Positions 1 to 64,000 of a stretch of 64,000 nucleotides of DNA are shown here, piece by piece. The notes under the pieces are model-generated. The model was given only the letters and a program-made list of their open reading frames with translations, had not been told where the DNA came from and did no database searches. A program made the position numbers and the translations under genes. This stretch comes from Phyllobacterium sp. 21LDTY02-6 (GTDB lineage Bacteria > Pseudomonadota > Alphaproteobacteria > Rhizobiales > Rhizobiaceae): assembly GCF_023554255.2 (NCBI RefSeq), contig NZ_JAMJWD020000004.1, positions 248,001 through 312,000 on the forward strand, read 5' to 3'. Each line of letters starts with the position of its first letter. Positions within the stretch are counted from its first letter, which is position 1.

Positions 1-53
1 ATTCCGCCGACAAGCAGCAGTCCGGCCAAAAGCGACTTCATATTGAGCATCAT
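1..53 (-). CDS. 5' end of an exported protein (partial)
   Basis: On the minus strand an ATG at 53 (in-frame ATGs also at 50 and 41) opens a frame that runs off the left edge. It begins MMLNMKSLLAG and continues with leucines, valine and glycines, which is the pattern of a signal peptide (basic residue, then hydrophobic core). Only 17 residues are visible, so neither the family nor the true start can be decided. No strong Shine-Dalgarno sequence is visible. Confidence 0.4.
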   Translation of the reverse strand, partial: MMLNMKSLLAGLLLVGG

Positions 54-361
54 GATAATTCAGCGCCCACGGCAAAGCGTGCGCGTGTCCTTTTCGTTTG
101 TTTTCAGGGTGGAATTAGCTCGACTGGTTCAGCCGGGCGGTGTCATCAGCATGGGCCGGAGCGGCCGTGATGAATATGAGGCTGCTGATGCAAATTGAAT
201 TGAGGAAGGTATGGCGCAGTTCGGGATGGCAGGTCATGTCTCGTCTCGGTCCATCAATCCCTACCTCCCTCAGGATTGATTTGATTTATGGCGCGTTAAA
301 ACACGATCGGACATTAATTTCCACGAAAGATTGCACTAGAAACTGATTTTCAACCTATTGC
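54..361. other. Intergenic stretch, no gene recognised
   Basis: This 308-base stretch lies between the partial exported-protein gene and the 3' end of a LysR gene. A 68-codon open frame at 140-346 has no good ribosome site and no recognisable protein pattern, so it is not called. The right half (about 270-360) is AT-richer than its surroundings. No convincing terminator hairpin was found. Confidence 0.4.
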
Positions 362-1282
362 TCAGCCGATCTGCAGCTCGGCAGCAAGCAATTCCAGCAT
401 GGCGTCCACCTTGGGCAGCAATTGTCGCCCTATCGGCCAAACCAGATTTAGCGGCAGGCCTTCGGTCGCAAGTTCCGGCAAAACCTGTACCAGCTCGCCG
501 CGTGCGATCTCATCGCAGACCAACCATGTCGCCAGTTGCGCGATGCCGTATCCGGCCTTGACCGCCGCGACCTGAGCTTCACCATTGCCGACGGTGATGC
601 GGCCTTCCATTGTGCGCCGCTCGATCATGCCGGGTCCATGGGTGATCAACCAGGGGCTGGTCGTGCCATCGGCCCTGCCATAGAGCACGGCATCGTACTG
701 GCCCAGTTCGTCCGGCGATGCCGGCACCCCCCGCTTGGCCCCCAGTCTGGCCAGGTAATCCGGGGAGGCGCAGAAGATCAGGCGTTCGCTGCCGAGATAG
801 CGATGGCCCACGGAGCCGGTCCAATGCTCCGGTCCGCCGATGCGAACCGCGATGTCGATGCCCTCGTCGAGCAGGTCGACGAAGCGATCCGTGAAGGAAA
901 CATGTGGCCGCAAGTGCGGATGCTGCTGCCCGAATCGCAGCATCAACGGCCAGACGCGCATTCGGCCGAATGTCGCCGGCGCATCCATCCGCAGGCGGCC
1001 TATCGGCTCGCTGCGCTGCGCCGCGAGTACCGCTTCGGCCTCTTCCAGTTCCGCCAGCACACGCACGCAAATGCGGTAGAACGCCACTCCCGCATCCGTC
1101 AGGGCAAGGCGCCGCGTCGTGCGCTCGAAGAGCCGGGTGCGGAGCCGGTCCTCAAGGCGCGCCACACTCTTGCCGACCGCGGAACTGGTCAGGTTCAGCC
1201 GCTCCGCCGCCGCGGTGAAGCTGCCCGCATCAGCCGTCGCCACAAAATTTTCGATACCCTTCAGTCGTTCCGATGGAAACAT
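362..1282 (-). CDS. LysR-family transcriptional regulator
   Basis: A 306-residue protein of typical LysR length. Residues 1-60 hold the winged helix-turn-helix: a FVATADAGSFTAAAERL segment followed by SSAVGKSVARLE and LFERTTRRLALT. The rest is the effector-binding domain. It is most like the group of LysR proteins that sit beside MFS or oxidoreductase genes (the effector domain has a PATFGR segment and a DIAVRIG segment). It is divergent from the MFS transporter at 1399, and an 18-base dyad lies between them, so it probably controls that gene and itself. The effector is unknown. Confidence 0.9.
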   Translation of the reverse strand: MFPSERLKGIENFVATADAGSFTAAAERLNLTSSAVGKSVARLEDRLRTRLFERTTRRLALTDAGVAFYRICVRVLAELEEAEAVLAAQRSEPIGRLRMDAPATFGRMRVWPLMLRFGQQHPHLRPHVSFTDRFVDLLDEGIDIAVRIGGPEHWTGSVGHRYLGSERLIFCASPDYLARLGAKRGVPASPDELGQYDAVLYGRADGTTSPWLITHGPGMIERRTMEGRITVGNGEAQVAAVKAGYGIAQLATWLVCDEIARGELVQVLPELATEGLPLNLVWPIGRQLLPKVDAMLELLAAELQIG

Positions 1283-1303
1283 GCTTCCTCACCTATTGCG
1301 GAT

Positions 1304-1321
1304 TTCAATTCTGTAATTGAA
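1304..1321. promoter_or_regulatory. Candidate LysR operator (TTCAAT-N6-ATTGAA)
   Basis: A perfect 6+6 inverted repeat with a 6-base spacer lies in the AT-rich divergent region between the LysR gene (start 1282) and the MFS gene (start 1399). LysR sites are typically interrupted dyads of about this size in such a position. Binding is inferred from position and symmetry only. Confidence 0.45.
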
Positions 1322-1398
1322 CGAAAACATATCCGAGATAAGAATTTATATCTTCAATAGACTGAAGGCAATCGTGAAATCCCACAGGAGCCTCATCA

Positions 1399-2580
1399 AT
1401 GTCTTCCATTGCAGCGCCGGGCGCGGCCACTTCGGCCCGCCATAACGGCCTTTCAATCGCCATTCTCGCGGTGGCGGCCTTCGTTATCGTCACCACTGAA
1501 TACCTCATGGTCGGATTGCTGCCGGCTCTGGCGCGCGACCTCGAAATTTCGATCTCGGCGGCGGGCCAGCTCGTCACCCTGTTTGCCTTCACAGTCATGT
1601 TGTTCGGCCCGGCGCTGACCGCACTGCTGTCGCATCTCGAACGCAAACGCCTGTTCATCGCCATACTTCTCGTCTTTGCCGCCTCGAACGTCCTCGCCGC
1701 CATCGCCCCCAACATCTGGGTGCTCGCCGTCGCCCGCTTCATTCCGGCGCTGGCGCTGCCGGTGTTCTGGGGCACGGCCAGCGAGACGGCCGGTCAGATC
1801 GTCGGGGAGCAGCGGGCCGGTCGCGCTGTTTCCCAGGTATATCTCGGCATCTCCGCCGCCCTGCTGTTCGGCATCCCGCTCGGCACATTGGCATCGGACG
1901 CCATCGGCTGGCGGGGCACCTTCTGGGTGCTGGCCGCCCTGTCGCTTGCGATGGCGCTGGCCCTGACGATCTTCATGCCGACCGTGGCCATGCCGCGGCG
2001 ACTGCGCCTGGCAGAACAGGCCAGCATCCTCAGAAACCCGTACTTCGTCGGCAATGTCGCATTGTCGGTGGTGGTGTTTACCGCGATGTTTACCGCCTAC
2101 ACCTATTTGGCGGACATGCTGGAGCGGATCGCCGGGGTGGCTCCGGCATATGTCGGCTGGTGGCTGATGGGGTTTGGCGCCATCGGCCTCGTCGGCAACT
2201 GGCTCGGCGGGCATCTGGTGGATCGCAGCCCGCTAGGCTCCACCGCGGTATTTTCCGTGTTGCTGGGTGTCGGCATGGCCGCCAGCGTTCCGCTGTCCGG
2301 TTCGCTCCCCATGCTGGGCGCGGCGCTTGCGTTCTGGGGCATTGCCTATACGGCCCTGTTCCCGATCTGCCAGGTACGGGTGATGAAGTCCGCTTCCCAT
2401 GCACAGGCTTTGGCAGGCACGCTGAACGTGTCGGCGGCCAATGCCGGTACGGGACTGGGCGCGATCATCGGTGGCCTGGTGATTCCCTATTGGGGGCTTG
2501 CGAGCCTCGGCTACGTCGCCACCGGGATCGCAATCCTGGCCGCCCTGTCGGCAGTGCTGATCTCGTGCATGCGCCGATGA
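1399..2580 (+). CDS. MFS transporter, DHA1 (AraJ-like) exporter
   Basis: A 393-residue integral membrane protein with about 12 hydrophobic segments. The first helix is followed by a TTEYLMVGLLPALARDL segment, typical of the DHA1 drug/arabinose efflux group (AraJ, YdhP type). A cytoplasmic basic loop (LSHLERKRLF, about residue 75) follows helix 2. AGGAG lies 8 bases upstream of the ATG, which supports this start. The family exports drugs, sugars or purine derivatives by proton antiport in the inner membrane; the substrate here is not known. The divergent LysR gene at 362 is the likely regulator. Confidence 0.88.
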   Translation: MSSIAAPGAATSARHNGLSIAILAVAAFVIVTTEYLMVGLLPALARDLEISISAAGQLVTLFAFTVMLFGPALTALLSHLERKRLFIAILLVFAASNVLAAIAPNIWVLAVARFIPALALPVFWGTASETAGQIVGEQRAGRAVSQVYLGISAALLFGIPLGTLASDAIGWRGTFWVLAALSLAMALALTIFMPTVAMPRRLRLAEQASILRNPYFVGNVALSVVVFTAMFTAYTYLADMLERIAGVAPAYVGWWLMGFGAIGLVGNWLGGHLVDRSPLGSTAVFSVLLGVGMAASVPLSGSLPMLGAALAFWGIAYTALFPICQVRVMKSASHAQALAGTLNVSAANAGTGLGAIIGGLVIPYWGLASLGYVATGIAILAALSAVLISCMRR

Positions 2581-2581
2581 A

Positions 2582-2604
2582 GGAGCGGCAACTTCAGCCG
2601 CTCC
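2582..2604. terminator. Hairpin between convergent genes
   Basis: An 8-base perfect stem GGAGCGGC/GCCGCTCC with a 7-base loop starts 2 bases after the stop codon of the MFS gene and precedes the 3' end of the convergent oxidoreductase gene. There is no T-run on either side, so it is only a terminator-like hairpin that could serve both strands. Confidence 0.45.
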
Positions 2605-2659
2605 CTTCGAGGACCATGTCGAGCGGACCGCAATTGTCCGCTCGCATCGCGGCGAGAGG

Positions 2660-3580
2660 CTAGACGCTCAGGATGATCTTGCCGCGCGCCCTGCCGGAGG
2701 CCTGGCGTTCGAAAGCCTCGGCAAACGATGTCATGGGCAAGACGCGGTCGATCAGGACCGAGTGTCCCTGCCCGCTCATCGCCTTGACTACATCCGACAG
2801 TCGTCGGGCGCTCGACGTGTGGAAGACGAACGCGCCATCGACCTTATGGGCTGCCGCCAGTGCCTGGTCGGGCGGGGAGACGGTCGAAAGCAGCTTGCCG
2901 CCGCCGCGCAACACGCCGAAGGAGCGTTGCTGTACCTCCCCGCCGATCGTATCCAGCACGACATCGATGTCCGAAACCATGCTGGCGAAATCCTCGGATC
3001 GATAGTCGATCACCTGATCGGCACCCAATTCCCGGGCAATCTCCACACCATCCCCTGATGCGGTGGCGATGACGCGCGCGCCAAGCCCCCTCGCGAACTG
3101 GATGGCGAAGCTGCCGACGCCTCCGGCACCGGCATGGACCAGCACGGTTTGGCTGGGCTGGAGGTCTGCGGTTTCCACGAGTGCCTGCCAGGCTGTTGCC
3201 GCGGCGGTTGGCAATCCGGCAGCGCTGTTGAAGTCCAGGCCGTCCGGAACCAGCACCAGCTGATCTTCCGAAACGATGGCGTATTCCGCAAAAGCGCCAC
3301 CCCCGGTCGGATCGAGCCGTGCCATGACCCGATCTCCCACGCGCCAGCGCATGGTCGGCGAGCCGACCTTCTCGACGGTGCCGGCGACGTCCGTGCCCAT
3401 GGGCGAGGGAAATTCAAGCGGGAAGTAGGCGTGGACCTGACCGCGTTGCAGCTTTACGTCGAGCGGATTGAGCGCAGCGGCCGCAATGCGGACGAGCACC
3501 TCGCTGCCGGTCGGCTCCGGTATCGCGACGTCGTGCAGGACGGGGTTTTGCTCGTAGCCTGAGAGAATGATCTGTCGCAT
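2660..3580 (-). CDS. NADP-dependent zinc-free alcohol dehydrogenase / quinone oxidoreductase family
   Basis: A 306-residue medium-chain dehydrogenase/reductase from the ATG at 3580 (MRQIILSGYEQNP). The N-terminal GroES-like domain carries NPLDVKLQRG and the GTDVAGTVEKVG segment. The Rossmann fold carries the glycine motif HAGAGGVGSFAIQFA (about residues 145-160). No structural-zinc cysteine cluster is visible, as expected for zeta-crystallin/quinone-reductase members. It reduces quinones or activated double bonds with NADPH in the cytoplasm. A longer reading to 3694 would add a basic, low-complexity leader that does not fit the family. The SnoaL-like gene lies just upstream (10-base gap), so the two are probably cotranscribed. 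Confidence 0.85.
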   Translation of the reverse strand: MRQIILSGYEQNPVLHDVAIPEPTGSEVLVRIAAAALNPLDVKLQRGQVHAYFPLEFPSPMGTDVAGTVEKVGSPTMRWRVGDRVMARLDPTGGGAFAEYAIVSEDQLVLVPDGLDFNSAAGLPTAAATAWQALVETADLQPSQTVLVHAGAGGVGSFAIQFARGLGARVIATASGDGVEIARELGADQVIDYRSEDFASMVSDIDVVLDTIGGEVQQRSFGVLRGGGKLLSTVSPPDQALAAAHKVDGAFVFHTSSARRLSDVVKAMSGQGHSVLIDRVLPMTSFAEAFERQASGRARGKIILSV

Positions 3581-3590
3581 CTCACGGCCC

Positions 3591-4034
3591 TCAGTTCGTG
3601 ACCGGCCAGGCGCCCATCTGGGCGAACCAGCCCATCCAGTCCTCCATGTGCCAGGTGCGGGTAATCCGGCCGTTCTCGAAGGCATGGAACTCATGGATGG
3701 GAAGGGAAAATGTGCGGCCGGTTGCGGCGACCCCGAACCAGTCTCCGACGTGACGGCCGGTAATCACAGCGCGGACCGCAGCCTTGTCGGTCCCGCCGAT
3801 CACATCAACGATCTCGATCCTGATGTCCGCGAAAGCCTTCGAGAAGGCAGCGATCATGGGTTTGAATCCATCGCGTCCCGCCGCCTGCCCCGGCGCGAGC
3901 GGGATGTCCTGCCAATCCGGAACGACGCTTTCGTCGAGAAGGTCGGGGGTTCCTTCGAACGCCTTGTAGAAAGTACGAAGCGTCTGAAGATCGGTATCGC
4001 TTATTCCACCGTAGGATGGATGTTCGTTGCTCAT
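3591..4034 (-). CDS. SnoaL-like / ester cyclase-related small protein
   Basis: A 147-residue NTF2-fold protein starting MSNEHPSYGG. Recognisable pieces are LRTFYKAFEGTPDLLDE at the start, the GFKPMIAAFSKAFADIRIEI segment, and the final strand FENGRITRTWHMED that is common in SnoaL-like polyketide cyclases and in proteins annotated as ester cyclases. Catalysis cannot be deduced. The ATG at 4034 was chosen because a perfect GAGGAG lies 6 bases upstream; that site is itself inside a strong hairpin. The oxidoreductase gene follows after 10 bases and a LysR gene is divergent at 4122. Confidence 0.8.
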   Translation of the reverse strand: MSNEHPSYGGISDTDLQTLRTFYKAFEGTPDLLDESVVPDWQDIPLAPGQAAGRDGFKPMIAAFSKAFADIRIEIVDVIGGTDKAAVRAVITGRHVGDWFGVAATGRTFSLPIHEFHAFENGRITRTWHMEDWMGWFAQMGAWPVTN

Positions 4035-4040
4035 GGCACA

Positions 4041-4058
4041 CTCCTCGTTGACGAGGAG
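4041..4058 (-). promoter_or_regulatory. Hairpin sequestering the ribosome-binding site of the SnoaL-like gene
   Basis: On the minus-strand transcript the leader forms CTCCTCG, loop TCAA, CGAGGAG: a 7-base-pair stem with a 4-base loop. The right arm contains the Shine-Dalgarno GAGGAG, ending 6 bases before the ATG at 4034. The left arm is an exact anti-Shine-Dalgarno. In the folded state the ribosome site would be closed. Confidence 0.55.
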
Positions 4059-4075
4059 CAGCAGTACGCCTCCTG

Positions 4076-4091
4076 ATTTCATCGTTGAAAT
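4076..4091. promoter_or_regulatory. Candidate LysR operator (ATTTCA-N4-TGAAAT)
   Basis: A perfect 6+6 inverted repeat lies in the divergent region between the SnoaL-like gene and the LysR gene at 4122, about 30 bases from the LysR start. A second small dyad ATAT-TGG-ATAT follows at 4094-4104. Position and symmetry suggest autoregulation and control of the divergent pair. Confidence 0.4.
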
Positions 4092-4121
4092 CGATATTGG
4101 ATATGCAATAACATCCACCAA

Positions 4122-5060
4122 ATGGATTTACATGGGATCGATCTGAACCTGCTTGTGGCCTTCGACGCACTGATGGCCGAGCGGAGCGTGACGCGTGCAG
4201 GCGTCAGGATAGGCCGCACACAGCCGGCGATGAGCGCAGCGCTGTCTCGCCTCCGTTCTGTCTTGCAGGACGAATTATTCATTCGCGGCCCGAACGGGCT
4301 GCAGCCGACCCCTCGCGCGCTCGATCTTGCCGAGCCGCTCGGTCGCGCACTTGCCGAAATCCAGCGAACCCTGGAATTCACGCAGGTCTTCGACCCCTCG
4401 AAGTCGAGCGTCTCACTCTCACTCGGATTGTCGGAGCACGCGGCGTTTGTCGTCCTGCCAAAACTGCTTGCCGTCCTGGGAATCGAGGCGCCGGGCATAG
4501 TCCTGCGGGTCCGCAACTTCGACCACCGCGACGAGGTCATCTCCCTGCTGGACTCTGGCGAGGCGGATCTGACGGTCGGCGTTCCACACACGCCGGCCGG
4601 GCGCATCCTGAGCGAGCGCCTGTTCGAGGAGCGTTTCGTCTGCGTCCTTCGCAAGGACCATCCGCAAGCCGATGCAGAGCTGACGCTGGAGTCCTTCCTG
4701 CAAATGTCGCACTTGCTAGTTTCCCCGGAGAACGAGCGGTTCGGGATGGTCGATGCCGCGCTCGCCAAGTTGGGTTTGCGCCGACGGCTTGCGCTCACCC
4801 TGCCGCAAATGTATGCCGCGCCTCCGCTTGTCGCATCGTCTGACCTGGCCGCAACCCTGATGCAGGGTGTCGTTGACGCCTCCGGGTATCGTGAAAGGCT
4901 TCAGGTCCTGAAGCCACCGCTGGAACTCGGCACGGCCAAATTCGACATGGCCTGGCACAGGCGCAACGATGTTCACCCCGCGCAGCGCTGGTTGCGCGAG
5001 GTGATCAGATCGCTCTTCGACAAGGCTGCATCCGAGGCAGCCGCCACCCATCGGCGTTGA
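4122..5060 (+). CDS. LysR-family transcriptional regulator (NodD/NahR-like subgroup)
   Basis: A 312-residue protein with an N-terminal helix-turn-helix. It begins with a MDLHGIDLNLLVAFDALM segment, then SVTRAGVRIGRTQPAMSAALSRLR. This N-terminus is typical of the NodD/NahR/LinR subgroup that responds to aromatic compounds. The effector domain follows from about residue 90. It is divergent from the SnoaL-like/oxidoreductase pair at 2660-4034, which it probably regulates through the dyad at 4076. The inducer is not identifiable from sequence. Confidence 0.9.
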   Translation: MDLHGIDLNLLVAFDALMAERSVTRAGVRIGRTQPAMSAALSRLRSVLQDELFIRGPNGLQPTPRALDLAEPLGRALAEIQRTLEFTQVFDPSKSSVSLSLGLSEHAAFVVLPKLLAVLGIEAPGIVLRVRNFDHRDEVISLLDSGEADLTVGVPHTPAGRILSERLFEERFVCVLRKDHPQADAELTLESFLQMSHLLVSPENERFGMVDAALAKLGLRRRLALTLPQMYAAPPLVASSDLAATLMQGVVDASGYRERLQVLKPPLELGTAKFDMAWHRRNDVHPAQRWLREVIRSLFDKAASEAAATHRR

Positions 5061-5117
5061 GATGGCAGGTGATACTGCCCCCCGCAACCCTCGGTCTGGC
5101 GGCTACCGACTTGCCGG

Positions 5118-8100
5118 TCAGGAGCCGATCGTCGGGCCATCCTCATAGCCGGGCCAATCCTCGTCGGGGATGTCGGAGATGTCGCCATACGGTACACCGT
5201 CGATCTCGTATTGCGTCAGGTAGTCGCTGAGCAACGATCCGAACTTGTCCTGCCGCGCCTGGTGCTTGCCCTCTTCGATCAGGCCGGGCAGCAGCATGGC
5301 GATGACACCCACGCCCGCGGCCGCCAGTCCAAGAACCCCTGCCGCACCGGCGATCGGAATTGTTCGGAGGACGCTCGGAGCGAACACTCCCAGGCCACCC
5401 TCTACGGCAGAAGCCAGGCCGGCAAGCGCGCCGAGGGAGCCGGCCGTGATGCTGATGCCGCCGCCAACCTTGTCGCCCTTGCGGATCGATTGAACGCCGT
5501 CGAATATGCCATAGGCCCCGGCGACAACGCCGGCGAGACCGCCAATGCCCTTGGCGGCATTTTCCGCCCGGTTCCAATTATCCGTCAGGCTCTTGAAGTT
5601 CTCGTCGGACATCTTGCCGATTTTTTTGCCGATGGCAGTATCCGGATGCTTGTCGGCCACATCCTTCAGATATTGCTTCCAGGCCTTGATGCCACCCTCG
5701 GTCAGCAGCGTCGCGGTCTGGATCGACCCGGTGGTAATGTCGACCTTCTGCCTCTCGGTCGGGTTTCCGCCGCTCTGAACACCCTTGGAGATCGTGACGC
5801 CGGCCATGAACAGGCCGCTGACGCCGTGCAGGACGCCCTTGTCGGCAGCCGCCTTGGCCGATGGGTTCAGCCATTCCGAATTAAGTTCGGCAAGCGACTT
5901 GGTTCCCTGACGCAGCACATCCCAGCTGCCGCGGAAACCGGCCAGTATCTGGTCCGACTTGGCGACGGTTCCATCCTGATTGACCAGCAGTTCGGGATTG
6001 TCCTTGGCAATCTGGTCGATGTAGGACTTTACCTTCTCCTCATCCAGCTTGTCGCCGCCATCGACGCCGAACGCCGTCTTCAGATCGTCGAAAGTGGCAT
6101 CCTTGAAGGCATTCTTTTCCACGATGTCGGAGAAGTTCTCGTTCAGCTTGCTGTCGAACTTCCCGGTGAAGTCGGGATCGAGCGCGGCATTGTAGAGCGC
6201 GACCTCGGTACTGAACGCGCTGGCTGCTTCCTCGAATGTATTGTCCTTCAGAAGTTCATTGAACCGGTCACCGGATACCAATGACTTCTCGTAGAAATCC
6301 TGGAAATCGCCCTTGTGCTTGGAACTGTTGACGGCATCCTGGATCTCGCCCGGCTTGTCGATACCGAGCGCCTGCTGGTACATCTTCGCCGATCCGTAGA
6401 ATTCGGCAAGGGCTGCCTGCTGGTCGGTCTTGCCGTCCTTAGTCTTCGCGTCCCACAGGCTGTCGAGAGCCTTGCCGGACTTGATGTCGTCGTAGCTCGC
6501 CTCGACAGCCGTCTTGAGACCTTCATTGCTTTTGAACAGCGCGTCGAACTGCTTGCTGCTGTTCTCGTTCAGGAAGTCGACGACCGCCTTATCGCCTTCA
6601 AGGATTGCTATGTGGTCGTTGACGTCCTCGAGCAGCTTCTGCGGATCCGGATGGCTGCGCACATCGTTGGCGATGGAAACCTTGCCGTAATCATCCCGCC
6701 ACATGCCGGCGGAAGCACCCTGTGTGATCAGGCTCTGCGCCGTCAAAAGATCCTGGAGGACGGCGGCCTTCTCCTTGGCGGAATATTTGTCGGGATTCTC
6801 GAAGACGTCCGCGCCGAGCTTGCTCGTGTCCACGTCCGCGGTGATGTTCGCATTGGCGACACTGGAGATGAAGGCGATTGCCGATCCGGAGTCCTTCGGC
6901 GCCTGCGTATCGATCCAGCTCTTCAGATCATCCTTGCTGGCACCGCCGTCAGGTCCGCCCTCGAGGGGCTTATGCGCCGTTTCGAGCTTTTCGAATGCGC
7001 CGGGCTGCGCCCAGAAATTGAGCGCTTCCTTGAAATCGTCGCTGATCTGCGGATTCTCGTCGCGATATTTTTTCAGGGCGTCGGCTGTCAGATCGCCGTC
7101 CACACCGGTCTTGCCTTTGATCGCATCGTAGTTCTCACCGATGATCGCGGCATATTTGGCAAGCGTCTTCGAAGTATCGTCGGCGTCCGGATTGGCCTTC
7201 AGGAAGTCCTTGTAGCTGCTGATATCCTCAGGTTTCTTCACGTCTTTCAAGACTTCAAAACCATACTTGCCAAAATCCTGAAGGCGGCCTGCCTCGGTCC
7301 CGTTGTAGGCTTCGCCGCTCTTGGTGAAACCATCGATGCTGGTGTTGGAAACGTCGCTGCCGGACAGGGAATTTCCCTTCTCGTCATACATCGTGATGCG
7401 ATCGAGGACCTGGCTCGCCCTGTATGCGGCATCGGCATCCTTTTCGAAATCGCCCACCCGCTCCTTCAGCATGTCCTTGACGCCGCTCTGGTTGCCCAGA
7501 TTTTTCAGCAAGGGTGAATCGTCGATGATGTCCTGCGCCGAACGTTTGTCATCATCCGGCAACTCCCATTTGATGCCGACCTTCTCGGCCTGTTCGCGGG
7601 CTTCCTTGTCGTCACCGGCGGTCGACACGTCGGTAAGCTTGCCCTTGAGATTGGAGAAGCCATATTTGCCGAAGTCCTGCAGGCGCCCGGCTTCGGTGCC
7701 GTGCCTTGCTTCGCCACTGTTCGTGAAGCCGTCTATGCTGCCATTATCGACATCATTGCCGGCAATCCGCTTGCCGCTTTCGTCGAGCCGTTCGACATGC
7801 TCGAGCAACTGCGCCGCCCGGTATGCGGCATCGGCATCCTTTTCGAAATCACCGACGCGATCCTTCAGCATGTCCTTGACGCCGCTCTGGTTGCCCAGGT
7901 TTTTCAGCAAGTCGGAATCGTCGATAATGTCCTGTGCCGAGCGTTTGTCGTCGTCCGGCAACACCCATTTTATGCCGAGTTTCGCGGCCTGGTCGCGGGC
8001 TTCCTTGTCGTCACCGGCGGTCGACACCTCGTTGAGTTTCCCCTTGAGATTGGAGAAACCGTATTTGCCGAAGTCCTGCAGACGCCCGGCCTCGGTGCCG

Positions 8101-8477
8101 TGCCTTGCCTCACCGCTGTTCGTGAAGCCGTCGATGCGGCCATTATCGACGTCCTTGCCGGCAACTTTCTTGCCGCTTTCGTCGAACCGCTCGACATGTT
8201 CGAGAATCTGCGCCGCCCGGAAGGCGGCATTGGCATCCTTCTCAAAGTCACCGACGCGATCCTTCAGCATGTCCTTGACACCGCTCTGGTTGCCGAGATC
8301 ACGCAGGAGCTGCGTATCATTGATGATGTCCTCGGCGGATCGGTTGTCGTTCTTCGGCCGCTCCCAGATTATGCCTGCATCCTTGGCGGCTTTCTGGGCC
8401 TCATCCCATGCCTTGGCCGTGTCGGGGTCGACGGTGGCCAGGTTCGAACGGTTGGTGGGGGCGATTACTTTCGACAT
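5118..8477 (-). CDS. Large repeat protein resembling type III translocon/effector HrpF/HrpK/NolX
   Basis: A 1119-residue, acidic, highly hydrophilic protein with no cysteine and no signal peptide. Residues 28-416 are three tandem repeats of exactly 133 residues, each containing RSA(E/Q)DII, LGNQSGVKDMLK(D/E)RVGDFEKD, IDGFT(N/K)SGEA and GTEAGRLQDFGKYGF. The middle section (about 430-560) has a FWAQPGAFEKL pattern followed by a DGG..K.DL stretch, which recalls the HrpK/HrpF family. The C-terminus (about 960-1080) has three glycine/alanine-rich hydrophobic segments that could insert in a membrane, then an acidic tail. AGGAAGG stands 8 bases before the ATG. The family assignment is from remembered patterns, not a search. 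Alternatives are another secreted adhesin-like or type I secreted protein. No secretion genes lie nearby. Confidence 0.6.
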   Translation of the reverse strand: MSKVIAPTNRSNLATVDPDTAKAWDEAQKAAKDAGIIWERPKNDNRSAEDIINDTQLLRDLGNQSGVKDMLKDRVGDFEKDANAAFRAAQILEHVERFDESGKKVAGKDVDNGRIDGFTNSGEARHGTEAGRLQDFGKYGFSNLKGKLNEVSTAGDDKEARDQAAKLGIKWVLPDDDKRSAQDIIDDSDLLKNLGNQSGVKDMLKDRVGDFEKDADAAYRAAQLLEHVERLDESGKRIAGNDVDNGSIDGFTNSGEARHGTEAGRLQDFGKYGFSNLKGKLTDVSTAGDDKEAREQAEKVGIKWELPDDDKRSAQDIIDDSPLLKNLGNQSGVKDMLKERVGDFEKDADAAYRASQVLDRITMYDEKGNSLSGSDVSNTSIDGFTKSGEAYNGTEAGRLQDFGKYGFEVLKDVKKPEDISSYKDFLKANPDADDTSKTLAKYAAIIGENYDAIKGKTGVDGDLTADALKKYRDENPQISDDFKEALNFWAQPGAFEKLETAHKPLEGGPDGGASKDDLKSWIDTQAPKDSGSAIAFISSVANANITADVDTSKLGADVFENPDKYSAKEKAAVLQDLLTAQSLITQGASAGMWRDDYGKVSIANDVRSHPDPQKLLEDVNDHIAILEGDKAVVDFLNENSSKQFDALFKSNEGLKTAVEASYDDIKSGKALDSLWDAKTKDGKTDQQAALAEFYGSAKMYQQALGIDKPGEIQDAVNSSKHKGDFQDFYEKSLVSGDRFNELLKDNTFEEAASAFSTEVALYNAALDPDFTGKFDSKLNENFSDIVEKNAFKDATFDDLKTAFGVDGGDKLDEEKVKSYIDQIAKDNPELLVNQDGTVAKSDQILAGFRGSWDVLRQGTKSLAELNSEWLNPSAKAAADKGVLHGVSGLFMAGVTISKGVQSGGNPTERQKVDITTGSIQTATLLTEGGIKAWKQYLKDVADKHPDTAIGKKIGKMSDENFKSLTDNWNRAENAAKGIGGLAGVVAGAYGIFDGVQSIRKGDKVGGGISITAGSLGALAGLASAVEGGLGVFAPSVLRTIPIAGAAGVLGLAAAGVGVIAMLLPGLIEEGKHQARQDKFGSLLSDYLTQYEIDGVPYGDISDIPDEDWPGYEDGPTIGS
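7230..8396 (-). repeat. Three tandem 133-codon repeats within the HrpK-like gene
   Basis: Units run 7998-8396, 7599-7997 and 7230-7598 (the last slightly shorter). The motif GNQSGVKDM recurs at residues 62, 195 and 328, a period of exactly 133 codons (399 bases). Units 1 and 2 are nearly identical over long runs, also at DNA level. Unit 3 diverges in its second half. This indicates fairly recent in-frame duplication. Confidence 0.9.
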
Positions 8478-8652
8478 GCGGCAAGCCTTCCTGAATTTGT
8501 GATGGTTCAGTCCTGAAGGATAAGGATTGCCCTGAGTTTAGACGCCGGTGTGTGAAGCGCATGTGACAAGAACTGCGCTTCGCCGCCCTGCCGGGCGCCG
8601 GAGCCGCCCCGGTCTCGTCAAGGCCGGGTCCGCAAGTCAGTGTCTGCCGAGG

Positions 8653-9621
8653 TTATTGCCGCACGCCCGATCTCTCGTATATTTCGTCCAGCGCCTTCAT
8701 GTTGCCGATGGCATCCTGGCCGCCCGTCGGCAATGACGTTCCGTTCTCGACCGCGTCCACAAATGCGGCCAGCTGGTAGTCGTAGGTGGTGCCCGCAGCC
8801 AGCGTGAACTCGCGGTAGCTGTCGCCGAACCATTCCCGGATGGAGTGTCCCTTGTGCGGAAGGCAGGGGTTGTCGAGCTCGACCACGCCCTTTTCGCCCT
8901 CGACCCTGAGCAATCCCCGAAACGGCGGGCTGGCGATGTCTGCAATCAGTTGCGCCTCCACCCCGCCCGCAAAGCGCATCGCCACCTCCATCCGCTGATC
9001 GACATTCAGCGGCGTAAGCTCGGCATGTGCGGAGAGTATCTCGGGCTCCTCGCCCATGAAGCTGCGCAGCCAGTGCAGCGGATAGCAACCGAGGTCCATC
9101 ATGGCTCCGCCGCCCTGCGCCGGATCGTGCCGGATATTGTGTGGATCAAACGGGATATCGACATGGAATTCCGCCCGCAACGCGCGGATTTCGCCGAACG
9201 ACCCCGATGTCTTGCGCGCCAGAAGATGCAGAAAGACGGGATGGTAACGGTCGTGGAACGCTTCGGCCAGCACCTTGCCGGCAGTCCCGGCGGCCTTGAC
9301 CATGGCCTGCGCCTCGTCGGCGGTCATCGCCAGGGGCTTTTCGCAGAGCACATGCTTGCCGGCCCTCAGCGCCTTGATCGACCATTCGGCGTGCGCTGCC
9401 GGCGGCAAGGCATTGTAGACGATGGTGATGTCCGGATCGGACAGGAGTTCGTCATAGCTCGAACAGACCTTCGCGATCCCGTGCAGCCGCGCATAATCCT
9501 CGGCCGCCGCGCGACGCCGCGACGCGACGGCATGGACGGTACAGTCATCGCGACGACGCGCGGGCTGAATGATGGATCGCGGCGCGATGCCCGCCGCGCC
9601 CAGAATGCCGATATTGTGCAT
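8653..9621 (-). CDS. Gfo/Idh/MocA-family NAD(P)-dependent oxidoreductase
   Basis: A 322-residue protein starting at the ATG at 9621 (MHNIGILGAAGIAP). The N-terminal Rossmann fold is followed by the family signature CEKPLAMT (Glu-Lys-Pro at residues 94-96), and then the C-terminal alpha/beta domain with DLGCYPLHWLRSF. The family oxidises or reduces sugars, inositols and related polyols in the cytoplasm. It lies 11 bases downstream of the enolase-superfamily gene (stop at 9633) and belongs to the same IclR-headed minus-strand operon, so a sugar-acid or aldose dehydrogenase role is likely. The substrate cannot be read from sequence. Confidence 0.88.
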   Translation of the reverse strand: MHNIGILGAAGIAPRSIIQPARRRDDCTVHAVASRRRAAAEDYARLHGIAKVCSSYDELLSDPDITIVYNALPPAAHAEWSIKALRAGKHVLCEKPLAMTADEAQAMVKAAGTAGKVLAEAFHDRYHPVFLHLLARKTSGSFGEIRALRAEFHVDIPFDPHNIRHDPAQGGGAMMDLGCYPLHWLRSFMGEEPEILSAHAELTPLNVDQRMEVAMRFAGGVEAQLIADIASPPFRGLLRVEGEKGVVELDNPCLPHKGHSIREWFGDSYREFTLAAGTTYDYQLAAFVDAVENGTSLPTGGQDAIGNMKALDEIYERSGVRQ

Positions 9622-9632
9622 CTGCCTGCTCC

Positions 9633-10829
9633 TCAATCGAAAAAGTCGTGGTCTTCCGGCGAAAGATAGGGCTTTGCGCGGTCGGCGATGATCTCCACGC
9701 CCATGCCCGGCCGGTCCGGAACGTCGATCATGCCGTCGGTGACGATCGGAGCGGGGAACCCCTCGACCAGATCCGTCCACCATTCGGGATCGGCAGTCGT
9801 GTATTCGAAGGCAATGAAGTTGGCGGGCAGGGTCGCGGAAACCTGGATCAGGGCTGCCAGCCCGAGCAGCCCGTTGGCGGTGCCGTGGGGAGCCACGGTG
9901 ATGCCATGCAGATCCGCATATTCCGCGATCCACTTCAGTTCGGCGATCCCTCCAACGTCGGCAGGATCGGGTCCGATCACATGAACGGCGTGGGATTCGA
10001 TCAGGTCCTTGAAGTTCTGGCGCAGATAGATCTGCTCGCCCGTGTGGATAGGCGTCGTCGAGCATCGGGTAAGTTCCCGGTAGACGCCGGCATTGACCCA
10101 GGGCGTGTAGTCCCCGGACAGAAGATCCTCGAGCCAAAGGAGATTGAAGGGTTCCAGCATCCGCGCCAGACGGATCGCATCGGCCAGCATCCACCCCGGT
10201 CCGCAGTCCAGCGCCAGTCCCACCTTGTCGCCAGCCACCTCCTTCATGGCAGCGACGCAGTCGACGAAATGCCTCAGGCCCCGTTCGGTGACAGGACCCC
10301 GATCGAGGGCGCCATGAAACGGGCTGGCGCTCGGCTCGCCATAGTAGAAGTTCGGCACTTCGCGCTTCATCGGCGAATGGAAGCCGATCGGCTGCTTGAT
10401 GATGGTGAAGCCCTCCGAAAGCGCCATCATCTTCGCGATGTCCTCGGCATAATCCTGCGGCTCATGACCGGTGAAGGGAAATCGCATCGAGCCGTTGTAG
10501 ACGCGCACCCTGTCACGCACCTTGCCGCCAAGCAGCTTGTGGACGGGCAGGCCCGCCGCCTTTCCGGCAAGGTCCCAGAGCGCCATTTCGATGACGCTGA
10601 CGGCACTCCCCCATGGTTTGAAGCCGCCTCTCTGGCGTATCTTCAGCATCACCCTTTCCACCAGGGTCGGATCTTCGCCGATCAGCGCATCGCGAAAGGC
10701 GAGGATATGGGGCTTCAGGTAGGGCTTCCAGGTTTCCGCCTGGGCAAAGCCCGATATGCCTTCGTCAGAAATGATTCGGACGATCGGGCTCTTGCCGATG
10801 ACGGCGCATTTGATGTCGACGATTTTCAT
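9633..10829 (-). CDS. Enolase-superfamily sugar-acid dehydratase-like protein
   Basis: A 398-residue mandelate racemase/muconate lactonising-type enzyme (MKIVDIKCAVIG start; GGGGGG lies 7 bases upstream of the ATG at 10829). The three Mg ligands are visible as Asp208 (ALDCGPG), Glu234 (LWLEDLL) and Glu265 (HTGEQIY). A candidate catalytic His is His315 (APHGTANG). The usual second-strand Lys-x-Lys is Lys145-Gln-Pro, so only the first lysine is kept. The superfamily abstracts the proton alpha to a carboxylate and usually dehydrates aldonic acids. It sits between the IclR gene and the Gfo/Idh gene in one operon. The exact substrate is open. Confidence 0.85.
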   Translation of the reverse strand: MKIVDIKCAVIGKSPIVRIISDEGISGFAQAETWKPYLKPHILAFRDALIGEDPTLVERVMLKIRQRGGFKPWGSAVSVIEMALWDLAGKAAGLPVHKLLGGKVRDRVRVYNGSMRFPFTGHEPQDYAEDIAKMMALSEGFTIIKQPIGFHSPMKREVPNFYYGEPSASPFHGALDRGPVTERGLRHFVDCVAAMKEVAGDKVGLALDCGPGWMLADAIRLARMLEPFNLLWLEDLLSGDYTPWVNAGVYRELTRCSTTPIHTGEQIYLRQNFKDLIESHAVHVIGPDPADVGGIAELKWIAEYADLHGITVAPHGTANGLLGLAALIQVSATLPANFIAFEYTTADPEWWTDLVEGFPAPIVTDGMIDVPDRPGMGVEIIADRAKPYLSPEDHDFFD

Positions 10830-10853
10830 GCGGGAGCCCCCCAAAGATGCGAT

Positions 10854-11636
10854 TCAGACTGGAATGACGGCGCTGATGGCCTTGGCGGTCTCGATCGCAG
10901 CCATGCGGATCTCCTCCATGCGGCTCGGCTGGGTTCCCGCCAGGAACGGCACGCTGACCGCCGCCAGCATCCTGCCGCTGCGCGTGAACACCGGTGTCGC
11001 GAAGGCCTGGATGCTGGGTGCGTTCTCCCCCTTGTCCTGCGCCCATCCGAGACGCTTGATACGGGCGAATTCGCTGCGCAGCCGTTTGGGATCCGTGATG
11101 GTCTTCGCGGTGAAGGCGACGAGCGGACGCGCGAGCCAGTAGTCGAGGTCATCGGGCGGCAGATAGGCAAGCAGCAGCTTGCTTGCCGCGCCGGCATGGA
11201 TGGGCATGCGCTGCCCCGGTGCCACCGTCAGGGCATACTCCCGCTTGCCCTGCGCGACCGCCAGAACCAGAATGCCCTCCTGATCGAGGATGCTCAGCTT
11301 GACCCCTTCACCCAGTTCCGCAGCCAGTTTGTCGAGAAACGGCTGGCAGACGGCGGCAAGGTCGAACTCCGTCGCCCGCACCCCGACATGCGCCGCGAGA
11401 GACAGCAGACGGCGCCCGAGGTGATAGCTGCCCGTATCGTCACGGTAGACGATCTCATGCTGCTGAAGCGAGTTGAGTATCCGGTAGATGGTCGTTCGGG
11501 GAAGCCTGAGTGCCTCCGTCAACTCGCTGATCGAAAGCCCCCTGCCCTTGCGTTCGATTTCGCACAGCACATCCATCATCCGGTCTATGACCGGGATCGT
11601 GTGCTTGCTTGCCCCATCTTCTGCGGCTTCGCTCAT
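10854..11636 (-). CDS. IclR-family transcriptional regulator
   Basis: A 260-residue protein from ATG 11636 (GCAGG lies 5 bases upstream; a TTG at 11657 is the alternative). The N-terminal winged helix-turn-helix spans about residues 15-75 (LSISELTEALRLPRTTIYRILNSL). The C-terminal ligand-binding domain has the DQEGILVLAVAQG and HAGAASKLLLAY segments of IclR proteins. It heads the minus-strand operon with the enolase-superfamily and Gfo/Idh genes. A dyad overlapping its own -35 region, and the same half-sites in front of the mannonate dehydratase gene, suggest it represses both. The family is typically relieved or activated by a small carboxylate. Confidence 0.92.
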   Translation of the reverse strand: MSEAAEDGASKHTIPVIDRMMDVLCEIERKGRGLSISELTEALRLPRTTIYRILNSLQQHEIVYRDDTGSYHLGRRLLSLAAHVGVRATEFDLAAVCQPFLDKLAAELGEGVKLSILDQEGILVLAVAQGKREYALTVAPGQRMPIHAGAASKLLLAYLPPDDLDYWLARPLVAFTAKTITDPKRLRSEFARIKRLGWAQDKGENAPSIQAFATPVFTRSGRMLAAVSVPFLAGTQPSRMEEIRMAAIETAKAISAVIPV

Positions 11637-11668
11637 CGGCACCTGCCCTGTTGACAAAACTCAGCCCG

Positions 11669-11696
11669 TCATTAGCATACATATATGAACTGTCAA
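11669..11696 (-). promoter_or_regulatory. Candidate sigma-70 promoter of the iclR gene
   Basis: On the minus strand a perfect TTGACA (11696-11691) is followed after 16 bases by TAATGA (11674-11669), about 33 bases upstream of the ATG at 11636. The -35 box lies inside the 21-base dyad at 11684-11704, so a bound regulator would block it. Confidence 0.5.
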
Positions 11697-11704
11697 AGTT
11701 CATA
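11684..11704. promoter_or_regulatory. Candidate IclR operator, half-sites TATGAACT and AGTTCATA
   Basis: A perfect inverted repeat: TATGAACT, 5-base spacer GTCAA, AGTTCATA. It overlaps the -35 box of the iclR promoter and lies upstream of the divergent VOC gene. The same two half-sites occur in the opposite order, abutting, at 13643-13658 in front of the mannonate dehydratase gene. Confidence 0.6.
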
Positions 11705-11845
11705 TTTGGATAGCCGGAGGAGGCGGCGGTCCAAATTCGGTTTCACGCTGACATACGAGGCAACCCCCGCGCGGCGGCGATACACCCGGCAGCGAAATCG
11801 AAACTACCAGCACCTCCTTCATTTGGCCAAACACAGGGGCTCAGA

Positions 11846-12277
11846 ATGCTGACTGTTTCCGCGATAACCCATGTCGCCATCAGGGTGAAGGATATCGACC
11901 GCGCCCTCGATTTCTACATCAACAAGCTGGGCTTTTCGGAGCTTCTGCGCCTCGACCGCGACGGGCGTCTCTGGCTGGTCTATCTGCGCATCACCGACGA
12001 CCAGTATCTTGAGGTCTTTCCGGAGGGCCAGGGCGAGGACGCGCCGGGGGCTGACGCCGTGGGGTACAATCACATGTGCCTGGCCGTTCCCAGCATAGAC
12101 CAGACCGTGCGTGAGCTCGAGGCCGCGGGGATCCCGCTCTACCGCCCCAAGGTCCAGGGCGCCGACGGCAACTGGCAGACCTGGATTGTCGATCCGGACG
12201 GACATCGCATCGAACTGATGGAAATGGCCGCCGACGGGATGCAGGCGAAGGCAATCGCCCGCCTGCGGGGAAACTGA
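11846..12277 (+). CDS. VOC-superfamily (glyoxalase/bleomycin resistance) protein
   Basis: A 143-residue single VOC module pair. It opens ITHVAIRVKDIDRALDFYINKLGF, with a metal-ligand His near residue 9, continues with YNHMCLAVPSID and ends with DPDGHRIELMEM, which supplies the last Glu ligand. AGGGG is 6 bases upstream of the ATG. VOC enzymes are metal-dependent isomerases, lyases or dioxygenases. Next to sugar-acid enzymes, an epimerase or lactone-related role is possible but unproven. It is divergent from iclR and leads into a small frame and the dehydratase gene at 12399. Confidence 0.85.
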   Translation: MLTVSAITHVAIRVKDIDRALDFYINKLGFSELLRLDRDGRLWLVYLRITDDQYLEVFPEGQGEDAPGADAVGYNHMCLAVPSIDQTVRELEAAGIPLYRPKVQGADGNWQTWIVDPDGHRIELMEMAADGMQAKAIARLRGN

Positions 12278-12279
12278 TC

Positions 12280-12402
12280 ATGCCCGGCATCAGCTACCTG
12301 ACGGCGATTGGCCACGCGACCAATGCCCTGCCTCCGTCGGCGGAGGATCATCGCGCCATATTGCAGGAAGCCCTGGCCCAACCCCGCAGGAGCCGCCCAT
12401 GA
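12280..12402 (+). CDS. Possible 40-residue peptide gene between VOC and dehydratase genes
   Basis: ATG at 12280, three bases after the VOC stop codon, opens 40 codons (MPGISYLTAIGH..., ending RRSRP). Its TGA overlaps the ATG of the dehydratase gene by four bases (ATGA), an arrangement typical of translational coupling. No family is recognised and the ribosome site is weak. It could be a leader peptide coupling the two genes or a remnant of a deleted gene. Confidence 0.3.
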   Translation: MPGISYLTAIGHATNALPPSAEDHRAILQEALAQPRRSRP

Positions 12403-13577
12403 AGATCACGGCCCAGAAAGTATTTGTCGCAAATGCCCAGAGGACGAATTTCGTCTTCGTCAAGCTCTACACCGACGAAGGAATCGAAGGTGTCGGCGAG
12501 GCAACGCTGGAATGGAAGACGAAAACTGTCGTCGCGGCGCTGGAAGAGCTGGAGCGGGTTCTCGTCGGTCGCGATCCCTTCGCCGTCGATGCGATCATCG
12601 AACAGCTCCACAGGGACAGCTACTGGCGAACGGGCGCCGTCTTCCGCACGGCGCTCGGCGGCATCGAGGCGGCGCTTCTCGACATCAAGGGCAAGGCGCT
12701 CGGCGTTCCTGTTTTCGAACTGCTCGGCGGCAAGTTCCGCGATCGTGTCGAATGCTACGCAAATCACTGGTTTTTCGGTGCGACGACGCCCGAGGAATAT
12801 GCAGCCAACGCACGCAAGGCCGTTGCAATGGGCTATCGCGCCCTGAAATGGGACCCCTTCGATACTGCCGATCTTGAAATGGACCGCCTGCAGCGACGCC
12901 AGACGATCGAGATCGTCGAGGCCGTTCGTGACGCGGTCGGACCTGACGTCAACCTGATGCTCGACGTCCATGGCCGCCTCAATGTCCCGACGGCGATTGC
13001 CATGTGCCGGGCGCTGGCGCCCTTCGACCTCACATGGATCGAGGAGCCGACGCCGCCGGAGAACATCGATGCGCTGGCAGAAGTGCGCGCCGCCAGCCCG
13101 GTTCCGATCGCTGCCGGCGAACGCTGGTACGAACCGGGCAAATTTCTCGAAGCCCTGTCCAAGAAGGCTGTCGACGTCCTGCAGCCCGACGTCTCGCACG
13201 CCGGCGGAATGGGAGAAACAAAACGCGTCGCGCATCTGGCGCACACGCATCTCATTCCTGTCGCACCCCACAACCCGGTCGGACCGGTAATGAACGCCAT
13301 GACGCTGCACGCCTCGGTCGCCATGCCGAACTTCTCGGTCTTCGAGACCGTCTCGATGGATGTTCCCTGGCGCAAGGAACTCGTTCGGGAAACGCTGCAG
13401 TTCGACAACGGGGCGATTCTTGCGCCGACGGCGCCGGGCCTCGGTGTGGAACTGATCGAGGAAGCCTGCGAGCGCTTCCCCTATCAGCCCACCAATGTTC
13501 CGCTTTTCGACGGATCGATGAACACCACCGGCGTGGCGACAGGCGCCCGCACATTTGCGGCGGACGAAAGCAGATAG
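12399..13577 (+). CDS. Enolase-superfamily sugar-acid dehydratase (galactonate dehydratase-like)
   Basis: A 392-residue mandelate-racemase-subgroup enzyme. Mg ligands are Asp189 (LMLDVHG), Glu215 (WIEEPTPP) and Glu241 (AAGERWY). His191 and His291 (APHNPVGP) are in the positions used as acid/base by galactonate and related dehydratases, and Lys150-Trp-Asp replaces Lys-x-Lys. The length and the HNPxGP motif fit the D-galactonate dehydratase group (DgoD-like), but many specificities share this scaffold. It dehydrates an aldonate to a 2-keto-3-deoxy acid in the cytoplasm. It is a paralogue of the enzyme at 9633, not a copy. It lies downstream of the VOC gene and upstream of the operator and mannonate dehydratase gene. 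Confidence 0.87.
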   Translation: MKITAQKVFVANAQRTNFVFVKLYTDEGIEGVGEATLEWKTKTVVAALEELERVLVGRDPFAVDAIIEQLHRDSYWRTGAVFRTALGGIEAALLDIKGKALGVPVFELLGGKFRDRVECYANHWFFGATTPEEYAANARKAVAMGYRALKWDPFDTADLEMDRLQRRQTIEIVEAVRDAVGPDVNLMLDVHGRLNVPTAIAMCRALAPFDLTWIEEPTPPENIDALAEVRAASPVPIAAGERWYEPGKFLEALSKKAVDVLQPDVSHAGGMGETKRVAHLAHTHLIPVAPHNPVGPVMNAMTLHASVAMPNFSVFETVSMDVPWRKELVRETLQFDNGAILAPTAPGLGVELIEEACERFPYQPTNVPLFDGSMNTTGVATGARTFAADESR

Positions 13578-13595
13578 AAGTCACGGCAAAGGGAG

Positions 13596-13624
13596 TTGAC
13601 ACCAGCTCCCCTTCGCCACATAGT
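13596..13624 (+). promoter_or_regulatory. Candidate promoter of the mannonate dehydratase/ABC operon
   Basis: TTGACA at 13596-13601 is followed after 17 bases by CATAGT at 13619-13624, a fair -10. The palindrome at 13643-13658 lies just downstream, where a repressor would block initiation or elongation. The -10 is weak, so the exact start is uncertain. Confidence 0.4.
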
Positions 13625-13642
13625 TATATTTAGAATAGGTGC

Positions 13643-13658
13643 AGTTCATATATGAACT
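13643..13658. promoter_or_regulatory. Candidate IclR operator AGTTCATATATGAACT
   Basis: A perfect 16-base palindrome between the promoter and the start of the mannonate dehydratase gene. It contains both half-sites of the dyad in the iclR promoter (11684-11704), in reverse order and without spacer. It is the only other site of this kind noticed in the window. Confidence 0.6.
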
Positions 13659-13687
13659 CACTTAAGCAGCAACGGGAGGAGAGCTGC

Positions 13688-14821
13688 TTGAAGGTCGGAA
13701 TCTCATTGTATGGGCCGCTTCTGAGCGAGGCGGGCGCCCGTTTCGCGAGCCAGCTCGGGGTGGAACACGTCGTGGTCCACCTCACGGACTATGGGCGCAA
13801 TGCGGACGCGAGCGCCTATGCCGCGGGTGACGTCGTCGGCCCGATCAATGGCGATTGCATCGATGCGCCGCTGTGGTCCCATGATCGCCTGGCGGATCTC
13901 ATTGCCATGCTGTCGCGGCACAATCTGAGGGTTGCCGCCCTGGAGAACATATCGCCCAATTTCTGGTCGGACATTCTGCTCGACGGTCCGAAGAAGGATG
14001 CGCAGATGCAGGACCTTCAGAATCTCGTCAGGAACATGGGGCGTCTTGGCATACCGGTTCTCGGATATAATTTCTCCATCGCCGGCGTGTGGGGATGGCG
14101 CCGCAAGCCGGTGGCGCGCGGCAATGCGGTGACCGCCGTCTTCGCCATCGACGAATTCGACGCGGAAAGCCCTGTCCCCGACGGCATGGTCGGCAACATG
14201 CGCTACCGCCTGGCCGTCCCCGGGGCAAAGCCCCAGACCGTCGACGAGGCCACATTGTGGTCGCGGCTTCAATGGTTCCTGGAGAAGCTCGTACCGGTAG
14301 CGGAAGAGGCTGGCGTCCGGTTGGCCGCCCATCCGGACGATCCGCCGGTCGAACGCCTGCGCGGCACCGCGCGGCTGGTCAACAGCCACGCCAAGTACGA
14401 CCGGCTTCTTTCGCTCGTGCAGAGCCGGGCCAATGCGCTGGAATTCTGCATCGGCTCATTGGCGGAAATGCCCGGTGGCGACATCTATGAAACGACGCGC
14501 CGCTTCGCCCGCCGAAACGCCATTGCCTATGTCCACTTCCGCAATGTCCGCGGCAAGGTGCCGAGCTACGTGGAGACCTTCGTGGACGATGGCGATGTCG
14601 ACATGGCGCGGATCGTCCGGGTGCTGCACGAAGAAGGCTATGACGGCATCCTGGTTCCAGACCACGTTCCGGAACTCGATTGCCCTGCCCCATGGCACGC
14701 CGGGCATGCCTACACGATTGGCTACATGAAGGCGCTTGTCGCCCACGCGGATGCCTTGACCAGAAGCTCTTCCGTATCCGCCGACCATCGGGCAGAGGAA
14801 CCCGCGGCGGCAGCGGAATAG
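13688..14821 (+). CDS. uxuA: Mannonate dehydratase family protein
   Basis: A 377-residue UxuA-type TIM-barrel enzyme if started at the TTG at 13688 (KVGISLYGP), which has a perfect GGGAGGAG 6 bases upstream. The in-frame ATG at 13652 lies inside the operator palindrome and has no ribosome site. Family marks are SIAGVWGWRR, the metal segment AAHPDDPP, HFRNVRG and VPDHVPEL. Mannonate dehydratase converts D-mannonate to 2-keto-3-deoxygluconate in hexuronate breakdown. It is the first gene of the operon with the sugar ABC transporter and reductases, under the candidate IclR operator. The C-terminal tail (about 20 residues) is low-complexity. Confidence 0.85.
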   Translation: MKVGISLYGPLLSEAGARFASQLGVEHVVVHLTDYGRNADASAYAAGDVVGPINGDCIDAPLWSHDRLADLIAMLSRHNLRVAALENISPNFWSDILLDGPKKDAQMQDLQNLVRNMGRLGIPVLGYNFSIAGVWGWRRKPVARGNAVTAVFAIDEFDAESPVPDGMVGNMRYRLAVPGAKPQTVDEATLWSRLQWFLEKLVPVAEEAGVRLAAHPDDPPVERLRGTARLVNSHAKYDRLLSLVQSRANALEFCIGSLAEMPGGDIYETTRRFARRNAIAYVHFRNVRGKVPSYVETFVDDGDVDMARIVRVLHEEGYDGILVPDHVPELDCPAPWHAGHAYTIGYMKALVAHADALTRSSSVSADHRAEEPAAAAE

Positions 14822-14876
14822 ATCATGTCAGCCACATGGCTGAAAAACAAACAACAGGTTCAGTCGGGAGGTGAAC

Positions 14877-16088
14877 ATGAAAACGTTGATTATGAAACTG
14901 GCGATGGGCGCAACGGCGTCCTTTCTGGCAATGTCGGCCGGTGCCTGGGCTGGCGAAGTGGTCTGGTGGACGCCGAATTTCAACGAGGCCCGTGCCCGGG
15001 ATCTCGTGGAGAAATTTCAGGCTGCCAACCCGGACGTGTCGGTGAAGCTTGAAATCACCACCACGGACGGACTCCCGCAGCGCATCCTGACGGCCCTGCA
15101 GTCGGGAGCCGCGCCGGACGTCATCGACGTGCAACATGGCTGGGTGAATGGCTATGCCCAGAACAACCTGGTCCTGCCGGTCGACGAAGTATTGACCGAT
15201 CGCGAGGACTACATTCCCGCCTCGCTGGAATACGACACCTGGGACGGCAAGCTCTGGGGTATTCCCTACCGCATCGAAACCCATGCGGTGATCATCAACA
15301 AGGGCGACTACAAGGCGGCCGGACTCGACCCGGCAAACCCGCCGACCACATGGGCCGCCTTCAAGGACGCCGCCAAGAAGCTGACCACCAACGGGAAGTC
15401 CGGCTTTGCGATCACCGGCGGCGGCGAAGTCGGCAACACCATCTTCCGGTCCTTGCCCTTCATGTGGATGGTGGGTGGCGGCATCATCTCGGATGATGGC
15501 AAGAAGGTTCTGGTCAATAGTCCGGAAACCATCGAAGCCGTGACCTTTTACACCGACTTCCTGAAGGAAGGCATGTCGCCGGCATCGACACTGGAGAATG
15601 ACGGCACCGCCAATCGCCGGCTCTTCATCGCCGAGACGGTGTCGATGTACCAGTCCGGCCAGTTCGATATCCAATCCATCCGCAAGGAAAACCCCAATAT
15701 CGACATCGGCGTGATTCCGGTCCCCCATCCCGATGGCGGCAAGACGGCGGCGATCCTCGGAGGATGGAGCTTCGTCATTCCGAGCAAGGCGAAGAATCCC
15801 GACGACGCCAAAAAGCTCCTGGGCTTCCTTGCCGAGGCGGAGAACCAGGCCGCCCTGACCGACACCTTCCCCGCCCGCGTCTCTGCCATGGAGGCCGAAC
15901 GCTTCAAGGATCCGATCCTGCAGGTGTTCAAGGAAATGCTCCCGTTCGGGCGGCCAGTGCCGGCCCATCCGAACTGGGTCCAGATATCCCAGGCCTATTT
16001 CGACGGGATCCAGCGGATCCTTCTCGGTGACGAGGACGTCAAGACCGCCATGGACGGCGTCGCCGAAGAAATCGAAGGGCTTCTCTAG
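14877..16088 (+). CDS. Sugar ABC transporter substrate-binding protein (CUT1 type)
   Basis: A 403-residue periplasmic protein starting MKTLIMKLAMG. It has a classical signal peptide with probable cleavage after AGAWA, then the mature protein begins GEVVWWTPNFNEAR. GGAGG is 5 bases before the ATG at 14877. It has the MalE-like extracellular solute-binding fold: KFQAANPDVSVKLE near the start and a GGWSFVIPSKAKNPDDA segment in the C-terminal lobe. It captures a sugar or sugar acid for the permeases at 16163 and 17020. Its place behind mannonate dehydratase suggests a uronate, aldonate or oligouronide ligand. A strong hairpin follows its stop codon. Confidence 0.92.
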   Translation: MKTLIMKLAMGATASFLAMSAGAWAGEVVWWTPNFNEARARDLVEKFQAANPDVSVKLEITTTDGLPQRILTALQSGAAPDVIDVQHGWVNGYAQNNLVLPVDEVLTDREDYIPASLEYDTWDGKLWGIPYRIETHAVIINKGDYKAAGLDPANPPTTWAAFKDAAKKLTTNGKSGFAITGGGEVGNTIFRSLPFMWMVGGGIISDDGKKVLVNSPETIEAVTFYTDFLKEGMSPASTLENDGTANRRLFIAETVSMYQSGQFDIQSIRKENPNIDIGVIPVPHPDGGKTAAILGGWSFVIPSKAKNPDDAKKLLGFLAEAENQAALTDTFPARVSAMEAERFKDPILQVFKEMLPFGRPVPAHPNWVQISQAYFDGIQRILLGDEDVKTAMDGVAEEIEGLL

Positions 16089-16099
16089 GTCCCTCCCGT

Positions 16100-16135
16100 C
16101 CGGAAGGCGCTCGACACCCCGTCGACGTCTTCCGG
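16100..16135 (+). promoter_or_regulatory. Long mRNA hairpin between binding-protein and permease genes
   Basis: Arms CCGGAAG/CTTCCGG extend inward through a G-T wobble, C-G and G-C pairs, one bulged C, then TCGAC/GTCGA around an ACCCC loop: about 15 base pairs in all. No T-run follows. Placed just after the binding-protein gene, such hairpins commonly protect the upstream message or attenuate the permease genes. Confidence 0.6.
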
Positions 16136-16162
16136 TACTCCTGTAACCAGGAATGAAATCGG

Positions 16163-17023
16163 ATGCAGAAACAATCCACTGGCTATCTGTTCGTTCTACC
16201 CGCGCTGATGGTGCTGGGCATGCTGATCGCTTATCCGGTCGCCTATACCGGGTTGCTGAGCGTCACGGACAATGCCGGCAACTATGTCGGGCTCGACAAC
16301 TTCCGGCGCGTCCTGTCCGCGCGCGCCACGCCGACGGCGTTCTGGAACACTCTCTGGTGGGTGTTCGGGTCGATCGTCCTTCAGGTCGTTCTCGGCGTCC
16401 TGACGGCGATCCTGCTGAACCAGAACTTTCGCGGCAGGGCCATCGTGCGCTCCGTGACGCTGGTCCCCTGGGTGGTGCCGGGCATCGTTGCCGCGACCAC
16501 CTGGGCATGGATGCTCCACACCGAATTCGGCATCATCAACTACATGCTCACGGCCCCGGCGCTGATCGACGAACCGGTCGGCTGGCTGACGAATGGCCGC
16601 ACCGTGATGCCGGTGATGATCGCGATCAACATCTGGAAGATGTTTCCCTTCGTCGCCATCATGGTCCTGGCCGGACTGCAGGCCATTTCCGACGATCTCT
16701 ACGAAGCGGCCCGCATCGATGGGGCGAGCTTCTGGGAGGAGGTCCTCTACGTCATGCTGCCGCAGGTTCGGACGGTGATCGTTGCGGTCACGCTTCTCCT
16801 GGTCATCTGGGCGTTGAACCACATCACCATCATCTATGCCATCACCCGCGGAGGACCGGCGAACCGAACCCTGATCACACCGATCCAGATCTTCAGGACA
16901 GCCTTCGAGAGCGTCCAGTTCGGACAGGCGGCGGCTCTTTCCGTCATGTTCTTTGCGGTCGCGATCGTGGTGGTGTTCATCTACATCCGCACGCTGGCCT
17001 CCAACCCGGAGGAAACACGTTGA
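16163..17023 (+). CDS. Sugar ABC transporter permease (MalF/UgpA-like)
   Basis: A 286-residue inner-membrane permease with about six hydrophobic helices. The cytoplasmic coupling (EAA) loop is EAARIDGASFWEEVLYVMLPQ-like near residue 190, typical of CUT1 permeases. The ATG at 16163 was chosen because the translation begins MQKQSTGYLFVLPAL. It pairs with the permease at 17020, whose TTG start overlaps this stop codon (TTGA). It transports the substrate captured by the protein at 14877, powered by the ATPase at 18720. Confidence 0.92.
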   Translation: MQKQSTGYLFVLPALMVLGMLIAYPVAYTGLLSVTDNAGNYVGLDNFRRVLSARATPTAFWNTLWWVFGSIVLQVVLGVLTAILLNQNFRGRAIVRSVTLVPWVVPGIVAATTWAWMLHTEFGIINYMLTAPALIDEPVGWLTNGRTVMPVMIAINIWKMFPFVAIMVLAGLQAISDDLYEAARIDGASFWEEVLYVMLPQVRTVIVAVTLLLVIWALNHITIIYAITRGGPANRTLITPIQIFRTAFESVQFGQAAALSVMFFAVAIVVVFIYIRTLASNPEETR

Positions 17024-17868
17024 ACAAGCTACCGACACTCAAGCGCCCGGGCCTGCCGGGCTGGCTGATCCTCTCCGGTTCGGTTCTGCTGGTCCTGGTC
17101 TGCCTGTTCCCTTTCTGGTGGATGGTGCTGTCTTCGGTGAAGACGCTGCGCGAGCTCTACACGGTTCCGCCGATCTGGTGGCCCGCAGCGCCCACATGGG
17201 AGAATTATCGGACGGTCCTGTTCGATTCGAACATCCCGCGCTACTTCCTCAACAGCATCATCATCTCGGTCGGATCGACGGGACTGGCGCTCGTCCTCGC
17301 GATCTTTGCTTCCTACGGGTTTGCCCGCTTCAACTTCAAGGGAAAGCCGCTGCTCCAGTCCTTCGTGCTGGTGGGCCAGTTGCTGCCGACGGCCGCCATC
17401 ATCGTGCCCCTGTTCGTCACGCTTCGGGTGCTGAACCTGGTCAATACCTACTGGGGCCTGATCCTCGTCTACATGATCATCACGCTGCCGCTGTCGGTGT
17501 GGATGCTTACCAGCTACTTCAAGAACATTCCCGTCGAACTGGAAGAAGCCGCGATCATCGATGGCGCCAGCCGCCTTGAATGCCTGTTCCGCATCACGCT
17601 TCCCCTCTCCTTGCCGGGTCTCGCCTCCGTCATGGTCTACGCCTTCGTCACGACCTGGAACGAGTTCATCTTCGCGCTCTGCTTTGCCACCGATTCCTCG
17701 GTGAAGACGCTGCCGATCGGACTCGCGGAGTTTTCGACGGAGTTCAACACCGACTGGGGTGCCGTCATGGCAGCCTCCGTCGTGATGACCTTGCCGATCG
17801 CCATCCTGTTTCTATCCATGCAGCGGCTCTTTGTCGGTGGCCTGACCGCCGGCGCAACGAAGGGCTGA
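17020..17868 (+). CDS. Sugar ABC transporter permease (MalG/UgpE-like)
   Basis: A 282-residue permease starting at TTG 17020, which overlaps the stop of the first permease by four bases and has GGAGGA 6 bases upstream. It begins NKLPTLKRPGLPGW after the initiator and has six hydrophobic segments. The EAA loop LEEAAIIDGASRLECLFRITLPL lies near residue 185, followed by the WNEFIFALCF segment typical of MalG-type subunits. It forms the heterodimeric channel with the preceding permease. Confidence 0.92.
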   Translation: MNKLPTLKRPGLPGWLILSGSVLLVLVCLFPFWWMVLSSVKTLRELYTVPPIWWPAAPTWENYRTVLFDSNIPRYFLNSIIISVGSTGLALVLAIFASYGFARFNFKGKPLLQSFVLVGQLLPTAAIIVPLFVTLRVLNLVNTYWGLILVYMIITLPLSVWMLTSYFKNIPVELEEAAIIDGASRLECLFRITLPLSLPGLASVMVYAFVTTWNEFIFALCFATDSSVKTLPIGLAEFSTEFNTDWGAVMAASVVMTLPIAILFLSMQRLFVGGLTAGATKG

Positions 17869-17880
17869 GAAAGGAATGCA

Positions 17881-18696
17881 ATGACCTATACGTCCCCAAT
17901 CCCCCAACTTGGCCTCGGTACATTCGGACGCACGGGCGACGCCGGGATCCAGGCGATCCTCTCGGCCATCGAGGTCGGCTATCGCCACATCGACACGGCC
18001 CAGAGCTATGATACCGAAAGCAGCGTCGGCGAAGCCATTCGCCGTTCCGGACTGCCGCGATCCGACTTCTTCGTCACCACCAAGGTTGCAGACACCAATC
18101 TGTCGAAGGCCGATTTCCTGCCGAGCGTCGAGAAGAGCCTCGAAACGATCGGCACCGACCAGGTGGACCTGCTGCTCATCCACTGGCCTTCGCAGAATGA
18201 CGAGGTGCCGTTCGATGACTACATGCTGGCACTGGCCGAAGCACGGCAACTCGGATGGGCTCGCCATATCGGCGTGTCCAACTTTCCGATCGCCCTGCTC
18301 GACAAGGCCTTCGCTCTTCTGGGCGACGATATGATCGCCACCGATCAGGTCGAGATCCACCCCTACCTGCAGGCTCCACGGCTCGTGAACCACTGCCGCG
18401 GCAAGGGGCTGGCGCTGACTGCCTACCAGCCCCTCTACAAGGGAGCCGTCAACGACGACCCGCTGCTGAAGGCCATCGCCGAGACGCACGGCGTTACCGC
18501 CGCTGCCGTAGCGCTGGCCTTTCTCATGGCGGAGGGCCATGCGGTTATCCCGGCGTCCTCCAGCCCGCAAAACCTGAAGAACAACTTCGCGTCGAAAGAC
18601 GTGAAGCTCACCGCCGACGAGATTACGCGGATCCGCACGCTGGACCGCTCGGCGCGGCACATCAATCCGGCCAAATCACCCCGCTGGGATGATTGA
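17881..18696 (+). CDS. Aldo/keto reductase
   Basis: A 271-residue TIM-barrel reductase. The catalytic tetrad is visible: Asp and Tyr in [11 protein letters not shown] (about residues 39-49), Lys in FVTTKVADT and His in [14 protein letters not shown]-binding [13 protein letters not shown] lies near the C-terminus. It is closest in style to the AKR group that reduces 2,5-diketo-gluconate and other keto sugars. It sits between the permease and ATPase genes of the ABC operon (12-base and about 24-base gaps), so it probably reduces a sugar-derived carbonyl compound. Specificity is inferred from context only. Confidence 0.9.
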
Positions 18697-18719
18697 GGCG
18701 CGCTGACAGGAGATCGCAA

Positions 18720-19790
18720 TTGGCATCGGTAACGATCAACAACGTTCGAAAATCCTATGGCGAACTGGAGGTTCTGCACGGCGTGTCCATCGACATAGCC
18801 GACGGCGAGTTCGTGGTTCTCGTCGGTCCGTCCGGCTGCGGAAAATCGACCTTGCTGCGCATGCTGGCCGGGCTCGAGGACATCTCGGGAGGCGAGATCG
18901 CCATCGGCGACCGCGTCGTCAATGGCCTTCAGCCGAAGGAGCGCGACATTGCGATGGTTTTCCAGAGCTACGCACTCTATCCGCATATGACAGTCGAGAA
19001 GAACATGGGCTTTTCGCTGAAGCTTGCCCGCGCACCCAAGGAGGAGACCCGCGATCGGGTCGCCAAGGTTGCGGCCATGCTCAACCTCAGCGACTATCTC
19101 GACCGCTATCCGCGTCAGTTGTCCGGCGGCCAGCGGCAGCGTGTTGCCATGGGGCGCGCCATGGTGCGCAATCCGGAGGTCTTCCTCTTCGACGAACCTT
19201 TGTCCAATCTTGATGCGAAGCTGCGGGTGCAGATGCGGTCGGAGATCAAGCAGAACCACCATCGGCTGAAGACGACGACCGTCTACGTCACCCACGACCA
19301 GATCGAGGCCATGACCATGGCTGACAAGATCGTCGTGATGCATGGCGGGATCGTCGAGCAGGTCGGTTCCCCCCTCGATCTCTACGACAACCCGGCGAAC
19401 CTCTTTGTCGCGGGCTTCATCGGCTCCCCGGCGATGAATGTCATCGGCGGCAAGATCCGCGGCGGCGGCTTCGTCGGCGAAGACGGCACCCGCATTGCCC
19501 TGCCCTTTGCGGCGACGGACTTCGAGGAAAGGAATGTTACGCTCGGCATTCGGCCCGAACATCTCCTGCTCGATGCGAAGGGGCATGCCGCCGAGATCAT
19601 CACGGTCGAGCCGACCGGCGCGGAGACACAGGTTCTCCTGCGGCTTGCCGGCCACGAAATCGTCGGTGTCTTCCGCGACCGCATCCTGCACAAGCCCGGC
19701 GAGACACTGCATGTCTCCCTCATCCCCGAGCGCATCCAGCTTTTCGACGGCAAGAGCGGGCAGCGCATCGACTTCCGGGAGGCGGCGTAA
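18720..19790 (+). CDS. Sugar ABC transporter ATP-binding protein (UgpC/MsmK type)
   Basis: A 356-residue ATPase starting at TTG 18720 ([13 protein letters not shown]), with AGGAG 7 bases upstream. Walker A is GPSGCGKST (residues 37-45), the signature is LSGGQRQR and Walker B is [15 protein letters not shown]-terminal MOI/TOBE domain follows (IGIRPEH-like [10 protein letters not shown]). It energises the permease pair at 16163-17868. Starting at the upstream in-frame ATG at 18693 would place the start inside the end of the reductase gene and add an odd arginine-rich leader. Confidence 0.93.
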
Positions 19791-19792
19791 CG

Positions 19793-20548
19793 ATGGCTAT
19801 CTATCCGGACCTGAAGGGAAAGACGGTACTGATCACCGGGGGTGCAAGCGGTATCGGAGCAGCGCTGGTCGAAGCTTTCGCCGAGCAGGGAGCCAAGGTC
19901 GGCTTTCTGGATCGGGACGAGGCGGCTGGCACAGCTCTGGCCGGTACATTGACGGCGCAAGGTCGTCAGGTTCGCTTCGTGGCCCTCGACCTGCGCGATA
20001 CGGAAAAGCTGCGCGCCGGCATCGAAACTGTCAGGGCTGAGCTGGGCCCCATCACCGTACTCGTCAACAACGCCGCACATGACGAGCGCCATGCGACGGA
20101 AGAGGTGACCGAGGCCTATTTCGACGACCGCATCGCCACCAACTTCAAACACCAGTTCTTCGCGTCGCAGGCCGTTCTGCCCGACATGAAGGCGGCAGGC
20201 GGCGGCGCAATCATCTGCATGAGCTCGATCTCCTGGATGGCAGGATTTGGTGGCATGGCGCTCTACACCGCCTCCAAATCCGCCGTAATCGGCCTCATCC
20301 GGTCGCTCGCCCGGGATTTTGGCCCGTTCAACATCCGGGTCAACGCCATCTCGCCGGGCTGGATCATGACGCAGCGGCAGCTGGATCTCTGGCTGACACC
20401 GGAGGCTGACGCCATGCGGCAGGAGCGCCAGGCTCTCAAGCAACGGCTGATGCCGGCAGATGTCGCCAAGCTCGCTCTCTTCCTGGCATCCGACGACGCG
20501 CAGGTGATCACCAGCCAGAACTATATCATCGACGGCGGCTGGGTTTGA
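19793..20548 (+). CDS. Short-chain dehydrogenase/reductase
   Basis: A 251-residue classical SDR. The cofactor motif TGGASGIG is at residues 15-22, VNNAA at 91-95, and the catalytic Ser144/145, Tyr158 and Lys162 (ALYTASK) are present. The C-terminus ends YIIDGGWV as in most SDRs. An Asp at the end of the second strand (FLDRD) suggests NAD(H) preference. It starts 2 bases after the ATPase stop, so it is translationally linked to the sugar-acid operon. It probably oxidises a sugar, sugar acid or keto-deoxy acid. Confidence 0.92.
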   Translation: MAIYPDLKGKTVLITGGASGIGAALVEAFAEQGAKVGFLDRDEAAGTALAGTLTAQGRQVRFVALDLRDTEKLRAGIETVRAELGPITVLVNNAAHDERHATEEVTEAYFDDRIATNFKHQFFASQAVLPDMKAAGGGAIICMSSISWMAGFGGMALYTASKSAVIGLIRSLARDFGPFNIRVNAISPGWIMTQRQLDLWLTPEADAMRQERQALKQRLMPADVAKLALFLASDDAQVITSQNYIIDGGWV

Positions 20549-20581
20549 ACGCCGCCAACTCCCTATATCGAGGTAAATAAC

Positions 20582-21331
20582 ATGCAGTCTCCCGCAGATA
20601 TCAACGACATCACCCGTCCGGCCCGCGAGCTGTGCGACGCTCTGGCTGTCATCGGCACCGCCACCGCCAGCAGCGAACTGAGCCTCATGGGAATCCGCGA
20701 TCCGCAGATCCGCGGTCCGCTTCCGCTAAAACATGGCCGCTCGGTCGCGGGCCCTGCGCTGACGCTGCAATGTATGCCGAAGCGGGAGGACCTCTACGGC
20801 TCCAACGAATACGACAATCCCGAATTGCAGCTGCATCGCCACGTCCTCTATCCGGCCCAGACCGGCGACATGGTGGTCGTCGATGCCCGCGGCGACATGG
20901 CGAGCGGCATTTTCGGCGAGATGATGCTGACCTTCCTGGCCGGCCGTGGCGGCGCGGGCATCGTCGTCGACGGCTGCATCCGCGATTCCGCCAAGGCCAA
21001 GGAACTCGATCTCGGCATCTGGGTGCGAGGAGTGACACCCAATTACCATGCGCAGACAGGGCTGATCCCCTTCGCGGTCAACGTGCCGGTGGCGTGCGGC
21101 GGGGTTCTCGTCATGCCCGGCGACATCATCGTCGCCGATGATGACGGGGTGATCGTCGTGCCGGTCGCGCTTGCAGCCGAAGTGATTGCGCGGTCTAGTG
21201 AGCATGCCGAATGGGAGGAGTTCGCCCGGTTCCGCCTGTCGCAGGGCGGCGATCTGCGCAAATACTACCCGCTCACGGAAGGGGTGCAGGATGAGTATGT
21301 CGCCTGGCGCAACGCTCAGCCGGCCGACTGA
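20582..21331 (+). CDS. RraA-family protein, probable hydroxy-oxo-acid aldolase type
   Basis: A 249-residue member of the RraA / demethylmenaquinone-methyltransferase-like family. It keeps the DGCIRDSAK segment (Arg134-Asp135), the metal/catalytic pair of the 4-hydroxy-4-methyl-2-oxoglutarate and oxaloacetate-decarboxylating aldolases. G.....GEMMLTFLAGRG precedes it and VNVPVACGGVLVMPGDIIVADDDGV follows. This points to a pyruvate-forming aldolase or decarboxylase rather than an RNase E inhibitor. In this operon it could cleave a keto-deoxy or branched acid. It is preceded by an SDR gene and followed by the UPF0303 gene. Confidence 0.82.
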   Translation: MQSPADINDITRPARELCDALAVIGTATASSELSLMGIRDPQIRGPLPLKHGRSVAGPALTLQCMPKREDLYGSNEYDNPELQLHRHVLYPAQTGDMVVVDARGDMASGIFGEMMLTFLAGRGGAGIVVDGCIRDSAKAKELDLGIWVRGVTPNYHAQTGLIPFAVNVPVACGGVLVMPGDIIVADDDGVIVVPVALAAEVIARSSEHAEWEEFARFRLSQGGDLRKYYPLTEGVQDEYVAWRNAQPAD

Positions 21332-21361
21332 CCAACACATGTGCAAGGAAACGACATCACC

Positions 21362-21823
21362 ATGGCAACGGCACCGACAATCGAAGAGCTGATAGCCGAA
21401 GAGGACGCCCACCAGCTTGCCGGCTTCGACTATGAACTGGCATGGCGTCTCGGCTGCGCCATTCGTGAGACGGCCGCGGCAAGGAGCTTGCCGATCGCCA
21501 TTGAGATCAGCCACCACGGCACCGCCATCTTTTCCGCGCTGCTGCCCGGAGCCTCTCCCGACAACCTGGCTTGGGTGCGTCGGAAGCGGGCGGTGGTCGA
21601 ACGGTTCAACCGCAGCTCGCTCTACATGCGTCTGCTCTGCGAACGCAATGGCACGGACTTCCACGCCCGCTATCGTCTTCCTGCCGCGGACTTCGCAGCC
21701 AGCGGCGGCGGGGTTCCCGTTCGCATTCGAAATGTGGGGATCGTCGGCACCGTCGCCATCAGCGGCCTGCCGGATGTGGAGGACCACACCTTGGCCATGC
21801 GATCCCTGGAAAATCTCGCTTGA
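21362..21823 (+). CDS. UPF0303 / heme-degrading-domain (HbpS-like) protein
   Basis: A 153-residue protein from ATG 21362 (MATAPTIEELIAEE). An upstream GTG at 21341 is possible but lacks a ribosome site. The sequence LPIAIEISHHGTAIFSALLPG and the end GVPVRIRNVGIVGTVAISGLPDVEDH are typical of the UPF0303/HbpS (YBR137W) family, whose members form oligomers and some bind cofactors or heme. The biochemical role in this operon is unknown. The repeated association with sugar-catabolic genes suggests a small-metabolite function. Confidence 0.8.
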   Translation: MATAPTIEELIAEEDAHQLAGFDYELAWRLGCAIRETAAARSLPIAIEISHHGTAIFSALLPGASPDNLAWVRRKRAVVERFNRSSLYMRLLCERNGTDFHARYRLPAADFAASGGGVPVRIRNVGIVGTVAISGLPDVEDHTLAMRSLENLA

Positions 21824-21885
21824 AGCCGCTACCCCTTTTGCAGCGGCGGTAAGTGACTGGGACAGCCTGAAGAAAGGTTACGAAC

Positions 21886-22383
21886 ATGTACAAGTTCATG
21901 AAGGGCTCGACTCACGAGCTCGCCTCGACTGAAATCGCCATCAAGGCCATACCGGACGATCCGCGCGTGTGGGTACCTCAGGCGCCGGACGTCTTCTTCC
22001 GGCCAATGTTTCTCAACACGCTGACCGGGCAATGGTGCAACCTGCTGAAGGTGACGCGCTCGGGTATCCTGTCCCGGCATGTGCACCCAGCACCGGTCTT
22101 CGGCATGGTGATGAAGGGCAAATGGCACTATTTCGAGCATGACTGGGTGGCGGAGGAAGGTTCGTTCGTGTTCGAGCCGCCCGGCGAGATCCACACGCTG
22201 AATGTCCCCGAAGATTGCGCCGAGATGATCACCTTCTTCAATATTTCGGGCTGCATGGTTTATCTCGACAAGGACAACAAGCAGATTGGCTACGAAGACG
22301 TCTTCACCAAGATCGACATGTGTCGCGCACATTATGAAGAGGTCGGACTGGGGGCGGACTATGTCGATCAGTTCATCCGCTGA
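21886..22383 (+). CDS. Cupin-domain protein (2,4'-dihydroxyacetophenone dioxygenase-like)
   Basis: A 165-residue single-domain cupin. The metal site is suggested by HVHPAPVFGMVMKGKWHYFEHDW and EIHTLNV (about residues 65-107), giving the His/Glu/His ligands. The layout is that of the DAD-like cupin dioxygenase family, which cleaves carbon-carbon bonds next to a carbonyl, but many members in sugar loci have no known reaction. The stop codon overlaps the start region of the next SDR gene, so the two are coupled. Confidence 0.8.
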   Translation: MYKFMKGSTHELASTEIAIKAIPDDPRVWVPQAPDVFFRPMFLNTLTGQWCNLLKVTRSGILSRHVHPAPVFGMVMKGKWHYFEHDWVAEEGSFVFEPPGEIHTLNVPEDCAEMITFFNISGCMVYLDKDNKQIGYEDVFTKIDMCRAHYEEVGLGADYVDQFIR

Positions 22384-23125
22384 CACCGCCGCGTGGGCAC
22401 GCGGCTGGATGGAAGGTCGCTCGGTCCTCGTGACCGGAGGCACCGGCGGCATCGGCGGGGCCATCGCCGAATGCTTTCGTGACGCCGGGGCAATGGTTCA
22501 CGCCACCGGCGTCACGGAAGCCGAATGCGCCGAGGCACGAAGCAACGATCCCTCCGGCGCGATACGCTACGGCGTTCTGGATGTACGGTCCAACGATGCC
22601 ACCCGGGCGTTCATCGCGACACTCGACGACCTCGACGTCGTCGTCAATTGCGCCGGCATCATCCGCCGGGGACAGGAACGTGATCCGGACGTCTTCGACA
22701 CGGTAGTCGACATCAACCTGAACGGCACGATGCGCGTCTGCGAGGCATCGCTCGACCGGCTGGCGGCAAATAGCGGCTGCATCATCAATATCGCCTCCAT
22801 GCTGAGCTTCTTCGGTGGCGGACTGGTACCTGGCTACTCCGCCTCCAAGGGCGGCATCGCCCAGCTCACCAAGTCCCTGGCGATCGCCTATGCCCCACGG
22901 GGCGTGCGGGTGAACGCCATCGCACCGGGGTGGATAGCAACGCCGCTGACCAAGGCGCTACAGGACGATCCCGCACGGGCCGGGCCGATCCTGGCGCGAA
23001 CGCCGATGGCACGCTGGGGCATGCCGGAAGATCTGCAGGGCCTTGCGCTCTTCCTCGCAAGTCCGCACGCTGCGTTCATCACCGGCACGGTCATCCCGGT
23101 CGACGGTGGTTACGCCGTCTCCTGA
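22361..23125 (+). CDS. Short-chain dehydrogenase/reductase
   Basis: A 254-residue SDR if started at ATG 22361, which overlaps the cupin gene by 23 bases. An ATG at 22409 would give 238 residues and start six residues before the cofactor motif. Motifs are TGGTGGIGGAIA, NCAG, and Tyr-x3-Lys in PGYSASKGG, with the C-terminal TVIPVDGGYAVS. It resembles 2-keto-3-deoxy acid or glucose/gluconate dehydrogenases of sugar-acid operons. It ends the long plus-strand operon that begins at 13688. Confidence 0.88.
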   Translation: MSISSSADTAAWARGWMEGRSVLVTGGTGGIGGAIAECFRDAGAMVHATGVTEAECAEARSNDPSGAIRYGVLDVRSNDATRAFIATLDDLDVVVNCAGIIRRGQERDPDVFDTVVDINLNGTMRVCEASLDRLAANSGCIINIASMLSFFGGGLVPGYSASKGGIAQLTKSLAIAYAPRGVRVNAIAPGWIATPLTKALQDDPARAGPILARTPMARWGMPEDLQGLALFLASPHAAFITGTVIPVDGGYAVS

Positions 23126-23155
23126 AAACAGGCCTGCCAAGGGAGGCGACGATTG

Positions 23156-23602
23156 ATGCAAAGGAAATCAATGCCGAAACCTTTGAGACTAGCTCTTTTG
23201 CTGACATTTCCTGGCGTTCTCGCGGCCGGTTCGGCTTCGGCCCAGGAGCAACAGGAAAGCATGATCCTGTCCGTCTCACCTAAGTTGGTACGATGGGCCG
23301 ATGTCTACAAGGTTCGGCCGGAGCGTCCGGATGACCCCTATTATCATGTGCGCGTCATTGAACGGCAAAAGAACTGGAAGGTCTGGCAGTTCAACGAACT
23401 GGCCTCTCATATGGCCGTCACCCCGAAAGCGCTGGAAGCGAGCCGCATCGACAAGAAAGCAAAAATCTACAATTACAAGGACGTGGAAATTCGCAGCGCA
23501 TATCATCGCTGGCTCGATGAGCCGGCAACACGGTCCGAAGTGCCCGTTTGCGATACGGACATTCTGAGCTGCATCAAAAAACTGCCGCCGGCAACGGAAT
23601 AG
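23156..23602 (+). CDS. Small exported protein of unknown function (possibly DUF5086)
   Basis: A 148-residue protein with a signal peptide (basic MQRKSMPKPLR, hydrophobic LALLLTFPGVLAAGSASA, cleavage probably after SASA). The mature part has YYHVRVIERQKNWKVWQFNELA, HMAVTPKALEASR and paired cysteines in VCDTDILSC near the C-terminus, which could form a periplasmic disulfide. The pattern reminds me of DUF5086 proteins of Rhizobiales, but this was not checked by a search. GGGAGG is 6-9 bases upstream of TTG 23153/ATG 23156. It may be outside the sugar-acid operon in function. Confidence 0.7.
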   Translation: MQRKSMPKPLRLALLLTFPGVLAAGSASAQEQQESMILSVSPKLVRWADVYKVRPERPDDPYYHVRVIERQKNWKVWQFNELASHMAVTPKALEASRIDKKAKIYNYKDVEIRSAYHRWLDEPATRSEVPVCDTDILSCIKKLPPATE

Positions 23603-23617
23603 CGGCCCGGCAAGGCT

Positions 23618-23651
23618 CTCGATCAGAATCGAGCGAGGGACCCCTGTCCCT
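23618..23651. terminator. Two small hairpins between convergent genes
   Basis: CTCGAT/ATCGAG with a CAGA loop (23618-23633) and GGGA/TCCC (23638-23651) lie between the 3' ends of the exported-protein gene and the convergent LacI gene. Neither has a T-run, so termination is only suggested by position. Confidence 0.3.
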
Positions 23652-23678
23652 GCCTAAATATTCCAACGATAAATGGCT

Positions 23679-24779
23679 CTAGATGCTGCCGCGGTGCGTG
23701 ACCAATAGGTCCAGGCGCCTGATCGGGGCCGCGACTTCGCCCTTCGACAGACGATCCAACAGCATTTCGCCGGCGATCCTTCCCAACTGGGCGCTATCTA
23801 TCCCGACAGTCGTCAGGCCCGGCGGTATTTCAGCGGCAATATCGCTCTCGCCGAAACCGATCACACCGAAATCCTCGGGGATGGAACGCTTCCTGCGCCG
23901 CGCCTCCATCAGCGTCCCCAATGCGAGCAGATCATTCGCGCAGAAGACCGCGTCCACGCTCGCTCCGCTTTCCAGGAGTGCGGACAGGCAGCGGCGCCCG
24001 TCCGAGGGGCCGACGACCTCGTCACTGAGGAATTCCCCGACGAATTCGAGCCCGAGATCCCTGCAGCCATCACGAAAGCCCTTGAGGCGAAGAGCACCAC
24101 GCCCTCCCCTACGGCCGATAAAGCCGACCTTTTTATATCCACCCTCGGCCAGAGCCTCTGCCGCCAGGCGTCCGGCTTCCGTATTGGAAAAGCCGACGAG
24201 CATATCGATCGGGTCCCGCGGGAACGCCCATGTCTCCATGATCGGAATACCGAGATTCCGAAGCGTTTCACGGTTCTGCTCAAGTTCGATGACGCCGGTG
24301 AACATGACAGCCGCAGGCTTGAGGGCCTGCAGCGACCGGATCGCCGCCGTCTCGCGGTCGTAGGAATAGGACGTCTGGCCGACCAGGAAAAGATAACCGG
24401 CCTCCTCGAGCACATTCGCGCAGGCATGAAGAGCGAGCGCGAACTGCTCGCTGAACATATTGGATGCGAAGGCCATCACCACATTGGAACGACCGCTTCT
24501 CAAGGCGCTGGCGAAAGGATTGACCCTGTATCCGGTACGCTCCACCGCTGCCTGAATCCGGGAGCGTTTTTCAGCGCTCACCTTGTCCGGGTTGCGCAGT
24601 GCCCTGGATACCGTGATGGGCGCAACGCCGGCAAGACGGGCAACATCGCCGATGCTGGCAGTTTCGAGCGAGGCACCGTCCTCGGCAAGGCCCGGGGCCG
24701 CCTTTTGCGGCCCGGCCGGAATACGCACCACCTCGTCATAGATGAAGCTGCCGGTTTCGTTAGCTGCCCCGTTGGCCAT
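23679..24779 (-). CDS. LacI-family transcriptional regulator
   Basis: A 366-residue regulator from ATG 24779 (MANGAANETG). Alternative starts are 24800, and 24815, which would share a base with the stop of the preceding gene. The LacI helix-turn-helix is at about residues 40-65 (SIGDVARLAGVAPITVSRALRNPDKVS) with the hinge after GYRVNPFASALRSGRSN. The periplasmic-binding-type sensor domain follows. The unusual 35-residue N-terminal extension before the HTH makes the start uncertain. It is the last gene of the amino-acid ABC operon, and a LacI-type palindrome lies at the operon head (30110-30127), so it most likely represses its own operon. Confidence 0.9.
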   Translation of the reverse strand: MANGAANETGSFIYDEVVRIPAGPQKAAPGLAEDGASLETASIGDVARLAGVAPITVSRALRNPDKVSAEKRSRIQAAVERTGYRVNPFASALRSGRSNVVMAFASNMFSEQFALALHACANVLEEAGYLFLVGQTSYSYDRETAAIRSLQALKPAAVMFTGVIELEQNRETLRNLGIPIMETWAFPRDPIDMLVGFSNTEAGRLAAEALAEGGYKKVGFIGRRGGRGALRLKGFRDGCRDLGLEFVGEFLSDEVVGPSDGRRCLSALLESGASVDAVFCANDLLALGTLMEARRRKRSIPEDFGVIGFGESDIAAEIPPGLTTVGIDSAQLGRIAGEMLLDRLSKGEVAAPIRRLDLLVTHRGSI

Positions 24780-24814
24780 ATGCGCCCTGTCTTGCCCCAT
24801 CGTGCATTGCACCA

Positions 24815-25822
24815 TCAATCGTTGATTAGTCTGCCCACCTGAATCAGGCAATCGCCGTTCTGGCTCTGCGTGTGCAGGCGTCTGGAAATCACTATGCCGG
24901 AAACTGCAAACCGCAACTCTTCTTCGACTTCCGAAAGCTGTTCGAAATTGTGGTACCAGCCCGCGACATCGCCGGCGTCGACTTCGCTGCCGATATCCAC
25001 CGCCGGTTCGAACCATCCGGTCCGTGTGGCATAGATCGCCTGGTCATGGGAATTGAGGCCGAGCAACCGGGTCTTCTGCGACCGGGAACTGCTGGGCAGA
25101 AGAGGCTTCGATGTCAAACCCGAGGCATGGAGGAGGTTGTTGATCGCAAGTGCCGTGATCGACATGGTCTCGGGCGTCACACTGCCGCCACCGCCGAACT
25201 CGCCGCTGATCCCGATCGCACCGGCCCTGGCCGCCGCCGCCATCGATGTCGGCGCATCGATGCCATTCCTGGCGATGAAGGCATAGGGCATGCCGAGTGC
25301 GTTGAGCAGCGACACCGCCTTGGCGTGGCGCGCTTCGTCCTCGCACTCCTCGATGAGGCCCGTCGGCAGATGCGCCATCGAGGTTCCGCCCGAATGCATA
25401 TCGAAAACGATATCATAACCGGGGAAGAGTTCCCGCTCGAGAAAATTCGCCATGCGGCTCGTCGGGTTGCCCTCCATGCTGCCCGGAAAGGCACGATTGA
25501 GATTGCCGCCGTCCAGCGGCGAGCAGCGGCGTGCGGACATCACTGCCGGCATGTTTGCGAATGGGATGATCGTCAACCTGCCCTTGATATCGGCTGGTTG
25601 GACGCTGTGAATAAGGCGCTTGAGGTTTATCTCTCCCTCATATTCGTCGCCGTGGTTTCCAGCCATCAGCAACACCGAGGGGCCATCACCGTTCCGGATC
25701 GTGCAGATGGGGGTCCGGACGTGAAAATATGGGGAACGATCGACGGAGAACGGCGCCGAAAGCCAGCCGAACTGCTTGCCCTCGGCGTTGAAGTCGATCG
25801 AATGGAATAGTCCGGTATGCAT
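24815..25822 (-). CDS. Succinylglutamate desuccinylase/aspartoacylase-family deacylase (DoeB-like)
   Basis: A 335-residue zinc carboxypeptidase-fold hydrolase. The zinc site is visible as His57 and Glu60 in AGNHGDEYEG and His143 in FDMHSGGTS. NLNRAFPG, the substrate-carboxylate segment, follows the family pattern. Members remove acyl groups from N-acyl amino acids (AstE, aspartoacylase, the N-acetyl-diaminobutyrate deacetylase DoeB). The neighbours (polar amino-acid ABC transporter, D-serine-dehydratase-like enzyme) suggest an imported N-acylated amino acid. No ectoine hydrolase or other doe/eut genes are present, so an ectoine role is not supported. Confidence 0.85.
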   Translation of the reverse strand: MHTGLFHSIDFNAEGKQFGWLSAPFSVDRSPYFHVRTPICTIRNGDGPSVLLMAGNHGDEYEGEINLKRLIHSVQPADIKGRLTIIPFANMPAVMSARRCSPLDGGNLNRAFPGSMEGNPTSRMANFLERELFPGYDIVFDMHSGGTSMAHLPTGLIEECEDEARHAKAVSLLNALGMPYAFIARNGIDAPTSMAAAARAGAIGISGEFGGGGSVTPETMSITALAINNLLHASGLTSKPLLPSSSRSQKTRLLGLNSHDQAIYATRTGWFEPAVDIGSEVDAGDVAGWYHNFEQLSEVEEELRFAVSGIVISRRLHTQSQNGDCLIQVGRLIND

Positions 25823-25915
25823 GAAACACCTTATGGTCGCGTCGGTTTTGTCGGGCGCGTATCAATCTCAGTCTGGATGGGACCCGCTGGCCGGCGGGTC
25901 CCGGACGCATTCGTA

Positions 25916-26695
25916 TCACATATGCGGAAGGGTCTGCTCTTCCTTGAAGAACGTCATCTGCAGCTTGGCGAGATCGCCATTCATGTTATGGAAGAACAGG
26001 AAAGTATTGATCCAGTTCAGGAAATTTTGTTCGCCCTGCTTCACGCCGATATGGGCCGGCGACAAGCGGATGCGATAGGCAATGGCAACGTTCTTGCCGG
26101 GATTGTCGTCTGCCACCTTGACTGCAATCGCGCTGTTTTCGGCAAAATACTCAGCCTGTCCGGCCAGGAATGCGGCGATGGCGGATGGGGTGTCTTCAAA
26201 GCGAACGAGTTCTGCCTCTGGCGCATTGTCCGTCAGCCACGTATCGAGGGTCGAACCCTTGGCAACGGCAATCTGCTTGCCTGCGAGGCCCGAGACATCT
26301 TCTATCTTCTCTCCCTTGCCGCCGAAAACGCCAAGGCTGACGGCAGCGTAAGGCTGGGAGAACATGACCTGCTGGGCGCGCTCCGGCGTCGCACCGGCAG
26401 CAGCGATGAGAACGTCGACCTTGTCGGCGAGCAGGCTTGGAACACGGCTTGCGCCGGTCAGCGGGACCATCTCAAGCTCCGCATTGAGATCCTTGGCCAT
26501 CATGCGCGCCAGCTCGACATCGAGCCCGGTGTCGTTGCCTTCCGCATCCTTGTAGCCCCAAGGTGCCGCGTCGAGCAGGACGCCGACGCGGAGCTTGCCA
26601 TTTGATGTGATGTCGGCCAGCGTGTCAGCCAGAGCGGGCGTAGCAAGCGCCGCGGCGATGGTGGCCGCGGCAATGATGCGCTTGAACAGTTTCAT
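25916..26695 (-). CDS. Polar amino-acid ABC transporter substrate-binding protein
   Basis: A 259-residue periplasmic protein starting MKLFKRIIAAATIAAA, with cleavage probably after TPALA. AAGGGGAA precedes the ATG at 26695. The mature part has LRVGVLLDAAPWGYKDAEGNDTGLDVELARMMAKDLNAE, the family-3 binding-protein pattern for amino acids. It feeds the permeases at 27453 and 28113. Gene order in the operon is PLP enzyme, two permeases, ATPase, binding protein, deacylase, LacI. Confidence 0.92.
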   Translation of the reverse strand: MKLFKRIIAAATIAAALATPALADTLADITSNGKLRVGVLLDAAPWGYKDAEGNDTGLDVELARMMAKDLNAELEMVPLTGASRVPSLLADKVDVLIAAAGATPERAQQVMFSQPYAAVSLGVFGGKGEKIEDVSGLAGKQIAVAKGSTLDTWLTDNAPEAELVRFEDTPSAIAAFLAGQAEYFAENSAIAVKVADDNPGKNVAIAYRIRLSPAHIGVKQGEQNFLNWINTFLFFHNMNGDLAKLQMTFFKEEQTLPHM

Positions 26696-26734
26696 GTCAT
26701 TCCCCTTTTGTTGCGATTGGATTTTCTCCACCGG

Positions 26735-27466
26735 TTACCCTGCGTGGTGACCGATGAAACTCTTTAGTTCCGGCGTTTGCGGATTGGCGAAGAGCGTCTT
26801 GGGGTCGCCCTGTTCCCAGACGCGGCCCTGGTGCATGAAGACCAGCTTCGTCGCGACATTGCGGGCAAAGTTCATCTCGTGGGTGACGAGAACCATGGTC
26901 ATGCCCTGAGCTGCCATTTCCTCCATCACCTTGAGCACTTCACCGACCAGTTCCGGATCGAGCGCCGAGGTTACTTCGTCGAACAGCATCAGATGAGGCG
27001 ACATTGCCAGGCAGCGGGCAATGGCGACCCGCTGCTGCTGCCCGCCCGAAAGCTGCTCCGGATATGCCTTCAGCTTGTCGGCAAGGCCGACGCGCTCGAG
27101 AACCGACAGCGCCAGTTTCCGTGCCCCCTGCTTGTCGGTCTTTCCGGTCAGGATCGGTGCAAGCGTGACGTTCTTTTCGATCGTCATATGGGGGAAGAGA
27201 TTGAAGGCCTGGAAAACGATGCCAACCTTCTGTCGCATCTGTCTGAGGCCGTCCATTTTCGCGGAAACCGATTGCCCTTCGAGCAGTATCTCACCCGAAT
27301 TGATCGTTTCGAGCGCATTGATACATCTCAGAAGCGTGCTCTTTCCCGATCCGCTGCGCCCGATAATGGTGACGATCTCACCTTTCTCGACATCGAGCGA
27401 AACGCCCTTGAGAACTTCCAGCGTTCCGTAGTTCTTGCGAACATTCTTGATTTCAACGAGCGCCAT
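26735..27466 (-). CDS. Polar amino-acid ABC transporter ATP-binding protein (GlnQ/HisP type)
   Basis: A 243-residue ATPase with Walker A GRSGSGKST, the Q-loop segment [15 protein letters not shown], signature LSGGQQQR and Walker B LMLFDEVTSALDPE. The length and the ALDPELVGEVL segment are those of the GlnQ group. Its start overlaps the 3' end of the upstream permease gene (stop at 27453) by 14 bases, indicating coupling. Confidence 0.94.
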   Translation of the reverse strand: MALVEIKNVRKNYGTLEVLKGVSLDVEKGEIVTIIGRSGSGKSTLLRCINALETINSGEILLEGQSVSAKMDGLRQMRQKVGIVFQAFNLFPHMTIEKNVTLAPILTGKTDKQGARKLALSVLERVGLADKLKAYPEQLSGGQQQRVAIARCLAMSPHLMLFDEVTSALDPELVGEVLKVMEEMAAQGMTMVLVTHEMNFARNVATKLVFMHQGRVWEQGDPKTLFANPQTPELKSFIGHHAG

Positions 27467-28103
27467 TGAGCCGCGCCTCCAGGGTCCGGGACCAGGTGGT
27501 CAGTGGGAAACAGATGGTGAAGTAGATTGCCGCCACCAGCGTGTAGACGAGAAGCGGCTGAAAGGTCCCGGCGCTGATCATCTGCCCGGCACGGGCCAGT
27601 TCGACCAGGCCGACAACGGAAGCGAGCGAGGTGTTCTTGATGAGCTGAACCAGGAACCCGACCGTCGCCGGCAGCGCGATACGAAACGCCTGCGGAGCAA
27701 TGATATGGACGAATTGCTGTAGCCAGGAAAGGCCGAGGCAGGCGCCCGCCTCCCACTGCGCCTGACGCACGGCCTGAATGCCACCGCGCCAGATGTCGCC
27801 GAGAAAGACCGCGGTATAGATCGTATACGCGGCACCGACCGCAACGACGGTTGGCACATCTTTGCCGACAAGCACCGGAATGCCGAAATAGAAGAACATC
27901 AGCAGGCCCAGGAGCGGGATGCCCTGGATGAGTTCGATCAGCGCCGTGGCGACAGTGCGCAAAACCGCGGATCCGCTGGTCCGCGCCAGAGCAAGTGCGA
28001 GCCCCACGGGCACTCCAAAGGCAAGCGCGATCGCTGCCATGAGGAAAGTCCATTCGAGCGCGGTTGCGAGAAAAAGCAGGTCGGAGAAGGAGAACTGACG
28101 CAT
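27453..28103 (-). CDS. Polar amino-acid ABC transporter permease
   Basis: A 216-residue HisM/GlnP-type permease with about five hydrophobic helices. The cytoplasmic loop EAGACLGLSWLQQFVHIIAPQAFR near residue 125 carries the G-x3-P coupling motif, and LIKNTSLAS follows it. It pairs with the permease at 28113 to form the channel. Confidence 0.92.
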   Translation of the reverse strand: MRQFSFSDLLFLATALEWTFLMAAIALAFGVPVGLALALARTSGSAVLRTVATALIELIQGIPLLGLLMFFYFGIPVLVGKDVPTVVAVGAAYTIYTAVFLGDIWRGGIQAVRQAQWEAGACLGLSWLQQFVHIIAPQAFRIALPATVGFLVQLIKNTSLASVVGLVELARAGQMISAGTFQPLLVYTLVAAIYFTICFPLTTWSRTLEARLNGAR

Positions 28104-28112
28104 GGTCTGGAC

Positions 28113-28781
28113 CTATCGGCGCGTTGGCCAGCGGAAGGCTGCCCGCCCGACAAGCGCGAAGGCAATCTTGAAGAGAACAACGAGAGTGAAATAGATGCCG
28201 CAAGTCAGCGCATAGACTTCAAAGCTGCGATAGGTGCGACTGTCGATAAAGCCTGCCGCATGGAACAACTCATCGGCAGAAACCTGCGAGGCGATCGAGG
28301 TGCCAAGCAACAGCAGCACGAATTGCGACGTGATCGACGGATAGATGTTGCGGATCGCCGGAGGCAGTACGATCCGCGACAAAACCTGCCAGCGGGTAAG
28401 GCCGAGGCACAGACCCGCCTCGATCTGGCTGGCCGGAATGGAATTCAGTCCGGATCGCAGGATCTCGCTGGCATAGGCGCCGAAATAGATGGACAAGGCC
28501 ACGATCGAAGCCTGGATCGGCGAGAACTTCAGGCCGATGGTCGGGGGGACGAAAAAGATGATGAATATCTGCAGCAATGCCGGCGTGTTGCGGATGATCT
28601 CGATATAGGTGCGCACGGCGATGCGGGCGGGTTTCGGCCCGCCGCGCAGCACGATCGCACCGATAATCCCGATAATGAGCCCGATCATCGTCGCAGAGAC
28701 CGTCAGCAACAGCGTCGTCAGAACGCCATCGATGAATTGGTCCGAGTAGCGCCAGAGCGGGCGAAAATTGAAATTAGGCAT
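28113..28781 (-). CDS. Polar amino-acid ABC transporter permease
   Basis: A 222-residue HisQ/GlnP-type permease. The coupling loop is EAGLCLGLTRWQVLSRIVLPPAIRN near residue 140. The gene starts 9 bases after the stop of the PLP-enzyme gene and is followed after 9 bases by the second permease. It forms the heterodimer with the product of 27453-28103. Confidence 0.92.
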   Translation of the reverse strand: MPNFNFRPLWRYSDQFIDGVLTTLLLTVSATMIGLIIGIIGAIVLRGGPKPARIAVRTYIEIIRNTPALLQIFIIFFVPPTIGLKFSPIQASIVALSIYFGAYASEILRSGLNSIPASQIEAGLCLGLTRWQVLSRIVLPPAIRNIYPSITSQFVLLLLGTSIASQVSADELFHAAGFIDSRTYRSFEVYALTCGIYFTLVVLFKIAFALVGRAAFRWPTRR

Positions 28782-28790
28782 CGGCCGGTC

Positions 28791-30107
28791 CTAGTGAAAG
28801 AAGGTTCGATAGGATCGCTCGATCCGGCCCGACGCATCGATTCCGTAGAAGACGCGCCAGCGGTCAAAGCAGGTGCAGGGATGCGAGATGCCGAACTCCA
28901 TGACATCCCCGATCGCAAGCTCGGCGTCATTCCCGAAGGTCACGAATGCGTGCTGGTCATTGAGCTTGCTGACCATTACGGATGAGGCGAGGTCAGCCTC
29001 GATCATTCGGCCATCCCGGTAAAGGCGGAGCGCCACGGGCAGATCCTGGTCGAATGACACGTCCCGCATCCCCATGCCGACGATCGCCAGTCCTGATTCC
29101 GGAACGGAAATGACCTCTGCCCAGATACGCATGGCAGGCTTGAAAGCCTTGGAGGCGATGAAGGCAAAACCCTCTGGCATCAGCAGCCTGCGAGCGTCAA
29201 TGGATTCGAATCCGCGCTGATAGACGCCGTGGTCGGCGAAGAATATCGCCCCGCTCCGAAGCAGCAGCGTGGCATTGCCATCGGCATCGCATACGGGGGC
29301 AAGAGCTGCGATGACGCGATCGAAATGGATCGAGCCACCGGCTGAAATGACCAGCGCGCGCTCGGGATGCTTCTGCCGGATGATGGCGAAAGTCTCGGCA
29401 ACAAGATCGAACAGAGCGCCCATGTTCGCATCGAGTACGTCAGACGTTGCTCCGACGACCGAGCCTTCATAGGTCGATACGCCGGCCAGCATGATTTCCG
29501 CCCCCGTCGTCGAAAGGGTCTCGACGATCTCGGCGGCAACATCCTTCGTGCGGGCGCCGGTTCGGCCGGCGCCAACTTCGACGAAGACCTTGAACGGGTC
29601 GCCCGCGCGACCCGCGAAAGCCTGCACGAGATTGGCCGCCGCCTGTTCGGAATCGACGCAACAGGCGATTTCGGCGTGCGGAAATGCGTCGGCGAGCACA
29701 CGCAAACGCCGAGCGGATGCCACGCCACCGATCTGGTTGGCAATCAGGACATTCGTCACGCCTGCTCCAAGCAGCACCTCCGCCTGGAAGAGGTCGGCGA
29801 CAGTTGCGCCCCATGCTCCGGCGCCGACAAGATCGATCGCAATCTCCGGACACATCGGGGTCTTTGCATGCGGCGCCACCTTTGCCCCATAGGCAGATGC
29901 AAGCCTCAGAAAATGGTCGCGATTGCTGCGATAGGTCGCCAGATCGACAGTCAAGAGCGGCAGCAAAAGCGAACCATCCGCAGGATTGGCGCCGATGGCA
30001 TTGGTTTGGGCACCACATTCCGGTCTATCGCCGGATGCCTGCCGAATGGGCGAATTGGGCTGCATTGATTCCGATGGTATCGTTGTCATTGACATTGCTG
30101 GTAACAT
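28791..30107 (-). CDS. PLP-dependent D-serine dehydratase / D-threonine aldolase-like amino-acid deaminase
   Basis: A 438-residue fold-type III (alanine-racemase-like) enzyme. PLP lysine is Lys82 in APHAKTPMCPE. The C-terminal HPC motif (His409, Cys411) matches the zinc ligands of eukaryotic-type D-serine dehydratase. GNDAEL and GHPC-like spacing support a deaminase rather than a racemase. It would convert a D-amino acid to a keto acid plus ammonia, and the divergent RidA gene fits detoxification of the enamine/imine intermediate. The start is unsure: ATGs at 30107, 30095 and 30089. The N-terminal 50 residues are not family-conserved, and the 30089 start lies in an operator-like repeat. Confidence 0.85.
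   Translation of the reverse strand: MLPAMSMTTIPSESMQPNSPIRQASGDRPECGAQTNAIGANPADGSLLLPLLTVDLATYRSNRDHFLRLASAYGAKVAPHAKTPMCPEIAIDLVGAGAWGATVADLFQAEVLLGAGVTNVLIANQIGGVASARRLRVLADAFPHAEIACCVDSEQAAANLVQAFAGRAGDPFKVFVEVGAGRTGARTKDVAAEIVETLSTTGAEIMLAGVSTYEGSVVGATSDVLDANMGALFDLVAETFAIIRQKHPERALVISAGGSIHFDRVIAALAPVCDADGNATLLLRSGAIFFADHGVYQRGFESIDARRLLMPEGFAFIASKAFKPAMRIWAEVISVPESGLAIVGMGMRDVSFDQDLPVALRLYRDGRMIEADLASSVMVSKLNDQHAFVTFGNDAELAIGDVMEFGISHPCTCFDRWRVFYGIDASGRIERSYRTFFH
30073..30089. repeat. Second copy of the operator-like sequence over the start region
   Basis: GATGGTATCGTTGTCAT differs in one base from the first 17 bases of the palindrome at 30110-30127 and lies 37 bases away. It covers the ATG at 30089 of the PLP-enzyme gene. 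Two similar sites about 3.5 helical turns apart fit looping or cooperative LacI binding. Confidence 0.4.
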
Positions 30108-30109
30108 CT

Positions 30110-30127
30110 GATGGTAACGTTGTCATC
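30110..30127. promoter_or_regulatory. Candidate LacI-family operator GATGGTAACGTTGTCATC
   Basis: An 18-base near-palindrome (GATG..AACGTT..CATC) with the central CG typical of LacI/GalR/PurR operators. It lies at the head of the minus-strand operon that ends with the LacI gene, in the divergent region with ridA. Confidence 0.55.
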
Positions 30128-30219
30128 CGATTTTTTCAGTGCTGACGGTAAAATCCGGTGTGCGTTGCCGACCAGATCGGAAGAGCGAAGTCCATTGTGA
30201 TAGCGAAAGGAACATTGAC

Positions 30220-30615
30220 ATGACCGATAGAGAACTGATCCGCTATGCCGTCGCCGATGCCCAGGCGGGCGGGCAAAGGCGCCCTTTCGCCAAAGCCGTC
30301 CGCGCTGGCGATTTCGTCTATGTTTCTGGCCAGGTCCCCACGGTTGATGGCGAAGTCATCGTCGGCAATATCGTTGCGCAAACGGAACAGGTTATCGCAA
30401 ATATCATCGACGTGCTGGCGCTTGCCGATTGCACATTGGCCGACGTCGTCAAGGTCAATGTCTGGCTCGACGACGCGCGCGATTTCTCGAGCTTTAACGC
30501 CGTGTTCCAGAAATACTTCATCGATCACCCACCGGCGCGTTCCACCGTCCAGTCTCCGATGATGGTCGACGTCAAGGTGGAAATGGACGTGATTGCCTAC
30601 AAACCGCAGAGATAG
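30220..30615 (+). CDS. RidA-family enamine/imine deaminase
   Basis: A 131-residue RidA/YjgF protein starting at ATG 30220 (MTDRELIRYAV), with AAAGGA 8 bases upstream. The conserved VYVSGQVP strand, VVKVNVWLDD and the arginine-bearing PPARSTVQ (about residues 108-115) are present. RidA proteins hydrolyse reactive 2-aminoacrylate-type imines produced by PLP dehydratases. It is divergent from the D-serine-dehydratase-like gene, which would generate just such an intermediate, and shares the LacI-operator region. Confidence 0.92.
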   Translation: MTDRELIRYAVADAQAGGQRRPFAKAVRAGDFVYVSGQVPTVDGEVIVGNIVAQTEQVIANIIDVLALADCTLADVVKVNVWLDDARDFSSFNAVFQKYFIDHPPARSTVQSPMMVDVKVEMDVIAYKPQR

Positions 30616-30747
30616 CATGCAAAAGCGTGAGCGGCTTCAGCGCCTTGATAAGATCGAACCGCGGTTCCCATCGTTTCTGGGCGCCGGATAGCCCCTGCTC
30701 CTTCAGGATAGGCGCTGGTCCACCCTGACTTGGGGATCTACGCCCGC

Positions 30748-31443
30748 TTACGGTTGCAGCCCTGCGCATTGGGCGGTGTTCCGTATGTGGGTCTCCATCT
30801 CGAATTTGGCTTTCGCGCCATTATTCGTCGCCAGCGCCGCAATGATGCGTCGGTGCTCGGCGATCGATGCCTTCATGCGTTCCTGATCTGTCATGGGAAT
30901 CGGCTGACGTTGCGTTTCTGTCACCTGGTCGCGCACCGTCTCATAGAGCGCCCGCAGCATCGCGTTCGCACAGGCCGAGACGATAATGCCGTGGAACTCG
31001 AGATCCGCGTCAACATTGGTCAGAAGATCCTGTCGGGCCCAGCAATCTTCCATGGTTCGCGTCGCCTCCTCCAGTTTTTCCAGCTGGCGTTGGGTGAGCC
31101 GGCCAGCCGAGAGCCGCGCGATTTCCCCTTCCAGCAGGATACGGGTCTGAAACACGTCGAAGACGGGATAACTGTCGGAATAACGCCAGGGTGCAATGTC
31201 GCCGGAAACGCCGTCGGGATGACCCACGACGAACGTGCCGCGGCCGGGCTCGGTCTTGAGGAGGCCTAGCGTTTCCAAAGTGAGCAATGCTTCCCGAAGC
31301 GAGGCCCGACTAATGCCAAATTTTTGCGAAAATTCCCGTTGCGACGGAATCTTTTCCCCTGTTTTCAGGGCTCCGCTGTTGATCATCGTCTGGATTTCAC
31401 GCGCCACCGATTGTGGGACAAGCGTCTTGTTCAGCATGCGCAC
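30748..31443 (-). CDS. GntR-family regulator, FadR subfamily
   Basis: A 231-residue regulator. The N-terminal winged helix has GEKIPSQREFSQKFGISRASLREALLTLETLGLL and the wing GRGTFVVG. The C-terminal all-helical FCD domain has metal-binding histidines in DLEFHGIIV and a later ETHIRN. The gene is divergent from an amino-acid ABC operon at 31599, and a FadR-type dyad lies between, so it probably represses that operon. The ligand is likely a carboxylate or amino acid. ATG at 31437 is an alternative start. Confidence 0.92.
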   Translation of the reverse strand: MRMLNKTLVPQSVAREIQTMINSGALKTGEKIPSQREFSQKFGISRASLREALLTLETLGLLKTEPGRGTFVVGHPDGVSGDIAPWRYSDSYPVFDVFQTRILLEGEIARLSAGRLTQRQLEKLEEATRTMEDCWARQDLLTNVDADLEFHGIIVSACANAMLRALYETVRDQVTETQRQPIPMTDQERMKASIAEHRRIIAALATNNGAKAKFEMETHIRNTAQCAGLQP

Positions 31444-31531
31444 TTTTATCCCCCGTCGGCCAGCAATAGGCCCAATCTATTTTTTCAAGGCGACTCTTGC
31501 AAATCCGAAGGAGTCGTGTTGTTCTGGCTAA

Positions 31532-31546
31532 ACTGGTCAGACCGGT
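31532..31546. promoter_or_regulatory. Candidate GntR/FadR-type operator
   Basis: ACTGGTCAGACCGGT is a 6+6 dyad with one mismatch and fits the FadR-subfamily pattern TNGT-N3-ACNA except at the last base. It lies between the GntR gene (start 31443) and the ABC operon (start 31599). ACCGG recurs just downstream. Confidence 0.45.
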
Positions 31547-31598
31547 TCGACCGGAAACCAGAATTAATGAAGTCGCGTTGAAAAATCAAGGGGAACTC

Positions 31599-32396
31599 AT
31601 GGCACGCGAATCCACATTCAAGACAACATTTCTTTCGGCTATTTTCGCCGTCGTCGGCGCGATGACTGCGGAGGCTGCCGACCTCACCGTCGGCGCCAAT
31701 ATCGGCAATGTCCCGTGGGAATTTCAGGATGCAGGCGGGAAAGTCGTCGGCTTCGAGGTCGATCTGGTGAACGAGGTCGCAAAGCGTCTTGGCAAGACGG
31801 TAGAATTTGTCAACACGCCGTTCAATGGCCTGTTTTCAGCCGTCCAGTCAGGCCGCATCAATATCGCGATCTCTTCGATCACCATTACCGACAAACGCCT
31901 GCAATCGGTGACATTTGCGCAGCCGTACTATGACAGCGATCAGTCGCTCACGGTCACGGCGGCTTCGGGCATAGCCGGGCTCAAGGGCATGGAGGGCAAG
32001 ACCGTTGGCGTCGATACCGGCTCGACGGGCGACATGTGGGTGGAGAGTCAGAAGGAAAGCCTCAAGCTTGGCGAGGTTCGCCGCTTCGAGGGTCTCTCTC
32101 CAGCCATGCTCGATCTGGTTGCGGGGCGGGTGGACGGCTATATCAGCGATATTCCGGCGCTGCTGTACTACGTCAAGGACAAGCCTGACCTGAAGGTGGT
32201 TGAGCGTATTCCAACCGGTGAAAAATATTCGATGATGTTCAACAAGGGTGACCCTCTCGCCAAAGAGGTCAACGATGTCATCACGACCCTGAAGGGTGAG
32301 GGCTTCATCGCAAAGCTGCACGAGACCTGGTTCGGCGCCAAGGCAGAAGACACCACGTCCTCCGTCGTCGTGCTGGATATGCCCGTCGCCAAGTAA
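31599..32396 (+). CDS. Polar amino-acid ABC transporter substrate-binding protein
   Basis: A 265-residue periplasmic protein from ATG 31599 (MARESTFKTTF), with AAGGGGAA upstream. The signal peptide ends about TAEAA. The mature part has VGANIGNVPWEFQDAGGKVVGFEVDLVNEVAKRLGK and ISSITITDKRLQSVTFAQPYY, the family-3 solute-binding pattern. It is the first gene of the operon with one permease, one ATPase and the class V PLP enzyme. Confidence 0.92.
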   Translation: MARESTFKTTFLSAIFAVVGAMTAEAADLTVGANIGNVPWEFQDAGGKVVGFEVDLVNEVAKRLGKTVEFVNTPFNGLFSAVQSGRINIAISSITITDKRLQSVTFAQPYYDSDQSLTVTAASGIAGLKGMEGKTVGVDTGSTGDMWVESQKESLKLGEVRRFEGLSPAMLDLVAGRVDGYISDIPALLYYVKDKPDLKVVERIPTGEKYSMMFNKGDPLAKEVNDVITTLKGEGFIAKLHETWFGAKAEDTTSSVVVLDMPVAK

Positions 32397-32452
32397 CGTC
32401 ACGCTCAGGCGGGGCGCCACTGCCTCGCCGGGTCACCCGGAGCCGGATCGGC

Positions 32453-33124
32453 ATGAATCTGATTAACACCTTCTTCAATGTCGGGGTACTGCTCGACAGC
32501 CTGCCCCAACTGCTATGGGGGCTGGTCGTAACTCTCCAGATTGGCATCACCAGCATTCTATGCGGCCTCGCCGCCGGCCTGTTTCTCGCCGTTGCGCGGC
32601 TCTATGTGCCGGCTTTCGGCCAGGTTCTCATTCGCATCTATGTCGACATCTTCCGGTCGATACCACTGCTGGTACTGCTGATTATCGTCTATTATGCGCT
32701 GCCCTTCGTGGGCATACGCCTGTCACCGTTTCTGTCGGCGGTGACCGCCCTCAGCCTGGTTTCGGCCGCCTACACCGCAGAGATATTCCGCGCCGGCATC
32801 GAGGCAATTCCGCACGGGCAGTTTGAGGCATCTGCCGCGCTTGGCCTTTCCAACCGACACACGATGGTCGATGTCATTCTGCCACAGGCAATCCGCATCG
32901 TTATCCCACCGCTCACCAACAATTGCATTAACGTGCTCAAGGACACAGCCCTCGCCTCCGTCGTCGCTATGCCGGACCTCCTTAAACAGGCAACGCAGGC
33001 CCAGGCGCTGGCAGCCAATCCCACCCCGCTCATCGGGGCTGCGATCTTATACGTGATGCTGCTCTGGCCCATGGTCACAATTGTCGCGAAACTCGAGAAG
33101 CATTTCAGCCGGGGGAAGCGATGA
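32453..33124 (+). CDS. Polar amino-acid ABC transporter permease
   Basis: A 223-residue HisM/GlnP-type permease. The coupling loop [24 protein letters not shown] is near residue 125, followed by [15 protein letters not shown]. Only one permease gene occurs in this operon, so the channel is presumably a homodimer. Its stop overlaps the ATPase start (ATGA). Confidence 0.92.
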
Positions 33125-33861
33125 TGGCCGCCCTGATTTCCATTCGCGGGCTTAAGAAGGCCTTCGGTGACTATACCGTACTGCACGGCATCGATCTCGA
33201 TATCGCAGAAGGAGAGGTAGTTTGCGTCATCGGGCCATCCGGTTCCGGCAAATCGACGCTAATTCGCTGCATCAACCGCCTTGAACCCTTTGATCCAGAT
33301 AGCACCATCACGGTGGACGGCATCAAGGTCGAGCAGGGTGTCGCCCTTGCCAAAGTCCGGGCCGAGGTTGGCATGGTGTTTCAGTCGTTCAATCTCTTCC
33401 CGCATATGACGGTGCTGAGCAACGTGATGCTGGCGCCAATGCGCGTACGTGGAACGATGCCGGCAGCCGCGGAGCAAAAAGCACGTGACCTGCTCGCGCG
33501 TGTTGGCATTTCCGAGCAGGCGGAGAAGTTCCCGGCTCAATTGTCCGGTGGCCAGCAGCAGCGCGTTGCAATCGCCCGCGCCCTGGCCATGGAGCCGAAA
33601 GTGCTCCTGTTCGACGAACCGACATCTGCGCTCGACCCGGAGATGGTCGGAGAAGTGCTCGATGTCATGCGCACGCTGGCGGGTAGCGGTGTGACCATGG
33701 TGGTAGTGACCCACGAAATGGGCTTTGCCCGGCAGGTTGCTGACCGGGTTATCTTCATGGACGGTGGGCGTATCGTCGAAGAGGGACCGCCCGCACAGAT
33801 TTTCGACACGCCCCGGCAAGAACGGACTCGCGGCTTTTTGCGCGCCGTTCTCAATCATTGA
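33121..33861 (+). CDS. Polar amino-acid ABC transporter ATP-binding protein
   Basis: A 246-residue GlnQ-type ATPase: Walker [46 protein letters not shown]. It overlaps the permease gene by four bases. A second ATG directly follows the first (33124) and could be the actual start. Confidence 0.94.
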
Positions 33862-33888
33862 AAAACAGGCAGATCAAAGGATATCATC

Positions 33889-35163
33889 ATGACCAATGCA
33901 CAATTGGACCTCGACTTTGTGCGCAGCCAGTTTCCCGGTCTTGATCGCGGCTGGACCTTCTTCGACAACGCCGGCGGATCGCAGATCCTCAAAGGGGCAT
34001 TGGAGCGCATAAACACGTTCTTGATAGAGAAGAATGTGCAGATCGGCGGTTCCTACGCCGTTTCCCAGGATGCGGCCAAGGCGCTTCATGAGGCGCGTAT
34101 GGCGGCCATGTATCTCGTCAACGCGCACCGGCCGGAAGAAATCGTGTTCGGCAACTCCACGACGGCACTTCTACAGAATCTCGCGCGTGCAATGGCAAGC
34201 CAACTGGCACCGGGGGACGAAATCGTCGTGACGGTCAGCGATCACGAATCCAACATCGGGCCATGGGATAGGCTGCAGGCTGCGGGCGTAATTCTCAAGA
34301 TCTGGCCGTTAAATGTGCAGACGCTGGCACTGGATATCGCCGATCTTGAGCCTCTGCTCAGCGAGCGGACCAAAATGGTCTGCATCACCCATGCGTCGAA
34401 CATTCTTGGCTCGATCAATCCGATCCGTAAGATCGCCGACTTTGTCCACGCGCGCGGCATCAAACTGTGCGTCGATGCCGTGGCCTATGCGCCGCACAGG
34501 GCAATTGACGTCCAGGCTTTTGACGCTGACTACTATGTCTTCAGCCTCTACAAGACGTTCGGCCCGCACTACGCTGTAATGTATGGAAGATACGACTTGC
34601 TGCTGCAGCTCGACACTCTCTATCACTACTTCTACGGCAAGGATAAAGTGCCCGGCAAGCTCGAACCCGGAAACCCGAACTACGAACTGGCCTATTCGAC
34701 CTGCGGTATTGTCGATTATCTGTGCGAACTTGGCTCGCGCCTCGGGAAAACTGGCGGCACTCGCGAGAAGATTGAAGGCGCCTTCGAAGCGATCACGCAG
34801 CAGGAAGATGCGCTCACAGAAAGGCTGCTCTCCTATCTGCGATCACGCAACGACTGTCGGATAATTGGGCAGCCGTTCAACCGCGATAGCCAGCGCGTGG
34901 CAACGATTTCGTTCCGCTTCGACGGGCGTGATGCAGCTGAAATCTGCAAAGCGATCGATGAAGAGAAGATCGCCGTTCGGTTCGGCGATTTCCACTCCCG
35001 CCGTCTCGCCGAATACCTGGCTATTACAGATCGGGGCGGCGTGCTGCGCGTTTCGATGGTGCACTATAACACCCTCGAGGAGGTAGACCGTCTGACCGCT
35101 GCGCTGGATCGCATCCTGTCTGCCGGCGACGGGACAGATACGGAACTCCATCGTGCCGGATGA
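33889..35163 (+). CDS. Class V aminotransferase-fold PLP enzyme (VC1184-type, cysteine-desulfurase-like)
   Basis: A 424-residue fold-type I enzyme. FFDNAGGSQ near residue 24, the PLP-stacking His119 in SDHES, Asp196 in CVDAVAYAPH and the Schiff-base Lys222 in SLYKTFGPH are visible. The C-terminal segment that carries the catalytic Cys in true desulfurases (R-x-G-x-x-C) reads VRFGDFHS here, with no cysteine. The overall pattern is that of the VC1184 subfamily, of unproven function. Placed behind an amino-acid ABC transporter under a GntR regulator, a lyase, deaminase or aminotransferase acting on the imported compound is more likely than sulfur transfer. Confidence 0.85.
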   Translation: MTNAQLDLDFVRSQFPGLDRGWTFFDNAGGSQILKGALERINTFLIEKNVQIGGSYAVSQDAAKALHEARMAAMYLVNAHRPEEIVFGNSTTALLQNLARAMASQLAPGDEIVVTVSDHESNIGPWDRLQAAGVILKIWPLNVQTLALDIADLEPLLSERTKMVCITHASNILGSINPIRKIADFVHARGIKLCVDAVAYAPHRAIDVQAFDADYYVFSLYKTFGPHYAVMYGRYDLLLQLDTLYHYFYGKDKVPGKLEPGNPNYELAYSTCGIVDYLCELGSRLGKTGGTREKIEGAFEAITQQEDALTERLLSYLRSRNDCRIIGQPFNRDSQRVATISFRFDGRDAAEICKAIDEEKIAVRFGDFHSRRLAEYLAITDRGGVLRVSMVHYNTLEEVDRLTAALDRILSAGDGTDTELHRAG

Positions 35164-35191
35164 GAAACCGCTACATTGAGGCCGGCTCAAT

Positions 35192-36130
35192 TCATCCGTT
35201 TAGAACGCCTGCAGCGTCAAGTGCGTCAGCAAGCGCGGCCCTCTCGGCGGGATCGAGCACCGCTATGGGTATTCTCGACGTGACAGACTGGAGCCGGCCG
35301 AGAATCTGAAGGCAAGTCTTGATCCTCAAAGCCGCGAGATGGCCCGGCGCACCGTAGATCGTACGCCCGAGACGGTAAAGCCGGTCGTGAATCTGGCGGC
35401 CGGTCGAAAGATCTCCCCGGATGACGGCTCGATCGAGCTCAACGATCATCTCGGGAACCACCGCTGCAAGGCTGACAAGGCTCCCTTCGCTTCCGATCGC
35501 AAAGCAGGGAAAGAGATGCTCGTCGCCCGATGCCATGACAGCGACATCCGGCCGCAACTGCCGGGAAAGCCTTCGTGTGGCGTCATAGGCGGCGGTTTCC
35601 CAGCTCCCCTCCTTTATTCCCACGACGCTCTCGATTTCCAGCAGTCGCGCCAAAACCCTCTCGGAGAACGCCGTCTTGCCGGCACTGACCGAACCCTGGA
35701 ACAGGAACAGCGGCAGACCACTTGCCTGCGCAACCGCGCGGTGATGCTCCACCACCAGACGCTCGTCGGCGCCAAGCGCCCATGAAAATGGTGGAAACAC
35801 CATCACCGCGTCGGCCCCGGCGCGGGCGGCATCCGCAGCCATTGCAGCAGCGATGTCGGTGCGCTCGCAATTGATCCCGGCAACGACCAGACTGTCGCCG
35901 CACACAGCCCTCGCCGTTTCGATGACGAGCACACTCTCGGCCCGGTCGAGTGCCAGATTTTCGCCGGCATGGCCATTGACGAGCAGACCTCGCATCCCAT
36001 CCGTGCCGGATACGAACGCCAGGTGCGCTGCGAGCTGGTCCGTGTCAATCTCACCGTCGCCGATCATCGGACATATGGTCGAGGCAAACACGCCACCGAA
36101 CGCGTGGCTTCGTTCCGCTGTCTGCACCAT
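35192..36130 (-). CDS. Dihydrodipicolinate synthase (DapA)-family lyase
   Basis: A 312-residue TIM-barrel class I lyase from ATG 36130 (MVQTAERSHAFGG), with AGGAAG just upstream. The Schiff-base Lys173 is in VVGIKEGS. The substrate-carboxylate motif is NGHAGE (residues 52-57) in place of G-T-T-G-E. The catalytic Tyr of DapA is replaced (LFLFQGS, Phe144). It is thus not a lysine-pathway enzyme but an aldolase, dehydratase or deaminase of a 2-oxo acid. It is the last gene of the fourteen-gene minus-strand group, next to the hydantoinase. A second family member with the same NGHAGE motif is at 41698. Confidence 0.85.
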   Translation of the reverse strand: MVQTAERSHAFGGVFASTICPMIGDGEIDTDQLAAHLAFVSGTDGMRGLLVNGHAGENLALDRAESVLVIETARAVCGDSLVVAGINCERTDIAAAMAADAARAGADAVMVFPPFSWALGADERLVVEHHRAVAQASGLPLFLFQGSVSAGKTAFSERVLARLLEIESVVGIKEGSWETAAYDATRRLSRQLRPDVAVMASGDEHLFPCFAIGSEGSLVSLAAVVPEMIVELDRAVIRGDLSTGRQIHDRLYRLGRTIYGAPGHLAALRIKTCLQILGRLQSVTSRIPIAVLDPAERAALADALDAAGVLNG

Positions 36131-36170
36131 GGCGCTTCCTGTACTTTCCTGGCATTGGATGTCCGGCATG

Positions 36171-37580
36171 TCAGTTGCCCACATATTCGCTGACACCGCG
36201 CGAGATAATCTGACCATGGCCCGGTTCTCCAAGCACCTGTCCATCGCGGTAGACGAGTTTGCCACGGACAAAGGTAGCAACCGGCCAGCCCTTGACCTCG
36301 AAACCTTCCCACGGGGTGTAGTCTGCGCCGTGATGCAGGATCTCCTGTCGCAGCGTCTCCTTGCGATTCGGATCCCAGAGGCAAATGTCGGCGTCAAAAC
36401 CAATGCCGATCGAGCCCTTGCGCGGATAGAGCCCATACATGCGGGCATGGTTGGTCGCCGACAGAGCAACGAAAGCCTGTGGCGTGATCCGCCCTTTCGA
36501 TATGCCTTCCGAAAACAGGATGGGCAGCCGCGTCTCTACACCGGGTATGCCATTCGGCACCCAGCGGAACGAGGACCGGGCCTTGGGATTGAGCTTGCCT
36601 TGCGGTGAATCGTATCGGAAGGGGCAATGATCCGATGAAAATGTCTGGAACACGCCCTGCGACAGGCCTTCCCAGATCGCCTTCTGGCTCATCACATCGC
36701 GAGGTGGCGGCGAGCACACATATTTGGCGCCCTCCATATCGAGTCCATCGAGGTCTTCCGCGGTAAGCGTAATGTATTGCGGGCAGGTCTCGGCATAGAC
36801 CTTGAGACCCCGCTGCTGTGCCCAGCGCACCTGTTCCATGGCCTCGGCGCCCGAGACATGGACGATCATGATCGGGACATCGACCAGTTGTGCATGGCTG
36901 ATCGCGCGGTGTGCTGCTTCGCGCTCGACGACTTCAGGGCGCGAGACGGCATGGTAGAACGGCGCAACCTTGCCCTCCTGTTCCAGGCGTTCGGCCAGGA
37001 AGCGGATGGTATCGTAGCCCTCGCAATGGACCATGACGAGTGCTTTCTCGCGTCGCGCAACGTCGAAGACGGCCAGCAATTCGCGATCGTTGAGCACGAG
37101 GTCGTCATAGGTCATGAAGACCTTGAACGAGGTATATCCGTCTTTCACCAGCGCCGGCAGTTCCTGGCCGAGCACCGCTGGCGTCGGATCGGAAATGATG
37201 AGATGAAAACTCGTATCGATGAAACACTGGTTCTCCGCCAGCTTGCGGTAGTCCTCGACAGATTGCCGCAGCGACTGGCCGCGCTTCTGCAGCGCGAAGG
37301 ACATGACGGTGGAATTGCCCCCTGCCGCCGCCGAGGCGGTCGCGGAAGCGAAGTCATCCGCCATAACGATATCGGGCCCGGAATCCTGGGCGATATGCAC
37401 GTGACTGTCGATGCCCCCGGGCATGACCCAGAGGCCTTCGGCATCGATTTCCTGCCGCGCACCGGTGATCTCGTTCGAGATGGCGACGATCCGGCCATCG
37501 GCAATACCGACGTCGCCCCTGTACATGTCGCTCGCAGTGACGATCGTCCCGCCGCGGATCGCAAGATCCAATTCGCTCAT
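36171..37580 (-). CDS. Dihydropyrimidinase / hydantoinase-family amidohydrolase
   Basis: A 469-residue cyclic amidohydrolase. The metal site is complete: His60 and His62 (GGIDSHVHI), the carbamylatable Lys153 (SFKVFMTY), His185 (VHCEGYD), His241 (VHVSG) and Asp317 (FSSDHCPF). It hydrolyses cyclic amides such as hydantoins, dihydropyrimidines or allantoin-like rings in the cytoplasm. The gene lies between the DUF3830 gene and a DapA-type lyase gene with 30- and 40-base gaps. It probably opens a ring in the compound imported by the ABC transporter at 38832-41277. Specificity cannot be read off. Confidence 0.92.
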   Translation of the reverse strand: MSELDLAIRGGTIVTASDMYRGDVGIADGRIVAISNEITGARQEIDAEGLWVMPGGIDSHVHIAQDSGPDIVMADDFASATASAAAGGNSTVMSFALQKRGQSLRQSVEDYRKLAENQCFIDTSFHLIISDPTPAVLGQELPALVKDGYTSFKVFMTYDDLVLNDRELLAVFDVARREKALVMVHCEGYDTIRFLAERLEQEGKVAPFYHAVSRPEVVEREAAHRAISHAQLVDVPIMIVHVSGAEAMEQVRWAQQRGLKVYAETCPQYITLTAEDLDGLDMEGAKYVCSPPPRDVMSQKAIWEGLSQGVFQTFSSDHCPFRYDSPQGKLNPKARSSFRWVPNGIPGVETRLPILFSEGISKGRITPQAFVALSATNHARMYGLYPRKGSIGIGFDADICLWDPNRKETLRQEILHHGADYTPWEGFEVKGWPVATFVRGKLVYRDGQVLGEPGHGQIISRGVSEYVGN

Positions 37581-37610
37581 GGCACACTCCCCGTTGTCTA
37601 TCCAGTTTAC

Positions 37611-38024
37611 TCAGATGCGTTCGAAGGCAATCGATTGGGCGCCTTCCCACAAAACCTTGGTTCCGATGTTGATCAGGCGTTCCTGCCCTTCAATGATCGT
37701 CAGAAAGTGGTTGCCGGCGAGCTGCCCCGCCATGCTGGCGAAATTGACCCGGCCATAGGCCAGCAGAATTTCCGTTTCACTGACGCCGCCGGGATAAAGA
37801 ATGATTTCACCGGGCGACGGATAGCTCGTGGCGTTCTCGAAGGGAACATCGAAATTCATGTCGCCCAGCGGCATCCAGACCCCCTGCCCACTCCAGCGCA
37901 CATGAATGACGCGTTCGGCAAACGGCAATCGGGACAGGAAACTCCCGCAAGTGGCGGGCGCCTTTTCCATTTCCAGCCGGGCGGGAAACACCTCTCCGGC
38001 AATGGTGATCTTCAATTCGGTCAA
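37611..38024 (-). CDS. DUF3830 cyclophilin-like protein
   Basis: A 137-residue protein starting at TTG 38024, which overlaps the stop of the upstream aldolase gene (TTGA) and has AAGGAAG 6 bases upstream. Sequence marks are APATCGSFLSRLPF at the start, HVRWSGQGVWMPLG, YPGGVSETEILLAYG and a final NIGTKVLWEGAQ: the cyclophilin-like fold of DUF3830/DUF3124-type small proteins. These commonly sit beside hydantoinases and amidohydrolases, but no activity is established. It is probably a substrate-binding or isomerase-like helper. An ATG start is not available nearby. Confidence 0.78.
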   Translation of the reverse strand: MTELKITIAGEVFPARLEMEKAPATCGSFLSRLPFAERVIHVRWSGQGVWMPLGDMNFDVPFENATSYPSPGEIILYPGGVSETEILLAYGRVNFASMAGQLAGNHFLTIIEGQERLINIGTKVLWEGAQSIAFERI

Positions 38025-38779
38025 GATATTCTTCCTTGTTCCAACAGATGTCGGGTCGCTCTGGCGCAGTCGGTCGCTGCGTCGGTCAGCAGGTTGATTT
38101 CGTTGGTTGCGACGATCAATCCGGCGCCGAGCGAGATGGCATGCGAGGACAGCAACGCGGCCGGCACGCCCATGACCCCGAACTCCTTGCCTCCCCTTGT
38201 GGCGGCCGCAGCCACCCGCGCAAAAGCGCCGATGACCTCCGGGTGCGTGAGATCGGCGGTATGGCCGAGGGACTGGGCAAGATCCTGCGAACCAATGATC
38301 AGTCCGTCCAGGCCATCGATTGCGCCAATGTCCTCGACGTCCGCCAGCGCCTGCGCGCTTTCGATCATGGCGTAAATCCTGAACTCGCGCTCGCAAGCCT
38401 CGATCAGATCCGTTGCCGGTACCGGCCGGAAAGACGCTGCGATCACCGGGCTCGGCAGCGACCGGTTGCCTTTCGGCGGAAACCTCAGCCTGTCGACGAT
38501 CGCTCGCGCCTCGGCCAGACTATCGACATGCGGGACGATGATGGCCTGAGCGCCGCAATCTGCGGCCCGCGTGAGGTGGTCGGAGGATCCCTTCGGCACC
38601 CGCACATGAACGGGAAAACCAGACATGCGGCCCGTAACGCAAAGGGTCGCCACCTCGCCGAGAGACATGGCGCCATGTTCCATGTCGGCGACCAGGAAAT
38701 CGAAGCCCGCCTCGCGGGCAACCGCCAGGATCTCAACGCTTCGAAACACGCAGGCGGCCATGCCGAGCGCTACACTCAT
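38021..38779 (-). CDS. HpcH/HpaI-family aldolase
   Basis: A 252-residue class II pyruvate-type aldolase from ATG 38779 (MSVALGMAACVFRS). Metal ligands are expected in MIESAQAL (Glu) and in the later GSQDLAQSLG (Asp). The catalytic Arg is in HVRVPKGSS and VADMEHGAMS is the usual opening strand. Such enzymes cleave 4-hydroxy-2-oxo acids or beta-hydroxyacyl-CoA esters. It couples to the DUF3830 gene by a four-base overlap, and lies 52 bases below the ABC ATPase gene. Confidence 0.9.
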   Translation of the reverse strand: MSVALGMAACVFRSVEILAVAREAGFDFLVADMEHGAMSLGEVATLCVTGRMSGFPVHVRVPKGSSDHLTRAADCGAQAIIVPHVDSLAEARAIVDRLRFPPKGNRSLPSPVIAASFRPVPATDLIEACEREFRIYAMIESAQALADVEDIGAIDGLDGLIIGSQDLAQSLGHTADLTHPEVIGAFARVAAAATRGGKEFGVMGVPAALLSSHAISLGAGLIVATNEINLLTDAATDCARATRHLLEQGRIS

Positions 38780-38831
38780 CTGCTTTTCCCCGTCAAATAC
38801 TTCATTGCAAGAATGCGGACGCAGCCCGCCA

Positions 38832-39605
38832 TTAGTGGATGATCTGATCAAGGAAATGACGGGCCCGTTCGCTCTGCGGCGCGGTGAAGAACTGTTCCGG
38901 CGGCGCCTGTTCGATGATGCGTCCCTTGTCCATGAACACGACACGGTCGGCGACCTCGCGGGCAAAGCCCATTTCATGCGTCACACAGATCATCGTCATG
39001 CCGTCACCCACAAGGGCCTTCATCGTTTCCAGCACTTCCTTGACCATTTCAGGATCGAGGGCCGAGGTGGGCTCGTCGAACAGCATGACCTTCGGCTGCA
39101 TGCACAGGGCACGGGCGATAGCCACGCGCTGCTGTTGGCCACCGGAGAGCTGTGCGGGAAACTTGCCGGCCTGGTCCGCGATGTGAACGCGCTCGAGCAG
39201 CGCGTGTGCACGAAGCTCGGCATCCTTGCGAGACAGACCATGCGCCGACATCGGCGCAAGAACGCAGTTTTCCAGAATGGTCATGTGCGGAAACAGATTG
39301 AAGCTTTGGAAGACCATTCCTGTCTCGCGCCGCACCCGATCAATCGAACGGGCGTCATGCTGCAGTTCGATACCATTGACGAAAATCAAGCCGTCATCAT
39401 GCTTCTCGATGTGATTGATACAACGGATCAGCGTGGATTTTCCGGAGCCGGAGGGTCCACATATGACGATACGCTCGCCCTTTTCCACCGTCAGGTCCAC
39501 TTCCGTCAGCGCGGTAAAATCACCATAGCGCTTGTAGACGGCTTCCATGCGCAAGGCGTAGCGGTCGGTTATCACCGGGCTTTCGGGTCGAGTAACGGAG
39601 TTCAT
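38832..39605 (-). CDS. Polar amino-acid ABC transporter ATP-binding protein
   Basis: A 257-residue GlnQ-type ATPase starting at ATG 39605 ([10 protein letters not shown]). Walker [33 protein letters not shown] and [13 protein letters not shown] are present. It is the third such ATPase in the window and closely similar in layout to the one at 33121. It follows the permease gene by 22 bases. Confidence 0.94.
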
Positions 39606-39627
39606 CGCAAACCTGCCTTTCTGAAAG

Positions 39628-40329
39628 TCAGCGCCGTTTGGCGGGAGTGGATTTGGCATTGCGGTCGAGCGACCGTCCGAAATGATGTTCCAGGCGCTGC
39701 TGCACCAGATCCCATATCGAAACCAGGAGCAGGTAGTAGACCGCAGCCGCTGCATAGACTTCGAGGATCTGGAAATTCTCCTGCATCAGCATATCGCTAC
39801 GCCGCATGATCTCCTCGACCGAGATGACGGAAGCCAGCGATGTTGCTTTCAGCAGTGAATTGACCGAATTGCCGAACGGCGGAATCATCAGTCGAAACGC
39901 CTGAGGCAGCATCACGCGCCAGAAGATCGTGCGCCGCGGAACGCTGAGTGCCCAGGCAGCCTCACGCTGTCCCTGCGGCACCGACATGAAGCCGCTGCGA
40001 ATGATTTCAGCGAGATACGACGCCTCGTGCAGGATAAGCCCCACCAGAGCCGAGCCGGTTACGCCGAGCTTGATGCCAAGCTGCGGCAGACCGGTGTAGA
40101 TGACGACCAGCTGGATCAGAAGCGGTGTGCCCCGGAAGAACCAGATGTAGAAACGCGCAAAGCCGTAGAGCAACAAGTTCGGCGACATTCGCATCAGTGC
40201 GATAATCATGCCCAATATCAGGCCGCCGACGACACCGGCCAGGGCCAGTCCGATGGTGACGCGGACGCCACCCAATAGGAAATAGTTGAAGAGGTAGTCG
40301 ACAAATGCCGCCGGATCAAAATAGCGCAT
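39628..40329 (-). CDS. Polar amino-acid ABC transporter permease
   Basis: A 233-residue HisM/GlnP-type permease from ATG 40329 ([12 protein letters not shown]), with AGGAG 6 bases upstream. The coupling loop [25 protein letters not shown] is near residue 140, followed by [14 protein letters not shown] single permease serves this transporter. Confidence 0.92.
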
Positions 40330-40437
40330 GTACAGCTCCTGTAGGGCACGCGGCACGAAAGTTCGATGCCGTTGAAGGCCTCAAATCCGCGCGTCTCGCG
40401 GTGGTTGATTACCGGGACGCGCGGGAGCGGATTGCGA

Positions 40438-41277
40438 TCAAGTCGGACCGGGGCCGGCGATCTCGACCGGCTCGTCGTCGTTGAGCGGCGTCAATCCGAA
40501 CTTGTCGAAAAGCGCCTTGTAGCTGCCGTCGGCCCGCATTTCGGTCGTGGCCTTGACGACAGCTTCGGCCACGGCCTTGTTGCGGAAGGACATTGCCGTG
40601 CGGGCCGCACCGAGGCCGGACAACACTTCCTTCACCCTTCCCTTGCTCACCAGATCGCGCGCGACACTGTCCACCAACAGCGCATTGTCGGTCTGCCCCG
40701 CGAGCAGGGCGCTGACAACATTGGTGGCGGTCGGGAATGTGCGCATTTCAACTGCCGTTGTGCCCTTGGCGACACTTTCGTCGCTGAACTTCTTGAGCCA
40801 GTTCATCTGGTAGGTGCTGACCTCGACTGCCGAGGACTTGCCAAGCAGTTCCTCGGGGCTGGAATAGGTGGCGGCACTGTCCGGTGCGACGACCACGGAG
40901 ACCGACTGGCGACCATTCGGAACCAGATACATCAGCTTGGAACGTTCCTCGGTCCAGAACATGCCGGTGTTCATCCCGTCGATGCGGCCGGCGGCCATGC
41001 CTGGGATCATCGCCGGGAAGTCCATACGGACAAGCTCGACCGGCATGCAGAGGCGTTTCGACAGCTCGGCCGCCATCTCGACATTAAGGCCCTGCAACTT
41101 GCCATCCTTGTCAACGAATTGCTGCGGCGGATTGGTCGGGTTGATCGATAGCTGCAGCTTGCCTTTTTCGACAAGGTTTTCATCGCTGATGACCGGCGCA
41201 GTACAGGCTGCGTTGGCGGCGACTGGTGAAAGTAACAGGGCGGCGAAGGCACTTGCCAGCATTAGGGATTTCATCAT
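40438..41277 (-). CDS. Polar amino-acid ABC transporter substrate-binding protein
   Basis: A 279-residue periplasmic protein with signal peptide MKSLMLASAFAALLLSPVAANAA. The mature region has LSINPTNPPQQFVDKDGKLQGLNVEMAAELSKRL, the amino-acid-binding family-3 pattern. It belongs to the transporter with 39628 and 38832. Gaps of 108 bases (to the permease) and 113 bases (to the upstream small protein) leave room for internal control. Confidence 0.92.
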   Translation of the reverse strand: MMKSLMLASAFAALLLSPVAANAACTAPVISDENLVEKGKLQLSINPTNPPQQFVDKDGKLQGLNVEMAAELSKRLCMPVELVRMDFPAMIPGMAAGRIDGMNTGMFWTEERSKLMYLVPNGRQSVSVVVAPDSAATYSSPEELLGKSSAVEVSTYQMNWLKKFSDESVAKGTTAVEMRTFPTATNVVSALLAGQTDNALLVDSVARDLVSKGRVKEVLSGLGAARTAMSFRNKAVAEAVVKATTEMRADGSYKALFDKFGLTPLNDDEPVEIAGPGPT

Positions 41278-41390
41278 GTTCTATCTCCGGAGTTGTGAAA
41301 CCTTGAATTCAGGTCTTTTCTTGTTTTTATTCCTTGTTCCGTGGCCACTCTCCCCAAGTGGCAACGGCCTAAGCACGTGGCACCCGCCGC

Positions 41391-41693
41391 TCAGTCGATC
41401 GAACGAAGCTGGATGCGGGTAAAGTTCCTGACATGAGGCTCAAAGGGACCGAAGCCCTTGACCCTGAGAAATTCGGGGGTCTCGAATGCCCACCGGCCTG
41501 CCACTTGGTAGACTGCAGCGTAACGAGGCCCGTCCCCGACGGATATATAGCGCTTGGCGGATAGCCAGCCGGGACAGGCAAGCAAGTCCGGAAAATGCGT
41601 CTCGACATACCAGTTGTTGAATGCAACCTCGTGTTCAGGATCGATGTCGACCCGCACGATATGGGTGAAAGCCTCCTCGTCCGTCATCGTCAT
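41391..41693 (-). CDS. Small ferredoxin-fold (dimeric alpha-beta barrel-like) protein
   Basis: A 100-residue protein beginning MTMTDEEAFTHIVRVDIDPEHE. The pattern of a first strand, EVAFNNWYVETHFPDLLACPGWLSAKRY, then YAAVYQVAG, is that of EthD/ABM-like dimeric barrels that bind or isomerise small substrates. The family is not recognised with certainty. The gene lies 4 bases below the DapA-type gene and is surely in the same operon. Confidence 0.7.
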   Translation of the reverse strand: MTMTDEEAFTHIVRVDIDPEHEVAFNNWYVETHFPDLLACPGWLSAKRYISVGDGPRYAAVYQVAGRWAFETPEFLRVKGFGPFEPHVRNFTRIQLRSID

Positions 41694-41697
41694 CTCG

Positions 41698-42651
41698 TCA
41701 GCACACGCGTATGTCGCCGGCCCTGCGGGCGGCTTCCACGACAGTTGCGATATTTGCAGCGATATCCACCTCGGTCGGCATCATCGGCGGCCTCGGCGCG
41801 GCATTCTGGATCACCCCCAGTGCTTTGAGACCGGCCTTCATGCGGGTATGCATGTCGATCAACGGCGACGGTCCGTAGATGGCGCGAACGATCGGGTAGA
41901 GCCGTTCGTTGACGGCCCGCATCGAGGCAAGGTCGCCGGCAGCGCTTGCCTGCCACAATTCAGCGAAAAGGTGCGGCGCGAGGCTGCCGAGGCCCGAGAG
42001 AATCCCGTCGGCGCCGACAGCCATCTGCGGCAGGAACCAGTTATAGTTCGATGCAAGGATCGACACATCCGGGCTTGCCTTTTTCACGGCCCGCCAGTTC
42101 TCGTCATAGGCAAGCATCGTGTCGCTGCCTTCCTTGATGGCGATCACGCCCTCGATCGCCGCCAGTTCACACAGCGTTTCGGTCGAATAGCCGTAGCCGG
42201 AAGCAACGGGATACTGGAAGAGCGAGACCGGTATGCCGATCGCTTCGGAAACTGCGCGTACATAGGCAACCGGTGCCCGCGAAGTGGCTGAAGCGCCGCC
42301 GCCGAGCGGACCCGGCGGGAACAGGACGGCACAATCTGCCCCGGCGTCCTCGGCCATCTTCGCCTCCGCGATCGCTTCGGCGGTGGAGGTCGCAATGATA
42401 CCGGCCAGGAGCGGCTTATGCGGAATATGTGCACGGGTGCGCTCCACCACCTCACGGCGCTCGGCAACGGTCAGCAGGCCGCCTTCGCCGGCGTGGCCAT
42501 TGACGAGTGCGGCGGTCACCCCGTCCGGCGCCACGCAATAGTCGAGCACGTATGAATAATCGTCCCAATCGATCGAAAAATCTTCGCGATAGGGCAGAAG
42601 CGTCGCGACAGTCAGGCCTTTCAGATCCGGTATCTTCATCATCGTCCTCAT
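41698..42651 (-). CDS. Dihydrodipicolinate synthase (DapA)-family lyase
   Basis: A 317-residue class I TIM-barrel lyase. Starts at 42651, 42642 and 42639 are all possible. The Schiff-base Lys173 is in IAIKEGSD and the carboxylate motif is NGHAGE (51-56). FQYP (145-148) differs from the YNVP of DapA. It shares NGHAGE and an AIYGPSP-like C-terminal segment with the protein at 35192, so the two are diverged paralogues in the same gene group. The likely reaction is an aldol cleavage, dehydration or deamination of a 2-oxo acid. It lies between the hydratase-like genes and the small barrel protein gene. Confidence 0.85.
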   Translation of the reverse strand: MRTMMKIPDLKGLTVATLLPYREDFSIDWDDYSYVLDYCVAPDGVTAALVNGHAGEGGLLTVAERREVVERTRAHIPHKPLLAGIIATSTAEAIAEAKMAEDAGADCAVLFPPGPLGGGASATSRAPVAYVRAVSEAIGIPVSLFQYPVASGYGYSTETLCELAAIEGVIAIKEGSDTMLAYDENWRAVKKASPDVSILASNYNWFLPQMAVGADGILSGLGSLAPHLFAELWQASAAGDLASMRAVNERLYPIVRAIYGPSPLIDMHTRMKAGLKALGVIQNAAPRPPMMPTEVDIAANIATVVEAARRAGDIRVC

Positions 42652-42659
42652 GCTGCTTC

Positions 42660-43094
42660 TCAGGCCCCCGTTTTCTTGCGGGGGAATTTCAGCGTTGCTT
42701 CGGCCTTCAGCACTTCCAGCCCCTCGGTATTGCGGGCACTCGCCTGCCAGATGATCGTGCGGTTCTCCTCCCGTTTCTCGGCGATCCAGACCTCGAAGGT
42801 GATGGTGTCGCCATAGACCACAGGCCCGGTAAACCAGAAGCGATCTTCGATGGAGATACCGACCACGCCGACAAGTTCGCTCGTCAATATGCTGGTGCAG
42901 AGGCCCGCGACCATGATGCCGGGCGCCAGGCGTTTGCCGAAGCGCGTTGCGCCCGCATAGACCTCGTCGACATGAACGGGACCGAAATCACCGGTCGCCG
43001 CGATATAGAGCGCACCATCGGCCTCGGTGATCGTCTTGGATATCGCTGTCCTGTCTCCGACATTCAGGTCGTCGAAGGATTTGAAGTCGTACAT
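42660..43094 (-). CDS. MaoC-like (R)-hydratase subunit with catalytic Asp/His
   Basis: A 144-residue single-hotdog protein from ATG 43094 (MYDFKSFDDLNVG). The hydratase motif GDFGPVHVD is present, giving catalytic Asp36 and His41, followed by RFGKRLAPGIMVAGL. MaoC-type hydratases add water to trans-2-enoyl-CoA. Its partner is probably the next gene upstream (43099), which has lost these residues, making a heterodimer. The gap between the genes is 4 bases. Confidence 0.87.
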   Translation of the reverse strand: MYDFKSFDDLNVGDRTAISKTITEADGALYIAATGDFGPVHVDEVYAGATRFGKRLAPGIMVAGLCTSILTSELVGVVGISIEDRFWFTGPVVYGDTITFEVWIAEKREENRTIIWQASARNTEGLEVLKAEATLKFPRKKTGA

Positions 43095-43098
43095 CGGC

Positions 43099-43512
43099 TC
43101 AACCCCTGGCCGCGAAGGGAACGAGGCGTGCAGCGCCGGAGATGATTTCCTCACCGGTTCCGCTGTTGATACAGGAGACCTTGCAGATGGCGTCGTCGCC
43201 CTCGATCGCGGCAATCTCAGCACTTGCCTGCACGGACTGGCCGATGATGACGGGAGCGAGGAAAGACAGTTCAATGGAGCCAATGCGACGATCGGGGCCA
43301 CCGAGACGGTTGAGGCAGGTGGTTGCAAGAGCGCTGACGGCAAGCTCGAAGGATACCATGCCCATGGCGCCCGCCTTTTCTGCAGCGCGCGCATCGACAT
43401 AAAGCGGGCCGAGATTGCCGCTGATACCGGTGAACATTGCCTGTTCGGCGACCGTCATCGTCTTTCGGAAGGAAAAGGTCGCACCGACCGTCAGGGGGGA
43501 TTGCGTCGTCAT
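43099..43512 (-). CDS. MaoC-like hotdog protein lacking the catalytic Asp/His
   Basis: A 137-residue hotdog protein. At the place of the hydratase motif it reads SGNLGPLYVD: Asn33 instead of Asp and Tyr38 instead of His. It therefore should not hydrate by itself and probably serves as the structural half of a heterodimer with the product of 42660-43094. The rest (GMVSFELAVSALATTCL, IELSFLAPVIIGQSVQ) matches the family well. It sits 12 bases below the acyl-CoA dehydrogenase gene. Confidence 0.83.
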   Translation of the reverse strand: MTTQSPLTVGATFSFRKTMTVAEQAMFTGISGNLGPLYVDARAAEKAGAMGMVSFELAVSALATTCLNRLGGPDRRIGSIELSFLAPVIIGQSVQASAEIAAIEGDDAICKVSCINSGTGEEIISGAARLVPFAARG

Positions 43513-43524
43513 CAGAAGTCTTCC

Positions 43525-44688
43525 TTAGATATTGAGGCCGTTCTTGATCGTGCTGCGGGCAATCAGCATGCGATGAATTTCGGACGTTCCGTCATAGATG
43601 CGGGTGACGCGTGCATCGCGATACATCCGCTCCAGGGGCAGTTCCTTGGTAAAGCCCATCCCGCCGAACACCTGGATGGCGCGGTCGACGACACGGCCCT
43701 GCATTTCGGATGCCGCAACCTTGATCATCGACACCTTGTCGCGTGGCTCCATGCCCTGATCGATTTCCCATGCGGCGTTGAGCACCATCATCTTGACGCC
43801 AAATATCTCGATGGCGCTGTCTGCAATCAGCTTCTGCACCATCTGGAAATCGCCTATCGCCTGGCCGAACTGCCTGCGCTCGCTGGCATAGGTACGCATC
43901 ATTTCGAGCGCACGGGTCGCCATACCGACAGCGCGGGCGCCGATATGCGCAAGTCGAATTTCGAGGACGCTCTTCATGATCAGTCTAAAGCCGTTTCCGA
44001 CCTCGCCGAGCACGGCGGATGCTGGAATGCGGCAGTTCTCGAAAGCAAGTTCCGCATGACCGTAGCCCCTATGCCCCATCATCGGCTGGGTGCGGGCCAC
44101 CTTGAAGCCGGCCGATCCCTTGTCGACCAGGAAAAGCGTGATGCCGCCGCGAGCCCGCTTTTCCTTGTCCGTCAGCGCCATGACGATCACATAGTCGGCA
44201 ATATCGCCATCGCTGATGAAATGCTTGGTGCCATTGAGCACCCATTCATCGCCATCGAGCTCCGCCGTCGTGCTGATCGAGGCCGCATCCGACCCCGCGC
44301 CCGGCTCGGTGATCGCCATGGCGCAAATCTTGTCGCCCCGCACGGTCGGCAGAAGATATTTCTCGCGCTGATCGCCCTCGCAGGCCAGCAACATCGGATA
44401 TACCTGCCCGAACACGCGGCGGATCAAGGCATCCGAGGTCTTGCCGAACTCCTCTTCGACCAGGCAATGATCGATGCAGGAAAGGCCGCCGCCACCGACA
44501 TCTTCCGGCATGTTCATCGCATAAAGGCCGAGCTGCTGCGCCTTGGCTTTGACGCGTGCCAGCTTCTCGGGCGGAATGCGGGCGTCGTGTTCCGTCGCTT
44601 CCTCAAGCGGCTGAACCTCGGTCTCAACGAATTTGCGGACAGTATCGACCAGCAGCCGGCTATCGTCCGTCAGCGAAAAGTTTATCAT
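43525..44688 (-). CDS. Acyl-CoA dehydrogenase
   Basis: A 387-residue FAD flavoprotein from ATG 44688 (MINFSLTDDSR), with GGAAGA upstream. Signatures are AITEPGAGSDAAS (FAD/substrate), RQFGQAIGDFQ and QVFGGMGFTKELPLERMYRDAR. The C-terminal catalytic segment reads RIYDGTSEIHRM: the base position that is Glu in medium-chain enzymes (IYEGT) is Asp366. It introduces a double bond in an acyl-CoA and passes electrons to ETF. Between the CoA-transferase and hydratase genes, it completes a CoA-activation, oxidation, hydration sequence. Confidence 0.92.
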   Translation of the reverse strand: MINFSLTDDSRLLVDTVRKFVETEVQPLEEATEHDARIPPEKLARVKAKAQQLGLYAMNMPEDVGGGGLSCIDHCLVEEEFGKTSDALIRRVFGQVYPMLLACEGDQREKYLLPTVRGDKICAMAITEPGAGSDAASISTTAELDGDEWVLNGTKHFISDGDIADYVIVMALTDKEKRARGGITLFLVDKGSAGFKVARTQPMMGHRGYGHAELAFENCRIPASAVLGEVGNGFRLIMKSVLEIRLAHIGARAVGMATRALEMMRTYASERRQFGQAIGDFQMVQKLIADSAIEIFGVKMMVLNAAWEIDQGMEPRDKVSMIKVAASEMQGRVVDRAIQVFGGMGFTKELPLERMYRDARVTRIYDGTSEIHRMLIARSTIKNGLNI

Positions 44689-44714
44689 CTTGTCTTCCAA
44701 TCGGCCCGAAGGCG

Positions 44715-45935
44715 TTATCCCTGATGTGATCGACCCGTTTCGGCCTGTCCGATCACACCCATTTCGATCAGCCTGTCCTGCCTCTCGGCCGACATGCCCA
44801 GTTCCGTCATGATCTCCCGACTGTCCGTTCCGGCATAAAGCGGCATGCGCCGCATGGCTGGCGAACCCCCGTCATAGCGCAGGGGATGGTTGATCAGTGT
44901 CGCTGTCTTGCCGTTAACCTCGATCTCGCCGAAAACGCCCATATGCCTTGCCTGCGGATCGTCCAACAGATCCTCGTAAGACTGCACGCGCTCAAACCAG
45001 ACACCGTGGCTGTTGAACAGGCTCTCGACATCGGCAAAACAGAGCGGTGCAAGGATCCCGGCCAGGGTCGCCGCATAGCGGTCCCGCTCGGCATAGCGGT
45101 CGATCGAGCGCAACTGCCGCAATATGTCGCTGTCAAGCGCATCGGCAAGCTTCGTGGCATCGTTCATCGACAGCACGATGCGCGCATCGGCAAGCGTGTA
45201 GAGCCCGTAAGGCGCATCATGATACCAGCTGCCGCAATTGCGACCGCGCTTGAGCTTGCTCGCCCGATCGGGCGCGGCATAATATTTGGTCAGCGCTTCC
45301 ACCTGAAGGTCGATCGCAGCCGCAAACAGGCTCGATTCCACTCTGGCTCCCTCGCCTGTCTGCAGCCGGCGCACATAGGCGCCGAGCACGCCCATGGCAA
45401 GCAGCGAGCCGCCATGCTGGTCGATTACGGCAGCGCCAACGACCGAGGGACCTTCCTCCCCGCCGCCGGTTGCCGCCACCAGTCCCGAACGCGCCTGCAT
45501 CAGCAGATCCTGGCCCGGCCGCTTGGCTGCCGGCCCGGTTGCCCCAAGCCCGGAGGCAGACGCATAGATGATCGTCGGATTGAACGCGCGCACCGCCTCA
45601 TAGCCAAGACCCAACCTATCGAGCACCCCGGGCCGGTAGTTCTCCACCAGCACGTCGGCGTCCGCGATCAATGCGCGTGCGATCGCCAGGCCTTCTTCGG
45701 ATTTCAGGTCGATGGCGATCGACCGCTTGTTGCGGTTTACCGCCAGTGAAAAGGCACTGACATCGGTAACCCAGGAATTGCCTCCGGACCAGTGCCGCTC
45801 GAAGGCGCCTTTGAGCGGCTCGACCTTGATGACATCGGCCCCCATATCGGCAAGGTACTGGCAGCAGGCCGGTCCCTGCAGATAGTGGCAGAAACTGATG
45901 ACCTTCATCCCGATCTTCATCGAACCCGCCATCAT
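44715..45935 (-). CDS. Family III (CaiB/BaiF) CoA-transferase, copy B
   Basis: A 406-residue CoA-transferase. LADMGADVIKVEP, VNRNKRSIAIDLK, VENYRPGVLDRLGLGYE and RPGQDLLMQARSGL are standard. The catalytic Asp is Asp172 in AAVIDQHGGS. Its ATG overlaps the stop of the upstream CoA-transferase gene by four bases (ATGA). The two tandem copies share a plan but are clearly diverged, as in heterodimeric enzymes such as benzylsuccinate CoA-transferase. It activates a carboxylic acid with CoA from a donor such as succinyl-CoA. Confidence 0.92.
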   Translation of the reverse strand: MMAGSMKIGMKVISFCHYLQGPACCQYLADMGADVIKVEPLKGAFERHWSGGNSWVTDVSAFSLAVNRNKRSIAIDLKSEEGLAIARALIADADVLVENYRPGVLDRLGLGYEAVRAFNPTIIYASASGLGATGPAAKRPGQDLLMQARSGLVAATGGGEEGPSVVGAAVIDQHGGSLLAMGVLGAYVRRLQTGEGARVESSLFAAAIDLQVEALTKYYAAPDRASKLKRGRNCGSWYHDAPYGLYTLADARIVLSMNDATKLADALDSDILRQLRSIDRYAERDRYAATLAGILAPLCFADVESLFNSHGVWFERVQSYEDLLDDPQARHMGVFGEIEVNGKTATLINHPLRYDGGSPAMRRMPLYAGTDSREIMTELGMSAERQDRLIEMGVIGQAETGRSHQG

Positions 45936-47119
45936 TGCACTCCGACGGCGGATGCCGCGAAAAGCGCCTCGATCTCGGCCTCGCTGTAGCCTGCCTCGCC
46001 AAGGACCTCGCGGGTCTGGGCGCCGAGGCGCTGCGGCACAAGCTTGATTTCGGGAGACTTGCCGTCATAGCGGGCCGGGTGCATGACCATCGTCACGTTC
46101 TGGCCATAAGCGCCTTCGACGGTCTTGAAGGCTTGCATGTGCTCAAGCTGCGGGTCGGCCCGCAGGTCTTCATAGTCCTGAACCGGCGCATGCCAGATCT
46201 TGCCGGCCTCGAGCCCGGGCAGCCAGTCTGAAGTCGCCTTTTCCTTGAGCGTGTCAGCGACGAGACGGGTAATCTCCTCGCGACGGGCGAAACTGTCGGC
46301 ATCCGTGAAATCTTCGAGCGCCTTTATGCCGAGCGCCGCAGCAAGCGCCCTGGGCGCCGCCATCGACAGGGCGAGATGACCGTCGGCTGTCGCGTGGATG
46401 CCATAGGGACCGGGGGAAAACCACGACGCGATACCCGAGGGACCGCGCGAAGTGGGTGACGCGGCACCATTCAGCCAGGCCGTCAGCGGCTCGACCTGCA
46501 AGTCGATTGCCGCGAGGTAGAGATTCACCTCGACAAGTCGGCCAGCCCCTGTCTTCGCCTTGGCAAACAGAGCGGCCAGGATCGCCATCGCATAGAGCGA
46601 GGCTGCGTGCTGGTCGACGATCACGGCCCCCACGGGCGTCGGCGCTCCGTCTGCCCGGCCGGTACGAGCAGCGAGACCGGACATCGCCTGCAGGAGCAGG
46701 TCCTGGCCCGGCCGGTCGCGATAGGGACCGTCGCCGCCGAAACCCGTCGCGACAGCATATATGATGCCGGGATTGATGGCTTTCAGCGCTTCGTAACCGA
46801 GACCGAGCTTTTCCATCGTGCCGGGCCGAAAATTCTCCATCACCACGTCGGCCGTCGCAACCAGCTTCTTCACGGCCGCGAGCCCTTGCGGGTTCTTCAG
46901 GTCGACCGCAATGCTGCGCTTGTTGCGGCCAGTCGCCAGATGATTGACGCTGTCTCCTTCGACGAAACGGTTGGCAACAGCCCAATTGCGCTGGAAAGCG
47001 CCCTCGACAGGCTCCACGGCGATGACATCCGCTCCCAGATCGGCGAGCGTCTGGGCAGCGAGCGGACCTGCCAGGAAGTGATTGAAGCTGAGGATCTTAA
47101 CGCCGCTCAAGAGAGTCAT
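45932..47119 (-). CDS. Family III (CaiB/BaiF) CoA-transferase, copy A
   Basis: A 395-residue CoA-transferase from ATG 47119 (MTLLSGVKILSFNHFLAGP). GTG 47131 is an alternative start. Catalytic Asp169 is in VIVDQHAAS, and MENFRPGTMEKLGLGYE and RPGQDLLLQAMSGLAARTG are family marks. It is the first gene of the fourteen-gene minus-strand group. The divergent LysR gene and three palindromes lie immediately upstream. It is coupled to copy B by a four-base overlap, suggesting equimolar production and a possible heterodimer. Confidence 0.92.
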   Translation of the reverse strand: MTLLSGVKILSFNHFLAGPLAAQTLADLGADVIAVEPVEGAFQRNWAVANRFVEGDSVNHLATGRNKRSIAVDLKNPQGLAAVKKLVATADVVMENFRPGTMEKLGLGYEALKAINPGIIYAVATGFGGDGPYRDRPGQDLLLQAMSGLAARTGRADGAPTPVGAVIVDQHAASLYAMAILAALFAKAKTGAGRLVEVNLYLAAIDLQVEPLTAWLNGAASPTSRGPSGIASWFSPGPYGIHATADGHLALSMAAPRALAAALGIKALEDFTDADSFARREEITRLVADTLKEKATSDWLPGLEAGKIWHAPVQDYEDLRADPQLEHMQAFKTVEGAYGQNVTMVMHPARYDGKSPEIKLVPQRLGAQTREVLGEAGYSEAEIEALFAASAVGVQ

Positions 47120-47237
47120 CGACACACGCACGCCTTCTAGCTCTGACTATTTTTTACTCAGAGGCAAGCCGTGCCGCCGAATGAGGCAATTATAGGAGGG
47201 CGAATTCATACATGACAATATCGACGTCAATTATATT

Positions 47238-47280
47238 ATTCATTGAATTCATATTCTCGTTGAATATATTTCATTGAAAT
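47238..47280. promoter_or_regulatory. Array of three phased dyads, candidate LysR operators
   Basis: ATTCATTGAAT (47238-47248), ATATTC-N5-GAATAT (47251-47267) and ATTTCATTGAAAT (47268-47280) are perfect inverted repeats with centres about 16 bases apart. They occupy the AT-rich region between the CoA-transferase operon (start 47119) and the divergent LysR gene (start 47309), where a LysR tetramer is expected to bind. Confidence 0.55.
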
Positions 47281-47308
47281 AGCTGCCTTTTTCGAGGATC
47301 GCGATGCG

Positions 47309-48232
47309 ATGAACTTACGTCAATTGGAAATTCTGGCGGCTGTGGTGCGGACCCACTCGACCATCGCGGCAGCGCAGGATCTCGGAATGTCCCAGCCGGC
47401 CGTCTCCAATTCCATCAAAAGCGCCGAAGCCTCGCTCGGGTTCCTTCTGTTCGAGAGGGTCAATAATCGCCTCATACCGACGCCCGAGGCGCAGGTTCTG
47501 CTTGCCGATGCAGAACATCTCTTCCTGATGCGCGATGCAGTGATGCAGACAGCCAGTTACCTGAAGGCGGGGCGCAAGGGGAGCATCCGGGTGGCGGCGA
47601 CCGCCGAACTTTCGGAATCGCTCATGCCCCAGTTGATATCGCGGTTTCTGCAGAATCACCTCGGTGTCGATGTCTCGCTCGAGACGCACCGCTTGGACAC
47701 GGTCCTCAACTATGTAGAGACAGGCGTATCGGATATCGGCTTCGCCATGGAGCCCTATCCACGACCGACCCTGGACCAGACCCCGCTCGCCACGCTCGAC
47801 ATGGTCTGTGCGTTCTCCGCAAAGAGCGAACTGGGCAGGCTGCAGTTCGTCACGCCCGTCGATATCGACCAGATGCCGATGCTGAAGGCCGGCTCAGGCA
47901 GCCGCATCAACAAACTGATCGAGGAGGCCTTTCAGAAAAGCCGCGTGGCTTTCAACCCCAGCGTCGACGTCCGCTTCATGAACGTGGCCAGTTACTGCGT
48001 CGAGCAGGGCGTCGGCGTCGCCATCATCGATGAATTGACCGCGTCCTGCCGGCCTCACACTGCAATGCGCACCCTGCCATTTCGACCGCGCGTCCAGATC
48101 ACCCTCGCCGCTGTCAGCTCCAATTCGCGTCCTCAACAACGGCTGGTAAAATCATTGGTGAAATATGCGCGAGAGGAGATATCGCAGCGCCTGCGACAAG
48201 TGTCAAAAGAACGCTCCCTAAAGGGAACGTAG
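47309..48232 (+). CDS. LysR-family transcriptional regulator of the CoA-transferase operon
   Basis: A 307-residue LysR protein. It opens MNLRQLEILAAVVRTHSTIAAAQDLGMSQ-like, followed by PAVSNSIKSAEASLGFLLFERVNNRL, the winged helix. The effector domain has IRVAATAELSESLMPQL and AGSGSRINKLIEEAF. The divergent arrangement with the minus-strand catabolic group and the palindromes between them make it the probable activator of that group, with an intermediate of the pathway as inducer. Confidence 0.92.
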   Translation: MNLRQLEILAAVVRTHSTIAAAQDLGMSQPAVSNSIKSAEASLGFLLFERVNNRLIPTPEAQVLLADAEHLFLMRDAVMQTASYLKAGRKGSIRVAATAELSESLMPQLISRFLQNHLGVDVSLETHRLDTVLNYVETGVSDIGFAMEPYPRPTLDQTPLATLDMVCAFSAKSELGRLQFVTPVDIDQMPMLKAGSGSRINKLIEEAFQKSRVAFNPSVDVRFMNVASYCVEQGVGVAIIDELTASCRPHTAMRTLPFRPRVQITLAAVSSNSRPQQRLVKSLVKYAREEISQRLRQVSKERSLKGT

Positions 48233-48326
48233 CTCACATTTCCCCGTCGCCTTTGAAAACTTGGCCCTTGTAGTCATGTCGAACCTCTTCAGCGGCGTCG
48301 GCCTGAATTGCGAGATGCGTCTAAAA

Positions 48327-49754
48327 TCACTTGAACCCACCACCCTTCCGTTGCTTCGTGGAAGCGTAGGTGTCTCCCAGTTGTCCCGCCAGTTCGTAAC
48401 GGGCCCGGCTTAGGCTGACCAGGCCGGCAGTCGCCGCGCAGCCGGCAGAAATGGCCACCGCAGATTCCAGTGCAGCGGAGAGCGGCAGCGTTGCGAAGAT
48501 GATTGACATCGAGATTCCACCCAAGGTCTGGCCGAGAAGCCGCGCGGTGCCCTGCATAGCGCCGGCCGCGCCGTTTCGCGCTTTCGGTGCGGAAAGGAGC
48601 AGAACCCGGTTGTTCGGCGTCTGGAACAGTCCGAATCCGAGGCCGGCAATCACCGTGCCGGCCAGAAATGCGATACCTCTCGGATCGGCCGGGCTGAAAG
48701 CGGCAACAAGGAGGCCGACGCTCATCAGCATCCCGCCTGTGGCGCAAAGCCATGCGGTCTTGACACGGTTTGCCAGACGCCCCGAAACCGGTGCGATGAT
48801 CGCGGTCGCAATGGGCCAGGGCATCATGTAGAGCCCGGCCGAAACTGGTGTCATGTGCATTGTGTGCTGAAGATAGAAGGGGAGCGCGATGTAACTCAAC
48901 ATCTGGCCGCAGAAGCAGGATATCGAGGCGATGACCGCCACTCGGAATGCCGGTGCCGCCAGCAGATCCGTCGGAATGATCGGCGCCTCGCTACTGCGTT
49001 CCAGGCGCAGCAGGACAAGAAGGCAAGCGACCGAGGCGGCGACGAGGACCGCACCGCTCACCGGCGCGGTCGCTATCTGGTCGGCACCGCAGAAGAACAG
49101 GATGAACATCAGTGTGTTGGCCAGCAATGCCTTCGCGTTCAACTTCCGCTTTTTGCCCTCGACTTGCGCCAGCAAGCCGCCGCCGATGAGAACGATGGCG
49201 CCAAGAGGTATATTGACCGCAAACAACCAGGGCCAGGTCGTGACGGAAAGGACGGCGCCAGCAATTCCGGGGCCTGCCGCGGAAGAAATGGCAATAACCA
49301 TGGCGTTGACGCCTATGATCGGACCAAGCATGTGCTGCGGCAACACCGAACGCAGGTTCATCATGGCGAGCGCCATGATCGCGCCCGCGCCAATACCCTG
49401 CACGAAACGAGCCAGGATTAGGACGGGAAGGTCGCCCGCGAAGGCGCAGGCCGCGGAAGCTGCAGTGAACAATGCGACGCCAATCAAGAAGACCCGCCGC
49501 GGGCCGTAGATTTCGCCCAGCGCGCCACACGGAAGAAGGGCCACCAGCACGGCCAGCTGATAGGCCGAGACCACCCATACGGTGCTTTCCGCCTGCGCGT
49601 GCAGCGAGAGCGCGATAGACGGCAAGGCGACGTTGGCAATGGCTCCGTCCAGGACGACGAGAACGGCCGCTAAAAGTATGAATATTGTGGCCAGGTACCG
49701 TCGAGGCGATGCCAGGCCGTCATTTGAAAGCGGCGCAGTGGAGGTGATGGACAT
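48327..49754 (-). CDS. MFS transporter, DHA2 (EmrB/QacA-like) family
   Basis: A 475-residue membrane protein with about 14 hydrophobic segments. Family marks are LDGAIANVALPSIALSL in helix 1 (Asp), VVSAYQLAVLVALLPCGALGEIYGPRRVFL (motif A), and ARFVQGIGAGAIMALAM (motif B). Motif C-like SSAAGPGIAGAVLSVTTWPWLFAVNIP is in helix 5. It exports drugs or metabolites by proton antiport. It is divergent from the LysR gene at 49866, with a dyad between them. Confidence 0.9.
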   Translation of the reverse strand: MSITSTAPLSNDGLASPRRYLATIFILLAAVLVVLDGAIANVALPSIALSLHAQAESTVWVVSAYQLAVLVALLPCGALGEIYGPRRVFLIGVALFTAASAACAFAGDLPVLILARFVQGIGAGAIMALAMMNLRSVLPQHMLGPIIGVNAMVIAISSAAGPGIAGAVLSVTTWPWLFAVNIPLGAIVLIGGGLLAQVEGKKRKLNAKALLANTLMFILFFCGADQIATAPVSGAVLVAASVACLLVLLRLERSSEAPIIPTDLLAAPAFRVAVIASISCFCGQMLSYIALPFYLQHTMHMTPVSAGLYMMPWPIATAIIAPVSGRLANRVKTAWLCATGGMLMSVGLLVAAFSPADPRGIAFLAGTVIAGLGFGLFQTPNNRVLLLSAPKARNGAAGAMQGTARLLGQTLGGISMSIIFATLPLSAALESAVAISAGCAATAGLVSLSRARYELAGQLGDTYASTKQRKGGGFK

Positions 49755-49829
49755 AGAGAAACTCCCAGTCGTTGCCGGATGACCGACTAGTTAGCGCCAA
49801 TCGGATGATGGCGCCAGACGCAACGAAGT

Positions 49830-49842
49830 CAACTGACAGTTG
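49830..49842. promoter_or_regulatory. Candidate LysR operator CAACT-GAC-AGTTG
   Basis: A perfect 5+5 inverted repeat with a 3-base spacer in the 111-base divergent region between the MFS gene (start 49754) and the LysR gene (start 49866). It is called by symmetry and position only. Confidence 0.4.
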
Positions 49843-49865
49843 CGTACAACGCCATACTTGAGTAA

Positions 49866-50774
49866 ATGAGCAATATGTCCGATCTCGACCTCAACCTTTT
49901 GGTGGCGCTGGATGCCTTGCTGCAGGAAAAAAGCGTGACTGCCGCCGCGCGCCGGCTCGGCCTCAGTACGTCCGCCATGAGCCGGACGCTGTCGCGGTTG
50001 AGGGCGAGGCTAGGCGATCCGATCCTGGTACCGGCGGGGCGTGGCATGGTTGCGACCCAGCATGCCTTGGCGATTGCCGCCGACGTGCATTCGTTGAGGG
50101 CCGCCGTGCAAACCGTGCTCAGTCCAGCATCGACCGTCGATATCCGGGACGTACGGCGCCATTTCACCATCCGTGCCAATGAGGCATTCGTGCTTATCTT
50201 CGCCGCCGACCTGAGCGCCGCTGTGGCCGACGCGGCCCCAGGAATAAAGCTTCGGTTTGCGCCGAGGTCGGACAAGGATGTTCAATCCCTGCGAGACGCC
50301 GCAGTGGATCTGGACATCGGCGTCCTCCCGTCGGAGAGTGGAGAACTGCGTTGCCAGACCCTTTTCGAAGACCGGTACGTCGGTCTCGCAAAGACAGGTC
50401 ACCCGATTTTCGATGCCAAGCAGATCACGATCGGAAGCTATGCCGCCTGGGGACACGTGGTCTTTTCACCGCAGGCGGATTTTGCCGGTCCGGTTGACAG
50501 GGCGCTCGCTGAACTCGGCGTTTACCGCGATGTCAGGCTAATAGTGCCAAGCTTTCCAGCGGTGATCGCCGTCGCGGCGGCATCCGATTTGATCGGCGCG
50601 ATTCCGAAGTCGTATCATAAATCCGCCGCCACCAGCCAGATCAGGACATTCGAGCTGCCGGTCGCCGTTCCGAGTTTCGACATCGTACAGGCGTGGCACC
50701 CGCGTATGGATGCCGACCCCGTTCATCGTTGGCTGAGGGCGTTGATTTTTGAGACGTTCAAATCGATGAAATGA
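49866..50774 (+). CDS. LysR-family transcriptional regulator
   Basis: A 302-residue LysR protein of the NodD/NahR-like subgroup: MSDLDLNLLVALDALLQEKS, then SVTAAARRLGLSTSAMSRTLSRLR and an effector domain. ATG 49875 is an alternative start. It is divergent from the DHA2 exporter, which it probably regulates. Confidence 0.9.
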   Translation: MSNMSDLDLNLLVALDALLQEKSVTAAARRLGLSTSAMSRTLSRLRARLGDPILVPAGRGMVATQHALAIAADVHSLRAAVQTVLSPASTVDIRDVRRHFTIRANEAFVLIFAADLSAAVADAAPGIKLRFAPRSDKDVQSLRDAAVDLDIGVLPSESGELRCQTLFEDRYVGLAKTGHPIFDAKQITIGSYAAWGHVVFSPQADFAGPVDRALAELGVYRDVRLIVPSFPAVIAVAAASDLIGAIPKSYHKSAATSQIRTFELPVAVPSFDIVQAWHPRMDADPVHRWLRALIFETFKSMK

Positions 50775-50986
50775 GTACACCCTCGCTCATGACGGCTATC
50801 GGCGCAAACCTGAAGTCTGCGCCCAACGCGCTTTGCAAGGCGCAGCCGGTTGATTTACGGCACCAACCAGCCCAGTCGTCCGCCTGGCCGTGATGCAGTT
50901 GCTCGACCTTAAATTCTTGGAAGCACACGAGGATGCACTTCAATAGGGTCTGGCGAAACGGAAAATGGTTCCATCCGCGTCAGCGC

Positions 50987-51015
50987 TTGACAAGATTGAT
51001 GTACGCACCTCATCT
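50987..51015 (+). promoter_or_regulatory. Candidate promoter of the PNPOx-like gene
   Basis: A perfect TTGACA (50987-50992), a 17-base spacer and TCATCT (51010-51015) stand 36 bases upstream of the ATG at 51051. The 276-base region 50775-51050 holds no other gene I can support. Confidence 0.4.
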
Positions 51016-51050
51016 TGAGGCATTCAGAAATGTCCCTTGGGAGGAGAGGT

Positions 51051-51683
51051 ATGGACCCTAAATTCGTCATCGACAGCGAAGAAGCGTTGCGCGGCCTTTA
51101 CGCGGCCACGCATGACCTCGCCATACAGAAGTTTCAAGAAAGCCTTGGGGTACATGCGCAAGCGTTTATCCGACGTTCGCCGTTCCTTTGTCTGGGCACG
51201 CAGGATCTAAACGGCCGGGCGGATGTGAGCCCACGTGGCGACCCGCCCGGGTTCGTCAGTATTCTGGACGACAGGACATTGGCGATCCCTGACCGTCCAG
51301 GCAACAACCGGTTGGACAGCCTTACCAACATCATAGCAAATCCCGCTGTGGGGCTCTTGTTCATGATCCCAGGCTTCGACGACACCCTGCGCGTCAATGG
51401 AGTAGCACGCATCGTCACTGACCCGACTCTTCTCGGAACCATGTCTGTCAAAAACCGTGTGCCCACCCTCGCGATAGTGGTGCATGTCCGCGAGGTCTTC
51501 CTGCATTGCGCAAAGGCTCTCAGGCGCTCGCATCTCTGGGATACAGCCTACCATCAGGATCGCAAACAGATGCCGTCGCTGATCAAGATGATACTTGATG
51601 AAACGACCGGAGCGCCGGGAGAAGACGAAATGCGAAAGATCGATGCGGGTTTGGAGGAGGACTACAAGCAGACGATGTACTAG
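51051..51683 (+). CDS. Pyridoxamine 5'-phosphate oxidase-like FMN-binding protein
   Basis: A 210-residue split-barrel flavoprotein from ATG 51051 (MDPKFVIDSEEALRG), preceded by GGGAGGAG. SPFLCLGTQDLNGRADVSPRGDPPGFV, then DRPGNNRLDSLTNIIANPAVGLLFMIPG and TLRVNGVARI are the marks of the MSMEG_1061-type FMN/F420 split-barrel subfamily. Members reduce or bind small molecules using flavin; they are not vitamin B6 biosynthetic enzymes. The neighbouring small membrane zinc-ribbon gene starts 31 bases downstream. Confidence 0.85.
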   Translation: MDPKFVIDSEEALRGLYAATHDLAIQKFQESLGVHAQAFIRRSPFLCLGTQDLNGRADVSPRGDPPGFVSILDDRTLAIPDRPGNNRLDSLTNIIANPAVGLLFMIPGFDDTLRVNGVARIVTDPTLLGTMSVKNRVPTLAIVVHVREVFLHCAKALRRSHLWDTAYHQDRKQMPSLIKMILDETTGAPGEDEMRKIDAGLEEDYKQTMY

Positions 51684-51714
51684 AATCATCCATCTGCGAG
51701 TCCCGGTAAGGTCA

Positions 51715-51993
51715 ATGTCCCTTTATACAAAATCATGGCTGTTCATGGCTTGGGCAGTTCTTCTGCTCCTGACTTTCGATAGCTGGCTGCCACTCTTCCA
51801 GACCGTCTTTGGAACGAGCGGGACATATCCTGCAATGGTGTTCTGGGCCGGTCACGGCCTCGTCATGTTATTCTTCTTCGTCTGCCCGAACTGCGGGTTT
51901 TCCCTGTTCAGAAGCGAGACTTCGTTCTTGTGGATCACCCACCCATGGCCAAACAAGAAATGTTCTCGCTGCGGACGAGACCATACCAGCTGA
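51715..51993 (+). CDS. Small membrane protein with a cytoplasmic zinc-ribbon-like motif
   Basis: A 92-residue protein starting MSLYTKSWLFMAWAVLLLL, with AAGGT 3 bases upstream of the ATG at 51715. Two hydrophobic segments (about residues 9-22 and 40-60) are followed by CPNC and, 28 residues later, CSRC, a C-x2-C pair as in zinc ribbons. No family is recognised. It lies just after the PNPOx-like gene and before a decayed region. Confidence 0.6.
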   Translation: MSLYTKSWLFMAWAVLLLLTFDSWLPLFQTVFGTSGTYPAMVFWAGHGLVMLFFFVCPNCGFSLFRSETSFLWITHPWPNKKCSRCGRDHTS

Positions 51994-52249
51994 GTTGGAG
52001 CGGTATGCCGCAGCATTCGTCAAGCAAAATTACCTCAAAGTAAAGTTTACGATGCCCTCACCGTGGGGGCTTCAAAGACGACAACGCGATCTTTTTATTC
52101 CTCCAAGCTATAGCTGTATCCATTCTTCTCAGTAGTCAACGAACGAACTGTCTCTTATGCCTTTGAAAGGCAGCACTCCTTTCGAATGCGCTGCAACATC
52201 ATTCGCGCTCTAGATGCGAAGAGACGAAGCAGTACAGGGATTGTTCTGA
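51994..52249. other. AT-richer stretch without a supported gene
   Basis: This 256-base stretch is visibly AT-richer than its surroundings (runs such as CAAAGTAAAGTTTACG). Short frames in it show no family pattern. It separates the zinc-ribbon gene from a truncated alcohol-dehydrogenase gene and is probably decayed or foreign DNA. Confidence 0.4.
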
Positions 52250-52699
52250 ATGGTGCTTCTCAATTATCTGACACGGATCCAATTTGGCTTTGGATCCTTG
52301 GCTCTGCTAAAGGGGAAGTGCGATATTCTCGGCATGCGCCGGCCCTTGATCGTGGCCGATGTGGGCGTGCACAAGGCGGGCATCCCTGACCTGGTTCTTG
52401 AACAGCTTTCGCCGCAAACGGTCGTCACCGTTTTTGACGCCACGCCGCCCAGTCGAAACGACGTTCTTTTGCCCGCTGCATTCAACAATGATGCCGCCTC
52501 GGCTGCGCAGGAGCAGAAGATCGAGCGCCTTGCTCATGTGGCGGGCATAGCCAGAACGCCCGAAATCGACACGACCATCCAACACCGGTCCGCGCCAAGC
52601 TTCGCAGGACGATCTGGGTCACCGTTGTACCGGCCGGCCGGTGCAACGGAAGCACATCTTCGCACATACAACAAAAAAAATAATAGGAGGAATACTTGA
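52250..52699 (+). pseudogene. Truncated iron-containing alcohol dehydrogenase (N-terminal fragment)
   Basis: The first about 70 residues (NYLTRIQFGFGSLALL, GMRRPLIVADVGV, KAGIPDLVLEQL, VTVFDATPP) match the N-terminal domain of iron-dependent alcohol dehydrogenases. At the point where NPTE is expected the frame reads SRNDVLLP and loses all similarity. Normal members have about 380 residues; only 149 codons are open here. A deletion or recombination at about 52450 has therefore removed the rest. The following 200 bases contain a minus-strand stretch faintly like an aldehyde-dehydrogenase end. Confidence 0.7.
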
Positions 52700-54033
52700 T
52701 GATACCTGGAAATTCCGCAGCACAGCCGATTGTCTCAGAGGCCGCGGCGGCCGTGCTTCGCAAGGCCACGTGGCGCATTGTGCCGCTCTTCGTCGCCTGT
52801 TTCGTAATGTCCTATCTCGATCGCGTGAATGTCAGTTTCGCCAAGCTGCAAATGCAGAGCGAATTGGGGCTCTCCGAAGCCGCGTATGGCTTGGGCGCCA
52901 GCATCTTTTTTGTCGGTTATCTTTTGTTCGAGGTCCCGAGCAACATCATCCTCGCCAGAGTGGGATCACGGCGCTGGATCGCTCGCATCATGATCAGCTG
53001 GGGCATCGCTTCGGCTGCCATGATGTTTGTACGCTCCGAAACGGTGTTCTACCTATTGCGCTTTCTGCTGGGCGTTCTGGAAGCGGGCTTCGTCCCAGGC
53101 GTGGTATTTTGCTTCATGCACTGGTTCCCGGCCAGCCTGCGCGGCCGTATCAATTCCTGGTTCTTCATGTCCATCGCGCTCTGCGGCCTCATCGGCGGTC
53201 CAATCTCCGGCGCCATCATGAAATACATGAATGAGATTGGCGGCTTGGCGGGCTGGCAGTGGCTGTTCCTGCTTGAGGGCATTCCCTCGGTCCTTCTCGG
53301 CCTGCTGGTCCTGATCCTGCTCGACGACCGCGTCGACGACGCCAAGTGGCTAACCGCGCACGAAAAGGAGCTGCTGAAGGCCCGCCTTGCCCAGGATCCG
53401 AAGGTCAGCGATAACCATTCCTTCAGCGCCGCGCTCAAGGAGCCGTCCACCTACGTCTTTTCGCTGATCTATCTCGGTCTTGCCATGGGCATTTACGGCA
53501 TCATATTCTGGATGCCGCAGCTTGTGAAAACTGCGGGCACCACCGACACCTTCGTCATCGGGCTCATCACCATGATTCCCTATGTGGTGGCGTTGGCTTT
53601 GATTCCGTTGATCGCCCGCAGTTCTGATCGTATGGGCGAGCGCCGCTGGCATCTCGTGGGCTGTGCGGTAGCGGGAATGGTGGGCTATGTGATGTGCGGA
53701 GCGTTCGGCAACAGTCTGTTCGCGTTGCTGATCGGCCTCTCCGTGGCGGCCACCGGCATCATTGGCTCTTTCGGCCTGTTCTGGATGCTGCCGGCGCGGG
53801 TGCTCAGCGGCATGGCCGCAGCGGCAGGCATAGCGCTCATCAATTCCATCGGCCAGATTGGCGGCATCATCGGCCCCTACGCCGTCGGTCTGGTGAAAGA
53901 CGCCACGGGCAGTGCGGATATGGCCCTTTACGGCATCGCGGCGGTATGTGGCATCTCCGGCGTGTTGATCGCCTGGTGCTTGCCGCGCAACCTCTATCAG
54001 CGCGACCATCGGGTGACGGCATTGTCAGGTTGA
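52699..54033 (+). CDS. MFS transporter, anion:cation symporter (ACS) family
   Basis: A 444-residue membrane protein with 12 hydrophobic segments, from ATG 52699; AGGAGG is 8 bases upstream, and TTG 52696 is also possible. The ACS signature is clear: SYLDRVNVSFAKLQMQSELGLSEAAYGLGASIFFVGY, then EVPSNIILARVGSRRWIARIMISWG, and LGVLEAGFVPGVVFCFMHWFP. Members import organic anions such as phthalate, tartrate, 4-hydroxyphenylacetate or glucarate with protons. The neighbours are decayed, so the substrate is unknown. Confidence 0.92.
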   Translation: MIPGNSAAQPIVSEAAAAVLRKATWRIVPLFVACFVMSYLDRVNVSFAKLQMQSELGLSEAAYGLGASIFFVGYLLFEVPSNIILARVGSRRWIARIMISWGIASAAMMFVRSETVFYLLRFLLGVLEAGFVPGVVFCFMHWFPASLRGRINSWFFMSIALCGLIGGPISGAIMKYMNEIGGLAGWQWLFLLEGIPSVLLGLLVLILLDDRVDDAKWLTAHEKELLKARLAQDPKVSDNHSFSAALKEPSTYVFSLIYLGLAMGIYGIIFWMPQLVKTAGTTDTFVIGLITMIPYVVALALIPLIARSSDRMGERRWHLVGCAVAGMVGYVMCGAFGNSLFALLIGLSVAATGIIGSFGLFWMLPARVLSGMAAAAGIALINSIGQIGGIIGPYAVGLVKDATGSADMALYGIAAVCGISGVLIAWCLPRNLYQRDHRVTALSG

Positions 54034-54045
54034 TTTCCGTCAACC

Positions 54046-54199
54046 GTTGTGCGCCAGCTTGAGGGCCATCGAAGACGCAGGGCGCGGTCAGCCGGTCGCA
54101 GCGCAAGGCGCCGAGGAAGGTGAGCGTGCACCAGCGGCCGTGCGGGCAAAGCCGCGCAGCCGCTTGCCCCTCGGCCAGCGAAGCTCCACCTCCGAACAA
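54046..54199 (-). pseudogene. IS630-type transposase remnant
   Basis: The minus-strand translation of 54199-54046 contains LAEGQAAARLCPHGRW followed by TLTFLGALRCDRLTAPCVFDGP. This is the stretch of IS630-family DDE transposases that precedes the second catalytic residue. It stops at DGP, where N-G-E-x-F normally follows, and no other part of the transposase or terminal repeats is visible. It is a decayed insertion-sequence fragment just behind the MFS gene. Confidence 0.7.
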
Positions 54200-54211
54200 G
54201 CTATTGCTTGA

Positions 54212-54940
54212 TTATTCTGTTCTCGCGCGTTGACTGCGCGTCTTCAAAACACCAGGAACTGCGAGGACGTACAAAATTCCAGCAGCGATGAACAGCAGAG
54301 TGGCTCCGAATTCGCGATAGATCGCAACGCCGACAAGACCGCCCAACAAGAACGATGCGACAATATTCAAATGCAGCAGCAGCTTGCTGGCAGTTTCCCC
54401 CGAGTCGATCTTCCGTTCGTGTCCTAATGCGATATCGCATAGCATACCGATCCCAATGCCAATGTCGGTTGCCATGCCAGAGACATGGGTAGTCCGTATC
54501 CGGGCATTTGAGATTCGAGTGACAATCGCATTCTGGAGGCCCATGAGGAAACTCAATCCAAAGACCAGAATGGACGTCCGAGCGCTGGCGTTGGCAAAAA
54601 TATCGACGAACCCAAGGCCAACCAGCAAAGACGCTTCGAGCAAAATGCTATAGGCGTATATGCCCGCTATCTTCCGTCTCCGTCCGGCATTGACCAGAAG
54701 GGTAGAGAGAGCCGCCCCACAAACAAACGAGACGACAATAAGACCTGCGAAAAGCCCCAGTGAAAAGTCTCCTGTGGCCAGATGGTCGGATACCAAGGAC
54801 ACATTACCTGTCATGTTGGCTGAAAAGAAGCCTACCGCATGGAACGCGGCTGCATTCAATGCGCCTGCAACCGCAGCGAGCGTATTTCCAAGTTGAAAAT
54901 CAACGCTGATGCGACGAGCTTCTCCAACATTCACAAGCAT
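54212..54940 (-). CDS. DUF1275 (YoaK) family membrane protein
   Basis: A 242-residue membrane protein starting at ATG 54940 (MLVNVGEARRISVDFQLG); an upstream ATG at 55024 is possible but less typical. About six hydrophobic segments are visible. Family marks are AAVAGALNAAAFHAVGFFSANMTGN and FLMGLQNAIVTRISNARIRTTHVSGMATDIGI, both typical of DUF1275. Its function is unknown and transport or stress roles are only proposed. The gene faces the IS630 remnant. Confidence 0.88.
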   Translation of the reverse strand: MLVNVGEARRISVDFQLGNTLAAVAGALNAAAFHAVGFFSANMTGNVSLVSDHLATGDFSLGLFAGLIVVSFVCGAALSTLLVNAGRRRKIAGIYAYSILLEASLLVGLGFVDIFANASARTSILVFGLSFLMGLQNAIVTRISNARIRTTHVSGMATDIGIGIGMLCDIALGHERKIDSGETASKLLLHLNIVASFLLGGLVGVAIYREFGATLLFIAAGILYVLAVPGVLKTRSQRARTE

Positions 54941-55024
54941 TTCGAAGGATCCGGTTTCATGTTTTCCGATGATAAAGCATGACGACTGGATTGGCGTCAA
55001 AGGAGTTCTGACTGTAAGCTCCAT

Positions 55025-55443
55025 GCGCGCGTCCCCGGCAAAGTCGGGGTGACAAAATGAACGGGCGGTTAGATCCTTTGCGTCGACTCGCGCATAATCT
55101 AAGCTGGCATGCTTGTGCTCGCCTGGAATTTCTCGGCAATGACGCTTTCCCGCGTAGCCGCGCAGCCGGGCATGGGAAAGTCCCGCTCTTCGGCGCCAGG
55201 TTCCACTGCGGGAATAATGCGCGTGATTGCAACGGGTTAGTTCAAAAAAATACCGTCGCGAGCCTCATTTCTCATGACGGTACTTTCGAAATCGGCAATA
55301 TGAGCAAGGGCCGTCAACCGTGACGGTACTTGTGAGCTGTGCCCACCGATAGGTATCGATAGGCACCGTCAAGAAAATTATTTTGTTTCAGTGCGTTATG
55401 TCGTACCGCAGCGTAAATTCGGCGGTGTCCGGATGGGCCTGAA
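55025..55443. other. Non-coding junction between accessory region and guaA
   Basis: No gene is supported in these 419 bases. They hold a CCCCG/CGGGG hairpin (55033-55049) followed on the plus strand by GTGAC, and a group of TGACGGTA-type repeats (55251-55371). The stretch next to guaA is AT-rich (AAGAAAATTATTTTG at about 55371). guaA ends at 55444 with its 3' end facing this junction. Confidence 0.45.
55251..55371. repeat. Cluster of GACGGTA / TACCGTC short repeats with a hairpin
   Basis: TACCGTC (55251-55257), TGACGGTACTT (55275-55285 and again 55321-55331) and ACCGTCAAG (about 55365-55373) occur within 120 bases. CCGTCA/TGACGG around ACCG forms a hairpin at 55311-55326. This could be an insertion-sequence or recombination end, or binding sites; nothing recognised. 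Confidence 0.45.
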
Positions 55444-57000
55444 TCATTCCCACTCGATCGTGCCGGGGGGCTTGGAGGTAACGTCGTAGACGACGCGGTT
55501 GATGCCCTTCACCTCGTTGATGATGCGCGTTGCCGCCTGGCCGAGAAAGCTCATATCATAGTGATAGAAATCGGCGGTCATGCCGTCGACCGAGGTCACG
55601 GCCCGTAGCGCGCAGACGAATTCATAGGTCCGGCCATCGCCCATCACGCCGACCGTCTGCACGGGCAGGAGCACGGCAAAGGCCTGCCAGATCACGTCAT
55701 AAAGCCCGGCCTTGCGGATCTCGTCGAGATAGACCGCATCGGCCTCGCGCAGGATTTCCAGCTTCTCGCGCGTCACGCCGCCGGGGCAGCGGATGGCGAG
55801 GCCAGGACCCGGGAAAGGATGGCGGCCGATGAAATGATCTGGCAGCCCGAGTTCCTTGCCAAGGACGCGCACTTCATCCTTGAAGAGCTCGCGCAGCGGC
55901 TCGACGAGTTGCATGTTCATGCGCTCCGGCAGGCCGCCGACATTGTGATGCGACTTGATCGTCACCGAGGGTCCGCCGGTGAAGGAAACGCTCTCGATGA
56001 CGTCCGGATAGAGCGTGCCCTGGGCGAGGAAATCGGCACCGCCGAGCTTCTTTGCTTCCTCTTCGAACACTTCGATGAACAGCCGGCCGATCGTCTTGCG
56101 CTTCTTCTCCGGGTCCGCCTCGCCTTCCAGCGCATCGATGAAACGATCCTGCGCATTCACCAGCACCAGCGGCAGATTGTAATGTTCGCGGAACATCTCC
56201 ACGACGTCGGCGGCTTCATTCTTGCGCATGAGGCCATGGTCGACGAGGATACAGGTCAGCTGGTCGCCAACGGCCTCATGGATGAGCAGCGCCGCAACGG
56301 AGGAATCAACGCCGCCGGAGAGCGCGCAGATGACCTTCTTGTCGCCCACCTGCTTGCGGATGAGATCGACAGCCTTCTCGCGATAGGCCGACATCGACCA
56401 ATCGCCCTCGATGCCGGCGATGCGATGCACGAAATTCTGCAGCAGCTTGGAACCGTCCGGCGTATGCACCACCTCCGGGTGGAACTGCACGGCGTAATAG
56501 CGCCGCTCCTCATTGGCGATGGCGGCAAAGGGCGCGCCGGTCGACGTACCGACGACCTTGAAGCCTTCGGGTATCGACACGACGCGGTCGCCATGGCTCA
56601 TCCACACCTGATGGCGGGTGCCCTTGGCCCATACGCCCTCGAACAGCGCGCATTCGGCCTGGATGTCGAGAAATGCACGGCCGAACTCGCGGTGATGGCC
56701 GCCCTCGACCTTGCCGCCGAGCTGGGCGCACATGGTCTGTTCGCCATAGCAGATGCCGAGCACCGGAATATCGGCCTCGAATATCGCCTGCGGTGCACGC
56801 GGGGAGCCGATGTCGATAGTCGAATGCGGGCTACCGGAAAGGATGACGGCCTTGGGCTTCAACTGCCGGAATGCTGCTTCGGCGGACTGAAACGGAACGA
56901 TTTCGGAGTAAACGCCAGCCTCGCGGACGCGCCGCGCGATCAGCTGCGTTACCTGGCTGCCAAAATCGATGATAAGAACGGTGTCGGGAGGAGTGCTCAT
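55444..57000 (-). CDS. guaA: GMP synthase (glutamine-hydrolysing)
   Basis: A 518-residue enzyme of standard length. The N-terminal class I amidotransferase domain has the nucleophile Cys84 in GICYGEQ and the His/Glu pair in FHPEVVHT. The ATP-pyrophosphatase domain follows with the P-loop [13 protein letters not shown]. The C-terminal dimerisation domain ends GTIEWE. It converts XMP to GMP in the cytoplasm. The 3' end of guaA is a known integration site for genomic islands, and here it borders the accessory region on the left. Confidence 0.98.
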
Positions 57001-57103
57001 GGCGGGCCTTTAAAGCAAATCGAAGACAGGTGCAATGGATAGTCGAGCCCTGCGACCAAGTCATCCAGTTCCTGATAAAACGCGACAGGCCGGCCCGGAA
57101 AAT

Positions 57104-57433
57104 TCAGCGGATGGAACGCTCGAGAGCGGCAACCACCCATTTGTTCAAACTTACGCCGGCACGCCGCGCGGCAGTCGAAACTGCCTTGTGCAGGACCGGC
57201 TCGGTGCGGATCACGAACTGCCCGGAGAACGGCTTCTCGGGCTCTTCGCCCCGCTCTTCACAAAATCGTAGATAGTCTTCGATCGAATCGGCAAAGGCCT
57301 GCTTCAGGCCCGACGCCGATTCTCCCTGAAACGTAATCACATCGCGAAGATTGATGACTTCGCCGTGAAAAAGCCCGGCATCCTCGTCGAACTCAATGAT
57401 GGCTTCATAGCCCTTGTAATGCATCGTCGTCAT
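57104..57433 (-). CDS. hicB: HicB-family antitoxin
   Basis: A 109-residue protein. The N-terminal HicB fold has MHYKGYEAIIEFDEDAGLFHGEVINLRD, followed by a segment ending EDYLRFCEERGEEPEKPFSG. The C-terminal ribbon-helix-helix has AARRAGVSLNKWVVAALERSI. HicB neutralises the HicA RNase by binding it and represses the operon. Here hicA, immediately upstream on the same strand, is broken, so hicB is an orphan. Its ATG overlaps the hicA terminal stop codon (ATGA). Confidence 0.92.
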   Translation of the reverse strand: MTTMHYKGYEAIIEFDEDAGLFHGEVINLRDVITFQGESASGLKQAFADSIEDYLRFCEERGEEPEKPFSGQFVIRTEPVLHKAVSTAARRAGVSLNKWVVAALERSIR

Positions 57434-57665
57434 GGCCGTATCTCTGCTTCCTGTAAGAACCGCCGCACCGATTTAACCGCGCCCTTGTCCGTTTCCTTCT
57501 GCGGATGAGGACGATGGAACACCGCCCTAACATTCTTCAACGCCACGCGATCTCGGCGCCACAGGCGATGAACAGGGCTTCGATGTCCCGCCAGGCGATT
57601 GTCGCACGAACCGGATCAGCGAAAATCCCTGCAAGCGTCTCGGCGTGTCTTTTGCTCAAATTCAT
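57430..57665 (-). pseudogene. hicA: hicA toxin gene, frameshifted
   Basis: From ATG 57665 the frame reads MNLSKRHAETLAGIFADP, then ATIAWRDIEALFIACGAEIAWR and stops at 57539-57537. The C-terminal half continues in another frame: RVALKNVRAVFHRPHPQK, then ETDKGAVKSVRRFLQEAEIRP, ending in the TGA that overlaps hicB. Together they make a HicA-like protein with the glycine/serine-containing middle lost. The total length of 236 bases is not a multiple of three. A small deletion near 57540 is the simplest cause. Confidence 0.75.
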
Positions 57666-57669
57666 ATAA

Positions 57670-57689
57670 TAGTATCATCTTCTAGTATC
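57670..57689. promoter_or_regulatory. Direct repeat TAGTATC in the hicAB promoter
   Basis: TAGTATC occurs at 57670-57676 and 57683-57689, 13 bases apart, directly upstream of the hicA start in an AT-rich region. Such repeats are typical HicB autoregulatory sites. The binding protein is inferred. Confidence 0.4.
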
Positions 57690-57707
57690 AATATACAAGA
57701 TTGCGAA

Positions 57708-58361
57708 TTAAATAGAGGTAGTCCCGTCCTCGATTGCGCTTGCCATCGTCTCCACGGCCTGTGCGAGTTTTTCGTCGATGACGTGCAGATATTCCGTCCA
57801 GTCGTTGAGGTGCTGGAGTTCCCTCGCACCATCCGAGATGCCGCGCAGGCCGATCAGCGGAATCCCGAAGCGCTGGCAGGCCCGCAGGATCGAGAACGTC
57901 TCCATTTCCACCATGTCGGCATCGACAAGGTCATAGGCCGGGCCGGACACGATATTGGCGCCGGACGAGAGCGAGGCCTCCTTGATGCCGGGAATGCGAT
58001 GCGGCAGCGGCACCTTGACCGGAAGGTCGAGGAAGGGCGTCGCACCCTTGACGAAACCGAGTGGCGAGGCATCCATGTCCCGGTAGGACACGCTCGTCGC
58101 CTGGTAGATTTCCGTCTGCTCGAGGCTGCGCGAACCCGCCGAACCGAGGGAGACGACCAGATGCGGCAGCGACGCATTGGCGGCGAGGCTGGCGAGGGTC
58201 GCGGCGATGCTGACGGCCGATTCCACCGGTCCGACGCCGGTGATCAGCGGCTTGAACAGCCGCTGCAGATGGGGACCGTATTCCGCATCGACCGCCATGA
58301 CGAACAGCACCCGCCTGCCCGCGATCATCACTATGTCTTCAAGCATGTCAGGCACTGCCAT
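57708..58361 (-). CDS. 5'-methylthioadenosine/S-adenosylhomocysteine nucleosidase-like phosphorylase-superfamily protein
   Basis: A 217-residue nucleoside-phosphorylase-fold protein. TGVGPVESAVSIAATLA, the ribose-binding DMVEMETFSILRAC (Glu-Met-Glu) and the catalytic GLRGISDGA (Asp) are those of MTA/SAH nucleosidases. It depurinates methylthioadenosine and S-adenosylhomocysteine in the cytoplasm. Starts at 58346 or 58328 are possible. It overlaps the 3' end of tspO and is probably cotranscribed with it. Confidence 0.82.
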   Translation of the reverse strand: MAVPDMLEDIVMIAGRRVLFVMAVDAEYGPHLQRLFKPLITGVGPVESAVSIAATLASLAANASLPHLVVSLGSAGSRSLEQTEIYQATSVSYRDMDASPLGFVKGATPFLDLPVKVPLPHRIPGIKEASLSSGANIVSGPAYDLVDADMVEMETFSILRACQRFGIPLIGLRGISDGARELQHLNDWTEYLHVIDEKLAQAVETMASAIEDGTTSI

Positions 58362-58806
58362 TGAGGTAAAGGAGGGAGGCGTTGAGCAGCGTCGCGAAGG
58401 CGACCCAGAGCAGATAGGGCAGGAAAAGCGCGGCTGCGGTACGTTCGGCGTTCCAGCTGGCCTTGATGAAGGCCACTATGGCGACGAGGAGCAGGATTAT
58501 GACGGCAAGCGCCGTCGCCATGCCCTGGAAACCGAAAAAGGCCGGCGACCAGAGGAAGTTCAGCACCAGCTGCGCCCACCAGAGCTGCTGCGGCCGCGCC
58601 AAGCCGCGATCCCAGACCCGCCAGCCGGCAATGGCGATGAGAACGTAAAGCACGGTCCAGACGGGCGCGAATAGCCAGTTTGGCGGGTTGAACGGCGGCT
58701 TGGCCAGGCCCGCATACCATTCGCCGGGAAGCGTGATGTAACCAATCGCCAGGCCGCCGCCGACGACGAGAACGAGAAACAGCAGGAACGCCACGGAACG
58801 GGACAT
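58348..58806 (-). CDS. tspO: TspO/MBR-family membrane protein
   Basis: A 152-residue protein with five hydrophobic helices. The family marks are WYAGLAKPPFNPPNWLFAPVWTVLY, VLNFLWSPAFFGF and the C-terminal LLWVAFATLLNASLLYLN. TspO binds porphyrins and affects tetrapyrrole metabolism and stress responses in the membrane. It lies 36 bases below the rsmB gene. Confidence 0.93.
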   Translation of the reverse strand: MSRSVAFLLFLVLVVGGGLAIGYITLPGEWYAGLAKPPFNPPNWLFAPVWTVLYVLIAIAGWRVWDRGLARPQQLWWAQLVLNFLWSPAFFGFQGMATALAVIILLLVAIVAFIKASWNAERTAAALFLPYLLWVAFATLLNASLLYLNGSA

Positions 58807-58842
58807 GTTGAGACCTCGTCTGCACTGGCGGCTGTTGTAACC

Positions 58843-60132
58843 TTATTTGCCGCGCCTGAGAACCGAAATGAAAAAGCCGTCGGTAGACGTGGCCAGCGGC
58901 GACAGGATTGCGGCGCCGTCGCGGAACAGTGGCCGCAGCGAGGGGTCGGCTTCCACCACCTCGTCCCATCGCGGCTGCGTATCCACCGGCGTGAAATCGG
59001 CATTGTTCTCAAGGAAAACGCTCACCTGCCGTGCATTCTCGGCTGCGAACAGCGAGCAGGTGATGTAGACGAGGCGGCCGGAAGGCTTCACATAGGCCTT
59101 TGCTGCCTCAAGTACATCGCGCTGTTCGACCATGCGGCGCTCCAGTTGCTGCTCGCTGAGGCGCCATTTCGCATCGGGCCGCCGCCGCCATGTGCCGGAC
59201 CCGGTACAGGGCGCGTCGACGAGAACGAGGTCCATCTGCCTTTCGAACTGGGCAAGATCGCCGATGCTCGCATGCGGCTGCGTGTTGCGCACGCCGGCGC
59301 GTTTCAGGCGGTCGAAGATCGGCGCGAGGCGTGCGCGCTCCGCGTCGAAGGCATGGATCTGGCCCTTGTTGCCCATATCCGCGGCCATGGCCAGCGTCTT
59401 GCCGCCGGCACCGGCGCAATAGTCGAGCACCTGCTGGCCGGGCTGCACATTCGCCAGCTTCGCGGCCAGCTGCGAGCCGAGATCCTGTACTTCGAAAAGG
59501 CCGCGCTGGAAGGCAGGCTCGGCCTGCACATTCGGATGGCGGCCCATGGCGCGCAGCGGCGCTATGCGCATGGCCGAGCCAAGCAGCGGCGCGGCGACGG
59601 CGCCGGCCCGGGCGAGTTCCTTCAGCACCTTGTCGCGGTTGGCCTTCAATGTGTTGACGCGCAGATCGACGGGCGGCCTGTCGCCGAGGGCGGCAGCCTC
59701 GGCAATCCAGTCGTCGCCGAAAACAGCCTCGAAATGCGGCACGCACCATTCCGGCACGTCGGCGCGGACGAAATCCGGCGCCTGCGACAGCTGCCGCGTC
59801 TGCCAGTTTTCCAGCTGAACGGCCTCGATGGGCGCCGGCGCGAACTTGTCGCCCGCCAGCGTATCCTCGATGGCTTCATTGCTCAGTTCCGCATCGGAAA
59901 GCAGGACGCCATAGGCGATGTGGCGCGCCGAATCGCTATCCATGCGCCAGGCGAGCGATTGCCTGCGGCGCAGCGCATCATAAACGATATTGCCGATCAC
60001 CGCCCGATCGCCGGCGCCGGCGAAACGATGCGAGAGACCCCAATCCTTCAACGCGTCGGAAGCCGGCCGCTTGCGGGTCTCGATATCTTCCAGCACTTCG
60101 ATCGCGGCCTGCAGGCGTCCACCAAGTCGCAT
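58843..60132 (-). CDS. rsmB: rRNA cytosine-C5 methyltransferase (RsmB/Sun-like)
   Basis: A 429-residue protein with an N-terminal NusB-like helical region (about 1-130) and a C-terminal SAM-dependent RNA methyltransferase domain. Motif I is DYCAGAGGKTLAMA. Motif IV has the Pro-Cys of VDAPCTGSGTWRRRPD and motif VI has the second Cys in LVYITCSLFAAEN. It methylates 16S rRNA C967 in its E. coli counterpart; specificity here is inferred. It lies among core genes. Confidence 0.93.
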   Translation of the reverse strand: MRLGGRLQAAIEVLEDIETRKRPASDALKDWGLSHRFAGAGDRAVIGNIVYDALRRRQSLAWRMDSDSARHIAYGVLLSDAELSNEAIEDTLAGDKFAPAPIEAVQLENWQTRQLSQAPDFVRADVPEWCVPHFEAVFGDDWIAEAAALGDRPPVDLRVNTLKANRDKVLKELARAGAVAAPLLGSAMRIAPLRAMGRHPNVQAEPAFQRGLFEVQDLGSQLAAKLANVQPGQQVLDYCAGAGGKTLAMAADMGNKGQIHAFDAERARLAPIFDRLKRAGVRNTQPHASIGDLAQFERQMDLVLVDAPCTGSGTWRRRPDAKWRLSEQQLERRMVEQRDVLEAAKAYVKPSGRLVYITCSLFAAENARQVSVFLENNADFTPVDTQPRWDEVVEADPSLRPLFRDGAAILSPLATSTDGFFISVLRRGK

Positions 60133-60182
60133 ATACGTTCCTTTTGCTAATCCTTGCCCGTCGCATACATGGCAATGAGCAT

Positions 60183-60215
60183 AAAAGAAAGCCGGGGCAC
60201 GAGACCCCGGCTTTC
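60183..60215 (-). terminator. Rho-independent terminator of katA
   Basis: An 11-base perfect stem (GAAAGCCGGGG/CCCCGGCTTTC) with a CACGAGA loop at 60187-60215 is followed on the minus strand by TTTTAT. It lies 36 bases downstream of the catalase stop codon (60252). Confidence 0.85.
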
Positions 60216-60251
60216 GCGTTCAATCTGTCGCAGTGGAAACGGCGCGCGTTC

Positions 60252-61748
60252 CTACTCGGCGGCGACGTTCTTCTCGTCGTTCGAAATGGCATTGGCCTCG
60301 TAGCCATGCGCCTCTTTCAGCGCAGCGCGGACACCCGCTTCATAATCGGGATGGACGCGGCCGAAATGGACGAGCTGACGCTCGATGATATTGCCCGGAA
60401 CGCCGCCCATCGCAGCGGCGATGTTGGAGAACAGGCGCGCGCGCTGTGCCTCGTCGAAGAGGTTGAACAGAGCCGTGACCTGGCCGTAATCATCATTGCC
60501 GACGCGGTGGTTGTAGCGGTCCGCATCACCCGACAGGCGCAGCGGCGGCTCCTTCGCGGCCGGCTGCTCGGCAGCGCCCGAGAAGCTGTTGGGCTCGTAA
60601 TAGGCGTCGACATTGCCGGTCTTCTGGCCGAAGAAATTCATCGAGCCGTCCTTGTGGTAGTGATGGACAGGGCATTTCGGCGCGTTGACCGGCAGGGCTT
60701 CGTAGTGCGTACCGAGGCGATAGCGATGCGCATCGGCATAGGAGAATACCCGGGCCTGCAGCATCTTGTCCGGCGAATGGCCGATGCCGGGAACGATATT
60801 GGACGGCGAGAAGGCAGCCTGTTCGATCTCGGCGAAATAATTATCGGCGTTGCGGTTGAGTTCGAGCACGCCGATCTCGATCGGCGGGAATTCGCCATGC
60901 GGCCAGACCTTGGTGAGATCGAACGGATTGTAGCTCGTACGCTCCGCTTCGGCCTCGGTCATGACCTGCACCTGAACGGTCCATTTCGGATATTCGCCGC
61001 GCTCGATGCCGCCGAAGAGTTCTTCCTGGTAGGTTTCGCGCGACTTGCCGATCAGTTCTTCCGCTTCCGCATTGGTATAGAAGCGGTGCCCCTGCTGGGT
61101 CTTGAAGTGGAACTTGACCCAGAAGCGCTCGCCCGCATCGTTCCAGAAGGAATAGGTGTGCGAGCCATAGCCGTTCATGTACATCGGCGCGACCGGCAGG
61201 CCGCGGTCCGACATCAGGATCGTCACCTGATGCAGGCTTTCCGGCGAAAGCGACCAGAAGTCCCACATGGCGGTGGCCGAACGCAGGTTGGTGCGGGGGT
61301 GACGCTTCTGCGTGTGGATGAAATCCGGGAATTTCAGTGGATCGCGGACGAAGAAGACCGGCGTATTGTTGCCGACAAGGTCCCAATTGCCTTCGCTCGT
61401 ATAGAACTTGATGGCAAAGCCGCGCACATCGCGCTCGGCATCGGCTGCACCAAGCTCACCGGCCACGGTCGAGAAACGCAGCAGCAGCGGCGTCTCGGCG
61501 CCGGGCTGAAGCGCCTTGGCCTTCGTATAGCGGGAAATGTCCCCGGTGATCTTCAATGTGCCATAGGCACCCCAGCCCTTGGCGTGAACGACGCGCTCCG
61601 GAATACGCTCGCGGTTCTGGTGGGCAAGCTTTTCGAGCAGCTGATAATCGTCGAGCAGTACGGGACCGCGCTCACCAGCAGTCTTGGAATTCTGGTTGTC
61701 GGAAACCGGCGCACCGGCGGTCGTCGTCAATGTTGGACGGTCGGCCAT
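60252..61748 (-). CDS. katA: Monofunctional heme catalase
   Basis: A 498-residue small-subunit catalase from ATG 61748 ([14 protein letters not shown]), with AGGGGAGAG upstream. The distal heme His is in [13 protein letters not shown], the Asn in [23 protein letters not shown], and the proximal Tyr ligand in [14 protein letters not shown]. It breaks down hydrogen peroxide. It closely resembles rhizobial and Brucella catalases. It is divergent from oxyR, with OxyR-type sites between, so it should be peroxide-induced. Confidence 0.96.
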
Positions 61749-61814
61749 GAAGCTCTCCCCTGATTTACGTTCGTGATAAATGGATAGGCGCCGCATGGGC
61801 TCCTCTCCCCAACC

Positions 61815-61830
61815 ATAGAACAGTTCTAAT
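61815..61830. promoter_or_regulatory. Candidate OxyR half-site in the katA-oxyR region
   Basis: ATAG-N7-CTAA(T) at 61815-61829 fits three of the four bases of the second half of the OxyR consensus ATAG-N7-CTAT. It lies about 65 bases upstream of the katA start. It may act with the better site at 61862-61880. Confidence 0.4.
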
Positions 61831-61861
61831 CATAGTTTCCAATTGTATTTAGAATTATTAT

Positions 61862-61880
61862 TGATAGGATAAACCTATCA
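61862..61880. promoter_or_regulatory. Candidate OxyR site TGATAGGATAAACCTATCA over the oxyR start
   Basis: A perfect 7+7 dyad with a 5-base spacer containing ATAG-N7-CTAT, the OxyR core. Its last base is the A of the oxyR ATG (61880). OxyR bound here would block its own transcription or translation start while leaving katA controllable. Confidence 0.55.
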
Positions 61881-62809
61881 TGTTTTCCGTCCGCCAGATG
61901 CGCTATTTCGATGTCCTCGCGACGACGCTGCATTTCCGCAAGGCCGCCGAAGCGGCGCGGATTTCGCAGCCTGCGCTCTCGGCGCAGATCGCGGAGATGG
62001 AGACGAGGCTCGGCATGCCGCTCTTCGAGCGCACCCGCAGGAACGTGGTGCTGACGGAGACCGGACGACGGCTGCTGCCGAAAATCCGCAATATTCTCGA
62101 CGAGATCCGGGCGCTGGACGATTTCGCCTCGGAGAAGCGTGGCATATTGCGCGGCGAATTGCGACTCGGGATCATTCCGACGATTGCGCCCTATCTCCTG
62201 CCGGTGCTGATACCGGATCTGCGCTCCTCCTATCCGGATCTTTCCATGGAACTGCGCGAGGCGGTGACATCGAAGCTCGTGGAGGATCTGCGCCTCGGCG
62301 AACTCGACGTTCTTCTTGTGGCGCTACCGATCGATCATGAGGGCCTGCACACCGAGCCGCTCTTTCGCGATCGCTTCCTCATTGCGACCTCGAGCAACGA
62401 CCGCGACATACTCGCCTCGCCGCTGACGCAGGAAAGCGTTGCGCTGGAACGGCTGCTGCTGCTGGAAGAGGGGCACTGCCTGCGCGATCAGGCGCTGGCC
62501 GTATGCGGCAACGTCAAGCAGCGCCAATTGGTCAATTACGGTGCGACGAGCCTCGCCACGCTGCTGCAGATGGTGAGCCACGGCATGGGGCTGACGCTCA
62601 TTCCCGAGATCGCCGTTCGCACGGAAGCAACGCGGTCCGACGTGCGGATCGCGTCCTTCGCCGCGCCTGAACCGGCACGAGAGATCGGCCTGGTCTGGCG
62701 CAAGCAGAGCGCGCGAAAGGATGATTTCGAAGCGCTGGCGAAGGCGATAGCCAGGTGCAGCAAGGAGCTTACCCTGTCAGAGTCGGAGCTCGGCCAATTG
62801 GCCGCCTGA
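61880..62809 (+). CDS. oxyR: Hydrogen-peroxide-sensing regulator OxyR
   Basis: A 309-residue LysR protein. The N-terminal helix-turn-helix has FRKAAEAARISQPALSAQIAEMETRLG. The redox pair Cys200 and Cys209 is in EEGHCLRDQALAVCG, the exact OxyR motif (E. coli C199/C208). It activates katA upon peroxide oxidation of the pair. It is divergent from katA. Confidence 0.95.
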   Translation: MFSVRQMRYFDVLATTLHFRKAAEAARISQPALSAQIAEMETRLGMPLFERTRRNVVLTETGRRLLPKIRNILDEIRALDDFASEKRGILRGELRLGIIPTIAPYLLPVLIPDLRSSYPDLSMELREAVTSKLVEDLRLGELDVLLVALPIDHEGLHTEPLFRDRFLIATSSNDRDILASPLTQESVALERLLLLEEGHCLRDQALAVCGNVKQRQLVNYGATSLATLLQMVSHGMGLTLIPEIAVRTEATRSDVRIASFAAPEPAREIGLVWRKQSARKDDFEALAKAIARCSKELTLSESELGQLAA

Positions 62810-62813
62810 CATC

Positions 62814-63239
62814 TCACGCCGCCGGCGGCAGCAGCAGATGCAGCGCAAGCAACAGCCATAGCAGGCCGTTCAGAATGAAACCCAGCGCAAACAGCACCTG
62901 GCGATAACACAGGCGGTTGGTCGTCGTGTGGACAAGCGTATGGGCGAAACGGGTGCCGACGAACAGCCAGGCGACGATGACTGCGGCCATATCCGCTCCA
63001 CGCGTCATATAGAGCGCGAGGCAGACCACATAGAAGAGCACCGGCAGTTCGAACAGATTGACGAGATTGCGGATCGTCGTCGCGCTGGCCTGCGGATCGG
63101 CAAGCGGAATCCTGAAATCGCTCGGCTTGGCCTGTCCTGCCCGCACAGCGATGGCGCGGCGGACGAGCAGCAGGCCATAGACGGCGTAGATCAATGCGGT
63201 GAGCGCAATCATCGGCCAGAATATCGCTGTTTGTGCCAT
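62814..63239 (-). CDS. MAPEG-family membrane protein
   Basis: A 141-residue integral membrane protein with four hydrophobic segments. Marks are FRIPLADPQASATTIRNLVNLFELPVLFYVVCLALY and VGTRFAHTLVHTTTN, standard for MAPEG (membrane-associated eicosanoid/glutathione metabolism) proteins; the bacterial role is unclear. It faces oxyR tail to tail with a 4-base gap and stands by itself. Confidence 0.9.
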   Translation of the reverse strand: MAQTAIFWPMIALTALIYAVYGLLLVRRAIAVRAGQAKPSDFRIPLADPQASATTIRNLVNLFELPVLFYVVCLALYMTRGADMAAVIVAWLFVGTRFAHTLVHTTTNRLCYRQVLFALGFILNGLLWLLLALHLLLPPAA

Positions 63240-63256
63240 TGTCCCCCCATTTGGTT

Positions 63257-64000
63257 CTATGCGCTGCGGCCAGCCTTTATACCCGGTATGCGAGACAGCA
63301 CCAGTGCGAGAAACTCCACGAACAGGCGGGTTTTGCGCGGCACGAACCGGCCGCTTGGGTAGACGGCATGAATCTCGAGCGGCGCATATGAATAGGCCGG
63401 CAATATCCGCACCAGCCGGCCATCATCGAGATCGGACTGGACGAGCGGCAATTGCGCCCCGCCAATGCCGAGGCCAGAGAGCAGTGCCTTGTTGAGCACG
63501 AAGGCATTATTGGCAAGAAATACCGGCCGCACCGGCACGTCCACCGGCCCCTCAGGGCCGAGCAGCGGTATGCTGTCGCCCTGTGGCGACCAGATGAAGC
63601 CGACATGCGGATGCTGGTCCAGCTCTGCCGGCGTCCCGGGTGAGCCGTTCGCCGCAATATAGCCGGCGGATGCCACCAATATGCGATCGAAACTGCCGAG
63701 CTTTCGCGCCACCAGACCGGAGGACGGCATGGAGCCGAGCCGGATCGCCACATCGATCCCTTCCGCGATCAGGTCGGAATATCGATCGTCGAGCAGCAGT
63801 TCGACGACAAGGCCGGGATAGTCCCGCCCAAACGCGATCAGCGCATCCGCCAGATGAGTCTGGCCGAGGCCGACCGGCCCGCTCACCCTGAGCACGCCAT
63901 GCAGTTCGCTTGTCTGCGCCCTTACCGCGTCTTCCGCCTCTTCCAGCGCCTGCACGATCTGCTGCGCCTGCCGATAATAGGCAGCACCACTGTCGCTGAG
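63257..64000 (-). CDS. LysR-family transcriptional regulator (N-terminus beyond window)
   Basis: The visible 247 codons are the C-terminal effector domain with the linker: QQIVQALEEAEDAV, LHGVLRVSGPVGLGQTHLAD, then GIDVAIRLGSMPSSGLVARKLG and FVPRKTRLFVEFLALVLS. This is the LysR group that regulates MAPEG- or pirin-type neighbours. The HTH and start codon lie to the right of 64000. It ends 17 bases upstream of the MAPEG gene start; its regulation is unknown. Confidence 0.9.
   Translation of the reverse strand, partial: LSDSGAAYYRQAQQIVQALEEAEDAVRAQTSELHGVLRVSGPVGLGQTHLADALIAFGRDYPGLVVELLLDDRYSDLIAEGIDVAIRLGSMPSSGLVARKLGSFDRILVASAGYIAANGSPGTPAELDQHPHVGFIWSPQGDSIPLLGPEGPVDVPVRPVFLANNAFVLNKALLSGLGIGGAQLPLVQSDLDDGRLVRILPAYSYAPLEIHAVYPSGRFVPRKTRLFVEFLALVLSRIPGIKAGRSA

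What the first reader, a model, noticed from the sequence alone, without database searches (positions are those of the whole stretch)
35192..47119. Fourteen-gene catabolic group of unknown substrate with its own LysR, ABC transporter, ring-opening and CoA steps
Fourteen consecutive minus-strand genes combine two family III CoA-transferases, acyl-CoA dehydrogenase, two hotdog hydratase subunits, two DapA-type lyases, a small barrel protein, a polar amino-acid ABC transporter, an HpcH-type aldolase, DUF3830 and a hydantoinase. Several are coupled by 4-base overlaps. The set implies import of a zwitterionic, possibly cyclic amide compound, ring opening, CoA activation, desaturation, hydration and aldol cleavage. 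I know no characterised pathway with this exact set.
Basis: partly seen in the sequence, partly recalled or inferred. Interest (0 to 1): 0.75.

Follow-up and report, generated by a model that had tools for sequence, protein, structure and literature searches.

The report
Two-module catabolic operon, substrate unknown
A bacterium carries a real fourteen-gene operon, built of known enzyme families in a combination not found in the papers searched, that probably imports and breaks down a nitrogen-containing ring compound; which compound is still unknown.

Summary
The exact order recurs in Rhizobium smilacinae and Pararhizobium polonicum; elsewhere the enzymes recur in other orders and with another importer. 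The set is modular. Module A (CoA-transferase III, acyl-CoA dehydrogenase, MaoC pair, DapA1, small barrel) is complete in 63 of 80 loci; module B (hydantoinase, HpcH, DapA2, sometimes DUF3830) joins it in 22; beside complete module A the ABC importer occurs in 38 loci, a TRAP importer in 24, both in none. In one genus the close hydantoinase occurs in 25 of 26 DapA1 carriers against 30 of 120 others. The locus extends further: the converging operon GntR | ABC importer, class V PLP enzyme (30748-35163) has a hydantoinase directly downstream in 17 of 21 same-family loci, and its PLP enzyme is nearest the C-C bond enzymes FGM3 and UstD. Best reading: an accessory pathway of import, ring opening, CoA activation, desaturation, hydration and cleavage. 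Substrate undetermined.

The parts
45932..47119 (-). CoA-transferase family III, CoAT1 (module A)
   Evidence: PF02515 312 bits on the 399-aa ORF; Asp169 in 69 of 69 aligned sequences
44715..45935 (-). second CoA-transferase family III, CoAT2; 4-base overlap with CoAT1
   Evidence: PF02515 293 bits; present in only 7 of 80 loci
43525..44688 (-). acyl-CoA dehydrogenase with Asp where the family usually has the catalytic Glu
   Evidence: PF00441/02770/02771; Asp366 in 70 of 71 aligned sequences; that Glu is usual is recalled (the structure search at E 1e-80 gave no alignment)
43099..43512 (-). MaoC hot-dog subunit a, dyad lost (probably non-catalytic partner)
   Evidence: PF01575 40 bits; Asn at the Asp position in 68 of 70
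42660..43094 (-). MaoC hot-dog subunit b, dyad intact (catalytic hydratase subunit)
   Evidence: PF01575 65 bits on the longer ORF; Asp36 and His41 in 70 of 70
41698..42651 (-). DHDPS-superfamily protein DapA1: Schiff-base Lys kept, GHAGE motif, Phe for the usual Tyr
   Evidence: PF00701 123 bits; (n=85; GHAGE partly selected by the search pattern)
41391..41693 (-). 100-aa dimeric alpha-beta-barrel-type protein (ABM/EthD/muconolactone-isomerase-like fold)
   Evidence: no Pfam or NCBIfam hit; AlphaFold pLDDT 94.0; Foldseek hits incl. EthD family and methylmuconolactone methylisomerase
40438..41277 (-). ABC solute-binding protein, polar amino-acid family 3
   Evidence: PF00497 87 bits; NCBIfam cystine and Lys/Arg/Orn binders below cut-off
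39628..40329 (-). ABC permease
   Evidence: PF00528 82 bits
38832..39605 (-). ABC ATPase
   Evidence: PF00005 130 bits
38021..38779 (-). HpcH/HpaI metal-dependent aldolase (module B)
   Evidence: PF03328 94 bits; HpaI 113 bits, below cut-off 368.8; E34, H35, R60, E140, D166 in 27 of 27
37611..38024 (-). DUF3830 protein, probably cyclophilin-like fold; 4-base overlap with HpcH (TTG start)
   Evidence: PF12903 105 bits; low-confidence model, pLDDT 62.8, hits 3kop and KslB
36171..37580 (-). D-hydantoinase/dihydropyrimidinase-type cyclic amidohydrolase
   Evidence: PRK13404 735 bits over cut-off 647 and TIGR02033 517 over 393; metal ligands and Tyr in 31 of 31
35192..36130 (-). second DHDPS-superfamily protein DapA2, GHAGE motif
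   Evidence: PF00701 113 bits on the longer ORF
47216..47234 (.). conserved footprint ATAATYRA-N5-ATRTTG between LysR and CoAT1; overlaps the -35 hexamer of an 11/12 promoter-like site on the minus strand
   Evidence: 12 invariant columns of 24 in 7 sequences, at most 3 in 200 shuffles; promoter scan; position read
47309..48232 (+). divergent LysR regulator
   Evidence: PF00126, PF03466; a LysR homolog at 40% identity or more in 38 of 80 loci
33889..35163 (+). class V PLP enzyme (annotated elsewhere as cysteine-desulfurase-like; FGM3/UstD relative), converging on the operon
   Evidence: TIGR01976 366 bits over cut-off 352; best solved relatives FGM3 (E 7.6e-84) and UstD (2.8e-58)
31497..33861 (+). 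second polar amino-acid ABC importer: SBP 31497-32396, permease 32453-33124, ATPase 33121-33861
   Evidence: SBP best NCBIfam match is the Lys/Arg/Orn family, 162 bits, below cut-off 256
30748..31443 (-). GntR/FCD regulator of the converging operon
   Evidence: PF07729, PF00392; same place in the 11 plasmid loci L200-L210

Best explanation
This is an accessory catabolic island for a small nitrogen-containing acid or amino-acid-like compound and a cyclic amide form of it. Module A is the lower pathway: its own importer (ABC here, TRAP elsewhere) brings in an organic acid; family III CoA-transferase makes the acyl-CoA; the dehydrogenase desaturates it; a heteromeric MaoC hydratase (one active, one inactive subunit) adds water; the small barrel protein isomerises an intermediate and the DapA1 Schiff-base enzyme (dehydratase, deaminase or lyase) finishes. 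Module B feeds it: the dedicated hydantoinase opens a five- or six-membered cyclic amide, and HpcH and DapA2 process carbon side chains; DUF3830 acts on the ring compound or an imine. The converging GntR-controlled ABC/class V PLP operon is a second entry point whose relatives usually carry their own hydantoinase; here it borrows the operon's. LysR controls the 14 genes from one divergent promoter. Shown by sequence: the families, most catalytic residues, conserved linkage, the swap of importers, the footprint. Inferred: every reaction, the order of steps, co-transcription and the substrate class.
For: Complete module A in 63 of 80 loci; with DapA2, HpcH and hydantoinase in 22. Same enzymes in another order and with TRAP in L056, L057/L105 and L135. 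ABC 38, TRAP 24, both 0, neither 1 of 63. In the genus of G657 (probably Bradyrhizobium), a hydantoinase of at least 73% identity in 25 of 26 genomes with DapA1 against 30 of 120 without (counted by hand from the lists). Module A without a close hydantoinase in the two Paracoccus genomes searched and in the Thioclava p3 region shown. The genome has a separate, better-scoring dihydropyrimidinase next to a TIGR01879 gene, so this one is not the housekeeping copy. PLP enzyme followed by a hydantoinase in 17 of 21 same-family loci and 10 of 11 plasmid loci fetched. Footprint. Catalytic residues.
Against: DapA1 and the window's DapA2 lack features of typical aldolases. In Bradyrhizobium loci the hydantoinase is within 10 kb in only 2 of 37, four of 24 searched genomes have none at E 1e-140, and 30 of 120 genomes of the genus of G657 have it without DapA1. 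The converging PLP operon was not seen beside L058 or L059 within the stretch held. Importers are not always alternatives on looser similarity: L042 (module B) has both kinds nearby, and Thioclava p3 has a TRAP gene set with a 27% identical binding protein next to the ABC genes. No carbamoylase is in the operon. Four of 21 PLP-enzyme loci lack an adjacent hydantoinase.
Confidence: 0.6

Rival explanations
1. The operon is a merger of two separate pathways with unrelated substrates (a CoA pathway for an acid, and a hydantoinase/aldolase pathway) that merely share a transcript. (Lowered from 0.25 to 0.2 after the genus control.)
For: Module A stands alone in two Paracoccus genomes and in the Thioclava p3 region; module B stands without module A in L042; the close hydantoinase occurs without DapA1 in 30 of 120 genomes.
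Against: 22 of 80 loci, in at least three gene orders and with two importer types, keep both; 25 of 26 DapA1 carriers of one genus hold the close hydantoinase even where it is distant.
Confidence: 0.2
2. It is a variant hydantoin- or pyrimidine-utilisation operon: the hydantoinase opens a hydantoin or dihydropyrimidine and the carbamoyl product is consumed by standard enzymes.
For: The hydantoinase is over the cut-offs of TIGR02033 and PRK13404; a relative at 66% identity sits with a CN hydrolase and a hydantoin racemase-family gene (L172).
Against: No carbamoylase or racemase among the 14 genes; the genome has another dihydropyrimidinase beside a TIGR01879 amidohydrolase on another contig; CoA genes have no role in those pathways (recalled).
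Confidence: 0.1
3. The PLP enzyme and hydantoinase form a bacterial degradative counterpart of the Fusarium FGM3/FGM2 pair: retro-aldol cleavage of a gamma-hydroxy amino acid to alanine and an aldehyde, cyclisation and oxidation to a cyclic amide, ring opening by the hydantoinase; the CoA module then degrades the acid.
For: FGM3 is the nearest solved relative (E 7.6e-84). FGM3 cleaves the Cbeta-Cgamma bond of 4-hydroxyarginine to give L-Ala, and FGM2, a metallo-dependent amidohydrolase, opens glycociamidine (passages of PMC10967133; PMC10367076). PLP enzyme and hydantoinase are adjacent in 17 of 21 loci; the neighbouring SBP is nearest Lys/Arg/Orn binders.
Against: FGM2's relation to hydantoinases was not tested. 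The window's PLP enzyme has Phe two residues after the Lys, where FGM3 has Tyr and UstD has Phe (that this Tyr is the paper's Y225 is my inference). No dehydrogenase for the oxidation is in either operon. Guanidinoacetate has no beta carbon for the acyl-CoA dehydrogenase, so a longer analogue would be needed. Occurrence of gamma-hydroxyarginine in legumes is recalled; passages of PMC11018352 speak only of 5-hydroxyarginine.
Confidence: 0.15

Closest known systems
Carnitine/crotonobetaine Cai set (CaiA, CaiB, CaiD)
   Same: Family III CoA-transferase plus acyl-CoA dehydrogenase plus hydratase acting on a zwitterionic acid (Cai function recalled).
   Different: Scores far below the curated cut-offs: L-carnitine CoA-transferase 80 and 88 of 413 bits, crotonobetainyl-CoA dehydrogenase 194 of 540. 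MaoC instead of a crotonase; hydantoinase and lyases added.
Itaconate degradation RipABC
   Same: CoA-transferase, MaoC hydratase and HpcH-family lyase together (recalled).
   Different: RipB 25.8 of 340 bits and RipC 25.3 of 375; an acyl-CoA dehydrogenase and hydantoinase are added and HpcH is nearest the HpaI type.
Hydantoin utilisation (D-hydantoinase, carbamoylase, racemase)
   Same: A D-hydantoinase with complete metal site; L172 shows such a cluster around a 66% identical enzyme.
   Different: No carbamoylase or racemase in the operon; CoA module and aldolases instead.
Fusarium fusaoctaxin FGM3/FGM2
   Same: PLP enzyme of the FGM3/UstD group linked to a metal-dependent cyclic amidohydrolase.
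   Different: There biosynthetic and fungal; here with importers and a CoA module. Homology of FGM2 to the hydantoinase not tested.
Parallel 'set 2' (family I CoA-transferase, ACAD2, 4-OT-type tautomerase, MaoC2, DapA3)
   Same: Same logic beside DapA1 in 46 of 80 loci (at least 4 of 5 genes).
   Different: Unrelated CoA-transferase family, and a tautomerase in the place of the small barrel protein; the window's genome has only a weak partial match to its CoA-transferase (28%).

Membership tests
D-hydantoinase / dihydropyrimidinase family | score over curated cut-off | tested here: met
   TIGR02033 517 of 393.25 bits; PRK13404 735 of 647
D-hydantoinase / dihydropyrimidinase family | binuclear metal ligands HxH, carboxylated Lys, H, H, D and catalytic Tyr (roles recalled) | tested here: met
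   H60, H62, K153, Y158, H185, H241, D317 in 31 of 31
Hydantoin-utilisation cluster | N-carbamoyl amino-acid hydrolase in the cluster | tested here: not met
   none among the 14 genes; the genome's TIGR01879 gene over cut-off is on contig C5
Hydantoin-utilisation cluster | hydantoin racemase in the cluster | tested here: not met
   the six PF01177 matches of the genome lie on contigs C1, C6 and C9, none on C7
Reductive pyrimidine catabolism | dihydropyrimidinase next to beta-ureidopropionase | tested here: not met
   such a pair is at C5:396669-399294, not in the window
Itaconate Rip pathway | RipB and RipC equivalogs | tested here: not met
   25.8 of 340 and 25.3 of 375 bits
Carnitine Cai pathway | CaiA and CaiB equivalogs | tested here: not met
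   194 of 540; 80 and 88 of 413 bits
Family III CoA-transferase | Pfam PF02515 and catalytic Asp | tested here: met
   (Asp169 in 69 of 69); aligned to the Asp of solved relatives
Canonical DHDPS/NAL aldolase | Schiff-base Lys | tested here: met
   K173 in 85 of 85 (DapA1) and 66 of 66 (DapA2)
Canonical DHDPS/NAL aldolase | TTGE/STGE motif and catalytic Tyr (roles recalled) | tested here: not met
   GHAGE in both; Phe in 84 of 85 DapA1; DapA2 mixed, Phe 29 and Tyr 37 of 66, the window Phe
FGM3/UstD PLP lyases | sequence relationship | tested here: met
   E 7.6e-84 to FGM3 and 2.8e-58 to UstD; desulfurases weaker, from 2.1e-45
FGM3/UstD PLP lyases | C-C bond cleavage or formation giving or using a gamma-hydroxy amino acid | not testable with these tools
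   needs purified enzyme
Cysteine desulfurase | catalytic Cys in the RxGxxC loop (position recalled) | tested here: not met
   His or Tyr at that position in 23 of 23 rows; two rows (L195, L197) have a Cys four residues further

The most novel reading that the evidence does not exclude
The locus is a degradative route built on an FGM3-type PLP C-C lyase and a cyclic amidohydrolase: a gamma-hydroxy, probably guanidino, amino acid is imported, cut to alanine and an aldehyde, cyclised and oxidised to a cyclic amide, ring-opened by the hydantoinase, and the resulting acid is degraded by a CoA pathway with a half-dead MaoC pair and a DapA-family enzyme of new activity, DUF3830 acting on the cyclic imine or amide.
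Probability: 0.12. Interest if true: 0.78.

Novelty: new variant of a known kind. Interest (0 to 1): 0.5.

Why it matters
Module A is complete in rhizobia, Bradyrhizobium and many other Alphaproteobacteria (63 of 80 loci), while Castellaniella, Advenella and Rubrivivax loci have DapA1 with the parallel set instead. No paper found here assigns a substrate, so the set marks a natural compound that many bacteria probably eat. Solving it would give functions to DUF3830, to two unusual DapA-type enzymes and to a small barrel protein, and one growth screen and a handful of purified enzymes would test it.

Tried and rejected
Housekeeping pyrimidine pathway: rejected, because a better-scoring dihydropyrimidinase with a TIGR01879 neighbour sits on another contig. 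Itaconate and carnitine systems: rejected on curated cut-offs. Parallel set 2 in this genome: its CoA-transferase gave only a weak partial match (28%); the other four set 2 genes were not searched there. Substrate from the TRAP binding protein: 75 solved relatives at E 1e-20, not decisive. Substrate from the ABC binding protein: only general amino-acid binders. The DUF3830 model is poor (pLDDT 62.8, residues 65-102 under 50), so its KslB hit is a lead only; the KslB paper search listed 10 of 32 papers and none was read for it. A Tyr-to-Phe change in the PLP enzyme as a marker of a lost hydantoinase: dropped, because L236 has Phe with an adjacent hydantoinase. No tree was built; transfer history is untested.

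Limits of the counts. Relatives were found by DapA1 patterns, so loci without DapA1 are missed and GHAGE in DapA1 is partly selected; of 147 confirmed loci the best 80 were kept, 37 of them Bradyrhizobium, so rows are not independent. Presence rests on identity thresholds I chose, within 10-kb flanks and up to contig ends. To I gave 32 of the 80 loci; 29 could be searched. In the genus control the one DapA1 carrier without a hit, G751, may be the genome with a partial hydantoinase (inference). The promoter scan finds no more sites than shuffles (4 against 4.3); only position and footprint count. The footprint control used mononucleotide shuffles, which also remove relatedness, and 7 of 12 sequences, three of them from the window's family. 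The DUF3830 survey took neighbourhoods in 18 of the 45 genomes with a match; 2 of the 18 hold the whole enzyme set. Of 515 plasmid records with a PLP-enzyme match I fetched 11 of the best 15. Of 166 hydantoinase neighbours listed, 10 were scanned.


Full report
OBSERVATION. ORF lists and start sites give fourteen consecutive minus-strand genes between 35192 (end of the last) and 47119 (ATG of the first). My starts give two 4-base overlaps and eleven gaps of 4-113 bases. The divergent LysR gene is at 47309-48232. The tools name neither the organism nor its family; by the closest named relatives it is Rhizobiaceae (inference).

IS IT A UNIT? One scan of genome contigs with a four-sequence DapA1 profile returned 80 loci (147 confirmed, best 80 kept; 37 are Bradyrhizobium). 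Scanning them with all genes gave: module A (CoAT1, ACAD, MaoCa, MaoCb, DapA1, small barrel) complete in 63 of 80, 30 of them outside Bradyrhizobium; module A plus DapA2, HpcH and hydantoinase in 22; plus DUF3830 in 7. R. smilacinae (L058) and P. polonicum (L059) have all fourteen in the same order at 75-96% identity. Retained company despite reshuffling is the main evidence for a functional group. The operon is accessory: of four same-genus genomes sampled, three have no DUF3830 match and one a 30% match.

MODULES. Of 63 complete module A loci, 38 have the ABC importer, 24 a TRAP binding protein, none both, and one (L134, a 9-kb contig) neither. This suggests interchangeable importers for one substrate, though looser matches of both kinds lie near each other in L042 and in Thioclava p3. 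The two Paracoccus genomes L098 and L099 had no hydantoinase at E 1e-140, whereas Paracoccus L108 and L130 have one in the locus; the Thioclava p3 region holds module A and the ABC importer without module B. So module A seems to have a substrate of its own and module B looks like a feeder. Of 27 Bradyrhizobium loci given to, 24 could be searched: 19 genomes have a full-length hydantoinase at 74-75% identity, one a partial one, four none; it lies within 10 kb in only 2 of 37 loci. A control in 146 genomes of the genus of G657 (probably Bradyrhizobium): 26 have DapA1 at 69-73% identity, and 25 of these have a hydantoinase of at least 73%; of the 120 others 30 have one (my count from the lists). 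Relatedness within the genus is not corrected for. In the positions listed, 17 of the 25 pairs lie on one contig within 50 kb. L168 shows the hydantoinase beside 'set 2' and module A.

A PARALLEL SET. In 46 of 80 loci at least four of five genes of another set flank DapA1: family I CoA-transferase, ACAD2, a 4-OT-type tautomerase (weak Pfam score, 23 bits against cut-off 22), MaoC2, DapA3; 33 of the 46 also have complete module A. It repeats the logic with an unrelated CoA-transferase. The tautomerase fills the place that the small barrel protein has in module A, which suggests an isomerase role for the latter (inference). The barrel protein's model is confident (pLDDT 94.0) and matches dimeric ferredoxin-like proteins, including methylmuconolactone methylisomerase and an EthD-family protein.

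RESIDUES. CoAT1 Asp169 in 69 of 69, hydantoinase metal ligands in 31 of 31, HpcH active-site residues in 27 of 27. MaoCb keeps its dyad in 70 of 70, MaoCa has Asn for Asp in 68 of 70, so a heteromer with one active subunit is likely. ACAD has Asp at the usual Glu in 70 of 71. DapA1 and DapA2 keep the Schiff-base Lys but have GHAGE for the TTGE-type motif of the aligned solved structures, and DapA1 has Phe for the Tyr in 84 of 85; DapA2 is mixed, 29 Phe and 37 Tyr of 66. These argue against an ordinary pyruvate aldolase for DapA1. What the residues do is recalled knowledge of the families.

REGULATION. The gap between LysR and CoAT1 contains ATAATYRA-N5-ATRTTG-like sequence in rhizobial, Bradyrhizobium, Paracoccus and Thioclava loci: 12 invariant columns in the best 24, against at most 3 in 200 mononucleotide shuffles of the same seven sequences. 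In the window it is at 47216-47234 and overlaps the -35 hexamer of an 11/12 promoter-like site reading into the operon. Promoter-like sites as such are not in excess.

BEYOND THE COORDINATES. The plus-strand operon SBP, permease, ATPase, class V PLP enzyme (31497-35163) with divergent GntR converges on the finding, with 28 bases between the two stop codons. In Rhizobiaceae plasmids the order GntR | SBP, permease, ATPase, PLP enzyme, hydantoinase holds in 10 of 11 loci fetched; in the eleventh (L207) a hydantoinase 79% identical to the window's sits on the other side of GntR. In a sample of 297 same-family genomes, 22 hold the PLP enzyme at E 1e-150; of the 21 besides the window, 17 have a hydantoinase directly downstream. 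L042, L171 and L173 link the same genes to a hydantoinase and, in L042, to HpcH, DapA2 and DUF3830. So the window's PLP operon seems to have lost its own hydantoinase and lies against an operon that supplies one (inference). This arrangement was not seen in L058 or L059 within the stretch held.

THE PLP ENZYME. It scores over the cut-off of TIGR01976, a family of hypothetical function. Its nearest solved relatives are FGM3 and UstD. It has no Cys at the aligned place where desulfurases carry it. From passages read: FGM3 cleaves the Cbeta-Cgamma bond of 4-hydroxyarginine giving L-Ala, and FGM2, a metallo-dependent amidohydrolase, opens glycociamidine to guanidinoacetate (PMC10967133); FGM3 does a retro-aldol with Y225 as possible base (PMC10367076); UstD makes a nucleophilic aminoacrylate from aspartate that adds to carbonyls (PMC13397446). 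A PLP C-C enzyme paired with a cyclic amidohydrolase is therefore a known combination, and gives the most concrete chemical hypothesis here. It is not proven: the window enzyme, L236 and L238 have Phe where FGM3 has Tyr two residues after the Lys, and FGM2's family was not tested.

WHAT IT IS NOT. The genome has another dihydropyrimidinase (601 bits against 517) next to a TIGR01879 amidohydrolase on contig C5. The Rip and Cai equivalogs fail by wide margins. No carbamoylase or racemase is in the operon.

LITERATURE. Seven searches looked for the set or its parts. DUF3830 occurs in 0 papers of the library; none of the titles and abstracts listed described this set; one search listed only 8 of 403. 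Four papers were seen in passages, none in full. The library is open access only, so absence there is weak evidence.

VERDICT. Mechanism at the level of reaction types is moderately likely; the substrate is not known.

Noticed in passing
window 30748-35163: Converging GntR / ABC / class V PLP operon whose homologs usually end in their own hydantoinase (17 of 21).
   Followed up: yes
L058-L137 (80 loci): ABC and TRAP importers exclude each other beside complete module A: 38, 24, both 0 of 63.
   Followed up: partly
L070:403-5699, L104, L107, L117 and others: Second parallel set (family I CoA-transferase, ACAD2, tautomerase, MaoC2, DapA3) beside DapA1.
   Followed up: partly
window 37611-38024: DUF3830 model, low confidence, matches a cyclophilin-like protein (3kop) and the Pictet-Spenglerase KslB.
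   Followed up: no
window 26735-30107: ABC importer with a D-serine dehydratase-like PLP protein (BhcC 69 bits, cut-off 690), perhaps another amino-acid catabolic operon.
   Followed up: no
L043:1815-10019: Hydantoinase and DUF3830 with ABC genes, a DapA-type gene and a fused 2Fe-2S/FAD oxidase of sarcosine-oxidase type: another hydantoinase-linked amino-acid route.
   Followed up: no
L070:14704-19423: NtaA/DmoA-type flavin monooxygenase, NMT1/THI5-type ABC importer and class II aldolase next to DapA2 in this Bradyrhizobium locus.
   Followed up: no
L169:7637-9310: A 74% identical hydantoinase stands next to an arylmalonate decarboxylase/Asp-Glu racemase family gene and an ABC ATPase.
   Followed up: no
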